A DNA stretch of 38,414 nucleotides from a virus: the IMG/VR virus record IMGVR_UViG_3300043431_000172, positions 1 to 38,414 of that record; one strand, written 5' to 3'. This document shows positions 1-38,414 of this stretch, in pieces. How positions within the stretch are numbered: the stretch's first letter is position 1; each line of letters begins with the position of its first letter. The translations under genes and the position numbers were made by a program. The notes below the pieces were generated by a model. It had not been told where the DNA came from and made no database searches. It was given only the letters and a program-made list of their open reading frames with translations.

Positions 1-37
1 CCTCCTTTCAGCCATCCCCAATATGGAATGTTATAAC
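1..37. other. left genome end, probable cos-side leader
   Basis: Short non-coding stretch before the small terminase gene. If the window is a linear cohesive-end genome, this joins the last 40 bases (38375-38414), so the HNH gene and the small terminase gene would be separated by only about 77 bases. In HK97-like phages the cos site lies between exactly these two genes. No repeat shared by the two edges is visible in the sequence, so the assignment rests on gene order alone. Confidence 0.4.
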
Positions 38-424
38 ATGCCTCGTCCTCGCACCCCGCTCGGCAAGGCCGAACTGACGGGGCAGGCAGCGAAGCACCCC
101 GATCGGTTTCGCAAGCGGTCGGAGCCTGCGGCCGAACCTGTCGGCCCGCCGCCGGCCTACCTGTCTCCTGATGCAAAACGGGCATGGCGCGAGTTCTGCG
201 CAGAGTGGCCGTGGGTGACGCGGGCGGACCGCAAGGCTTTGGGTGTGATCTGCGCGCTGTGGGAAGTGATCGAGCGCGGGGACGCGGGCGTGAACGAGAT
301 GAAGGAGTTCCGGCTGCAGTGTTCGGCGTTCGGCGGCAACCCGACGACGCGAACGAAGATTTACCAGCCGAAGGGCGAAGCCGAGGACGACCCATTCGCA
401 GGCTTTGAGGGCAAGGCGAATTGA
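38..424 (+). CDS. small terminase subunit (P27 family)
   Basis: Likely recognises phage DNA at the packaging site and hands it to the large terminase. The product has about 128 residues and begins MPRPRTPLGKAELTG, a typical P27-family (phage terminase small subunit) opening; the DAKRAWREFC segment in the middle also fits. An in-frame ATG lies 15 bases upstream at 23, but the residues it would add are not family-like, so 38 was chosen. The 3' end overlaps the start of the large terminase (TTGA overlap), so the two are probably translationally coupled. It lies next to the presumed cos end, as expected for a DNA-recognition subunit. The family call is from sequence pattern only. Confidence 0.85.
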   Translation: MPRPRTPLGKAELTGQAAKHPDRFRKRSEPAAEPVGPPPAYLSPDAKRAWREFCAEWPWVTRADRKALGVICALWEVIERGDAGVNEMKEFRLQCSAFGGNPTTRTKIYQPKGEAEDDPFAGFEGKAN

Positions 425-2109
425 CTTTTTCCGCCCGCGCCCGGCGCTATGCCGAGGCGGTTGCGTCTGGCGAGGTTGCAGCCTGCAAGTTCGTTCGGCA
501 AGCGTGCGAGCGGCAGTTGCGCGATCTGGCATCGCCGCCGGCGGGGTATGCCTTTGACGAGGCACGGGCGAACCGGGTCTGTGCTTTTGTCGAGTTGTGC
601 CCGCACATCAAGGGCGATCTGGCGCGGCGCGGCAAGCTGATCCGGCTGGAAGACTGGCAAGCGTTCGTCCTGACCACGGCGTTCGGGTGGGTGACGCCGG
701 ATGGTGACCGGCGGTTCCGGCGGGTCTATGTCGAGGTGCCGCGGGGCAACGGCAAGTCGGCGCTGTCGAGCACCATCGGGCTTTACATGCTGGCGCTGGA
801 CGGCGAGGCGGGGGCAGAGGTCTACAGCGCGGCAACGACGCGGGATCAGGCGCGGATCGTGTTTCGTGACGCGCAGGCGATGGCGCGCAAGATGCCGCAG
901 TTCTGCCGCCGGTTCGGGGTGGAGGTTCCGGCGCAGGCGATTGTGCAGATGCGTTCGGCGTCGAGCTTCAAGGCGCTGTCTGCGGATGGCCACACGCTGG
1001 ACGGCTTGAACATCCATCTGGCCGTGATTGACGAACTGCACGCGCACAAGACCCGCGATGTCTACGACGTGCTTGAAACCGGCCTCGGGAAACGGCGGCA
1101 GTCGATGCTGTGGGTCATCACCACCGCCGGCGCAAACAAGCACGGGATCTGCTTCGAGGTCAGGGACTATGCGACCAAGGTTCTGGCCGGGGCGGTGCAG
1201 GACACGGCGGCCGAAAGCACGTTTGCGCTGATCTACACGCTGGACGAAGGCGACGACCCGTATAGCGAGGCCGCCCTGCGCAAGGCCAACCCGAACTGGG
1301 GTGTCTCGGTGGACCCGGTGTCGGTGCTGCAGACAGCGGCCAAGGCCAAGCAGGTGGCGACCGCGCGGGCGAACTACCTGACCAAGCACTTGAATGTCTG
1401 GGTCGACGCGAACGAGGCGCTTTACGACACCGAACACTGGCGCAAGTGTCAGGACATCGCGCTGAACGAAGCCGATTTTGCATCCGACGAAAGTGTCATT
1501 GCGCTGGACTTGGCCAGTAAGATCGACATCGCGGCCAAGGTGAACGTCTACCGGCGGCAGGTTGATGGGAAGGATCACTTCTACGCCTTCCCGCGCTTCT
1601 TTCTGCCGCGGGCGGCGATCGAGGAAGAGCGTCACCCGATGTATCGCGGCTGGGAGATGCAGGGCGACATTGAGGCGACGCCGGGCGAGACGATCGACTT
1701 CGCGCTGATCGAGGACGAGATCAGGCTGGAAGCGCCAGCGCGGAACATCAAGGCGGTGGTCGCGGACCCGTGGCAGGCGAACTACCTGGTGACGAACCTG
1801 CAGCGCGACGGTTTCCCGGCCGAGGAGTTCCGGCAGACGGTTGCGAACATGTCCGAGGCGACGAAAACGCTGGACGCGCTGATGCGCGAGGGGCGCATTC
1901 ATCACCCCGGCAATGCAGTGCTGAACTGGATGGTGGGCAACGTGGTCGGGCACTTTGACGCCAAGGACAACGTCTATCCCCGTAAGGAACTGCCCGCGAA
2001 CAAGATCGACGGTGCCGTTGCCCTGATCATGGGGCTGGGCTGGTTCATCAAGGGCGCGGAAAAGGACGAGAGGTCTTACATGGACGACGAAGGGCTCTTG
2101 GTCCTCTGA
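421..2109 (+). CDS. terL: large terminase subunit (ATPase/nuclease)
   Basis: Motor and nuclease that cuts concatemeric DNA and pumps it into the prohead through the portal. The 562-residue product has a Walker A motif PRGNGKS at about residues 107-113, a Walker B motif AVIDE at 201-205, and a C-terminal RNase H-like nuclease region with acidic residues in ALDLASKID (Asp363) and VVADPW (Asp449). The length is normal for HK97-type terminases. The start is a TTG overlapping the TGA of the small subunit; the first in-frame ATG lies far inside the ATPase domain. The stop overlaps the portal ATG (TGATG), giving a tightly coupled terS-terL-portal block. Confidence 0.96.
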   Translation: MTFSARARRYAEAVASGEVAACKFVRQACERQLRDLASPPAGYAFDEARANRVCAFVELCPHIKGDLARRGKLIRLEDWQAFVLTTAFGWVTPDGDRRFRRVYVEVPRGNGKSALSSTIGLYMLALDGEAGAEVYSAATTRDQARIVFRDAQAMARKMPQFCRRFGVEVPAQAIVQMRSASSFKALSADGHTLDGLNIHLAVIDELHAHKTRDVYDVLETGLGKRRQSMLWVITTAGANKHGICFEVRDYATKVLAGAVQDTAAESTFALIYTLDEGDDPYSEAALRKANPNWGVSVDPVSVLQTAAKAKQVATARANYLTKHLNVWVDANEALYDTEHWRKCQDIALNEADFASDESVIALDLASKIDIAAKVNVYRRQVDGKDHFYAFPRFFLPRAAIEEERHPMYRGWEMQGDIEATPGETIDFALIEDEIRLEAPARNIKAVVADPWQANYLVTNLQRDGFPAEEFRQTVANMSEATKTLDALMREGRIHHPGNAVLNWMVGNVVGHFDAKDNVYPRKELPANKIDGAVALIMGLGWFIKGAEKDERSYMDDEGLLVL

Positions 2110-3326
2110 TGTTTGGCTTCCTGCGCAAGGGGCGCGAACTGACGGTCGAACAGCTGGCCTCCATCGTCGGATGGATCGGCTGGGGGTCGGCTTCTGGGGA
2201 GACCATCACCGAAAGCACGTCCGTAGACGTGCCGGCCGTTTTTTGCGCCGCCCGCGTGATTGCTGAGGGCATCGCGCAGATGCCGGTGCGGGTGAAGCGG
2301 GAGTCGGTTGACTCGCAGACCGGGCTGATCAACCGCGTGATTGAGCGGGCGCACTGGGCGCACGAGCTTCTTGCGGTTCGTCCGAATAGCTGGATGACCA
2401 GCTATGAGTTCCGCGAGGGGATGGTTTTCAACGCCTCTATCGGGTTCGGCGCGATTGCGATCAAGAACGTGATCGGCGGACGGGTCTATGACCTTCTGCC
2501 GGTTCCGGCGGGGCGCTGGACGGTCGAGCAAAAGCCAGACTTGTCGATGGTGTTTCGGGTCAATTTTGCTGGTGGCGGTTACAAGGATTTCGGGTCGGAA
2601 CAGGTTTTCTACCTGCGAGGGCCATCGTCGGATGGCGTGAAGGCGATCCCGGCAATTCAGGCGGCACGAGAGGCAATCGGGCTTTCAAAGGCGCTTGAGA
2701 AGCAACAGGCCAAGCTGGCGGGGAACGGCGGCAAGCCTTCTGGTATCTTGTCCTTTGCGCAGAAGCTGTCGCCCGAAACATCCAAGGCGCTTCGGGAGAC
2801 TTGGCAACAGCGGTTCGGCCCGAACGGCGATGGCGGGATTGCTGTTCTAGACAGCGACGCGAAGTTTTCGGCCATGACCATGAGCAATGCCGACGCTGAG
2901 GTCATCGAATTGCGCAGGATGCAGATCGAAGAGATTGGCCGCGCCATGCGGGTCCAGCCGATCATGCTCATGCAGGCAGACAAGGCGGCAACCTATGCCA
3001 GCGCGGAACAGATGGCGCGGATGCACGTCGTCCACACCTTGGGCCCGTGGATCGAGAGATTCGAGCAGGCCTGCAACCGCGATGTTCTGGGCAACGATCC
3101 AGAACTGAAGGTTGATTTGGACGAGCGCAATCTGTTGCGCGGCGATTTTGCAGATCAGGCCGAATACTACACCAAGGCCCTTGGCGCCGGTGGGCAATCG
3201 GCATGGCTGACGGTCAACGAAGTGCGCGAGGAAGTCGGGCGGAATCCCATCCCCGACGCTTGGGCAAACACCGTGTCGCGCGGCGCGATGGACGGGGGGC
3301 AGGACAATGGAACGCAAGGCGCTTGA
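2109..3326 (+). CDS. portal protein, HK97 family
   Basis: Forms the dodecameric ring at the capsid vertex through which DNA enters and to which the tail joins. The 405-residue product shows the family pattern: early PAVFCAARVIAEGIAQMP (about residues 38-55), central FYLRGPSSDG, and the C-terminal MRVQPIML and VHTLGPWIERFEQ segments. It sits between terminase and protease, the canonical position. Its last 20 bases overlap the protease gene. Length and motif order are ordinary, with no sign of truncation. Confidence 0.96.
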   Translation: MFGFLRKGRELTVEQLASIVGWIGWGSASGETITESTSVDVPAVFCAARVIAEGIAQMPVRVKRESVDSQTGLINRVIERAHWAHELLAVRPNSWMTSYEFREGMVFNASIGFGAIAIKNVIGGRVYDLLPVPAGRWTVEQKPDLSMVFRVNFAGGGYKDFGSEQVFYLRGPSSDGVKAIPAIQAAREAIGLSKALEKQQAKLAGNGGKPSGILSFAQKLSPETSKALRETWQQRFGPNGDGGIAVLDSDAKFSAMTMSNADAEVIELRRMQIEEIGRAMRVQPIMLMQADKAATYASAEQMARMHVVHTLGPWIERFEQACNRDVLGNDPELKVDLDERNLLRGDFADQAEYYTKALGAGGQSAWLTVNEVREEVGRNPIPDAWANTVSRGAMDGGQDNGTQGA

Positions 3327-3960
3327 TTTCGAGGTCAAGGCGGAAGGCGCGGAAGGCGAGTTCACCGGCTATGGGTCCGTTTTCGATGTGGTCGACAGCC
3401 AAGGCGACAGCATCGCCAAGGGTGCGTTCACGCAGTCCTTGATGGCGCGCATGCCAAAGATGCTTTGGCAGCACGACATGGCCGACCCCATCGGCCGCTG
3501 GACGGAGGCCCGCGAGGACAGCAAGGGCCTGTATCTGCGCGGCAAGCTGACCTTGGGCACGCGCCGCGGGGCCGAGGCTCATGCTTTGATGAAGGATGGC
3601 GCGCTGGACGGCCTGTCGATCGGCTACCGCGTGCCGGCGGGTGGCGCATCGCGCGATGGCAATGTGCGCATGCTCAAGCAGCTTGACCTTTGGGAGGTGT
3701 CCATTGTGACGATCCCGGCGAATGCCAGCGCAATGGTGGACGCGGTCAAGTCTGGCGATTTTGCCGAGCAGGATCTTGAAGACCTGCTTCGCAGCAACGG
3801 ATTCTCGCGCACGGCGGCCAAGGCTGTCGTCTCGCGCGGGTTCAAGGGGTATCGTGATGTCCTGCGCGAGGCAGGCATTGCGGGGCCAGAGTTTGATCCG
3901 CGCGAGGCGGACGAAGTCAAACAGCTTCTGAAATCCATCAGTGAAAGGGTATCGCAATGA
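3307..3960 (+). CDS. prohead maturation protease, HK97 family
   Basis: Serine protease that trims the scaffold-like delta domain from the major capsid protein during prohead maturation. The 217-residue product carries the His of WQHD (His56) and the Ser of DGLSIGY (Ser104), the catalytic pair of the HK97/U35 family, and starts with the usual FEVKAEG...FTGYGSVF strand pattern. The start lies inside the portal 3' end, and the stop overlaps the capsid ATG (ATGA). The last 60 residues (from about SNGFSRTAAKAVVSRG) form a helical tail commonly seen after the protease core. Confidence 0.95.
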   Translation: MERKALDFEVKAEGAEGEFTGYGSVFDVVDSQGDSIAKGAFTQSLMARMPKMLWQHDMADPIGRWTEAREDSKGLYLRGKLTLGTRRGAEAHALMKDGALDGLSIGYRVPAGGASRDGNVRMLKQLDLWEVSIVTIPANASAMVDAVKSGDFAEQDLEDLLRSNGFSRTAAKAVVSRGFKGYRDVLREAGIAGPEFDPREADEVKQLLKSISERVSQ

Positions 3961-5153
3961 GCGATCTCGTGGAAATCAAGGGGCTGGTCGAGAAGGTCAA
4001 CGAGACCCTCGTCCCGCTCCGTGCCGAAGTCGACGCGCTGAAATCGCGCGACGTGATCGACCAGGCCAAACTGGACAAGATGGCGGCCGACGTGACCGCC
4101 AAGATGCAGGCGCTGAACGATGCGCAAGCCAAGGAACTGGCGGCCATCAAGGCCGCGCAGGTTGGCGCGCTGACCAAGCCCGGCGGCGACAGCGTCGAGA
4201 CCAAGGGCAAGCTGGACGAGTTCCTTCGCAAGGAAGGCGTCAAGGGCCAGATGGAAATCCGGGCCATGTCGACCGACAGCAACCCGGACGGCGGCTATCT
4301 GGTCCTGCCGGAAATGTCGAACACCGTTGTCTCGCGCATTTTCGAGACCTCGCCCCTTCGCCTTGTGGCGAACGTCGAGATCACCGGCAGCAAGTCGCGG
4401 ACCTTCCTCATTGACGATGACGAGGGCACTGCCGAGTGGGCCGGCGAAAAGGCCGCGGCGACCGAGGACACCCCCGACGTGGGCGAGCTCGAAATCGTGG
4501 CGCACAACGTCCGCGCCAAGATGAATGCCACGGCCGACATGCTGGCGGATGCCTATGTCGACCTTGCCGGCTGGCTGGTCAACAAGGGCGCCGACAAGAT
4601 CGCGCGCACCGAGAACACCGCCTTCTTCACCGGCAATGGCGTCTCGAAGCCCCGCGGCCTGCTGACCTATTCTGCATGGGCGTCGGCAGGCACCTACGAG
4701 CGCGACAAGATCGAGCAGGTCGCGTCTGGCGGTGCATCGTCGATCACTGCCGATGGCCTGATCGGCGCGCAGGCGTCGCTCAAGGAAGGCTATCAGGCGC
4801 GTGCGACGTGGCTGATGAAGCGGGCCAGCTATGGCGACGTGCTCAAGCTGAAGGGGTCGGACCAGTTCTATTTCGGCCCGATGCTGCTCAAGGACGGTCA
4901 GGCGCAGATTACGCTGCTCGGCAAGCCGGTCATCTTCTGCGACGACATGCAGGCGAACGGCACCGGCAACAATCTGGCCATTGCCTACGGCGATTTCGCC
5001 CGCGGCTATACCATCCTTGACCGGGTGGGCCTGCAGGTGCTGCGCGACCCCTATACCGCGCACCCCTATACCATCTTCCATTTGACCCGGCGGACGGGCG
5101 GCGCAGTGACAAACTTCGACGCCATCAAGCTGGTCAAGATCGCAGCATCGTAA
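3957..5153 (+). CDS. major capsid protein, HK97 fold
   Basis: Shell-forming protein of the icosahedral head. The 398-residue product has a charged, coiled-coil-prone N-terminal delta domain (about residues 1-100) followed by the HK97 capsid core beginning near NPDGGYLVLPEM. FFTGNGVSKPRGLL at mid-length and the C-terminal YTIFHLTRRTGGAVTNFDAIK are typical of the family. Cleavage by the upstream protease is expected just before the core, around residues 95-105; this is inferred from the family. A strong AAGGAGG ribosome binding site for the next gene overlaps its stop codon. Confidence 0.96.
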   Translation: MSDLVEIKGLVEKVNETLVPLRAEVDALKSRDVIDQAKLDKMAADVTAKMQALNDAQAKELAAIKAAQVGALTKPGGDSVETKGKLDEFLRKEGVKGQMEIRAMSTDSNPDGGYLVLPEMSNTVVSRIFETSPLRLVANVEITGSKSRTFLIDDDEGTAEWAGEKAAATEDTPDVGELEIVAHNVRAKMNATADMLADAYVDLAGWLVNKGADKIARTENTAFFTGNGVSKPRGLLTYSAWASAGTYERDKIEQVASGGASSITADGLIGAQASLKEGYQARATWLMKRASYGDVLKLKGSDQFYFGPMLLKDGQAQITLLGKPVIFCDDMQANGTGNNLAIAYGDFARGYTILDRVGLQVLRDPYTAHPYTIFHLTRRTGGAVTNFDAIKLVKIAAS

Positions 5154-5166
5154 GGAGGGCCGGGAA

Positions 5167-5619
5167 ATGGCTTCTTTCGACTCGACCAATGACGCCTCTT
5201 GGGTGCTCTTGGGCAAACTGACGCTTTCCGGCACTTCGACCGTTGTCACGTCCCTTGTGGATATGCAGGGTTACGAATCGCTGGAACTGGCGTTCCTGAA
5301 TGCGACGGTGACGGACGCCGGCGCCGCGGCTGGCTACACCGTGAAGATTCAGGATGCGGACGTGACCACGGCGGCCAGTTTTGCCGACGTGACCGCGGCG
5401 AATGCGGTCAATGGCACCGTGTCGATTCAGGTGACATCGGACACGTCCGATGACAGCCTGACGGCGATCATGGGCTATACTGGTTCGAAGCGGTATGTCC
5501 GCGCCTCGGCTACGGGGACGACCGCTTCCGATGCGGTGGTCTATGTGATGGGGCGCCGTTCGCGGTCGCACCTGTCGCGGCCGAACACGCTGATTGGCGC
5601 TGCCACTGCCGCGACCTGA
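5167..5619 (+). CDS. hypothetical head protein, candidate decoration protein
   Basis: A 150-residue protein rich in Thr, Ser, Ala and Val with predicted beta character and no membrane segment. It has the best Shine-Dalgarno of the head module (AAGGAGG, 5152-5158), implying high expression like the capsid protein. Location directly after the major capsid protein and just before a terminator-like hairpin suggests a stoichiometric head component, for example a capsid decoration protein. No family was recognised, so the function is inferred from position only. It could instead be a minor head protein. Confidence 0.75.
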   Translation: MASFDSTNDASWVLLGKLTLSGTSTVVTSLVDMQGYESLELAFLNATVTDAGAAAGYTVKIQDADVTTAASFADVTAANAVNGTVSIQVTSDTSDDSLTAIMGYTGSKRYVRASATGTTASDAVVYVMGRRSRSHLSRPNTLIGAATAAT

Positions 5620-5628
5620 TGACATCGG

Positions 5629-5658
5629 CGGGGGGTTACGGCCCCCCGTCACCTTTTT
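5629..5658 (+). terminator. intrinsic terminator after capsid genes
   Basis: A seven-bp G+C stem (5629-5635 with 5642-5648, six-base loop TTACGG) is followed six bases later by a run of five T. It probably lets only part of the transcripts continue into connector and tail genes, keeping capsid mRNA in excess. Confidence 0.6.
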
Positions 5659-5670
5659 CGGAGTGATCGC

Positions 5671-6234
5671 ATGCGCCCTGTTTTGATCACGTCACCGGCC
5701 GCGCTGCCCGTCACGCTGGCGGCGATGAAGGAGCACTTGCGGGTTAGTCACGACGACGAGGACGACCTGATCGAGGCCTATATCGACGCGGCTGTTGCCT
5801 ATCTCGATGGCTGGTCTGGTATTCTGGGGCGCTGCATTGCCGAGCAGACATGGGCGGTGAAGATGTCGGGCTTCCCGTCTTCGCGGCGGCTGTCTTTGCC
5901 GTTCCCCGACGTGTCGTCGGTGATGCTGCAGTATTATTCGAACGGCGCGCTGGAAACGGTTTCGGCCAGCTTGTATCGGCTGCAGGAAGATGGCCGGTCG
6001 GCATGGCTTGAACTTGACGACGATGCGTCTTGGCCGACTGCAGATGATCGGGCCGACGCGGTGACGGCGACGATGACGGCGGGCTTCGAGGTGACGCCCG
6101 CGTCTATCGTCCAGGCGATCAAGCTGCTGGTGGGGCACTGGTATCGCACGCGCGAGGCGGTGGGGCCGTCTGAAATGTCCGTCCCGCTGGCGTTCGACGC
6201 AGTTGTCGCGCCGATGCGCAGGGTGGCGATGTGA
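5671..6234 (+). CDS. head-tail connector protein (gp6/gp8-like)
   Basis: A 187-residue protein that probably forms the ring under the portal. The opening ITSPAALPVTLAAMKEHLRV, the acidic HDDEDDLIEAYIDAAVAYLDGW helix region and the C-terminal AIKLLVGHWYRTREAV are hallmarks of the phiE125 gp8 / HK97 gp6 adaptor family. It is the first gene after the capsid terminator, and its stop overlaps the following head-closure gene (GTGA). The length is typical. Confidence 0.9.
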   Translation: MRPVLITSPAALPVTLAAMKEHLRVSHDDEDDLIEAYIDAAVAYLDGWSGILGRCIAEQTWAVKMSGFPSSRRLSLPFPDVSSVMLQYYSNGALETVSASLYRLQEDGRSAWLELDDDASWPTADDRADAVTATMTAGFEVTPASIVQAIKLLVGHWYRTREAVGPSEMSVPLAFDAVVAPMRRVAM

Positions 6235-6563
6235 ACGAAGCCGGCAATCTCGACCGGCGCGTGCAGTTCCGCCGCGCGACCCTCACCGACGACGGCTACA
6301 CCACGGCGGCAGAGACTTGGGCCGATCTTGGCAGCCCCGTCTGGTCCAGCAAGGCCGACATCAGCGACGGCGAGCGGTGGCGGGCGGGTGAGGTGCAGGC
6401 GCACATCACGACGCGGTTCAGGGTGCGCTGGTCGACGTTCTCGGCTGGCATCACCCCCAAGGACCGGCTGGTCTGCGGTGGTGTGACCTATGACATCAGC
6501 GGGATCAAGGAGATCGGGCGGCGCGAGCTGCTTGAGATCACCGCGGCGGCGAGGGCTGACTGA
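6231..6563 (+). CDS. head-tail adaptor / head closure protein
   Basis: A 110-residue protein with the SPP1 gp16 / DUF-type head-tail adaptor signature: an N-terminal LDRRVQFRRAT strand, W.DLG.VWSSKADISDGERW in the middle, and the closing YDISGIKEIGRRELLEITAAAR. It stoppers the DNA-filled head and provides the tail docking surface. It begins with GTG overlapping the previous stop and ends in a TGATG overlap with the next gene. Confidence 0.9.
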   Translation: MNEAGNLDRRVQFRRATLTDDGYTTAAETWADLGSPVWSSKADISDGERWRAGEVQAHITTRFRVRWSTFSAGITPKDRLVCGGVTYDISGIKEIGRRELLEITAAARAD

Positions 6564-7132
6564 TGGCCGGCAATGTGATGGGCCTGAAGGTGCAGGGCAT
6601 TGACGAACTGCAGACCACGCTGGACGGGCTGGGCAAGCGGCTGGGGCGGTCGGTGCTCGAGCGCGCCTTGCGCAAGGCATCGGCGCCGATGCTGGCAAAG
6701 GCGAAGTCGTATGCGGCCTTTGATGAAGGCGACCTTGAAGGCAGCTTGAAGATCACGCGGCAGACGGTCAGCGACCCGGGCAAGGCTGCGTTTGCCGCCA
6801 CGCTGCAGGCTGGCGGGGATCGTGCATCCGCGCAGGCGGCATTGCGCGCGGCCTATCGGGATCAGGGCGGTGCGGTTGTGGATCTGGTTCTCGGTCCTGA
6901 TCTGGCGGACGGCGGCAGCACGGCCCACCTTGTCGAGTTCGGCACCGGGCCGCGCTACCAGAAGGGCGGCAAATATGTGGGCGAAATGCCGGCGCAACCG
7001 TTCCTGCGCCCGGCGTTCGACGCCGAGGCGGGGCCGAGTGTGGACCGGCTGAAGCCGCTTCTGATGGCCGAGATTGAAAAGGCGGTCCAGCGCCGCGCGG
7101 CGCGGGCTGCGCGCCCGGTGCGGACACGCTGA
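6563..7132 (+). CDS. HK97 gp10-family neck/tail-completion protein
   Basis: A 189-residue protein of the HK97-gp10 family. The family shape is seen in the N-terminal VQGIDELQTTLDGLGKRLG helix, the central LVEFGTGPRYQKGGKYVGEMPAQPFLRPAFD (the conserved F-G-T and P-A-x-P-F-x-R-P elements) and an Arg/Ala-rich C-terminus. Members act at the head-tail joint or tail terminus. The gene is embedded in an overlapping series (TGATG at both ends). The insertion around DRASAQAALRAAYRDQGG is somewhat longer than in small family members. Confidence 0.88.
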   Translation: MAGNVMGLKVQGIDELQTTLDGLGKRLGRSVLERALRKASAPMLAKAKSYAAFDEGDLEGSLKITRQTVSDPGKAAFAATLQAGGDRASAQAALRAAYRDQGGAVVDLVLGPDLADGGSTAHLVEFGTGPRYQKGGKYVGEMPAQPFLRPAFDAEAGPSVDRLKPLLMAEIEKAVQRRAARAARPVRTR

Positions 7133-7518
7133 TGGAGGCGGCGTTTCGCGCGGCTTTGCTGGCGTCTGCCGGCGTGACGGCGCTTGCCGGATCGCGGGTC
7201 AACTGGCTGTCGCACCCGCAAAGCGATGCCTTGCCGGCGGTGGTGCTGACTGTGGTGTCAGATGCCGAGGGCTACACGCTGGACGGTCGCAACGGCCTGT
7301 CGCAGGGGCGGGTGCAGGTGGACTGCTACGCCATGGCCTACAAGGCGGCGCGCGATCTTGCGGCAGCCGTTCGGGCGGCCTTGTCGGGGTATCGGGGCGG
7401 TGACTTTCGCCTGATCGAGCACGTCGCCACGCGGGATTTCCGCGAAGGCGGAACGGACGAAGCTGAACGGCCCTACCGTGTCAGCATGGACTTCTTGACC
7501 CATTGGAGGGCTTCATAA
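7132..7518 (+). CDS. tail terminator / tail-completion protein (DUF3168)
   Basis: A 128-residue protein with the DUF3168 pattern: MEAAFRAALLAS.GVTALAGSRVNW at the start, LPAVVLTVVSDAEGYTLDGRNGL, then RVQVDCYAMAYKAARDLAAAVRAAL and a closing RVSMDFLTHWR. The family is related to the lambda gpU / tail-terminator fold that caps the tail tube at the head-proximal end. The stop TAA overlaps the ATG of the tail tube gene. Confidence 0.9.
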   Translation: MEAAFRAALLASAGVTALAGSRVNWLSHPQSDALPAVVLTVVSDAEGYTLDGRNGLSQGRVQVDCYAMAYKAARDLAAAVRAALSGYRGGDFRLIEHVATRDFREGGTDEAERPYRVSMDFLTHWRAS

Positions 7519-7928
7519 TGGCAGACATCGGCTATGATTCCGAGTTCGGGATCGAGAGCATCACCCCCGGCACCTATACCAAGGTCGCGGAAGTGACCGC
7601 GATCACCCCGCCCGGCATGACGCGCGACGCGGTGGAGGTGACCCACCTTGAGAGCGCCAGCGCCTACCGCGAGTATATCGCTGGCCTGAAAGACGGCGGC
7701 GAGGCGACGATCACGCTGAACTTTACCCCGTCGGCCACTGATGCGCTAGTCACCGCGTTCGAGGCCGAGACGGGCGGCTACCAGATCACCTTCCCGAACG
7801 GCGTGAAGCTGCAGTTCGACGGCTTTTTCACGGCCTACAACCCGCCCGAACTGACGCCGGGCGGCGCCATGCAGGCGACGGCGACGATCAAGATGACCGG
7901 CAAGGCAACGCTGGTGGCGGCGTCCTGA
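7518..7928 (+). CDS. major tail tube protein
   Basis: Builds the hollow tail tube. A GGAGGG ribosome binding site at 7505-7510 selects the ATG at 7518; an upstream TTG at 7503 would lie before that site. The 136-residue product has the TP901-1/GTA-type tube pattern: IGYDSEFGI, the strand AITPPGMTRDAVEVTHLES, the YIAGLKDGGEATITLNF segment, and a closing ATIKMTGKATLVA. It overlaps the tail-assembly chaperone gene by one base, the usual arrangement for tube and chaperone. Confidence 0.93.
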   Translation: MADIGYDSEFGIESITPGTYTKVAEVTAITPPGMTRDAVEVTHLESASAYREYIAGLKDGGEATITLNFTPSATDALVTAFEAETGGYQITFPNGVKLQFDGFFTAYNPPELTPGGAMQATATIKMTGKATLVAAS

Positions 7929-8275
7929 TGGCAAACCGGCTGCTTGGCGAGGCGACGACCACGCTTGACGGCAAGGTCTACACCCTGCGGTTTGACTTCA
8001 ACGCGATGTGCGCCTTTGAGGAGGCCACGGGCCTTGAGGCGCTGGCCGCATTCGAGGCCTTCGAGACGGGCGCGCTGAAGAAGGCCAGCGATCTTCGGGC
8101 CATGGTCTGGGCCATGCTGCAGCGGCACCACCCTGCCGCGACACTGGCCGAGGCCGGCGACATCCTGTCTGCCGATGCCGACGTGCTGCGCCGAGTGATG
8201 ATTGCCGCGGCGCCGGTCGTGACCGAGGATGCCACGGGAAACGGACAAAGGCGGGCGCACCCCCGGCCCGCCTAG
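7928..8275 (+). CDS. tail assembly chaperone, short (gpG-like) form
   Basis: A 115-residue product when translation stays in the initial frame. The N-terminus (LRFDFNAMCAFEEATG, then LRAMVWAMLQRHHP) matches the GTA/siphovirus tail-assembly chaperone family that coats the tape measure during tail assembly. The last ten residues (RRAHPRPA before TAG) are low complexity, as expected for a frame that is normally left. A frameshift signal near its 3' end produces a longer form (7928-8574). Confidence 0.9.
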   Translation: MANRLLGEATTTLDGKVYTLRFDFNAMCAFEEATGLEALAAFEAFETGALKKASDLRAMVWAMLQRHHPAATLAEAGDILSADADVLRRVMIAAAPVVTEDATGNGQRRAHPRPA

Positions 8276-8574
8276 ATTATCTGAAGCTGCTGGAAAGCTA
8301 CGTCGCGGCGGGGTTTGATCCGGCTGCATTCTGGGGGCTCTCGCCGCGTCTGTATCAGGTGCAGATGGCGGGGGCAGCGCGCCGGGCTGACGCGGACGGC
8401 AACGCGCTGATCGCGCAGGCGTGGCTGACGGCAACACTGTCACGGGCCAAGCGCATTCCGAAGCTGGAAGGCCTGCTCAAGCGGCGGCTCAAGCCGCAGG
8501 CGCGACAGTCGCGCGAAGAGATGCAGGCCATGTGCAACGCCTTGGCGGCGGCATGGGGCGCGAAGAAGGGTTAG
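7928..8574 (+). CDS. tail assembly chaperone, -1 frameshift fusion (gpGT-like)
   Basis: Predicted 215-residue fusion made when ribosomes slip back one base at GGGAAAC (8236-8242). The first 105 codons are shared with the short form; the next codon begins at 8242 and the new frame runs to 8574. The -1 frame is clearly coding: it reads LDYLKLLESYVAAGFDPAAF, then WGLSPRLYQ, and ends in a basic helix-rich stretch and AAAWGAKKG. It has no good start codon of its own near its beginning; the only internal candidates (GTG 8359, ATG 8365) would drop the conserved first half. By analogy with lambda gpG-gpGT, the extension recruits tube subunits to the tape measure. It is followed directly by the tape measure gene. 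Confidence 0.85.
8236..8272 (+). promoter_or_regulatory. programmed -1 ribosomal frameshift signal
   Basis: A slippery heptamer GGGAAAC (8236-8242) lies in the correct phase: the zero-frame codons are GGA and AAC, giving X XXY YYZ. After a seven-base spacer comes a perfect 7-bp G+C hairpin, GGCGGGC (8250-8256) with GCCCGCC (8266-8272) and a nine-base loop. The zero-frame stop TAG follows at 8273. Lambda uses the closely similar GGGAAAG at the same place in its G-T genes. Confidence 0.85.
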
Positions 8575-8580
8575 CGGAAC

Positions 8581-10548
8581 ATGGCAGGAACGGTGATCGG
8601 CGCCCTGCGGGTGACGCTGGGGCTCGACAGCGGCCAATTCGCCCGCGGGGCCAGTCAGGCCGGCCGGTCCATTGCAGGGCTGCGGCAGAGCCTTGTCGCG
8701 GTGTCGGCCGCGATGGCGGCGGTGGGGGCCGCAGCTTTTGCCATGGTCGCAAGCACGGCCCGCGCTGCCAATGAGGTTGCGCGGCAATCGGCCATTGCCA
8801 ACACCAGTGCCGACCAGTTCCAGCGGATGGCTGCAGCGGCGGCGACAGTCGGGATCGAGCAGGACAAACTGGCCGACATCCTCAAGGATGTGAACGACCG
8901 GGTCGGGGACTTCCTGCAGACCGGCGGCGGCCCGATGGCGGATTTCTTTGAGAACATCGCGCCGCAGGTTGGCGTGACGGCCGACATGTTCCGCGACCTG
9001 TCCGGGGCCGACGCGCTGCAGCTTTACGTCGACACGCTGAACCGGGCGGGTGTCAGCCAAGCCGACATGACGTTCTACATGGAGGCGATGGCATCGGACG
9101 CCACGGCGCTGATCCCGCTCTTGGCGAACAACGGGGCCGAGTTGCAGCGCCTTGGCGATGCGGCGGCAGCGTCCGGGGCGGTCATGTCAGACAGCCTGAT
9201 TGCCAAGAGCGGCGCTTTCCGCGAGGCGATGACCGGCCTGCAGAACGGCCTTCTGGGCGTGCGCAACGAGATTGCCGAACGCCTGATGCCGATCTTTACC
9301 GACCTGATCAACAGCATCACGGCCAATGTTCTGCCGGTGATCAGCGACATTGTCGCCAAGGTTGGCGAGTGGATGGACGCTTTCCGCGACCTGCCGGGGC
9401 CGGTTCAGGAGGCGGCAGCCGCTATTGCGCTTGCCTTGGGCGTCGGGGGGCCAGTGCTGACCGCCATTGCTGGTGTAAGCATGGCATTCCGGCTGCTGGT
9501 AGCATCATCTGGCCCCATCGGCCTGTTCATCGCGGCGGCTGCTGGCATCATGGCGGTGTGGGCGGTTTGGGGCGACGACATCAAGGCAGCCCTTGGGCCG
9601 GCGCTAGAGTGGATTGGCGAAAAATTCGACGCGGTGGTCGGTGCGATTCAGGGCCTGATCGACAAGGCGGCGGCGGCAAAGCGGGCGCTGGTGGACATGT
9701 TCACCTATGCGGACCAGCAAGAGCGGTTCTCGGACGAGGCCGAGTTTCAGGAAAACTTTGACTTCTCGGGGCAGGGCAACAGCGCCGGCAGCGCCTTGGG
9801 CGATGGGTTTGTCAACGGCCTGATGGGCAGCGACATTGTCGAGCGGTCCAGCGACCTGTTCCACGGGGTCACCGACGCGGCGCGGGATGCGTGGCAGATC
9901 AGATCGCCATCGCGCATCTTCCGCGAGATCGGACATTGGATCATGCAGGGCCTCGGCCTCGGCATTGCGGACGGTGCGCCCGGCGTTGCGGGCCAGATGG
10001 GCGCTGTCGCCGGCGAAACGGCAGACGTTTTTGGGGGGCTTTCGGAAACGCTGAACCATCTCAAGGGAACAGCGCAGCAAGCGTTTTCCGGGCTAGTCAA
10101 GGGCACGACAAGTTGGCGCGACGCGCTGTCTGGCGTGCTGTCAAAACTGGCCGACATTGCCATCAACGGCCTGTTTGATGGCATCTGGTCGGGGATCTTC
10201 GGCGGCGGCGGCGGCGGTGCTGCAGTCGCGGCCGGGATCGGCGGGCTGATGGGCTTTGCGCGAGGTGGCGAGTTTGAGGTTGGAGGCAGCGGCGGCGTGG
10301 ACAGCCAGCTTGTCGCGTTCAGGGCTAGCCCGAACGAGACGGTCACGATCCGCCGCCCTGACCAGATGGGCGGCGATACGGGCGACCTGCATGTGACGGT
10401 CGGCATCCGCGATGATGGCGGGCTTGAGGCCTTTGTCCAAGACACCGCCGGCCGGGTGATCGCGCAGGCGGCCCCGGGCATCCAGCAAGGCGCCGTGTCG
10501 CAGGTCGATCAAGCCATGCGGGCAACGAAGAAGTTCGGGCGGCGCTGA
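8581..10548 (+). CDS. tape measure protein
   Basis: A 655-residue protein that sets tail length and enters the host envelope during DNA delivery. It starts with the tape-measure pattern VIGALRVTLGLDSGQFARGA and then has long Ala-rich helices. A hydrophobic, membrane-prone block lies around residues 275-330 (AAAIALALGVGGPVL, LFIAAAAGIMAVWAVWG), followed by a Gly-rich C-terminal part (GGGGGAAVAAGIGGLMGFA) and the MRATKKFGRR end. It is short for the family, suggesting a short tail: by the usual rule of roughly 1.5 angstrom per residue, about 100 nm. It follows the chaperone genes, as expected. Confidence 0.93.
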   Translation: MAGTVIGALRVTLGLDSGQFARGASQAGRSIAGLRQSLVAVSAAMAAVGAAAFAMVASTARAANEVARQSAIANTSADQFQRMAAAAATVGIEQDKLADILKDVNDRVGDFLQTGGGPMADFFENIAPQVGVTADMFRDLSGADALQLYVDTLNRAGVSQADMTFYMEAMASDATALIPLLANNGAELQRLGDAAAASGAVMSDSLIAKSGAFREAMTGLQNGLLGVRNEIAERLMPIFTDLINSITANVLPVISDIVAKVGEWMDAFRDLPGPVQEAAAAIALALGVGGPVLTAIAGVSMAFRLLVASSGPIGLFIAAAAGIMAVWAVWGDDIKAALGPALEWIGEKFDAVVGAIQGLIDKAAAAKRALVDMFTYADQQERFSDEAEFQENFDFSGQGNSAGSALGDGFVNGLMGSDIVERSSDLFHGVTDAARDAWQIRSPSRIFREIGHWIMQGLGLGIADGAPGVAGQMGAVAGETADVFGGLSETLNHLKGTAQQAFSGLVKGTTSWRDALSGVLSKLADIAINGLFDGIWSGIFGGGGGGAAVAAGIGGLMGFARGGEFEVGGSGGVDSQLVAFRASPNETVTIRRPDQMGGDTGDLHVTVGIRDDGGLEAFVQDTAGRVIAQAAPGIQQGAVSQVDQAMRATKKFGRR

Positions 10549-11288
10549 TGGCAACGAATGTCTATGCATGGCCGCCGGTCGGGCTGACCGGGTGGGAGCT
10601 TACCGTTCTGGACCCGGTGTCGGAATCGCGGACCCTGCTGCAGGGCCAGCCGGTCACGTCGGGCTATCGTGCGCGCCGGCGGGCGGCGACAGCGGTGGTG
10701 CCGATGCTGGGGCCAGACGGGGCGAACTCCGGTTATGTGGAGATGCTCAAGCGGTATCTGTCGGGCGTGCATCTGGTGCGGGTCGAATGCCAGTCCGCGA
10801 TCTGGTTCAACGCCCGGTCGCGCCTGCCGAACGCGATTGGCAGATGGCTGTCAGGCTCAACCGAAGGGCTGTGGCTGTCCGGGTCGACTGAGGGCTATTG
10901 GTCGAGCGGTTCGGCCTATGGCACGGCCGGCACGGTCGACGGCTGGCCGGCGGTGACGGTCACGGGCCTGCCGCCGTCGCAGATCGTGGTGCGCCCGCAC
11001 GAGCTGGTGCGGCTGCTGGCGCCGGATGAGGATGCACAGTCGGCCCGTGCTGTGCGGGTGACGCGGTCGGACGCCGCTGGCGAGGCGGTGATCCGGCTGG
11101 AAACGGCGCTGACCGGCGCGGGGCCGATCAGCATCGGTGATGCGGAGAGCGTGGTTTTCAAGCCGCTGGGCTATCCCCGCGCCGTGCAAGACCTGCAGGG
11201 CGGTGGCGCCTATACCTGGAACTTCGAAGAGGCCTTCGAGGACGATCCCGTCTACGGCACTTGGGCCGAGGTCAACCCATGGGCCTGA
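10548..11288 (+). CDS. distal tail / minor tail protein (unassigned family)
   Basis: A 246-residue protein placed immediately after the tape measure, where siphoviruses and gene transfer agents encode the distal tail protein. A short internal duplication is visible at about residues 103-124: LSGSTEG occurs twice, followed by a third, diverged unit WSSGSAYG. C-terminally it reads FKPLGYPRAVQDLQGG and ends in a Trp-containing acidic tail. No specific family was recognised, so the role is inferred from order. Its stop overlaps the next start. Confidence 0.75.
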   Translation: MATNVYAWPPVGLTGWELTVLDPVSESRTLLQGQPVTSGYRARRRAATAVVPMLGPDGANSGYVEMLKRYLSGVHLVRVECQSAIWFNARSRLPNAIGRWLSGSTEGLWLSGSTEGYWSSGSAYGTAGTVDGWPAVTVTGLPPSQIVVRPHELVRLLAPDEDAQSARAVRVTRSDAAGEAVIRLETALTGAGPISIGDAESVVFKPLGYPRAVQDLQGGGAYTWNFEEAFEDDPVYGTWAEVNPWA

Positions 11289-11863
11289 CGCGGGGGATTG
11301 ATCCGGTGCTGCTGGCGGTGCTGGAAGGGCACTTTCACCCTGTCGTGCTGATGGAATCGGTCCTGCCGTCCGAGACGATCCGCGCGCATTCGGGGCGCGG
11401 GACGATCACATGGGACGGCCACGACTGGATTGGGCTTGACCGGTTGGCGCGGTTCACGGGGCCGGGCGAGGGCATGGGACTGGCGCGGCAGGCGTCGACA
11501 CTGGAAATCGTCATGGACCTGCGCAGCACGATGGAATCGTCGGGCGCGGCGAACCGGAATGCCGATGTCACGGTCTGGTGGGGCGCGACGACGACGGCGG
11601 GCGGCACAGTGCTGATCGGAGAGCCGTTTCAGCTTGACGCCGGCTATGTCGACGACTGGCGCCGGTCGTTTGCGCGCAGTGGCGCGGGGGCACAGCACGG
11701 CGTCACGGTGTCGATGATGCCGGGGCCGGGCGCGCGGGACGGCCTGCCGCTGGTGCATAGCCCCGAGGCGCAGCAGGCGCGCTTCCCCGGCGACACAGGC
11801 GCGCGGCATTTCGTGAACGCGATCAAGCGGGCGACCAACCCGCCCTTGTTCCCGGAGCCATGA
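11279..11863 (+). CDS. tail hub-region protein
   Basis: A 194-residue protein whose start ATG (11279) lies just inside the previous gene; a TTG further upstream is unlikely. Opening residues GIDPVLLAVLEGHFHPVVLM and the TITWDGHDWIGLDRLARF segment resemble small hub/baseplate proteins in Rhodobacterales phages and gene transfer agents that precede the peptidase-like and J-like genes. The middle includes VTVWWGATTTAGGTVLIGEP and FQLDAGYVDDWRRSFARS. The function is inferred from position and weak pattern similarity. Confidence 0.75.
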   Translation: MGLTRGIDPVLLAVLEGHFHPVVLMESVLPSETIRAHSGRGTITWDGHDWIGLDRLARFTGPGEGMGLARQASTLEIVMDLRSTMESSGAANRNADVTVWWGATTTAGGTVLIGEPFQLDAGYVDDWRRSFARSGAGAQHGVTVSMMPGPGARDGLPLVHSPEAQQARFPGDTGARHFVNAIKRATNPPLFPEP

Positions 11864-12267
11864 TGGACGGGCAGCAGATCATTGCAGAGGCGCGGCGGAT
11901 CATGCGCGGGCTGCGCGTGGCGGGGCAGCGCGATTGCCTGTTCGACGTGGCGCAGCTGGTGGCTGCGATCAGCGGGCGCGACATCTTCGGCGGGCTGATC
12001 GTAGTCTATGACAGCGAGGCCGAGGCCATGGCCATTGCCGAGGCGCAAGGCGGGCTCGTGGCGGCCACGGGAGCCGCACTGACGGCGGCGGGGATGCGTG
12101 CGGTAGATGTGGCCGCCCCCGGCGATGTGGGGCTTGTGCGGGCGCCGGAGAGCGAGTGCGGGGCAGTCTATGCGGTGAGCCTCGGCCGGGGATCGTGGGT
12201 GTCGCGCGGGCTGAACGGCCCGGCGCTGTTTCGGGGCGAGCCGCTTGGGGTGTGGACATGGGCCTGA
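11860..12267 (+). CDS. DUF6950-like tail tip protein
   Basis: A 135-residue protein with the pattern GQRDCLFDVAQLVAAISGRD near residue 28, where the Asp-Cys pair resembles the opening of DUF6950 / NlpC-P60-like tail proteins, followed by GDVGLVRAP and a Trp-rich end. In gene transfer agents and many siphoviruses a cell-wall peptidase sits exactly here, before the central fibre protein. The downstream catalytic His expected of an active NlpC/P60 peptidase is not evident, so it may be purely structural. ATGA overlap upstream; its 3' end overlaps the J-like gene by ten bases. Confidence 0.7.
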   Translation: MMDGQQIIAEARRIMRGLRVAGQRDCLFDVAQLVAAISGRDIFGGLIVVYDSEAEAMAIAEAQGGLVAATGAALTAAGMRAVDVAAPGDVGLVRAPESECGAVYAVSLGRGSWVSRGLNGPALFRGEPLGVWTWA

Positions 12268-14801
12268 ATGTCCTTGCCGCGCTGATTTCCAGCGGGGTCA
12301 GCCTCGGCCCTGCGCTGACGGCGGTCTACGGGGCGTTCGGCGCTGCGGCGCTGCGGATCGGGGCAAGCCTGCTGCTTTCGGCCGCCGCGAATGCCCTTGC
12401 CGGTGGCCAGCGGTCGCGGGCAACGGACGTGGCGCGACAGCTTGCCCTGCCGTCCGCTCTCCCGTGGGTGCGCTATGTCTACGGCACGGACCAAGCGACT
12501 GGGTCACCGTCGAACTTCCCCGTCCGGGGCAGCAAGGCGGCGGGCTTCTGGCTTCTCAACTCCCGGCCGTCTGAACTGCTGGCGCCGGTGATCTTGCTCG
12601 ACAAGCGCGAGATCAGTTACACCGGAGACCCGTTTGATTTCAGCGGCCCGGGCGCGGTCAGCAACACGGCGCCTTTCGCGGCTGGCGAGTTCCGGTTCTG
12701 GATTGGCCGGGGCGACCAGACGACGGCGCCGGATGACATCGTCGCGCGCTGGCCGCAGGGCGCGGGCCGGGATAGCGAGTTGTTCCTGTCGACGGACGCG
12801 ATGCAGGGCTGCACGGTGCTGTGGGCCGAGATCACGGCGGGCGCGGCTGCCAGCCTGCAAGAGCGGTGGGTGGCGATTCCGCCGACGCTGGAAGTGGTCG
12901 GCAACTGGTCGAAGGTCTGCGACATCCGCGAGGCCGGCCACGACTTTGACGACCCCGACACTTGGGAGTTTTCGCGGAACCATGCGCTGGTCGCGCTGGA
13001 CATCCTGCGCAACAACCCGATGCGGCCCTACCGCGACCGCAACCTGCTGCTGTCGTCGTTTGAGGAAGGCGCCGACATCTGCGATGAATCCGTCGCGCTG
13101 AAAGGCGGCGGGACGGAGCTACGGTGGTCCTGCGACGGCACGGTCGTTTTCGATGGCCGCGAGATTGAGGACATCCTTGATCCCGTCACGCTGTCGGGGG
13201 CGGCCGACCTGATCCGGGTCGGCGGGCGGCTGGGCTATGCGTGGGGCAAGTATCGCGCGCCATCGCTGACTGTGACCGACTTTCTGGGCGACGGGATCGA
13301 GATCATCGACCTGCCGCCCGGTGACGACATGGTCAACACGCTGCGGGTGACCTGCACCGCGCCCGGCCGAGGCTATGAGACGGCCGAGTTGAAGCCGTGG
13401 CCCATCCCCGGCGCGCTGGCGGCAGACGGCGGCATTGAGCGGGTTGGCACGCTTGACCTGCCCTATGCCCATCCGACGCAGGCGATGCGGGCGCGCAAGC
13501 GGCTGGGGCTGCGGATGCGGCGGCAACGGAAGCTGGCTGGCATGGCCTTGCCGCCGGTGGCGATCGACCTTGTCGCCGGTGCGACGCTGACGCTGGCGCT
13601 GCCGGACCCGTTCGGCAGCATCGACGGCATCTATGAGGTCGAGGGCCTGCACCCGGCGGCTGACCCGCTGGGCGACAGCGGCGAGGTGGCCCTGCGCATG
13701 GCGGCGGCGCTGACGATTGCCGACCCGCTTGAGGACGCATGGACTCCTGCGGTCGATGAGGAGGATCTGATTGTCGAGCCCTATGACGGCGGGCGGTCGG
13801 CAACGTCTGTGGCGCTGGCCGACCTGACAGAGCCTGCGGACCTCGGCCGGGCGCGCTATGTGACTGGCTGGCGCGGCGGCGATGTGTATGTCGCGGGCGA
13901 TGGGTACTGGTGGCGCGACACGATCACAGGCGAGATTGTCACGGCGGCGCGCTACGTCGCGCAGTTCGGGACAGCCGACTATCAGATCGACACGGCAGAC
14001 CGTTCGCGGTCGCGGGTGCTCTCGCTGACCCGGGCCAGCACCGGCACCTATGTCGACACCGACGGACTGGTGCAGACGGCGGCGGTGGATGTGGCGCGGG
14101 TCGACTACAGCGACGGGATCGGCGCGCTACTGGTCGAGCCTGCCGCGACAAACCTCTGCCTGCACTCTGGCGACCTGACCAATGCGGCTTGGGTGACCTT
14201 CGGCGGCACAACCGTAACCGGCGACACAGTCGAGGCGCCGGACGGGTCGACGCTGGCCGACACGGTCACCAGCGGCAACACTGCCGCGCAGGGCATCTAC
14301 CAGCCCTTCACGGTCACGGCGTCGACTGCCTACACGTTCAGTTTCTGGGCGCGCTTGGGCACACTGCCGGCTGGCGATTTCAAGATGGCCTTCCGCAACG
14401 ACACGGCGGGAACATTCTTTCTGTTCGACGTGGCGCCCGCGCAGACCCTGTCCGCCGATGACTGGGTGCGGGTCAGCTACACGTTCACGACCCCGGCCGG
14501 ATGCACGGCGCTGCGCTGCTATCCATTCCGCAACGGGGCGGCGGTTGCTGGCACCGTCTATCTGTGGGGCGCGCAGCTTGAGGCCGGTTCAGCGGCATCG
14601 TCGCTGATCCCGACAACGTCCGCGACAGTGACCCGCGCCGCGGACATCGCGTCCATGCGCGGCATCACGGCCACGCTCGACCTTGACCTGCTTTATGGCG
14701 ACGGCACCAGCGCGACGGTTGCCGGCGCCTCGGTCGCGTCTGGCTACTGGCCGACCCTGTCGCAAACCCGCCTGCGCCGACTGATCGGCCGCACGCCCTG
14801 A
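12258..14801 (+). CDS. tail tip attachment protein (J-like) with C-terminal ligand-binding domain
   Basis: An 847-residue central tail-tip protein. The ATG at 12258 overlaps the previous stop; longer upstream extensions would run through the DUF6950 gene. The first 60 residues include hydrophobic helices (LAALISSGVSLGPALTAVYG). The body (to about residue 520) has the J/hub pattern, including SKVCDIREAGHDFDDPDTWE, ALDILRNNPMRPYRD and APGRGYETAELKPWPIPG. After a linker, about residues 625-790 form a jelly-roll-like carbohydrate-binding module of the kind found in phage fibres (NLCLHSGDLTNAAW, STLADTVTSGNTA, YTFSFWARLG, YLWGAQLEAGSAASS). It is likely to contact the host surface. Confidence 0.85.
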   Translation: MGLNVLAALISSGVSLGPALTAVYGAFGAAALRIGASLLLSAAANALAGGQRSRATDVARQLALPSALPWVRYVYGTDQATGSPSNFPVRGSKAAGFWLLNSRPSELLAPVILLDKREISYTGDPFDFSGPGAVSNTAPFAAGEFRFWIGRGDQTTAPDDIVARWPQGAGRDSELFLSTDAMQGCTVLWAEITAGAAASLQERWVAIPPTLEVVGNWSKVCDIREAGHDFDDPDTWEFSRNHALVALDILRNNPMRPYRDRNLLLSSFEEGADICDESVALKGGGTELRWSCDGTVVFDGREIEDILDPVTLSGAADLIRVGGRLGYAWGKYRAPSLTVTDFLGDGIEIIDLPPGDDMVNTLRVTCTAPGRGYETAELKPWPIPGALAADGGIERVGTLDLPYAHPTQAMRARKRLGLRMRRQRKLAGMALPPVAIDLVAGATLTLALPDPFGSIDGIYEVEGLHPAADPLGDSGEVALRMAAALTIADPLEDAWTPAVDEEDLIVEPYDGGRSATSVALADLTEPADLGRARYVTGWRGGDVYVAGDGYWWRDTITGEIVTAARYVAQFGTADYQIDTADRSRSRVLSLTRASTGTYVDTDGLVQTAAVDVARVDYSDGIGALLVEPAATNLCLHSGDLTNAAWVTFGGTTVTGDTVEAPDGSTLADTVTSGNTAAQGIYQPFTVTASTAYTFSFWARLGTLPAGDFKMAFRNDTAGTFFLFDVAPAQTLSADDWVRVSYTFTTPAGCTALRCYPFRNGAAVAGTVYLWGAQLEAGSAASSLIPTTSATVTRAADIASMRGITATLDLDLLYGDGTSATVAGASVASGYWPTLSQTRLRRLIGRTP

Positions 14802-14865
14802 CCTGACCGATCCCGTTTGACCCTGCCAGCCCCGCCAGCGGGGTTGAAACCGTTGAGGATACGAC

Positions 14866-16842
14866 ATGCCCATCACGCCGCCGACCATCAATCTGACGCC
14901 GACCGGGACTGATCCCCTCTATTACGGGGAGACGATGGTCGAGAGCGCGATCAATGGCGTCCTGACAGCGCTGGCTGGTGCAGTTGATACCGCGATCGAC
15001 AGCGAGGCGACAGTGCGCGCAGCCGCAGATACCGCGCTTGACGGGCGGCTTGACGCGGTGGAGGCGAACGATTGGGTGACGACGGCGCGGATTGACGACG
15101 GCGCGGTCACATTGGCCAAGATGGCGGACGTGGCGCAGGGCCTATTGCTGGGCCGTCAAGCCTCTGCCGGCACGGGTGCCCCGCAGACAATCAGCGCCGC
15201 GCAAGGGCGGGCGATCCTCAACGTTGCGGACGGATCGACGGCCAACGCGACCGACGCTGACCTGCGCGACCGGACGACGCATACCGGGGCGCAGGCGATC
15301 AGCACTGTGACCGGGCTGCAGACCGCGCTGGACGCCAAGGCCGCTCTGACACAGCTTCAGACCAGCAACCGCTTGGCGTCTCTGGTCGTGCTGGAGGGTG
15401 TCGCCGGAACCGGCGATGCGGTCACGGGCGCGGTGTCGTCGTCGATCTACAACTGGGCGAGTCAACTCGATCACCCGGTTCTGGTGAAGTGGCCTGCCTT
15501 CAACACGATCACGACGCCGACCGTGGCTTTCGCAGGGGTCACTTACACGATCACCGGCCCCGAAGGCCGGGTGCTTGCGCCGGGCGATCTGCGTGCCGGG
15601 GCTTACTACCTGATCGCGCCGGTCAGCGCGTCCGGCTCAACGGGCGTGGCGCGCATCGTCAACTTCGACCCGCACAGCTACACCCGCCTTGAGACCTACG
15701 GCGCGGTCGGCAACGGGATCAACGGCGACAATGCGTCTTGGGCCGCTGCGAAGGCTTTGGGCCGGGAAGTCGAGTTGCTGCACGGGCGCGATTATCTGGT
15801 GACCGATGGCGGCAACCCGAATGGCGTGCCGGTTCGCGGGCAGGGGCGCATCCTGACGGCGGTCACGGGCGGAACGCGCCAATGGAACACCTACGGCGAC
15901 CGCTGGCTTTCGCTTGGGCAGGAATACCTCGGGGCGGCCAAGGACCGCTGGCTGGCGGGCAACTATGTCAACGTCAGGCTGTTTGGCGACAGCACGATCC
16001 AGACGGTCTACGGTGGCCTGTTCATCCCGACCCTGATCCGCAACATCATGCGCGCGTCTGGCCTGCCGGTGAAGCAGTTGGAAAGTAACGCGACAGGCGG
16101 GCATTCCTGGGGCACGCAGAGCCTCGCCCCGTTGGTGCACTCGGGAGCGGAGGTTGACCATTTGGTCATCTGCAAGTTCGGGATCAATGACGGCGCCACG
16201 GCTAACGTTGATCTTGAGGCCGCCTTGGACACCCTGCGCGACGATATGCGGACGCAACTCAACGCGATCCGGACGCTGGCTGCGAGCGCAGGCACGGTCG
16301 GCAACTTGTCAATCATCGTCATGGGTCCGAACACCGCACAGGCGCAGGACAGTCTGGCGGGCTATAACGAGAAGTTCTTCGAGCGGCTGCGGGGCGTCTA
16401 CGTTGATGCGGCGCGGCGGTTCCAAGTGGCCTACTTCGACACCTACGCCTATCTCCGCGATGCCTACGGGAGCGCGGGTTTGTGGATGGACACCGCCCGC
16501 GTCCACCCCCTGCCGAACATGTCACACACGATCTGGGGTGGGGTGTTTCGGGAGATGTTCCCCGAAGCGGCCATGAAGTTCAATCAGTTGCAGAATGTGC
16601 CGCCCTATGAACGGCAACCGGCGCTGGCGAATGAAGTGTCGACCTTCCCGTTCGGCATCTCGACCTATGAGGTTACGGCCTCGGGCGGCGGCTGGCCCTT
16701 TGACGGCATCCTGACAGTGACACGGATGGTCAGCGGCAGCGGTATGCAGATGCTTGTCGAGACAGCGGCGGGCGGATCGCCATCGGCAACGGTTACGCGC
16801 GCCACCGCCAGTGCGGGCGGCGCGTGGGAGGCGTTTCGTTGA
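14866..16842 (+). CDS. tail fibre with beta-helix cap motif and SGNH hydrolase domain
   Basis: A 658-residue receptor-binding candidate; GAGG at 14854-14857 precedes the ATG. Layout: a tail-attachment and Ala/Thr-rich shaft (residues 1-200), a pectate-lyase-type cap motif around LETYGAVGNGINGDNASWAAA (about residues 276-296), then an SGNH/GDSL hydrolase domain. Visible catalytic elements are the nucleophile in LFGDST (Ser376), the oxyanion residues in GGHSWG and FGIND (Asn441), and the His of RVHPLPNMSH (His547). The canonical Asp three residues before that His is Ala; Asp542 lies five before. Such domains deacetylate or deacylate surface polysaccharide. The C-terminal 80 residues form a beta-rich module ending GGAWEAFR. 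Confidence 0.85.
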   Translation: MPITPPTINLTPTGTDPLYYGETMVESAINGVLTALAGAVDTAIDSEATVRAAADTALDGRLDAVEANDWVTTARIDDGAVTLAKMADVAQGLLLGRQASAGTGAPQTISAAQGRAILNVADGSTANATDADLRDRTTHTGAQAISTVTGLQTALDAKAALTQLQTSNRLASLVVLEGVAGTGDAVTGAVSSSIYNWASQLDHPVLVKWPAFNTITTPTVAFAGVTYTITGPEGRVLAPGDLRAGAYYLIAPVSASGSTGVARIVNFDPHSYTRLETYGAVGNGINGDNASWAAAKALGREVELLHGRDYLVTDGGNPNGVPVRGQGRILTAVTGGTRQWNTYGDRWLSLGQEYLGAAKDRWLAGNYVNVRLFGDSTIQTVYGGLFIPTLIRNIMRASGLPVKQLESNATGGHSWGTQSLAPLVHSGAEVDHLVICKFGINDGATANVDLEAALDTLRDDMRTQLNAIRTLAASAGTVGNLSIIVMGPNTAQAQDSLAGYNEKFFERLRGVYVDAARRFQVAYFDTYAYLRDAYGSAGLWMDTARVHPLPNMSHTIWGGVFREMFPEAAMKFNQLQNVPPYERQPALANEVSTFPFGISTYEVTASGGGWPFDGILTVTRMVSGSGMQMLVETAAGGSPSATVTRATASAGGAWEAFR

Positions 16843-17095
16843 CCCCCGAACCCGCCATCCCTGCCCATGTAGCCGCAGCCCTGCGGCGGCTCAACCTGCC
16901 AACCGACGAGAAACGCTCACGACGCTGCCGGCCGGCTTCCGGCCGCCGTTCGAAATCATCGTTAACTGTGCCACGCAAAGCAGCTCCTACGTCGGGCAAC
17001 TGCGGATCACGGCGGCGGGCGTGGTTAGCCTTCGGACGACGGGAGACGCGGCGGGGATGTTCCTCGACGGCATTGGTTTCATGGGCACACTCTGA
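16839..17095 (+). pseudogene. tail-fibre C-terminal segment, frame-disrupted
   Basis: After the fibre stop codon, protein-like sequence continues in two successive frames. A TTG at 16839 with GGGAGG seven bases upstream opens LTPEPAIPAHVAAALRRLNL (one frame). From about 16910 the coding sense shifts by -1 into ETLTTLPAGFRPPFE, then a beta-rich segment ending LDGIGFMGTL at 17095. TLPAGFRP is a very common closing motif of phage tail fibres. Either a single-base change broke an accessory fibre gene, or the fibre originally read through. No canonical slippery heptamer lies at the switch point. Confidence 0.5.
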
Positions 17096-17112
17096 CCTGA
17101 AAGGGCACGGGC

Positions 17113-17346
17113 ATGACCGAACGCGAATTGATCGACCGCATCCAGCGCAACAAGGCGCAGATGGACGCTGACCTGAAGGCGTTGATCGCCATCCAGAAAG
17201 ACCGCGAGGATGCAGCAGCGACCAATGCCGCCTTTCTGACCCGCGCCGAATTGAACGTCTGGCACGGGCGCGCGACCGAGCGCCTTTTGACACACTTCCC
17301 CGGCTGGGCATCCGATGTCGTCATCTTTGGTCCCGGTGGTCGCTGA
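17113..17346 (+). CDS. hypothetical protein, 77 aa
   Basis: A small soluble protein with a charged helical N-terminal half (ELIDRIQRNKAQMDADLKAL, a coiled-coil candidate) and the C-terminal GWASDVVIFGPGGR. No family was recognised. It lies between the fibre genes and the lysis cassette, with a TGATG overlap to the membrane protein that follows, so it may belong to the lysis cluster. Confidence 0.65.
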   Translation: MTERELIDRIQRNKAQMDADLKALIAIQKDREDAAATNAAFLTRAELNVWHGRATERLLTHFPGWASDVVIFGPGGR

Positions 17347-17822
17347 TGTCCGACTGGCAGACCATCTACGCTGTCGCCTTCATGGTGGCCTTTGTGCTGG
17401 GTCGGCCTGAGCGATGGGTGGTCGCGGTCATGGCCGTAAACTTCCTCGGGTCCAGCGCATTGGGCGCCGATCTGCTGCTGGTCGGCATTCTGGACCTGAT
17501 CTGCGTCACTGTCCTGATCGGGCAATCGCGCGAGGGCAACATCGTGGCCGCGCTCTATGTGCTGATGCTGCCGATTTACGTCGCGGCGTCGCATTTCGGG
17601 TGGGGTAATGGCACAACCGGGGGTATAGTCGAGGCCATCGGGTATGTGCAAATTCTGGTGGCCACAAATGTCCTTGGAGGATTGGGCGGTCGCAATCGCC
17701 CTGCTGATCGACGGCGCCTTGGCTCTGTCGGTCATTTGGCTGGGGGCGAAGTGGTGGCGCGGCAGTTTGCTGCGCAGGGTGTGGCGCGCGATCCTGCGCG
17801 CAATCGGCAAATCGGCGGGTGA
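17346..17822 (+). CDS. integral membrane protein, lysis-cassette position
   Basis: The first about 115 residues contain four hydrophobic segments: IYAVAFMVAFVLG, WVVAVMAVNFLGSSALGADL with LLLVGILDLICVTVLIG, and IVAALYVLMLPIYVAASHFG with IGYVQILVATNVLGG. Residues beyond about 115 (GRNRPADRRRLG onward) look like an out-of-frame reading of the next gene, which starts inside it at 17668. The natural C-terminus was therefore probably near 17690, and a stop codon or the frame may have been lost. A holin or holin-antagonist role is inferred from topology and location only. Confidence 0.6.
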   Translation: MSDWQTIYAVAFMVAFVLGRPERWVVAVMAVNFLGSSALGADLLLVGILDLICVTVLIGQSREGNIVAALYVLMLPIYVAASHFGWGNGTTGGIVEAIGYVQILVATNVLGGLGGRNRPADRRRLGSVGHLAGGEVVARQFAAQGVARDPARNRQIGG

Positions 17823-17826
17823 GTGA
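17668..17826 (+). CDS. small membrane protein, holin-like candidate
   Basis: A 52-residue protein beginning MSLEDWAVAIALLIDGALAL. It has one long or two short hydrophobic helices followed by a strongly basic amphipathic tail (KWWRGSLLRRVWRAILRAIG). An ATG 24 bases upstream (17644) is possible but gives a polar Trp/Cys-rich start. The basic tail after a membrane helix is typical of small phage holins and membrane-disrupting peptides. It overlaps the preceding gene by about 155 bases and the next by TGATG. Confidence 0.6.
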   Translation: MSLEDWAVAIALLIDGALALSVIWLGAKWWRGSLLRRVWRAILRAIGKSAGE

Positions 17827-18005
17827 TGGGAAAAGATGGTGAGCACGATCCCGAGGTTCTGGAATTGCGGATAAAGTCGCTTGAGGACTGGCGCGATGAG
17901 CAGAAAGAGACACAATCGCGGATCATATGGGCGTTTCTCGCGGCGGCCGGATTGCTGATCTGGGAGCCGATCAAACGCATTCTGTCGAGTGGGGGCGGGC
18001 AATGA
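17826..18005 (+). CDS. tail-anchored small membrane protein
   Basis: A 59-residue product with a charged, coiled-coil-like N-terminal half (ELRIKSLEDWRDEQKETQSR) and a C-terminal hydrophobic helix (IIWAFLAAAGLLIWEPI). The layout resembles hemolysin XhlA-type accessory lysis proteins, which are also about 60-90 residues with a C-terminal anchor. It overlaps both neighbours (TGATG upstream, ATGA downstream), consistent with a co-translated lysis set. Confidence 0.6.
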   Translation: MGKDGEHDPEVLELRIKSLEDWRDEQKETQSRIIWAFLAAAGLLIWEPIKRILSSGGGQ

Positions 18006-18124
18006 CGACGAAGCTGGTTCTGGCGGCGCTGGTCTTGGCCGCCGCCTTTCGTGTGGTGGTGCTTGACGTGGCGCAGATCGCCGCGCCCGCGCCCGCAGTT
18101 GGCACTGCTGAGGTGACGGAATGA
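18002..18124 (+). CDS. 40-aa membrane-anchored peptide, spanin-like candidate
   Basis: Short open frame MTTKLVLAALVLAAAFRVVV followed by a polar Ala/Pro-rich tail (APAPAVGTAEVTE). A single N-terminal membrane anchor with the remainder presumably periplasmic, immediately upstream of the endolysin with an ATGA overlap. Position and topology would suit a minimal lysis accessory protein or an inner-membrane spanin remnant; no sequence family was recognised. Confidence 0.5.
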   Translation: MTTKLVLAALVLAAAFRVVVLDVAQIAAPAPAVGTAEVTE

Positions 18125-18744
18125 GCAAGGGCATCCATCAAATTCAAATGGGGACGCGGGAACTCGGTTACGATCCGGGGCCGCTGGACGGGCTTTGGGG
18201 GCCACGCACGCTGGCCGCAATGCAGGCGGTCATCGCAGCACGCGGGCAGCCGAAAACCTCCGACGATCTGCCGTGGATGGTCCGCGCCAAGAAGGTGATG
18301 GGGATGCACGAGCGGGCTGACAATGCCGCGCTGAAGGCGTTCTTGAAGTCGGACGGTGCCACACTGGGCGACCCGGCCGAACGCCCGTGGTGCGGCGATT
18401 TTGTCGAGACGTGCATCGCCTTGACGCTGGCGAACGAAGAGTTCCCCGGCGATCTTGGCGATAACCGATACTGGGCGCGCAACTGGTTGCTGTTCGGGCG
18501 CGAGACCGCACCGACATATGGCGCGGTGCTGGTGTTCAGCCGCGACGGCGGCGGGCATGTCGGCTTCTGCGCAGGGGCTGACAGCACGTCCTTTGCCGTC
18601 TTGGGCGGCAACCAGTCCGACCGCGTCAGTGTGGCGCGCATCGCCCGCGACCGGCTGCTTGGCGCGCGCTGGCCGATGACCTTCCCGACGCGACCGATCC
18701 ATCTCCCCAGCGCGACCGGCGCGCTGTCAACAAACGAGGCTTGA
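18121..18744 (+). CDS. endolysin with peptidoglycan-binding and CHAP-like (TIGR02594) domains
   Basis: Degrades host peptidoglycan for release. In the 207-residue product, residues 1-40 form a short peptidoglycan-binding motif (ELGYDPGPLDGLWGPRTLAA). From about 55 a TIGR02594/CHAP-like cysteine amidase-peptidase domain follows, with the nucleophile in PWCGDFVE (Cys91) and the base in GGHVGF (His146), followed by LGGNQSDRVSV. No signal peptide is seen, so export depends on the holin. It sits directly before a holin-like gene and after three small membrane proteins. Confidence 0.9.
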   Translation: MSKGIHQIQMGTRELGYDPGPLDGLWGPRTLAAMQAVIAARGQPKTSDDLPWMVRAKKVMGMHERADNAALKAFLKSDGATLGDPAERPWCGDFVETCIALTLANEEFPGDLGDNRYWARNWLLFGRETAPTYGAVLVFSRDGGGHVGFCAGADSTSFAVLGGNQSDRVSVARIARDRLLGARWPMTFPTRPIHLPSATGALSTNEA

Positions 18745-18746
18745 CC

Positions 18747-18977
18747 ATGACATCTCGTGACCTTCCCGTGCTGCCGTTTTGGCAGGCGCGGTCCTTTTGG
18801 GCTGCCCTGATGGCAGTGATTGCCCCCATCGCCGCGATGGCCGGCATTAATTGGCCGTGGGTGTCTGACCCTGCCACCGTCGATCGGATCATGCAGGTTG
18901 TCGGCGCCATCTCTGCCGCCATCGCGTGGCAGCAGCGCACTGCCCCGAACTTCCGCCTCGGCCTGCGCCGCAGCTAA
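18747..18977 (+). CDS. holin-like protein with two hydrophobic segments
   Basis: A 76-residue product. GAGG at 18736-18739 selects the ATG at 18747 over the TTG at 18741. Two hydrophobic stretches are seen (FWAALMAVIAPIAAMAG and IMQVVGAISAAIAW), separated by a short polar loop, with a basic C-terminus (NFRLGLRRS). This matches class II holin topology and is next to the endolysin. A pore-forming role is inferred from topology and order. Confidence 0.75.
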   Translation: MTSRDLPVLPFWQARSFWAALMAVIAPIAAMAGINWPWVSDPATVDRIMQVVGAISAAIAWQQRTAPNFRLGLRRS

Positions 18978-18997
18978 CCGTCAACAGGAGCCCCATC

Positions 18998-19243
18998 ATG
19001 GCCGACCAATTCCAAACCCACGCCAAGCCCCGCCCCGCGTCTGCGAGCCGTCACGTCGCCATCACCACGGGCACGCTGACGGATGTTCCCGACGCGATCT
19101 GCTGCCTGACGGCCGGGAGCCTGACCGTCACTGACAGCGTCGGCACCGCAATCACCTATCCGATGGCGGCCGGGCAGGTGGTCGATCTGCGCATGTCTGT
19201 CTTTACCGTCGTCAGCGGCACCTTTGTTGCCTGGTATCTCTGA
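18998..19243 (+). CDS. small spike-base-like structural protein
   Basis: An 81-residue beta-rich protein with a clean AGGAG ribosome binding site at 18986-18990. The pattern SRHVAITTGTLTDVPDAICC, then SLTVTDSVGT, PMAAGQVVDLRMSVFTV and closing FVAWYL resembles the short domain of the gene-transfer-agent spike base protein family (RCAP_Rcc01079 type), which presents a fibre on the head vertex. It is followed without gap by a fibre-like gene, mirroring the two-gene spike arrangement in Rhodobacter gene transfer agents. The similarity is by eye only. Confidence 0.65.
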   Translation: MADQFQTHAKPRPASASRHVAITTGTLTDVPDAICCLTAGSLTVTDSVGTAITYPMAAGQVVDLRMSVFTVVSGTFVAWYL

Positions 19244-20427
19244 TGATCGGGATCGGGATCGGGATCGGTGCGCGGCGAGGGGGCAGCGTCTCCATCCCCG
19301 CCCTGCTCTTCGCCAACGGCGAGCCGGGCGCGTGGTATGACCCGTCCGACCTGAGCACACTGTTTCAGGACAGCGCAGGAACAACCCCCGTCACGGCGGC
19401 GGGGCAACCTGTTGGGCTGATGCTGGACGTGTCGCAAGGGCTGGTGCTTGGGCCGGAACTGGTCACCAATGGCACGTTCGATGCCAACACGACCGGGTGG
19501 ACGCTTTCGAGCGGCAGTGCGTCGGTGTCGTCTGGCCAAGTGACAATATCCGGGGCGTCAACTCGGTATCTCACGCAAGCGTTTGCTACTGTAGTGGGCC
19601 AAAGCTACAAACTTTCTGGCACAATAGTTACGTCAGGGGCCACATTTAACGCGATCAGAAAAGCCGACGATATTGTGGCATCCAGCAATGTTGTCACGTT
19701 CATTTCGACGGTAGGGACTGGCTCGGGGTTCTTCACTGCCACGGCTACAACCAGTTACATTGTGTTACAGGTAAACGACGCTGGGGCATGTACTTTCGAC
19801 AACGTGTCCGTGCGCCTTCTCCCCGGCAACCACTTCACCCAACCCACTGCCGCATCGCGCCCGACCTATCAGACAGACGGCACGCTGCATTGGCTGGCCT
19901 TCGACGGCGTGGACGACTTCATGGTTTCCCCGATCATCACACCCGGCACCAATAAGGTTCAGATGTTCGCGGGGGTGCGGAAACTGTCGGACGCGGCGGC
20001 GGGGGTGGTATTCGAACACGGCCCAAGCGTGGCGGCGAATGCTGGTTCTGCTGGTCTCTACGCGCCCGCAACGGCGGCGGCAAACTACACGTTCGGAAGC
20101 CGGGGCAGCGCGGCGAAAGTTAACGCCAGCTATACCAATGCGGCGGTTGCCGCCCCGCATACGGCTATCCTCACCGGGCTTGGCGACATTGCAGGCGACA
20201 GCACCATCTTGCAGGTCAACGGGGTGCAGGTTGCAATCGCCGCGACAGATCAGGGCACGGGCAACTATCTGGCTTATCAAGCCTACCTTGGCATCCGAGA
20301 CAGTTCGGCATATTGCCTCAACGGGTTGTTCTACGGCGGGGGTGTTCGCTTTGGCCCGAACCTGTCGGCCGCCACCATTGCGCAGGTCGAGGCGACCCTC
20401 GCGCAGAAATCGGGGGCCACACTATGA
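19243..20427 (+). CDS. spike/fibre protein with inserted carbohydrate-binding-like domain
   Basis: A 394-residue probable virion surface protein. It starts with an Ile-Gly repeat (encoded by four ATCGGG units), then a conserved LLFANGEPGAWYDPSDLSTL motif found in phage structural proteins. Residues about 67-190 form a CBM4/9-like jelly roll (LVTNGTFDANTTGWTLSSG to FDNVSVRLLPGNH). Residues about 200-394 form a concanavalin/LamG-like domain (HWLAFDGVDDFMVSP to YGGGVRFG). DNA for the jelly-roll insert (about 19530-19800) is visibly richer in A+T than its surroundings, suggesting recent acquisition. It probably binds surface glycans. Confidence 0.75.
   Translation: MIGIGIGIGARRGGSVSIPALLFANGEPGAWYDPSDLSTLFQDSAGTTPVTAAGQPVGLMLDVSQGLVLGPELVTNGTFDANTTGWTLSSGSASVSSGQVTISGASTRYLTQAFATVVGQSYKLSGTIVTSGATFNAIRKADDIVASSNVVTFISTVGTGSGFFTATATTSYIVLQVNDAGACTFDNVSVRLLPGNHFTQPTAASRPTYQTDGTLHWLAFDGVDDFMVSPIITPGTNKVQMFAGVRKLSDAAAGVVFEHGPSVAANAGSAGLYAPATAAANYTFGSRGSAAKVNASYTNAAVAAPHTAILTGLGDIAGDSTILQVNGVQVAIAATDQGTGNYLAYQAYLGIRDSSAYCLNGLFYGGGVRFGPNLSAATIAQVEATLAQKSGATL
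19246..19269 (+). repeat. hexanucleotide tandem repeat in spike gene start
   Basis: Four ATCGGG-type units (the last ends GGT) encode Ile-Gly four times directly after the start codon. Copy-number change would alter the N-terminus without breaking the frame. Confidence 0.85.
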
Positions 20428-20732
20428 CCAGCCTTGTCATTCTCGCCCCCGACGCGCTGCGCGAAGCCGCGAACAAGCTGGCCGAGGCCACCGGCTGGGG
20501 GCCTGACAACCTTGCCCGGCGCCTTGTTGACGCCAAGGGCTGGGTCTGGTGGGGGTGCCGGGCCGAGGCGTCCCCCGCCGATCTGGCGCGGTTCGCGGCC
20601 CCGTCCGATGAGGCGGCGCCCGTCGTAAAGGCGCTGGTGCTGGACACGTCCGATACGCTGTCAGGCTTCGACCACTGGCAGACGGTGTTGCAGGCCCACG
20701 GCCTGCGGATGGCGGATGATGAGGCGCCCTGA
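20424..20732 (+). CDS. hypothetical protein, 102 aa
   Basis: A soluble protein of unknown family beginning TSLVILAPDALREAANKLAE, with GWVWWGCRAEASPADL in the middle and an acidic C-terminus. Its ATG overlaps the stop of the spike/fibre gene, so it is co-translated with it. A virion-associated or fibre-assembly role is possible from position, but nothing in the sequence proves it. Confidence 0.6.
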   Translation: MTSLVILAPDALREAANKLAEATGWGPDNLARRLVDAKGWVWWGCRAEASPADLARFAAPSDEAAPVVKALVLDTSDTLSGFDHWQTVLQAHGLRMADDEAP

Positions 20733-21123
20733 CCCCTACGGGCTGGCCTTCGTCGCCGTGATCCTCGCCCCGTGGCTCTTTCTGGCGTGGCTGCTCGCCG
20801 GGCCACGGGCGGAAACGATCTGGCTCGATCAGGGCGGACTTGTCCGCGAACGGGCAGTGCAAATTGCCACATCAGGCCCGGTCGAGATTGCCGGGCTTTG
20901 CGCAAGCGCCTGCACGATGCACCTGCGGAACGGCTGCGTCTACCCCGGCGCTGTGCTGGTGTTTCACGGGCCGCGAACGGTGGCGCGGTTCGATGAGTGG
21001 TCAGCCTTTATGGCGTCCTACTATCCCTCGGCCATCGCCGCGTGGTTCATGGCAACCGGCCGATGGGGCGAATACCGCATGACCGGCGCGCAGGCGGTCC
21101 AGTTGGGCGCGCGGGGGTGTTGA
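20719..21123 (+). CDS. membrane-anchored ClpP/serine-protease-like protein
   Basis: A 134-residue protein with an N-terminal membrane anchor or signal (FVAVILAPWLFLAWLLAG), then a short ClpP/crotonase-like segment: VEIAGLCASACTMHLRNGC with a possible nucleophile Ser63, and AVLVFHGPR with His83. The pattern G-x-C-x-S-A-C-T followed by F-H-G is that of periplasmic ClpP-like proteins seen in alphaproteobacterial genomes. The domain is much shorter than a full ClpP. Last gene of the late operon; it overlaps its neighbour and is followed by the convergent terminator. Envelope-related or superinfection roles are speculative. Confidence 0.6.
   Translation: MRRPDPYGLAFVAVILAPWLFLAWLLAGPRAETIWLDQGGLVRERAVQIATSGPVEIAGLCASACTMHLRNGCVYPGAVLVFHGPRTVARFDEWSAFMASYYPSAIAAWFMATGRWGEYRMTGAQAVQLGARGC
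21106..21121 (+). repeat. 16-bp direct repeat, copy 1
   Basis: GGCGCGCGGGGGTGTT occurs here at the 3' end of the last late gene and again, identically, at 21223-21238 across the terminator. The copies are 117 bases apart. Confidence 0.85.
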
Positions 21124-21182
21124 CGCCGGGGCGCATTGTCGGCTAAGCTGCCAGCGCAACCTTGATTCGCAACGCGAATTTG

Positions 21183-21219
21183 AAAGGCCCGTGACCCTCA
21201 GGTTGCGGGCCTTTTGCTT
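21183..21219. terminator. bidirectional intrinsic terminator between convergent operons
   Basis: Perfect 9-bp stem AAAGGCCCG (21183-21191) with CGGGCCTTT (21206-21214), 14-base loop, followed by TTGCTTT. The A-rich 5' arm supplies a short T run on the other strand, so it can stop both the rightward late operon and the leftward operon. Confidence 0.85.
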
Positions 21220-21222
21220 TCT

Positions 21223-21238
21223 GGCGCGCGGGGGTGTT
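21223..21238 (+). repeat. 16-bp direct repeat, copy 2
   Basis: Identical to 21106-21121. This copy overlaps the stop codon region of the last leftward gene (TAA on the - strand at 21237-21239). Confidence 0.85.
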
Positions 21239-21590
21239 AGGTTAGCCAGACCTCACCAGGCGGAACGTCAGGGTCGAAGTCTGCTACCACGTCCCGCTCT
21301 GCAAACCACTGCGCCCGTGGCCCCTTGCCGTCGCACCAATCCACCCGCAACCCGCCTGCCCTGATCTGGCCGTGGGCAAGCGCGCCGAAAGCGTAAAGGC
21401 CGGCGCGGGCTTTTGTGATCGGCGGCGGTCCTAGGTATGCCGTGATCGCCGCCGATGGGTCATAGGTGGCGGATGGGGTGATTGGCCGGGTTCGTTCACG
21501 CGCCCGCCGGCAGAGAGCGTCCTGCACCCGCATGTAGGCTTCCTCGGGGCTGCAATCGTCGCAGCGGATTTTGATCGGGTCAGCGGTCAT
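21237..21590 (-). CDS. hypothetical protein, 117 aa
   Basis: Last gene of the leftward operon. The product starts TADPIKIRCDDCSPEEAYMR, with a Cys-x-x-Cys pair, and continues DALCRRARERTRPITPS and YLGPPPITKARAGLYAFGAL. No family was recognised. An alternative ATG at 21644 would add a Cys-rich stretch (RCRCGG) and place the start at the end of the upstream gene; the spacing of a GGGGG run before that ATG makes this possible. Found beside other small accessory genes, so a host-takeover or accessory role is plausible but unproven. Confidence 0.6.
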   Translation of the reverse strand: MTADPIKIRCDDCSPEEAYMRVQDALCRRARERTRPITPSATYDPSAAITAYLGPPPITKARAGLYAFGALAHGQIRAGGLRVDWCDGKGPRAQWFAERDVVADFDPDVPPGEVWLT

Positions 21591-21636
21591 GTCAGCCCCA
21601 CCACATCTGCATCTGTCAGCGCGCCCTTGATGTGGC

Positions 21637-21894
21637 CTAGGCATCTGTCACCCCCAATCCTGCCGCCGTCAGAAAGCCCCTGAATCCTGCAAGGCAAGCG
21701 TTCTTGGCAGCCTGCTCTGTGCGCGCCTGCCCATCGCGGGCGAACGTGTCGCGTGTCACCCAGAGGCGCCACGCCCATTGGCCCGGTGGATCCCCGACTG
21801 GCGGGAACACCGCGCCGACATCGACCGTGCCGCAGCGCAGCAGCATCCGGCCGCCTGGGTAGGCTGAGGGTATGAAGCGAAGGGTGTCAGGCAT
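21637..21894 (-). CDS. hypothetical protein, 85 aa
   Basis: A small protein reading RFIPSAYPGGRMLLRCGTVD, then VGAVFPPVG, a Trp-rich WAWRLWVT strand, and a C-terminal helix EQAAKNACLAGFRGFLTAAG. It looks like a compact alpha/beta domain and codes cleanly, unlike the other frames here. No function is recognised. Overlaps the zinc-ribbon gene upstream by eight bases, so it is translated in series with it. Confidence 0.65.
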   Translation of the reverse strand: MPDTLRFIPSAYPGGRMLLRCGTVDVGAVFPPVGDPPGQWAWRLWVTRDTFARDGQARTEQAAKNACLAGFRGFLTAAGLGVTDA

Positions 21895-22243
21895 TGCGCT
21901 GCCTCTGTTTTCTGGCGGCCTTGACCTTGGCGCGCTTCTGCGTGGTCTCGGGCTTCTGGCCGCGCAGCTTCCATGGGGCGTGCTTGTCGAACCTGCGCTG
22001 GCGGGTGTTCACCGCCGCCTGATAGGCCGCCCACCACTCCCTTTGCGCCGCTTGGTATTGCTCATACCGCGCCTCGCTCACGTTGCCGTCGCCCCCGCAG
22101 ACCGGGCACGTCCGCTCGCCATAGTTCATGCAGACGCATAGATCGCCGCCGCAGTGGCAGTCGATATGCCCCCAGCCATCGCACTTGGGGCACGGGAAAT
22201 CGTCGCCGTATTCGTCCGGGTAAAGGTCGTCGAGGTCAGGCAT
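21887..22243 (-). CDS. zinc-ribbon (DnaJ-type Cys-rich) protein, 118 aa
   Basis: Residues 18-49 contain four Cys pairs: CPKC (18/21), HIDCHC (29/31), CVC (36/38) and CPVC (46/49), with Gly spacing as in DnaJ-type or anti-TRAP-like zinc ribbons, enough for two zinc sites. The remainder is a basic helical tail (ARYEQYQAAQREWWAAYQAA, then KRAKVKAARKQRQR) suited to RNA or DNA binding. The ATG at 22243 was chosen because upstream residues are Arg/Ser-rich filler and the start overlaps the ASCH gene end. Confidence 0.7.
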   Translation of the reverse strand: MPDLDDLYPDEYGDDFPCPKCDGWGHIDCHCGGDLCVCMNYGERTCPVCGGDGNVSEARYEQYQAAQREWWAAYQAAVNTRQRRFDKHAPWKLRGQKPETTQKRAKVKAARKQRQRNA

Positions 22244-22628
22244 CGGCGCCCCCTTGCCACTTGAAGAACCCCAGGGCGCCCTTGACCGGAATGAACGGCA
22301 CCGCGCGTGAGTTGCGCAGGACAAAGCCATAGCGGCCGAAGAACCACGGGCTGTCGCTCGCCTCGACACAGCCGACGACCTCGGCCACGCCGATGATGCC
22401 GCCGCGATGCAGGCTGGGCGCGGCGGGCGTGCTGGCGCCGGTCAGGCGCGAGATGAAATAGGCAGCCTCGGACCATTCGGCTCGCGTCATCCCGGCACTG
22501 GCATGGATCGCGACCGGCCCGCGAAAGCGGGTTGGCCAGTCGCGGTTCTCGATGTCCTTGCCCGCTGCGATGACCGCCCAAGCCCACGGCTGGCGGATCG
22601 ACAGGGCGAGCGGCGGCAGGTCAGGCAT
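22236..22628 (-). CDS. ASCH-domain protein
   Basis: A 130-residue protein with the ASCH/PUA-like signature LALSIRQPWAWAVIAAGKDI at residues 7-26, ENRDWPTRFRGPVAIHAS next, the GGIIGVAEVVGC strand and a C-terminal G-x-x-G-F-F-K-W element. ASCH domains bind RNA or modified nucleotides, and related proteins act on tRNA or modified DNA bases. Adjacent to a cytosine methyltransferase and a DUF5131 gene, which suggests a nucleic-acid-modification island; the exact substrate is unknown. It overlaps both neighbours by eight bases. Confidence 0.85.
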   Translation of the reverse strand: MPDLPPLALSIRQPWAWAVIAAGKDIENRDWPTRFRGPVAIHASAGMTRAEWSEAAYFISRLTGASTPAAPSLHRGGIIGVAEVVGCVEASDSPWFFGRYGFVLRNSRAVPFIPVKGALGFFKWQGGADA

Positions 22629-23778
22629 CGGCGCCCCCCGGCATCTGGTCCCACGTCCTGCCGTCGAGGTCGCGACCGGCGGCCTTTTTGCCGACGCGGA
22701 ACATGGTCATCGGCTCCGGCCCCGCAAAGGCGCCCGCTGGCATCGTGTGAAACCCGTTCGCCTCGCCGATGGGAATCGCTTGTCCGTCGATGTGCAAACA
22801 GGCGGACGCTACGCGGCACCGACGCGACGCATCGGGGTGATCGGCTGGTGCGGGGTGATAAAGATCGTCCCCGTCCGTGTCTGCCATCTGGCAGCATGGC
22901 TGCCACTCCCCCCACTGCTTGAAGAAGAACGGCACCCCCGCCGCGACGCACTGGTCGCGCAGGGACCGCGCCCAATCGGGGTGCATCGGGCGCGCGCCGG
23001 GGCCGCTCTCGCCGCCGCAGATGACCCAATCGAGCCAAGGCTGCATGTTGCCAGAGTGCTTTACCCAGCCGCGACGGGCGACCGAGCCTATCGGCTTGCC
23101 CCATGTCGTCAACTGCAATGGTCCGTCAGCCTCGGCACCTTCCCAATAGACCGGAATGCCTTTTGACGCACCAAGGTCCACCGGCCCCAAAAGCGGCTCG
23201 CAGGACAGGAACCGCACCGCCGCCGGGGTGGCCAGCAGGTGCGGGATGCGCGCGTTGGCGGTGGCCTGATCCTCGATCGACGTGCCGAGCCAGACGTTCG
23301 GGAGGGCGATCGGCAGTGGGCCGGGGTCGCCTTGGCCCATCTTTTCCGCCGCCTGACGGATGCCGACCGGGATGCAAGTTCCGCCGTGCCCAAGATACGC
23401 GCGCGCCCGCTCGGGCCGCTTGGTCAGCACCTGAAAAGTGTGCTGCGGCGCCAGCGCCATGACCGCAAACACCCGGTCGATCCATTCGTCGGGCACTCTT
23501 TCATGGAACAGGTCGCCGTGGGCGCAGACAAAGATCAGCCGCGGGCGGCCCCAGCGCAGCGGCTGGTCGAGCCATTGCTCGTTGAGCCGGACATCTCCGG
23601 TCCAGACCGGGCGCCCGCCGCTCTCGCGCGTCAGGCCGGCCCGCGACAGGTGGTTGCGCAGCCGGGTCGCGGCCAGCCCCATCGCGTAGCAGTTGGTGCA
23701 ACCTGCGCTGACCATCGTGCAACCCGTGATCGGGTTCCAGGTCGCGTCGGTCCACTCGATGTTGCTGTTTTCAGCCAT
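22621..23778 (-). CDS. DUF5131 (phage Gp37/Gp68) family protein
   Basis: A 385-residue protein with the diagnostic start NIEWTDATWNPITGCTMVSA and three cysteines (Cys20, Cys27, Cys30) in C-x6-C-x2-C-Y-A form, followed by the conserved LIFVCAHGDLFHERVPDEWI, VLTKRPERA, NVWLGTSIEDQATANARIP, FLSCEPLLGPVDL and WVICGGESGPGARP segments. The family is common in temperate phages, and its biochemical role is still unsettled; the Cys cluster suggests a metal or iron-sulfur site. Start at 23778 chosen by the TGATG overlap with the 37-residue membrane peptide. Confidence 0.92.
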   Translation of the reverse strand: MAENSNIEWTDATWNPITGCTMVSAGCTNCYAMGLAATRLRNHLSRAGLTRESGGRPVWTGDVRLNEQWLDQPLRWGRPRLIFVCAHGDLFHERVPDEWIDRVFAVMALAPQHTFQVLTKRPERARAYLGHGGTCIPVGIRQAAEKMGQGDPGPLPIALPNVWLGTSIEDQATANARIPHLLATPAAVRFLSCEPLLGPVDLGASKGIPVYWEGAEADGPLQLTTWGKPIGSVARRGWVKHSGNMQPWLDWVICGGESGPGARPMHPDWARSLRDQCVAAGVPFFFKQWGEWQPCCQMADTDGDDLYHPAPADHPDASRRCRVASACLHIDGQAIPIGEANGFHTMPAGAFAGPEPMTMFRVGKKAAGRDLDGRTWDQMPGGADA

Positions 23779-23891
23779 CACAATACCCCCATGATCCAGA
23801 GCCAGCCTATCGCCCATGGCGCGGCGACGGTCGGGCCAAGCAACGCCGCCCAGACCAGAGCAGTGAACCAGTCGTTCTCGGCCCGCGTCAT
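23778..23891 (-). CDS. 37-aa membrane peptide
   Basis: Short frame ATG (23891) to TGA (23778-23780) translating to MTRAENDWFTALVWAALLGP and then TVAAPWAIGWLWIMGVL: a Trp-rich double hydrophobic segment. The stop overlaps the ATG of the DUF5131 gene in the TGATG style used throughout this operon, which supports a real, co-translated gene. No ribosome binding site was identified. Function unknown. Confidence 0.5.
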   Translation of the reverse strand: MTRAENDWFTALVWAALLGPTVAAPWAIGWLWIMGVL

Positions 23892-23930
23892 GCCGCCACC
23901 TGCATCGCGTAGCCGCCCCACTGGTCGGCC

Positions 23931-24749
23931 CTAGAACAGCGCAAATTGTTCGACCGGCTCATGCGTCCGTTCCTCCAAAATCCAAGGGCCCGAGGCCGTG
24001 GGCAGCCGCGAGAGTGCGCCACGCATATCCTGCGACCAGCGGGCGAACTCCGTTGCCGAGCAGTCGCAGAGCGCGTGACCGGGCGGCCAGCCCATCAGCC
24101 ATTCGACGAACAGCGGGTTCAGCCGCCGCTTGTGCCGCGCTGCCCAAAGCCTGCGCGTGATAGTCGGCCCATAGGCGCGCATCATCCAGCGAAGCAGCCG
24201 GAAGGAGGTCGAGCCTGCCGCGATCGACGATGGTGTCGTGCCAGGCTGCCATGTCGGCAGGTCCGGGGGCGTGAAGCGGTCGGCAATAGTCGAGAGCGAC
24301 AGTTGCGACCCCGCCGACCCTTCGCTGCGGTTCTGGACGCCCAGCCGCGCCTCGTGCGCTGCTGGTGTCGGCCATGTCGCCGCGTCCGTCGCGAGGCAGG
24401 CGTTCCCCGCTTTCGCTGTCGGCTTCTGGCCCGATCCCCACATCGCCGCCTGCGCTGGCAACGGTGTCCCGCCCGCGCCGAATGACTGGTTCGGGCCGCC
24501 CTTCTCTGCGTCCGATGCCCGCGGAGTGCCCCACATTGCCGCTGCCAATTCCTCGGCCTGGCGGGTGAAGTCGTTGTTGCCCGCCGCGTTGTTCCCATTC
24601 TGCGCCGGGGTGCCCGCCATCGGGGTCGGCCAGACTTCTGCCAACCCCTGCAGCGTCAACCGTTCCGCTCCCGGCTCGCCGTGATCCCGCGTGTAGCCGC
24701 CCACTGCCGTGCGCGCGGTGGGCCACGATGAAAAGCCGGAGCCTTTCAT
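23931..24749 (-). CDS. nested frame overlapping the methyltransferase (WPTP-repeat protein)
   Basis: An open frame of 272 codons, shifted relative to the methyltransferase frame, starting at an ATG embedded in the latter's HERLRLFIVA motif. The product reads MKGSGFSSWPTARTAVGG, with repeated WPTP motifs (VWPTPMAG, TWPTPAAH), WGTPRASDAEKGGPNQS, and a C-terminal RLNPLFVEWLMGWPPG and CSATEFARWSQ. This WPTP...WLMGWP pattern is often annotated in phage genomes. Both frames look conserved, so either they are true overlapping genes, or one is a consequence of conservation of the other. No strong ribosome binding site. Confidence 0.4.
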   Translation of the reverse strand: MKGSGFSSWPTARTAVGGYTRDHGEPGAERLTLQGLAEVWPTPMAGTPAQNGNNAAGNNDFTRQAEELAAAMWGTPRASDAEKGGPNQSFGAGGTPLPAQAAMWGSGQKPTAKAGNACLATDAATWPTPAAHEARLGVQNRSEGSAGSQLSLSTIADRFTPPDLPTWQPGTTPSSIAAGSTSFRLLRWMMRAYGPTITRRLWAARHKRRLNPLFVEWLMGWPPGHALCDCSATEFARWSQDMRGALSRLPTASGPWILEERTHEPVEQFALF

Positions 24750-25227
24750 GCGCCGCGCCTGTTTCAGCCGCCGTGAAGAGGCCAACCGCAGGCGTGAAGC
24801 CCAGTCCTCGAATGCCCCGCAGAACGTCGCCGAGGCCGAGGGTGACGTGCCCTGCGACGTTCTCGAAAAACAGCCATTCGAGGCTGTCGATTTCAGCGAT
24901 GATACGCGCGATGTGGGGCCAAAGGTGGCGGGGATCGTCCTTGCCCTTGCGCTGCCCGGCTTGGCTGAAAGGCTGGCAGGGGTAGCCAGCCAAGAGCGTG
25001 TCGGCGATTCCGTTCCAAGGCCGGCCGCTGAACCGCTTGAGGTCATCCCAGATTGGTGCAGGGTGAAAATATCCGGCTGCCTGGGCGGCGGCGAGGACGG
25101 TGCGGGGGTATTCGTCGATGTCGCAGAACACGGCGCTGGCAAAGCCCGGCTCGGCAAGGCCAAGGCCCATGTCAAGGCCGCCGCCGCCCGCACAGAGGGA
25201 GATACCGACAGAGGGAGTGAATGCCAT
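23959..25227 (-). CDS. dcm: DNA (cytosine-5) methyltransferase
   Basis: Methylates cytosine in DNA using S-adenosylmethionine, probably to protect phage DNA from host restriction. The 422-residue product has motif I SLCAGGGGLD (10-19), catalytic motif IV GYPCQPFS with Cys84, motif VI ENV (122-124), motif VIII HERLRLFIVA (160-169), and motifs IX-X near the end (LRLLGNGVRPLVAGYAWRTL, about 387-406). The target-recognition region (about 175-340) is low in hydrophobics and Gly/Arg-rich, while the alternate frame there looks protein-like. Start: an AAGGGGG run precedes the ATG at 25227. The gene belongs to the leftward operon downstream of the integrase. Confidence 0.88.
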   Translation of the reverse strand: MAFTPSVGISLCAGGGGLDMGLGLAEPGFASAVFCDIDEYPRTVLAAAQAAGYFHPAPIWDDLKRFSGRPWNGIADTLLAGYPCQPFSQAGQRKGKDDPRHLWPHIARIIAEIDSLEWLFFENVAGHVTLGLGDVLRGIRGLGFTPAVGLFTAAETGAAHERLRLFIVAHRAHGSGRLHAGSRRAGSGTVDAAGVGRSLADPDGGHPGAEWEQRGGQQRLHPPGRGIGSGNVGHSAGIGRREGRPEPVIRRGRDTVASAGGDVGIGPEADSESGERLPRDGRGDMADTSSARGAAGRPEPQRRVGGVATVALDYCRPLHAPGPADMAAWHDTIVDRGRLDLLPAASLDDARLWADYHAQALGSAAQAAAEPAVRRMADGLAARSRALRLLGNGVRPLVAGYAWRTLAAAHGLGPLDFGGTDA

Positions 25228-25254
25228 GTCATGCGGCCCCCTTGGCGCAGGCGA

Positions 25255-25440
25255 TCAGGACGCGCATCTGTCTGGTTCTCCGTCTGGAAAAGTTGGAAGC
25301 GCCTTCGCAACCCATTGGCCGCATTGGGCCGCATAAGTTGGACGATTTCCGGCTAAGGCGTTATGGCGAAACGCTTCCGGGATTCCTCCCGGGATCGCCA
25401 CCCACTGAATTTTCCCTTTAATGTTCAACGCGTTATGCAT
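25255..25440 (-). CDS. hypothetical protein, 61 aa
   Basis: Begins at an ATG overlapping the integrase stop (TGATG). It reads MHNALNIKGKIQWVAIPGGI, then PEAFRHNALAGNRPTYAAQ and CGQWVAKALPTFPDG. The overlap style and residue composition support a real small gene between integrase and methyltransferase, but no family was recognised. The A+T-richer stretch it occupies (about 25390-25445), directly downstream of the integrase, is also where an attachment site would be expected, so the frame could be incidental. Confidence 0.5.
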   Translation of the reverse strand: MHNALNIKGKIQWVAIPGGIPEAFRHNALAGNRPTYAAQCGQWVAKALPTFPDGEPDRCAS

Positions 25441-26519
25441 CACTTTTCCAACCCAACAGGGGGTGAATTGGAAATCTGCGCGCCCTCAATCGTGCGCTGC
25501 AAGCTGGCAGACTTGGCATAGTGCGCGGCTTGGCTTGCCGTCTCGTGGCCCAGAATCGCCATCCGCTGCTCGGCCGTCGCGCCGTTCTCGGCCCAAACTG
25601 CCGCCCGGTGCTTCCGCAGCCCGTGCGCTGACAGACCGGTCAGCCCGGCCTTGCGACAGGCGCCGGCGAACCATGAACTGGCGGCCTTGTGCGACCGCGG
25701 CGCCCCGTCTGCCGTCGTCAGGTAGACCAGATGTCGCGGGTGGCACGACAGGCACGCGGCGAGGTGATCGTCGTGCTCGAACCATGCCGGCGCGCTGGCG
25801 TCCATCGGGCAGACTGCCATGCTGTGCGACTTCTGCCGGCTGTAGCGCAGCCATCCGGCTTTGACGTGGCCGGGGCCGATCTGGCAGGCGTCGACCATTG
25901 CTGCGCCGGTGCGGTGCAGCAACTCGAACGCAAGCCGCTGCTGCGTGTCGTGCGGCCAGAAGGCGCGGAACTTTGCCACGTCGTCGCGCGTCCATGCGGC
26001 AAACCCGTCGCTCTTGGGGTAGGCCCGCTTCCTGATCTGCGCGGCGGGGTCGGTCGCCATCATCGCGCCCTCCTGAAATGCCCACCGGCAGATCGCTTTC
26101 CACGCCCGCAGCCGGTTGTTTGCCGGGTGGGGTTGCAGCTTGGCCAGATCGGCAAGGATGTGCTTGGCCGCCAAGTCGGACGCTCGAGCATCACCCCATG
26201 TCTTGCGGATGGCATCAAGCCCGCGCCGCAGATAGGCGCGCGTCGACGGCGCCTTGTTCTGGTATCCCGCCGACCCGAGATAGGCCGCGATCACCGCGCC
26301 GATGGTGCCGCCTGCCGGTCGCTGCGGCGGGATCGGGGCGCCCGAGGTGGCCGCGACATAGGCGGCCAGAAAGCCCTTGTGCCCCTTCGGCAGGTCGGGC
26401 ATCGGGTGCCGCTTGCCGTCGACCCGCAGGTAGAAGCGCGGGTTGCCGCTGGGCCAGTGGCCAGATTGCGAGAGCCCCTTCAATCTGACCCCACTAACCG
26501 GCTGGCGATTTCGTCGCAT
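25440..26519 (-). CDS. int: tyrosine-type site-specific integrase
   Basis: Catalyses integration into and excision from the host chromosome. The 359-residue product has an N-terminal DNA-binding region (residues 1-80, with FYLRVDGKRHPMPDLPKGHK), a core-binding domain (about 70-165) and a catalytic domain with the full residue set: Arg203 (LLHRTGAA), Lys230 in the beta-hairpin, His299-x-x-Arg302 (AHGLRKHR), His325 (LGHET) and the nucleophile Tyr334 (AAHYAKSA). ATG 26519 was chosen because upstream residues are unlike the family. It overlaps the small xis-position gene. All catalytic residues present, so the phage should be able to lysogenise. Confidence 0.95.
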   Translation of the reverse strand: MRRNRQPVSGVRLKGLSQSGHWPSGNPRFYLRVDGKRHPMPDLPKGHKGFLAAYVAATSGAPIPPQRPAGGTIGAVIAAYLGSAGYQNKAPSTRAYLRRGLDAIRKTWGDARASDLAAKHILADLAKLQPHPANNRLRAWKAICRWAFQEGAMMATDPAAQIRKRAYPKSDGFAAWTRDDVAKFRAFWPHDTQQRLAFELLHRTGAAMVDACQIGPGHVKAGWLRYSRQKSHSMAVCPMDASAPAWFEHDDHLAACLSCHPRHLVYLTTADGAPRSHKAASSWFAGACRKAGLTGLSAHGLRKHRAAVWAENGATAEQRMAILGHETASQAAHYAKSASLQRTIEGAQISNSPPVGLEK

Positions 26520-26677
26520 GTGTTGCCCCCCCTTGTCTGGTCTGGCAACGCTACCACGCTGTCGGGCGTGATGGTGACCCGCATCCCGCGATGCTCGATC
26601 AGGATCGCCGCGCCCGTCGCCCGTGCGACAAGTGCGGCGTCCTTCAACAGGCGCGCAGAAAGCGGGCTGGCGCTCAT
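26480..26677 (-). CDS. small protein in excisionase position, 65 aa
   Basis: A strong AAGGAGG site just upstream selects the ATG at 26677. The product SASPLSARLLKDAALVARAT, then GAAILIEHRGMRVTITPDS, is a small alpha/beta protein overlapping the integrase start by 40 bases. Excisionases and integrase-directionality factors are usually encoded exactly here, and the size fits, but no winged-helix Xis signature is obvious. An alternative is a small DNA mimic or other accessory protein. Confidence 0.7.
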   Translation of the reverse strand: MSASPLSARLLKDAALVARATGAAILIEHRGMRVTITPDSVVALPDQTRGGNTCDEIASRLVGSD

Positions 26678-26745
26678 TCATAGTCCTCCTTCTGTTCCAG
26701 CTGTTTGCGGCATTGCGCGAGCCAGTGATTTTCGATCGGGTTCAG
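26674..26745 (-). CDS. possible 23-aa peptide with CTG start
   Basis: In the 60-base gap between two genes one frame reads LNPIENHWLAQCRKQLEQKE then DYE, a well-formed amphipathic helix. Its only plausible start is a CTG overlapping the TGA of the DUF2303 gene (CTGA), and its stop overlaps the next ATG. No ATG, GTG or TTG is available. The pattern matches the overlap style of the operon, but a non-standard start makes this tentative. Confidence 0.3.
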   Translation of the reverse strand: MNPIENHWLAQCRKQLEQKEDYE

Positions 26746-27587
26746 GCCGGGCGGCCCATGAACACAGGCAGGCCGGTCTCATCCGCGGCAAGGATGGCCA
26801 TCTGGGTAAAGTGGCCGCGTCGCAGGTATTCGACGCGGTGCCAGTCAAACCCCATCATCACCCCGCCCTGGCCATTCGCGCGCCAGCGAAACAGCGCGAC
26901 CAGATCGCTGGGCTCTTCACCATTGTAGATCGGGATGTGGACGGTGAAGCGTTCCGGCACGATCACATTGGACGTGATCCGGCTTTCGTTTTCATAGACC
27001 AGCTTGCGGTCGCCGTTGTCGAGCCGGGTCGATGTCTTGTAGGTCTGCCCCGAGACCGCCTCGAAGTCGCGCGCAATCTCGACCAGCGACGCCGCTTCGG
27101 GATAGCCCACGTCGACGCTGTTCTCTTCCAGAAATCGCGCGAACTCGTCCTGCGGATATAGCTTCTTCGACACGCCAAGGGACATGGCATTCCAGCGATC
27201 GAACTCCTCGGAAAACCGCAACCGCAGCGTCACGCTGTGGTCGTCGGGCCCGGTGGACGCGCCGGCGGCGGCAGTTTCGCTGGCGCCGTGCCAGTCGAGC
27301 CGCGCGCTGATGGTGCCGGCGTCGTAGTCGGCGATGAGGATCGACCGGCTGTCCTTGAACCGGTTGGCGTAGGCCGCCAGTGAGGCGCGGTCGTCAACCG
27401 TCACCCGCTGCTTGGGCCATGGCGCAAGGCGCGCCGCATCCGGCAGCGGGTGCAGCTTGAAGCTGCCCGGAAGGGCCAGATACTGCGCGCCGTCGGGGCC
27501 TTCGTGCCCCGGCCTCGTGTTCAAGCCGGCCTCGATGGCGGCGTTCAGGGCCTGCCCGGGCCAGCCTGTTTCGTGTTCTGCGGTCAT
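26742..27587 (-). CDS. DUF2303 family protein
   Basis: A 281-residue protein with the DUF2303 pattern: VTVDDRASLAAYANRFKDSR, IADYDAGTISARLDWHGASE, the central FARFLEENSVDVGYPEAASL and the C-terminal PIYNGEEPSDLVALFRWRAN. These proteins are typical of phage recombination/early modules, and no biochemical function is established. AAGGAC precedes the ATG. It is paired with the upstream small gene at 27620-27952, a pairing seen repeatedly in alphaproteobacterial prophages. Confidence 0.9.
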   Translation of the reverse strand: MTAEHETGWPGQALNAAIEAGLNTRPGHEGPDGAQYLALPGSFKLHPLPDAARLAPWPKQRVTVDDRASLAAYANRFKDSRSILIADYDAGTISARLDWHGASETAAAGASTGPDDHSVTLRLRFSEEFDRWNAMSLGVSKKLYPQDEFARFLEENSVDVGYPEAASLVEIARDFEAVSGQTYKTSTRLDNGDRKLVYENESRITSNVIVPERFTVHIPIYNGEEPSDLVALFRWRANGQGGVMMGFDWHRVEYLRRGHFTQMAILAADETGLPVFMGRPA

Positions 27588-27619
27588 TTCGATTGTCCTT
27601 TTGATGAAAGTGGAGGGGG

Positions 27620-27952
27620 TCAGGAGCGGCCGGTCGGGGATACGCCCGGAATGTCGTCAATATCCATCTGGTCGGGATTTTGGCGCGACGGGCGATAGTC
27701 GTCGCCGATGAAATAGATTCCGGTCTGCAGCGTCGGTTTTGGTTTCGAGATCGCAATCGACGGATCGATTTCGAGCGCGCCGGTTTTCTTGTTTGGCTTG
27801 ATCTTCAGCTTCAAGGTGAAGGTGCCCCCGCCGCCCGTCAGCTTGATCGCCTCGAGCAATTCGGCAATGTCATCGTCCGCCGCGTCTGACACTTCCCCGC
27901 GCCGGAAGGTGCGCAGAAAGTCGATAAAATGCTGGCCGTTCATGTTGCGCAT
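27620..27952 (-). CDS. conserved phage protein adjacent to DUF2303, 110 aa
   Basis: The product reads NMNGQHFIDFLRTFRRGEVS, DAADDDIAELLEAIKLTGGGG, then TFTLKLKIKPNKKTGALEID and a closing IYFIGDDYRPSRQNPDQ. This matches a recurrent phage family that precedes DUF2303 genes, with an N-terminal helix pair, a beta-strand with alternating Lys, and a terminal NP-Q segment. The start at 27952 has an AAGGG site upstream. Probably acts with DUF2303 on DNA; this is inferred. Confidence 0.75.
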   Translation of the reverse strand: MRNMNGQHFIDFLRTFRRGEVSDAADDDIAELLEAIKLTGGGGTFTLKLKIKPNKKTGALEIDPSIAISKPKPTLQTGIYFIGDDYRPSRQNPDQMDIDDIPGVSPTGRS

Positions 27953-27989
27953 TGTGCGCCCTTTCGTTGTGATTGGCGGTTGCGCCAGG

Positions 27990-28250
27990 TCAAGCATGGG
28001 CAGGGTCCCGCTGGCCATTATTGGCCATGGCGGCGTTGATCAGGGCCAGCGCGGCGCCGACGGTCTGGGCATCGTCCCAGGCGTCGTGCGGCAGATCCAA
28101 GCCGAACATCTCTTCGGCCAGCATCGAGATTTCGACGGTGTCGAGGCTGTCGGCGCCCAAGTCGTCGATGAAGCGGGCGGTGTCGGTCACGTCCTCGACG
28201 GTGACGCCGAGGGTTTCGGCGACCAGCGCGCGAAAGCGGGCGGCGGTCAT
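27990..28250 (-). CDS. acpP: acyl carrier protein
   Basis: An 86-residue acidic protein with the phosphopantetheine attachment motif LGADSLDTVE (Ser35) and the whole ACP helical pattern: AETLGVTVEDVTDTARFIDD upstream and EMFGLDLPHDAWDDAQTVGA downstream. It closely follows bacterial fatty-acid-synthesis ACPs, and no signs of decay are seen. It would carry acyl groups after modification by a host phosphopantetheinyl transferase. The ATG overlaps the RecT-like gene stop (ATGA), so it is co-expressed with recombination genes, an unusual setting. It might redirect host lipid metabolism or serve as a structural partner. Confidence 0.93.
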   Translation of the reverse strand: MTAARFRALVAETLGVTVEDVTDTARFIDDLGADSLDTVEISMLAEEMFGLDLPHDAWDDAQTVGAALALINAAMANNGQRDPAHA

Positions 28251-29026
28251 TCTGCGGCGCCTTCCCGCGCTGCCAGATCGGCGGCCTGCTGCGCCTCGGC
28301 CATCGCGGCGGCGCGGTCGGACTCGCTGGGGGTGGTGTCAGGCTCGATGATGTCGTCAACCTCGGGCAGAGCCCGGTATGCCATGCCGCCGCGCCGATGG
28401 CGGTCGCCCGGCGTGATGTCGCGCGCAGCATCGGGGCCATAGTCTTGAACCTCTTCATTGACCTGCAAGCCCATGAGAGCGTCGGCAGCGCCATCGCGCG
28501 CGGCCCATGTTCTGGCCCTGTGTCCAAGCATCCTCTGGCCATAGTTCGACCACGGGCCGGCCTTACCCCATAGCCCGGCGCGCTTGGCATCGGCCACGCT
28601 GAACCGGCGCACATAGACCTTGCCTGTATCGCCCCGCGTCAAGGTCGCCACGGCGCAGAGGCTGTCACCATCCCCCACATAGTCCACATCGATGTGGTGC
28701 CCCGCGCGCTGCACCAACGCAGGAATCGCATCGCCCCAGATCGTCGGGCGGCCGTTGATTACCGCAATCGACGCCAGCGCCTGCATCGGGGCAAGGCCAA
28801 CCTCGGCGCCCTTTGCGATGGCCGCCATGATCTGCATGGGTTGGCCCTGAAACTGCTTCGGGATCATGTCGCCGGCCCGTGCCAAAGCCTCAGACAGGCG
28901 GAAGGCTTCTTCGACGCTCTGCGGCACAAGGCCGGAAACCGCCCCGCCCGCGCGGATCGTCGGCTTGGGATCTGCGGATTTCGTGGCAACAGCCGTGCTT
29001 GTCACTTGCTTCTCCTGATCTGTCAT
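28247..29026 (-). CDS. RecT-like single-strand annealing protein
   Basis: A 259-residue protein with the core pattern of RecT-family recombinases of alphaproteobacterial phages: IPKQFQGQPMQIMAAIAKGA, EVGLAPMQALASIAVINGRP and TIWGDAIPALVQRAG, followed by YGQRMLGHRARTWAARDGAA. It anneals complementary strands produced by the upstream exonuclease. ATG 29026 was selected because it overlaps the exonuclease stop. The C-terminal 50 residues are an Ala/Glu-rich acidic tail. Together with the exonuclease it forms a two-component recombination system. Confidence 0.85.
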   Translation of the reverse strand: MTDQEKQVTSTAVATKSADPKPTIRAGGAVSGLVPQSVEEAFRLSEALARAGDMIPKQFQGQPMQIMAAIAKGAEVGLAPMQALASIAVINGRPTIWGDAIPALVQRAGHHIDVDYVGDGDSLCAVATLTRGDTGKVYVRRFSVADAKRAGLWGKAGPWSNYGQRMLGHRARTWAARDGAADALMGLQVNEEVQDYGPDAARDITPGDRHRRGGMAYRALPEVDDIIEPDTTPSESDRAAAMAEAQQAADLAAREGAAE

Positions 29027-29949
29027 TGCGGGGCCTGCCATGCGCGCGCAGCGTCAAGCGCCTCTCTCGATGGCTTGGCTGCCGTCTCTGCCGCCGCGCG
29101 CGCCTCATGGCGCTGGTGGTAGAACTCGGGCAGGTCGAGCGTCAGGACTTGCCGGGGGTAGCCGGGGTATTCGCCGGTGCGCAGGCATTCGCCCCATGTC
29201 TCCCGCGCCCTCGTGCAGCGCAGCCCGGCAAGATCCATGTCCAAATCCGACAGGCTGACAACCGCGACCTCAAACGGGGCCGACTTCTCCTGAAAGATGA
29301 ACCAGAACTCGCGCAGCTGGCCCGTGGCTTCCTGCCATGCGTCGACGTAGAACCGCGCCTGCATGTCATAGCCATAGGCCATGATCGACCGGCGAACCGC
29401 GTCCGGGTCCGCACTCTCGCATGTCTTGAAATCGAAGAGCGGCAAGCGCGGGCTTTCGGGGGCGTTGTCAACCATCGCCCGGCACCAGACGCCGTTGACC
29501 ATCGCCAGCGCCGACAGTTCCGACCGGTCAGGGTCCAGTTTGATCCGGTAGTCACGCAGCGCATCGTGTGCCGTGTCTGCCATGGCTTGGATCGCCTCGA
29601 CCTTCTCCGACTTGAGCGGGGTCAGACCAGAGGCGCGCGCCTCGTTTACCCAAGCCCGCGCCTCCTTTGTCCGCACGCCGCCATCGTCAGAAAGCAGCGC
29701 ATCAGGGATCGCCACAAACTCGCCCCCGGCCCCAAGAATTGCGCGATGCGCGGCGCGTCCGATGTCGAACGCATCGCTCGTCTTGGGCTCATACTCGGGG
29801 TTCAGCCGCGGGTGCGCCGTCCATGCGTGCAGGGGGGACTGGTTGAGAACCACCCGCGCCAAACTGGACGACAAGGTGACCTCGGTCCGCAGAGCGTCCG
29901 CGTGATAGACTTCCGCGGGGATGCTGTGGATTCCAGCGGCATAGGTCAT
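29023..29949 (-). CDS. RecE/exonuclease VIII-like PD-(D/E)XK nuclease
   Basis: A 308-residue 5'-3' exonuclease candidate of the DUF3799/PDDEXK_1 type. Recognisable parts: GIHSIPAEVYHADALRTEVT at the start (the Y-H-x-D/E opening), SDAFDIGRAAHRAILGAG with the conserved His, and the metal-binding LPLFDFKTCESADPDAVRRS followed by YDMQARFYVDAWQ. It resects double-strand ends so the RecT-like protein can anneal them. First large gene of the recombination block, overlapping genes on both sides by ATGA. Confidence 0.9.
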   Translation of the reverse strand: MTYAAGIHSIPAEVYHADALRTEVTLSSSLARVVLNQSPLHAWTAHPRLNPEYEPKTSDAFDIGRAAHRAILGAGGEFVAIPDALLSDDGGVRTKEARAWVNEARASGLTPLKSEKVEAIQAMADTAHDALRDYRIKLDPDRSELSALAMVNGVWCRAMVDNAPESPRLPLFDFKTCESADPDAVRRSIMAYGYDMQARFYVDAWQEATGQLREFWFIFQEKSAPFEVAVVSLSDLDMDLAGLRCTRARETWGECLRTGEYPGYPRQVLTLDLPEFYHQRHEARAAAETAAKPSREALDAARAWQAPQ

Positions 29950-30362
29950 GGCAGCACCGCCCAGAGCCGCGCCATCGTCACGATCACCTGCACCGAGGCG
30001 ACAGCGGCAACGGCCATGACAAAGTAAAACAGCACCTTGTCGATCGGGTCAGACGGCGCGCGCTTGAAGCTGTGCAGGTATTCCCGGACATGGTCAGCGG
30101 CGCGCATCGGCGGCGGGGTCAGGTCGACGGGCTCCTCGGGGACAAATTGCCGCGCCAAGTGCGCCCGCCATTCGTCGCGCAGGGTGTCCTCGGTGTTGCC
30201 CTCAATCGCGCGCAGGACGGCAACGATGCCCCGAGGCGAGGGGCTCGCCGCTGACGCCTCGGGGCTGGCCGCCGGATTGTCGTGAGTGGCATCGGCGGCG
30301 GGAAGGGTGCCCCACGGCGTCCATTCGGTGCGCGCGGGACGGGGAAATCGGACGACGGTCAT
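29946..30362 (-). CDS. tail-anchored hypothetical protein, 138 aa
   Basis: An N-terminal disordered Pro/Ala/Ser-rich part, a middle helical region (EWRAHLARQFVPEEPVDLTP and MRAADHVREYLHSFKR) and a single C-terminal membrane helix (VLFYFVMAVAAVASVQVIV). This topology places most of the protein in the cytoplasm at the inner membrane. No family was recognised. It overlaps the exonuclease gene and the gene upstream. Confidence 0.65.
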   Translation of the reverse strand: MTVVRFPRPARTEWTPWGTLPAADATHDNPAASPEASAASPSPRGIVAVLRAIEGNTEDTLRDEWRAHLARQFVPEEPVDLTPPPMRAADHVREYLHSFKRAPSDPIDKVLFYFVMAVAAVASVQVIVTMARLWAVLP

Positions 30363-30625
30363 TCGGCAGGCTCCTTTTCAAAGGCGACAAGGCCGCACGT
30401 CGGGGCGTGCTGCTGGATGAAGGCGCGCAAGGCGCCGATGTCGTTCAGGTCGACCACGGCGGCACCCATTACGCGGGCCGCCTCGGCGGTCAGGACAGCG
30501 GCCTTGGCAAGGCAGTTGTCCGCGTCAGGCTTGTGGCCCCAGATCGACAGCGTCGATGCCGTGTCGATCTGCCTGGCCGCCTCGTGGCAGTTGGTGCGTG
30601 CGACCCACACACGATCCGGGATCAT
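30359..30625 (-). CDS. hypothetical protein, 88 aa
   Basis: The product IPDRVWVARTNCHEAARQID is followed by helix-rich NCLAKAAVLTAEAARVMGAA and VVDLNDIGALRAFIQQHAPT. The ATG at 30625 was chosen because upstream in-frame residues are an Arg-rich shadow of the next gene. Early leftward gene of unknown function; ATGA overlaps at both ends. Confidence 0.6.
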   Translation of the reverse strand: MIPDRVWVARTNCHEAARQIDTASTLSIWGHKPDADNCLAKAAVLTAEAARVMGAAVVDLNDIGALRAFIQQHAPTCGLVAFEKEPAE

Positions 30626-30870
30626 GCCGCGCTCCTCGCCTTGCGCCGCGCGTCGACAATTGCCGCGCAGGCGCCGGTCACGTCCTCGACCGACACCGGC
30701 CGTGCACCATCGGTCTGGACGCGCCAGACGATCACCGCCGCGGGGTTGTCGCTCTCCGACATAAAGTCGGCCGCGCTGTCGATGTCGGTCAGCGGGTCGC
30801 CGGGGTAGGCATGCCCGAGGCCGCACCGGAAGTGCTCAAGGCCGATGAACAGGACGGGGGGGAGGGTCAT
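30622..30870 (-). CDS. hypothetical acidic protein, 82 aa
   Basis: Begins TLPPVLFIGLEHFRCGLGHA, then YPGDPLTDIDSAADFMSESD, and ends with a helix IVDARRKARSAA. The ATG 30870 is preceded by no clear ribosome binding site. Unknown function. Second gene of the leftward operon after a 219-base stretch that is occupied by a + strand frame. Confidence 0.6.
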   Translation of the reverse strand: MTLPPVLFIGLEHFRCGLGHAYPGDPLTDIDSAADFMSESDNPAAVIVWRVQTDGARPVSVEDVTGACAAIVDARRKARSAA

Positions 30871-30961
30871 GCGGGGCGGCTCCGTCAGTTGAAAACGATT
30901 GGCGAATCGGGGCGGCACCGTGCTGGCATGGGGGTCTGACCCAAACAGCGAGGAGACGCAG

Positions 30962-31219
30962 ATGGACTTGGTCATTTTCCCGGCCGTGATCGGACGGGCG
31001 CAGGCCGACGGCGACCTGTTCGAGGCGACCGTTGAAGCGAACATCAACGACGCCAGCCTTCCGGCGTTCGACGGCGGCGGGCTAAAGGTCACCGCCGTTT
31101 GGCCAGTCGCAGACGCCGGTCAACTTCCGCTGTCGCGTCTTGAACGGCTTGCCGATGCACATCTTGCAGGGCTGCTTGAAGCCATTGCATCTGAACTGCG
31201 GAAAAGAGCGGGGGGATAG
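30962..31219 (+). CDS. hypothetical protein antisense to early leftward transcript, 85 aa
   Basis: A + strand frame with a good GAGGAG site ahead of ATG 30962, encoding MDLVIFPAVIGRAQADGDLF, ATVEANINDASLPAFDGGGL and a helical C-terminus RLERLADAHLAGLLEAIASE. It lies inside the leftward operon, and its last 131 bases overlap the first leftward gene on the opposite strand. Coding character is good. It would need its own promoter; a TTGAAA at 30889 is present but no convincing -10. Confidence 0.55.
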   Translation: MDLVIFPAVIGRAQADGDLFEATVEANINDASLPAFDGGGLKVTAVWPVADAGQLPLSRLERLADAHLAGLLEAIASELRKRAGG

Positions 31220-31253
31220 CCTCGGGCCGTTCCGCGTTCTCTTGCTGGTCCAT
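31089..31253 (-). CDS. first gene of leftward operon, small basic-tailed protein (N position)
   Basis: A 54-residue product starting 30 bases from the PL transcription start, with GGAGG eight bases before the ATG. It reads MDQQENAERPEAIPPLFSAV, an amphipathic helix QMQWLQAALQDVHRQAVQDA, and ends basic (DRRLRLAKRR). In lambda this position belongs to the antiterminator N, also small with an Arg-rich RNA-binding segment, although in N that segment is N-terminal. No sequence similarity is claimed; the parallel is positional. Its 3' part lies antisense to a + strand gene. Confidence 0.55.
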   Translation of the reverse strand: MDQQENAERPEAIPPLFSAVQMQWLQAALQDVHRQAVQDATAEVDRRLRLAKRR

Positions 31254-31282
31254 TGTGACAGCCTCCATGCCGGTGGGTATGG

Positions 31283-31316
31283 AGGGGAGGTTATATCCGC
31301 TAAAGCGGACAGTCAA
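31283..31316 (-). promoter_or_regulatory. leftward early promoter PL
   Basis: On the - strand, TTGACT (31316-31311) and TATAAC (31295-31290) are separated by 15 bases completely filled by a repressor operator. This is nearly the same arrangement as at PR, so both should be silenced by the same protein. Transcription should start around 31280-31283. Confidence 0.75.
31296..31309. promoter_or_regulatory. operator OL1 (perfect 14-bp palindrome)
   Basis: TCCGCTAAAGCGGA, arms TCCGCT and AGCGGA, lies between the -35 and -10 boxes of PL. Identical in arms to the PR operator at 32511-32524. Expected binding site of the CI-like repressor and of Cro. Confidence 0.85.
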
Positions 31317-31325
31317 GCCCATTTA

Positions 31326-31339
31326 TCCGCTAAAGAGGA
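31326..31339. promoter_or_regulatory. operator OL2
   Basis: TCCGCTAAAGAGGA, one mismatch from the perfect palindrome; its centre is 30 bp from that of OL1. Probably allows cooperative repressor binding upstream of PL. Confidence 0.75.
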
Positions 31340-31422
31340 CACACTTTCGAAGACGTGCCGCGGCGCTTGCCGAATCGCGCAGGCCGGTGGACTATGGGGC
31401 GCGAGGGTTCAGGGGGGTGACG

Positions 31423-31794
31423 ATGCCTAGAGCGGTGCTGGCGGCGATTTCTGCGGGGCTTCTGGCGGGGTGCGCAACGCCTGCCGATCAGATCGCCCCG
31501 GCCTATGTGTCGCCCGCGATCTATCAGCACCTGTCCTGCGACCAGATACAGCACGAGGTCCGCAACGTCGTCACGCTGTCGAATGTCGCCGCGCAGAACC
31601 AGACGGCGGCAGCAGAGGCCGATCAGATTGGCATGGCTATAGGGCTTCTGGTGCTGTGGCCGATGCTGTTGTTCACGGGCGGGGATGGCGCAACTGCGGC
31701 TGAGGTCGCGCAGCTGCGCGGGCAGATGGTCGCCCTCGAACAGATCAGCGCGCAGAAGGGATGCGGGATCGAGTTCGCAACGCAGCCGGGCTAG
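31423..31794 (+). CDS. lipoprotein, candidate lysogenic-conversion gene
   Basis: A 123-residue product with a bacterial lipoprotein signal: MPRAVLAAISAGLLAGCATP, lipobox LAGC with the acylated Cys17. The mature part has YVSPAIYQHLSCDQIQHEVR, a long helical region with one hydrophobic segment (GMAIGLLVLWPMLLFTGG), and a closing Cys. An AGGGGGG run precedes the ATG. The gene lies between the PL operators and the repressor gene, convergent with the repressor, outside both early operons, where phages carry genes expressed in the lysogen. A superinfection-exclusion role is possible but inferred. Confidence 0.75.
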   Translation: MPRAVLAAISAGLLAGCATPADQIAPAYVSPAIYQHLSCDQIQHEVRNVVTLSNVAAQNQTAAAEADQIGMAIGLLVLWPMLLFTGGDGATAAEVAQLRGQMVALEQISAQKGCGIEFATQPG

Positions 31795-31798
31795 GCGG

Positions 31799-32449
31799 TC
31801 ACATCTTCACCCCAGCCCAGACAACCTTACCGATCACTGTCAGATCATCCAGCGCGCGCTCCACTGGCGGGTGCGCCGGATTGTCGCTGACAAGCATCAC
31901 GAATCCGCGGCGTGATGCCCGGCTGATCCGCTTGACCAGCATGGAATCCCCGCCGTCGCGGATCACGAATATGCCTTCGAAAGACAGGTCGCGCTTCGTG
32001 ATGTCGATCATCACCACATCATCGTCGCGCAGGGTCGGCTCCATGCTACGGCCCTTGACCGAGATCACAGCCAAGTTGGCCGGATTGGCCGACGTGATGC
32101 TGCGCAGGTAGCCGGGCGGGAACGCAAGCCGGTCGATGATCTCCTCGGGCTCGGTCACGCTGAAACCGTTCCCCGCACTGGCCGAGACGTTATAGACCGG
32201 CACAAGTGCGTGGCCGTCCGGGTCAAGCGGCGCGGCGGCTGAGTCGTCCCGGCCGGTCAGCACCCATTCCAGGTCGCAAGGGATCTGGTCGCAGACCCGG
32301 CGCAGGTTCCTTATGCTGGGCACCTTGCCTTCGTTCAACATTGCACTGACATACCCATGCCCTCGGCCTGACGACAGGCTGATGTCGCGCAGGCTTTTGC
32401 CGCTGTCCGTGATCGCCGCCAAAAGGCGAGTTTTCCAGTTCTCATCCAT
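31799..32449 (-). CDS. cI: CI-like repressor with LexA/S24 self-cleavage domain
   Basis: Maintains lysogeny by binding the operators at PL and PR. In the 216-residue product, the N-terminal HTH (about residues 8-52) includes SLRDISLSSGRGHGYVSAML. The C-terminal S24 peptidase domain has an Ala92-Gly93 cleavage site in SASAGNGFS, the nucleophile in GRSMEPTL (Ser135) and the general base in LVKRIS (Lys173), so SOS-induced self-cleavage is expected. Start: ATG 32449 gives a conserved-looking N-terminus; ATG 32467 (adding six residues) lies inside operator 32460-32473 and is an alternative. Neither has a clear ribosome binding site. Convergent with the lipoprotein gene. Confidence 0.92.
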   Translation of the reverse strand: MDENWKTRLLAAITDSGKSLRDISLSSGRGHGYVSAMLNEGKVPSIRNLRRVCDQIPCDLEWVLTGRDDSAAAPLDPDGHALVPVYNVSASAGNGFSVTEPEEIIDRLAFPPGYLRSITSANPANLAVISVKGRSMEPTLRDDDVVMIDITKRDLSFEGIFVIRDGGDSMLVKRISRASRRGFVMLVSDNPAHPPVERALDDLTVIGKVVWAGVKM

Positions 32450-32459
32450 CCGACGACTA

Positions 32460-32473
32460 TCCGCCATAGCGGA
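32460..32473. promoter_or_regulatory. operator OR, repressor-proximal
   Basis: TCCGCCATAGCGGA; one half site matches the consensus arm exactly and the other differs at one base. Overlaps the 5' end of the repressor gene. Its centre is 26 bp from the next operator. Confidence 0.7.
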
Positions 32474-32481
32474 CGCGCTTG

Positions 32482-32499
32482 CACGTCCGTTATAAAGGA
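32482..32499 (-). promoter_or_regulatory. repressor maintenance promoter (PRM-like)
   Basis: On the - strand TATAAC (32494-32489) lies 22 bases before ATG 32467 and 40 before ATG 32449. No good -35 is present at the right distance, as in lambda PRM, which needs activation. The box is covered by the middle operator, so high repressor levels should shut it down. Confidence 0.5.
32486..32499. promoter_or_regulatory. operator OR, middle (degenerate)
   Basis: TCCGTTATAAAGGA, extended on both sides by G and C to a GTCC...GGAC inverted repeat. The weakest match of the set; centres are 26 and 25 bp from the two flanking operators. Confidence 0.65.
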
Positions 32500-32502
32500 C
32501 GG

Positions 32503-32530
32503 TTGACCTGTCCGCTTTAGCGGATATAAT
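32503..32530 (+). promoter_or_regulatory. rightward early promoter PR
   Basis: TTGACC (32503-32508) and a perfect TATAAT (32525-32530), 16 bases apart, the spacer ending in the perfect operator palindrome. Predicted start near 32537, only a few bases before the cro ATG at 32541, and no ribosome binding site is present, so the cro message may be nearly leaderless. Confidence 0.88.
32511..32524. promoter_or_regulatory. operator OR at PR (perfect 14-bp palindrome)
   Basis: TCCGCTTTAGCGGA fills the PR spacer; it is the reverse complement of the palindrome in PL. A bound repressor would directly block RNA polymerase. Confidence 0.88.
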
Positions 32531-32540
32531 CGACTGCATC

Positions 32541-32750
32541 ATGACCACAGAACAAATCCTCCTCCGAGATATTGAGGCCTTCCTTGCCGCAACCGGCATG
32601 GGCGCGAGCTACTTCGGCAAGCGCGCGACGGGCAATTCCGAACTGGTCGGGCGCCTGCGGGATGGGCGGCCAATCCTGACCGAAACGGAGCGCCGCGTTC
32701 GAGACTTCATGGCGGCAAACCGCCTTGCGAAGAGTGCGGGCGCTGCATGA
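32541..32750 (+). CDS. cro: Cro-like transcriptional regulator, 69 aa
   Basis: A small DNA-binding protein transcribed divergently from the repressor, from PR. It reads TTEQILLRDIEAFLAATGMG, then ASYFGKRATGNSELVGRLRD (the helix-turn-helix, about residues 20-45) and ILTETERRVRDFMAANRLAK. It should compete with the repressor for the same operators and favour lytic growth. Position, size and HTH all fit Cro. The transcript probably begins only 3-5 bases upstream of the ATG. Confidence 0.85.
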   Translation: MTTEQILLRDIEAFLAATGMGASYFGKRATGNSELVGRLRDGRPILTETERRVRDFMAANRLAKSAGAA

Positions 32751-32900
32751 TGCCCGACGTTCTCTTGCCTGCATCCTACCTGTGGGCAGGCAAGCTGGCC
32801 CGCAAGGTATGGAATGCCTGCATGTCCGAAAGGACAGGTTCGCCAACCGCCGCGCGACTGCCGGGGCACGTCCTCCGAGATCGCCCTTGCGCGGCGCACT

Positions 32901-32938
32901 CCCGCCCGGGTTTCCTCCTTGGCCCGGGCGGGCTTTTT
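32901..32938 (+). terminator. intrinsic terminator tR1-like
   Basis: Perfect 10-bp G+C stem CCCGCCCGGG (32901-32910) with CCCGGGCGGG (32923-32932), 12-base loop, followed by CTTTTT. Lies 150 bases after cro, where lambda has tR1; expression of the downstream genes should require read-through. Confidence 0.92.
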
Positions 32939-33028
32939 CCCATTTCGCGGCAGGGCGATCCTCTCGCCCTGGACGGCCAAGGGGGCGGCTGCTGCCGCGA
33001 AAGCCCCCGCTCCTCCCTGTCAGCGACT

Positions 33029-33061
33029 GCCGGGCGGGTTGCCAGCCTGCCCGGCCTTTTT
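33029..33061 (+). terminator. second intrinsic terminator of the right leader
   Basis: 7-bp stem GCCGGGC (33029-33035) with GCCCGGC (33049-33055), 13-base loop, then C and TTTTT. Tandem with the terminator at 32901-32938. Confidence 0.75.
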
Positions 33062-33109
33062 CTGGCCGGGGCCGTTTCCGCCGACACCCTCGATCTGTCA
33101 GGCACAACC

Positions 33110-33379
33110 GTGACGATCCGCCCGCACGCAACCGCGCTGGCCGAGGTCGTGTATCTCAACGCGCCCCGCAACGGGTCGTGGCACAACGGCGAGTATCCTC
33201 TGACGCTGGACGGGCTGACGGTGATCGTCGCCTTCACGTGGGATGCGTCGGGCGAGGCCGACAGCATCGCGCTGCGCGTGCCGGCTGGCGTCGTCTGCGC
33301 CCCCAGCTGCGAGACCGCGATCCCCGAGGGCGGCGCTGCGACGATCACGCTGCACGATTTGCAATCGGTGGGCATGTGA
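33110..33379 (+). CDS. hypothetical protein after the right-leader terminators, 89 aa
   Basis: The coding sense is clear from about 33085: LSGTTVTIRPHATALAEVVY, then LNAPRNGSWHNGEYPLTLDG, VAFTWDASGEADSIALRVPA and two Cys near the C-terminus. No ATG exists in this part; GTG 33110 with a weak AGG is the best standard start. The frame stays open upstream to 32747 but passes through two terminators, and just before the clear coding part it encodes LPGLFLAGAVSA, which resembles the end of a secretion signal. An alternative start nearer 33040-33065 cannot be excluded. Function unknown; a secreted or beta-rich protein is possible. Confidence 0.55.
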   Translation: MTIRPHATALAEVVYLNAPRNGSWHNGEYPLTLDGLTVIVAFTWDASGEADSIALRVPAGVVCAPSCETAIPEGGAATITLHDLQSVGM

Positions 33380-33576
33380 TGCCCATCGCCCCGCAGACCT
33401 TTCCAGACGCCCTCATGCGCGCCCTCAAGGCGGCCCGCAGTGTGGCCGAGGTCGATGGCGCCGTCATGGCGCGCAAGGCCCTGATCGACGCCGGCATGGC
33501 GCCGCAGATCGGGTCGCTGGAATCCGAGGCCGTCGCGTGGCGCCGCGCCGAACTGACAAAGCAGGGGAAGCAATGA
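33379..33576 (+). CDS. hypothetical protein, 65 aa
   Basis: A helical protein beginning PIAPQTFPDALMRALKAARS, then VAEVDGAVMARKALIDAGMA, ending in ESEAVAWRRAELTKQGKQ. TGATG overlap with the upstream gene and ATGA overlap with the downstream gene. No family recognised. Belongs to the early right operon ahead of HTH proteins. Confidence 0.65.
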   Translation: MPIAPQTFPDALMRALKAARSVAEVDGAVMARKALIDAGMAPQIGSLESEAVAWRRAELTKQGKQ

Positions 33577-33791
33577 CCAAAAAGCCAAAGCCGAATGAGC
33601 CCCGCAAGATGTCCGACGATGCGATCTTGACTCTGGTGCGCTTGCGGTCCGCGGGGATCAGGGTGAGCCGCATCGCCAAGGACGCCGGCTGCACATCCGC
33701 CTATGTCGTCACGACAACCGACAGGATCAGGGCCGCCGATCTGGCCGAGAGCGGTGAGAGCAAGGCCGCCGTCGCGCGGGGGTATTGGTGA
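33573..33791 (+). CDS. small helix-turn-helix protein, 72 aa
   Basis: Reads KMSDDAILTLVRLRSAGIRV, SRIAKDAGCTSAYVVTTTDR, IRAADLAESGESKAAVARGY. The segment ILTLVRLRSAGIRVSRIAKD-AGCTSAYVV has the spacing of an HTH of the sigma-70-region-4/resolvase kind. Probably a DNA-binding regulator of replication or late gene expression, but the target cannot be deduced. A very basic N-terminus (TKKPKPNEPRK) may contact DNA backbone. Stop overlaps the next ATG. Confidence 0.7.
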   Translation: MTKKPKPNEPRKMSDDAILTLVRLRSAGIRVSRIAKDAGCTSAYVVTTTDRIRAADLAESGESKAAVARGYW

Positions 33792-34411
33792 TGCGCACAG
33801 TCATTGTCGAACGCATGACCATATCTGGGATGAACATCAAGCCCCACCGGATCAGCCTGCCGGCCGCGCCGTGGGATGACATCACCCCGAAGGCCGAGGT
33901 GCCCACCCGCGCCGACAGCAACACCCTGCCGCCGCGCGATGTGCCACCTGCGCCGCGCCCCGTCGTCAAGCCCTCCCCGCAGGTCGACCCGGTCCAGCGC
34001 GCGACGATGGAGGAACTGATCGGCCGCGCGCTGGCGAATGTGGCGCGGCGCGAGGGCAAAGAGGCCAAGGCGCCTTTGACCGGCAGGTGCGACATGCGGG
34101 AAGTGCTCGACCTTGCCAAGGCCCGGCGCGAGGCGGTCAAGGCGCTGACCGCGCGCGGGCTGACGGTTCAGGACATCGCGCAGCGCCTCGGGCAACCCCT
34201 CTGGCAGATCAAGAAGGATCTTCGCCTGCTGGCGACTGCGGCACAACGACTGCCGCACAAGGAGGCCATTGCCAAGCGGCGCGCGAGGGTCGCGCAACTG
34301 CTGGCCCAAGGCTGGACGCAGGGCCGCATCGCAGAGCACCTAGGCGGAAGCGTAACCACCGTGGAGGGTGATGTGCGCTGGATCAAGAAGCAGGCCAAGG
34401 CGAATGGGTGA
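33791..34411 (+). CDS. tandem helix-turn-helix protein, candidate regulator or replication initiator accessory
   Basis: A 206-residue protein. The N-terminal 75 residues are Pro-rich and probably disordered (NTLPPRDVPPAPRPVVKPSP). A middle helix (ATMEELIGRALANVARREGK) follows, then two consecutive HTH units: ALTARGLTVQDIAQRLGQPL-WQIKKDL (about 118-143) and LLAQGWTQGRIAEHLGGSVT-TVEGDVRWI (about 172-200). Duplicated HTHs fit binding to repeated DNA sites. The gene lies upstream of the resolvase and the RepA-like ATPase, so it could bind the iterons at 36631-36735, or be a late-gene activator. ATG 33791 overlaps the previous stop. Confidence 0.65.
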   Translation: MRTVIVERMTISGMNIKPHRISLPAAPWDDITPKAEVPTRADSNTLPPRDVPPAPRPVVKPSPQVDPVQRATMEELIGRALANVARREGKEAKAPLTGRCDMREVLDLAKARREAVKALTARGLTVQDIAQRLGQPLWQIKKDLRLLATAAQRLPHKEAIAKRRARVAQLLAQGWTQGRIAEHLGGSVTTVEGDVRWIKKQAKANG

Positions 34412-34823
34412 CGCGCGCGTGATCTCTTTTGCCATCCCCGGCAAGCCCTTTGGCAAGCAGCGCCCGAGGGCAACAGCCAGGGGCGGCCATGCGCGCGTCT
34501 ACACGCCTGCGCAGACGGTCAGTTTCGAGCGGCAGGTCGGCGCTATCGCCGCTCCCCTGTTCCCCTCCCCCATGGCCGGACCGTTGCGTCTGACGGTCAT
34601 CGCCACATTCGCCCCGGCCGACAGCAAGTCGCGCCGTGCCCGAGAGGCCATGATCGGCACCCCGCACACCCAGCGACCAGACACCGACAACTGCGCAAAA
34701 GCCGTCATGGACGGCCTGAACCGCATCGCATGGGCAGACGACGCGCAGGTCGCGGAAATCGTCGCCCGCAAGCAGTGGGGCACAGACAACGGCACGCTGG
34801 TCGTCGTGGAGGCGATAACATGA
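34404..34823 (+). CDS. rusA: RusA-family Holliday junction resolvase
   Basis: Resolves branched recombination and replication intermediates. The 139-residue product has the RusA pattern: ISFAIPGKPFGKQRPRATAR at residues 7-26, and the catalytic block HTQRPDTDNCAKAVMDGLNR with Asp93, Asp95, Asp103 and a further Asp pair at 112-113 (AWADDAQV). Length is normal. The ATG lies inside the end of the tandem-HTH gene, and the stop overlaps the next ATG. Works downstream of the RecE/RecT-like pair. Confidence 0.92.
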   Translation: MGDARVISFAIPGKPFGKQRPRATARGGHARVYTPAQTVSFERQVGAIAAPLFPSPMAGPLRLTVIATFAPADSKSRRAREAMIGTPHTQRPDTDNCAKAVMDGLNRIAWADDAQVAEIVARKQWGTDNGTLVVVEAIT

Positions 34824-35041
34824 GCGCCACCGCCGACGAAATCGCCGCCCTGCTGGTCTGGCCCCCGATCATCGTGCAGGCCAGCGGCATCACCGAATGG
34901 GAACGCAAGTTCTGCGCCTCGATCATCGCGCGGAACCGGAGCGGCGCGTTTCGGCCAAGCCCCGCGCAGGTGGCCGTCCTGCGCCGCATCGTCGGGGCGT
35001 TCAGGGCGCGGATGCTGAAAGATGAACGAGTGGTCGAATGA
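34820..35041 (+). CDS. hypothetical protein, 73 aa
   Basis: Reads SATADEIAALLVWPPIIVQA, SGITEWERKFCASIIARNRS, then SPAQVAVLRRIVGAFRARML. The segment WERKFCASIIARNRSGAFRPSPAQVAVLRRIV resembles a small domain repeated in phage early genes and may be DNA-binding. No established function. ATGA overlaps on both sides. Confidence 0.65.
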   Translation: MSATADEIAALLVWPPIIVQASGITEWERKFCASIIARNRSGAFRPSPAQVAVLRRIVGAFRARMLKDERVVE

Positions 35042-35361
35042 TGACGGCCCAACACAAGCGCGCGGCCGACATGCTCGGCTTAACCCTGCTCCTCGGTGAC
35101 GCCGATGCATGGCATGGCTTCAGTCTTCTTGCGGCGACGACCCTGACCGCCGAGGAGCGCGTTCTGATGGCGTGGTCGGTCCTGCGGGCACTGGACCCGG
35201 AAGCAGTCGCCAGCATTGCGACAACCATCATTGGCGACATTGGCCCCCCTTGCGTGCCAATGTTCAACGATCTGGTGGCCGAGGCTGACACATGGGTTGC
35301 ATGGGCAAGCCCGCGAGAAAGAGCCGCCTACAGCGAGGCCTTGGCATGGTATCAGTCATGA
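35038..35361 (+). CDS. hypothetical protein, 107 aa
   Basis: An alpha-helical protein: MMTAQHKRAADMLGLTLLLG, DADAWHGFSLLAATTLTAEE, RVLMAWSVLRALDPEAVASI and a Trp-rich C-terminus. ATG 35038 overlaps the preceding stop (ATGA), with a second ATG at 35041. Stop overlaps the start of the ATPase gene, so it may act with it. Family unknown. Confidence 0.65.
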   Translation: MMTAQHKRAADMLGLTLLLGDADAWHGFSLLAATTLTAEERVLMAWSVLRALDPEAVASIATTIIGDIGPPCVPMFNDLVAEADTWVAWASPRERAAYSEALAWYQS

Positions 35362-36626
35362 AGGGCCGCAGGACACCAGAGCAGCTTGAGGAGGCCCGGC
35401 GCAAGCTGGATCAGGCCTTTGCCGAGGATGCGGGCGGCTTGGGGGTCGATGACTTCGACGCCCCGCCTGATGCGGTATATGCCGCCGACATCGAAACCAA
35501 TGTCAGGGCCTTTCCAAGCGGTCAGCCGCGCGCGACGGTCATCACCCCGCGGGCCGAGCGTGAATCAACATGGTTCTCTGCGGCTGATCTGGAAGGCAAA
35601 CCCATCCCACAGCGTCAATGGCTGGTTGACGGCCTCGTGCCCTCCAAGACCGTGACCCTGTTCGGGGGCGACGGCGGCACCGGCAAGAGCCTGCTTGCCC
35701 TGCAACTGGCCGCAGCCGTGGCGTCAGGGACGAAGTGGCTCAACAGGGACGTATCATCCGGCCGGGTCATCTTCATCAGCGCCGAGGACGACGAGGACGA
35801 GCTCCACCGGCGCCTGCACGACATCAAGACAGCGGCCGGGGTCGACTTTTCCGACCTGTCCGAACTGACCCTGCGCAGCCTTGCCGGTGAAGACGCCCTC
35901 CTTGCGATCGAGTCAAACGTTGCCCTCGTTCAGTCGGCCCTGTTCGATGAACTGGACACCCGCGCCGGGCTGGTCGAGCCGACATTGATCGTGATCGACA
36001 CGCTGGCCGATGTATACCCGTCGAACGAAAACGACCGGGCCAAGGTGCGGCAGTTCATCGGCATCCTGCGGGGGCTGGCCCTCAAGCGTGAGTGCGCCTT
36101 GATCCTTCTGGCCCACCCGTCGCTTTCCGGCCTGAACTCCGGGTCTGGCACGTCAGGCTCGACCGCCTGGAACAACTCTGTAAGGTCGCGCCTCTATCTC
36201 TCCCGCATCGCGCAAGACGGCCACGAGCCCGACCCTGACAAGCGCATTCTGGCGACGAAGAAAGCCAATTACGGGCAGGTCGGCGGCGAAATAGCCATGA
36301 CTTGGCGAAATGGCGTTTTCGTGGAAGATGAAACGCCAGATTCACTAGAGAGAATGGCGATTGGCTCAAAGGCTGAAAGAGTTTTCATGAAGCTGTTAAG
36401 GGAATTTGCGCAACAGGGCAGAACAGTTAGCGCAAGCCCTAGTGTTTCATATGCGCCGACCGTGTTCGCAAAGCATCCGAAGTCTGAAGGAATGACCGAC
36501 AAGGCGCTGTCTCAAGCCATGAACACGCTGTTCGATCGGGGCGAAATCGTCATCGAGGAGCAGGGTCCGCTGTCCCGCCGCCGCGCCTTCATCGCCATCG
36601 CCGGCGCCAAAAAGGAGCCAAAATGA
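35358..36626 (+). CDS. RepA-like AAA ATPase / replicative helicase
   Basis: A 422-residue AAA_25/RecA-fold ATPase of the RepA type, probably the phage replicative helicase or helicase loader. Walker A is GGDGGTGKS (103-111), with FISAEDDEDELHRRL after it, Walker B LIVIDTLADVYP (Asp214) and the sensor segment LILLAHPSLSG. Residues from about 325 form a winged-helix-like C-terminal domain. The DNA for about 36330-36500 is richer in A+T than the rest of the gene. The gene ends directly at an iteron array, so it probably works at that origin. ATG 35358 chosen for the ATGA overlap. Confidence 0.88.
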   Translation: MKGRRTPEQLEEARRKLDQAFAEDAGGLGVDDFDAPPDAVYAADIETNVRAFPSGQPRATVITPRAERESTWFSAADLEGKPIPQRQWLVDGLVPSKTVTLFGGDGGTGKSLLALQLAAAVASGTKWLNRDVSSGRVIFISAEDDEDELHRRLHDIKTAAGVDFSDLSELTLRSLAGEDALLAIESNVALVQSALFDELDTRAGLVEPTLIVIDTLADVYPSNENDRAKVRQFIGILRGLALKRECALILLAHPSLSGLNSGSGTSGSTAWNNSVRSRLYLSRIAQDGHEPDPDKRILATKKANYGQVGGEIAMTWRNGVFVEDETPDSLERMAIGSKAERVFMKLLREFAQQGRTVSASPSVSYAPTVFAKHPKSEGMTDKALSQAMNTLFDRGEIVIEEQGPLSRRRAFIAIAGAKKEPK

Positions 36627-36630
36627 CCCC

Positions 36631-36735
36631 TTCCAACGCCCTTCCAACGCCTTCCAACGCCCTTCCAACGCCAAAAACGGCCCTTCCAACGGCCTTCCAA
36701 CGCCATTCCAACGGCCTTCCAACGGCCTTCCAACG
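36631..36735 (+). repeat. iteron array, nine TTCCAACG repeats (candidate replication origin)
   Basis: TTCCAACG begins at 36631, 36642, 36652, 36663, 36684, 36695, 36706, 36717 and 36728. The spacing is 11, 10, 11, 21, 11, 11, 11 and 11 bases, one helical turn each, with a degenerate unit in the 21-base gap. Eight copies are preceded by C; one (36706) by A. The array starts five bases after the RepA-like ATPase stop. Helically phased iterons beside a replication gene are a hallmark of phage and plasmid origins. A reading frame runs through but only encodes SNALPTP-type repeats. Confidence 0.88.
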
Positions 36736-36755
36736 ATGCACACACTACCCCCCCT

Positions 36756-36807
36756 CTTACAGAGGGAAGCTCGCCCGCTGGCGGCGGGCGCTTCCCCCGG
36801 CTGTAAG
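36756..36807 (+). repeat. large three-part inverted repeat next to the iterons
   Basis: CTTACAG (36756-36762) pairs with CTGTAAG (36801-36807), GGGAAGC (36764-36770) with GCTTCCC (36790-36796), and GCCCGC (36773-36778) with GCGGGC (36784-36789), leaving a five-base loop. No T run follows, so it is not a typical terminator. It could be a cruciform or single-strand initiation structure of the origin. Confidence 0.8.
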
Positions 36808-36861
36808 GGGTGCCCGTTCGGCGGCACTGCCGGCCTCCGCCCAAGCCGGTCAGGTGGCGGC

Positions 36862-37059
36862 ATGATCGCGTTCGACACCGTCCCCGAACTCGGGACCATC
36901 ATCAAGGCCGGCAAGGTCAAGGCCCGGCTGATTGCCGTATCGCCCTATATTCGCAAGGACGGGCGGCAATCGCAAATCCTGCATTGGCAGGATGAATATG
37001 GAAGGACGGGCACAACAGGCCTAAAGGCAAATTCCATGCAATGGCAAAGGAAGTGGTAA
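36862..37059 (+). CDS. hypothetical protein, 65 aa
   Basis: Reads MIAFDTVPELGTIIKAGKVK, ARLIAVSPYIRKDGRQSQIL, then HWQDEYGRTGTTGLKANSMQ. A compact basic beta-type protein, possibly nucleic-acid-binding. AGGTGG precedes the ATG. The 55 bases between the stem-loop and this gene show no other feature. Function unknown. Confidence 0.6.
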   Translation: MIAFDTVPELGTIIKAGKVKARLIAVSPYIRKDGRQSQILHWQDEYGRTGTTGLKANSMQWQRKW

Positions 37060-37062
37060 CCG

Positions 37063-37344
37063 ATGAACCGCTCCGACATCCTCGACGCCGCCAAGCAATG
37101 CGTCACCAAAGACCGCAATGCAATTTACGGACCACCAGAACAATCATTCGCGCAGATCGCTGCAATTTTGTCTGTGCGCCTCGGTGTCCTAATTCGCGCC
37201 GATCAAGTTGCGATTATGCTCATCGACCTGAAAACCGTCAGGGCATGGGGCAACCCGAACCACGTCGATTCGTGGGTTGATCTGGCGGGCTATGCGGCCT
37301 GCGGTGGCGAGATCGGGACGGAGGCTGTCAATGGGCAAGGGTGA
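37063..37344 (+). CDS. DUF6378-family protein
   Basis: A 93-residue protein with the characteristic DRNAIYGPPEQSFAQIAAIL near residue 17 and ADQVAIMLIDLKTVRAWGNP followed by HVDSWVDLAGYAACGGE. The conserved Y-G-x-P and D-S-W-x-D-L-A-G-Y elements occur in a small phage family (DUF6378, formerly seen fused to dATP/dGTP pyrophosphohydrolase-like proteins), so a nucleotide-related function is possible. AAGGAAG lies upstream of the ATG. It overlaps the next gene by 14 bases. Confidence 0.8.
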   Translation: MNRSDILDAAKQCVTKDRNAIYGPPEQSFAQIAAILSVRLGVLIRADQVAIMLIDLKTVRAWGNPNHVDSWVDLAGYAACGGEIGTEAVNGQG

Positions 37345-37954
37345 TCGCCGCGGCAAGAGCACCCCGGCAAAGCTGCCAGAACTGGCGCCGGTCGCCGCGT
37401 CTCGGCACAAGCAGCACCGCGACCGCGGCCGGTTCGCGCGGCCGGCAGAAGATCCCCGCGCGACGGCCCTTGCCGCCCGCTGCCACCAGATGGGCAAGAC
37501 CCCGACCCGGGAGGAGCGCGCGGCAGCAGCCCACCCCGCCGCCGGGTCGCCGCTTGGAATGGTCGCGCTGCATGTCCACGGCCAGCGCGAGGCAGCCAAG
37601 CTGTGGGGCGTGTGGCAGGCGTTCGGGATTGCGGAACGAGCCTATCGGGTGCGTATCCTTGGCATGACAGGCACGCCCGCCAATGCGGCTATCTCCATGC
37701 TGCCCGAGCGGGTAGAGGTGGAGGAAAGCCTGTCACCCGATCTGCGCGAGCCGCCCGAGAAGGACGCTGATGCCGTCCGCGCGTGGATGCACTGGCGCGG
37801 GCTGATCGGGCAACTGGACGCTGTCGACTCGCTCCTGCTGCACGCGGCCGAACGCGGCAACGGGCCGGAACTGTGGCGCGATGGGAAGCCGACAACGGTC
37901 GGCCTTGCGACCTGCGCTGCGCTGGTGCGGCTGGCGGATGTGGTCGAGCGGTGA
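37331..37954 (+). CDS. hypothetical protein, 207 aa
   Basis: The N-terminal 60 residues are very basic (MGKGDRRGKSTPAKLP, then SRHKQHRDRGRFARPAEDPR), suggesting nucleic-acid binding. The middle is helical (MVALHVHGQREAAKLWGVWQ, AFGIAERAYRVRILG). The C-terminal half reads KDADAVRAWMHWRGLIGQLD and closes with LATCAALVRLADVVER. No family recognised. Last gene of the right early operon, just ahead of the predicted late promoter; in lambda the late antiterminator Q is encoded at this position. No sequence evidence for Q function. Confidence 0.65.
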   Translation: MGKGDRRGKSTPAKLPELAPVAASRHKQHRDRGRFARPAEDPRATALAARCHQMGKTPTREERAAAAHPAAGSPLGMVALHVHGQREAAKLWGVWQAFGIAERAYRVRILGMTGTPANAAISMLPERVEVEESLSPDLREPPEKDADAVRAWMHWRGLIGQLDAVDSLLLHAAERGNGPELWRDGKPTTVGLATCAALVRLADVVER

Positions 37955-37974
37955 GGCTGGCGCACGCTGCCTAC

Positions 37975-38003
37975 TTGACAAACTGCAACCTCTCCGCGAG
38001 TAT
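37975..38003 (+). promoter_or_regulatory. candidate late promoter
   Basis: Perfect -35 TTGACA (37975-37980), 17-base spacer, weak -10 GAGTAT (37998-38003). Located in the only sizeable gap (37955-38068) before HNH and the terminase genes. Confidence 0.5.
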
Positions 38004-38021
38004 CCTGACGGAAGGGCGCAC

Positions 38022-38050
38022 AAGGGCTAGGGGGAAACCTCTGGCCCTTT
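38022..38050 (+). terminator. hairpin just downstream of the late promoter
   Basis: AAGGGCTAG (38022-38030) pairs with CTGGCCCTT (38041-38049), one G-T pair possible, ten-base loop, followed by TGCTATT. A weak T tract makes it a partial or regulated terminator, comparable in place to lambda tR'. Confidence 0.5.
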
Positions 38051-38068
38051 GCTATTGGCGGGGTCAAG

Positions 38069-38374
38069 ATGGCGGCAGGTCGCAAGGCTTGGGCGCATCA
38101 AGGGTCGCGGCACGAGCGCGGTTACGGGTCGGCTTGGGTCCGGCTGCGCGCAATCATCCTTGATCGTGATCTGCACCTTTGCCAGCCATGCCGCCGCCTC
38201 GGCCGGGTGACGCCGGCAACGCAGGTCGACCACATCAAGCCCAAAGCCAATGGCGGCACGGACGACAGCGACAACCTGCAGGCCATCTGCGAGCCCTGCC
38301 ACGACGCCAAGACCGAGGCGGACAAGGGCCGGCCGATGGCCCGGAAGGTCGGGCTGGACGGCTACCCCATCTGA
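38069..38374 (+). CDS. HNH endonuclease, packaging-associated
   Basis: A 101-residue HNH nuclease with zinc ligands Cys38/Cys41 and Cys74/Cys77, and the HNH residues in TQVDHIKPKANGGTDDSDNL (His55, Asn69) and CEPCHDAKT (His78). Size and location match the HK97 gp74-type enzymes that stimulate terminase cutting at cos in phages where the HNH gene neighbours the small terminase. Here the small terminase gene is at the other edge of the window, adjacent if the genome is circularised. Confidence 0.93.
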   Translation: MAAGRKAWAHQGSRHERGYGSAWVRLRAIILDRDLHLCQPCRRLGRVTPATQVDHIKPKANGGTDDSDNLQAICEPCHDAKTEADKGRPMARKVGLDGYPI

Positions 38375-38414
38375 CGGGGGGTGGGTCAATCTCTGGGCCG
38401 AAGGGCGCCGGGAC
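38375..38414. other. right genome end, probable cos side
   Basis: Forty G+C-rich non-coding bases after the HNH gene, with no feature other than the GGGCCG and GGGCGCC runs. Would join position 1 if this is a linear cos-ended genome. Confidence 0.35.

Follow-up and report, generated by a model that had tools for sequence, protein, structure and literature searches.

The rightward early operon of a temperate phage was found to carry two strong intrinsic terminators in tandem, T1 and T2, after its cro-position gene. From their place in the sequence, they may stop PR transcription early and so act as a checkpoint, one that ribosomes coupled to cro translation might relieve; we put this reading forward tentatively, as a serious candidate somewhat short of probable. 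The analysis covered the IMG/VR record IMGVR_UViG_3300043431_000172 as one window of 38,414 bases (65.6% GC). Its gene plan is that of a temperate phage with relatives in Rhodobacterales and other alphaproteobacteria, and its left end carries terminase and its right end HNH, suggesting a permuted genome. To our knowledge, the control of early transcription in temperate phages of Rhodobacterales has been little described. The main features of the locus are as follows.

31294–31341: OL, two further 18-bp palindromes
31799–32467, minus strand: CI, S24-type, divergent from the cro-position gene across OR
32458–32475, 32484–32501 and 32509–32526: OR, three 18-bp operator-like palindromes from a pattern search, the middle site being read from the sequence
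32503–32530, plus strand: promoter PR, TTGACC-16-TATAAT, 11 of 12 matches
32541–32750, plus strand: cro-position gene, 69 aa, 39–71% identical to its relatives in 43 loci
32747–32752, plus strand: ATGATG, the putative coupled start, two ATGs overlapping the cro stop TGA
32747–33379, plus strand: 210-codon open frame, through T1 and T2 into the next gene
32901–32932 (stem) and 32933–32939 (tail CTTTTTC), plus strand: T1, intrinsic terminator with a 12-pair GC-rich stem
33017–33379, plus strand: secreted-protein-like gene, with a signal peptide at about 33017–33082 (ending AVSA/D) and a conserved domain
33029–33055 (stem) and 33056–33062 (tail CTTTTTC), plus strand: T2, intrinsic terminator with a 12-pair stem
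33379–36626, plus strand: early genes to which transcription from PR has to extend (two small genes, an HTH protein, RusA and an AAA_25 helicase)

For the operators, the pattern search returned 7 matches in the window against 0.01 expected. PR was the only promoter-like match on the plus strand from 19400 to 38414, with no comparable promoter downstream, in a search that would miss sites unlike the sigma-70 consensus. Since intrinsic terminators sit between cro and the early genes, early transcription from PR must pass a stop signal, and the layout of PR, cro, terminators and early genes given in the original prediction is real. The −10 element of PR ends only 10 nt upstream of the cro ATG (32525–32541); the cro mRNA therefore probably has little or no leader. 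A lipoprotein-like gene was also noted between OL and cI (31384–31794, plus strand), with a relative near cI in another locus, L031 (E 3e-9); it is possibly expressed in lysogeny.

T1 scored 32 (−26.9 kcal/mol, z −4.0) and T2 scored 30 (−23.9 kcal/mol), each being a GC-rich hairpin directly before a T-run, above chance, and they are the strongest terminators of the whole 38-kb window. Only three sites in the window score at least 26, against 0.07 expected from dinucleotide shuffles: T1, T2 and a terminator of the same class at 21186–21211, near the end of the rightward structural genes. The two tandem intrinsic terminators that had been predicted after cro are thus present. In unrelated IMG/VR contigs the exact T1 stem with its T-run stands at the end of an endolysin gene, good evidence for T1 as an ordinary terminator. 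Both T1 and T2 would be expected to terminate in vivo. An origin of the pair by tandem duplication was considered and found unsupported (514 of 2000 shuffles).

We propose that RNA polymerase from PR would transcribe cro and then stop at T1 or T2 unless prevented, the two terminators acting as an attenuator in the place of lambda tR1 in the rightward early operon. This checkpoint is the simplest reading because a strong promoter is followed by two strong terminators and no comparable promoter lies downstream. Translation would be the most likely means of relief: ribosomes ending cro could re-start at ATGATG and trail the polymerase along the single frame that spans T1 and T2, keeping both hairpins from forming and so tying early-gene expression to the translation of cro. 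In E. coli, a trailing ribosome blocks intrinsic terminator hairpins (PMC5021804), and many 3′ ends lie inside ORFs and 5′ leaders (PMC7815308). The promoter, cro, both terminators, the overlapping start, the open frame and the location of T2 in a coding part can all be read directly from the DNA; from these we infer that the 32747 frame is translated and that read-through occurs by translation or simple leakage, not by a phage antiterminator.

Both terminators are covered by an open frame with a start, from ATGATG at 32747 to 33379, and the frame opened at the cro overlap is that of the next gene. The 43 loci with related cro (L001, L004–L018 and L020–L046) supplied 39 distinct cro genes, 36 of which have a stop that overlaps or touches a following start (42% for random stops); in 31 of the 39 the following ORF has at least 50 codons (21% for random stops of the same loci). 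The genes starting at the end of cro differ among the loci of the family. At the sequence level, the overlap of cro stop and next start would be a family-wide sign of translational coupling, and we counted it in favour of translation, along with the next gene having no other ordinary start near its signal peptide. On the other side, we counted that the ATG overlapping the cro stop has no Shine-Dalgarno-like sequence and that codon usage is poor between 32750 and 33016 (1.4th percentile of real genes, yet above 98.6% of wrong frames); along the frame it is intermediate at first and becomes gene-like only at about 33020. Moreover, a frame staying open this long would not be unusual at 70% GC (probability about 0.17 per frame), and the 320 nt from 32751 to 33070 contain no stop in any of the three plus-strand frames. 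Translated whole, the frame would also place the signal peptide 90 codons from the protein's start, where it would not act as such peptides usually do. The possibility that the stretch from cro to T1 holds a complete small gene of its own was considered and rejected, as its codon usage is poor and it has no relative.

The open frame also bears on where the next gene begins. The secreted-protein-like gene has homologues in Microcystis phage Mae-JY02 and in a Rhodobacterales genome; in both, the N-terminus is hydrophobic at the position of ATAGRVASLPGLFLAGAVSA/D, and this match puts T2 inside coding sequence. T2 had been taken as intergenic: it does lie downstream of cro, but within the 5′ coding part of the next gene. 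Likewise, the stretch described as lying between cro and the next gene does follow cro, but an open frame spans it. No in-frame ATG, GTG or TTG occurs between 32822 and 33110. Either the whole 32747 frame is translated or the gene uses another start, for example CTG at 33017, or else GTG at 33110, in which case its product would lack the signal peptide; a frame error concealed by the assembly is a further possibility. The gene belongs to a small exported-protein family of undescribed function common to this phage, Microcystis phage Mae-JY02 and a Rhodobacterales genome (33071–33379 in the window, 3929–4321 in L003 and 1258–1746 in L056).

Further inverted repeats lie around T1, and a small gene occupies the N position of the left operon.

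32764–32772/32786–32794, plus strand: 9-bp perfect inverted repeat, the first hairpin of the original prediction
32766–32822 (57 nt), plus strand: stem-loop I, predicted to be stable, about 22 pairs with bulges
32823–32836, plus strand: TGTCC-GAAA-GGACA hairpin, previously proposed as boxB, abutting stem-loop I
32943–32953/32992–33002: 11-bp perfect inverted repeat
32951–32958/32964–32971: 8-bp perfect inverted repeat
31089–31253, minus strand: 54-residue gene with its ATG at 31253, first of the PL operon, in the N position

The perfect stems reported after cro exist as inverted repeats; the first, however, is of 9 bp and not 8, and is not the stable fold. Although worth −14.5 kcal/mol, it has a pair probability of 0.003 in the predicted fold, and on the folding model it can form early and would then be replaced by stem-loop I. 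Stem-loop I and the GAAA hairpin together have a predicted energy of −36.2 kcal/mol. The 71-nt unit that they make up (32766–32836) reached z −3.8, with 4 of 2000 shuffles folding as well, an optimistic value as its ends were picked on the fold itself. Among fixed 80-nt windows, 32761–32840 ranks 24th of 959, and the region 32751–32899, which leaves out T1, folds slightly better than shuffles (z −1.7). By these predictions the overall leader structure is only mildly unusual. The TGTCC-GAAA-GGACA hairpin is where it had been described, at chance frequency: 5-bp stems with a GNRA loop number 2 on that strand against 2.1 expected. It was also considered as a covert operator and rejected, its core spacer being 4 nt against 8 in the 18-bp operators.

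Homologue searches returned little for the region beyond cro. Across the 43 loci with related cro, the cro DNA aligns and nothing after it does; none has tandem terminators, and the failure to find the arrangement in any of these relatives was counted against the checkpoint. No leader homologue came from distant blastn against phages and plasmids; in 395 genomes of one Rhodobacterales family, blastn matched once, weakly, and only in the coding part. The hairpin pattern had 8 matches in IMG/VR, all unrelated. A covariance model of the two stem-loops found only the window itself in 48 sources and nothing in 198 genomes, the latter search being run without a positive control. No Rfam match above the gathering threshold was obtained in the window.

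The original prediction had read the leader hairpins as a nut- or put-like antitermination element, and the sequence tests do not support this reading. Like sites on the PL and PR transcripts are a trait of both nut and put, and we therefore took as decisive a paired-site test in which the PL leader is locally aligned with the post-cro sequence and compared with 1000 shuffles. The test recovered lambda nutL/nutR and HK022 putL/putR, each with 0 of 1000 shuffles reaching the score. No paired copy was found in the window, where 418, 296 and 531 of 1000 shuffles did so. A cruder blast self-comparison, which misses the HK022 pair, recovered the lambda pair and gave only operators in the window. 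With a boxA consensus taken from general knowledge, no boxA-like site within 3 mismatches was found in the leader region. The CTCTT put forward as boxA, at 32762–32766, is not a boxA and is buried in a hairpin; it lies 56 nt from the GAAA hairpin, whereas nut needs boxA followed by boxB within a few bases. The leader also showed no resemblance to the nut sequence, and alignment with putR found no likeness (539 of 1000 shuffles reach the score), so the statement that its sequence resembles neither lambda nut nor HK022 put was borne out. Even the put region of HK022 does not fold below its shuffles, so folding energy is no discriminator here.

These tests weigh on both forms of antitermination. 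In the manner of N, a phage protein such as the 54-residue product could act through a site between cro and T1 and let polymerase pass processively. The layout of PR, cro, terminator and early genes would suit this, as would a small protein, basic at its C-terminus only, whose gene takes the N position and has a good Shine-Dalgarno sequence in front; there is also an alphaproteobacterial precedent for passing GC-rich terminators by antitermination (GafYZ, PMC11150451). We nevertheless consider it quite unlikely: the PL leader lacks a second site in a test that lambda passes with 0 of 1000, no boxA was found, the left operon has no strong terminator, and no family or relative was found for the 54-residue protein. 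The gene for this protein overlaps an antisense 106-codon ORF (30899–31219, plus strand), both being coding-like, and the PL leader holds a 7-bp hairpin, CCTCCAT/ATGGAGG (31262–31285, minus strand), with the Shine-Dalgarno sequence of the 54-residue gene forming its 3′ arm, which makes translational control possible. In the manner of put, the 71-nt stem-loop pair would itself bind RNA polymerase in cis so that T1 and T2 are ignored without any protein. A putRNA has two stem-loops in about 70 nt, and the distance from the PR start to putR is about 270 nt (PMC9378689); on the predicted fold, 32766–32836 likewise offers two stem-loops in about 70 nt downstream of PR, 230 nt after the start, and outfolds all but 4 of 2000 shuffles. 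Against this, the left copy is absent in the very test that recovers putL/putR, no sequence likeness to putR exists, no homologue was found by pattern, blast or covariance model, and equally well-folded 80-nt windows occur 23 other times in the window. We regard a put-like RNA as very improbable. More doubtful still is the idea that the unit, from its single copy in the PR operon, represents a new sequence class of antiterminator RNA that works without protein.

The simplest competitor is that plain terminators end the cro transcript, the downstream genes being served by leakage or by an unrecognised promoter, with the hairpins and the open frame functionless. In other phages the T1 stem serves as an ordinary terminator at the end of a gene, the upstream fold ranks no higher than the top few percent of windows, and nothing is conserved upstream of T1. 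Two strong tandem terminators before the replication genes would, however, be costly without regulation, and no other promoter was found there by a search restricted to sigma-70-like sites; we judge this account somewhat unlikely. Among the alternatives to relief by translation, leaky termination would thus come before a phage antiterminator, and the latter before a put-like RNA. Overall, under the checkpoint reading, the locus offers a clear and testable candidate for termination control after cro. Should ribosomes indeed give relief at T1 and T2, access to the early genes would depend on cro being translated and not on an N-like protein.

Several known systems can be set beside this arrangement. 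As with tR1/nutR of lambda, the termination region lies directly after cro in the PR operon and before the replication genes. Lambda tR1 is Rho-dependent, whereas here two intrinsic terminators are found, and unlike lambda the locus has no boxA, no nut pair and no recognisable N, which in lambda is a protein with an arginine-rich RNA-binding motif. The put RNA of HK022 acts through the zinc-binding domain of the RNA polymerase beta′ subunit, giving protein-free antitermination; the leader is similar to putR in having a predicted unit of about 70 nt with two stem-loops, 200–300 nt downstream of PR and upstream of terminators, and differs in lacking a putL counterpart, sequence similarity and conservation. 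In the Caulobacter GTA, an alphaproteobacterial phage-like operon likewise has its first gene followed by GC-rich terminators, the terGTA region, in that case three 150-bp direct repeats, and GafY/GafZ are thought to load at the promoter (PMC11150451). Lastly, translation-relieved attenuators such as pyrL differ in that no regulatory codon run was recognised here, that ribosome entry would be via the cro overlap and that translation is putative; they are alike in that the terminators lie within an open frame, where ribosomes behind the polymerase would keep the hairpins from forming. Attenuation itself is known, and the locus would be a case of it in the tR1 position, built of intrinsic terminators.
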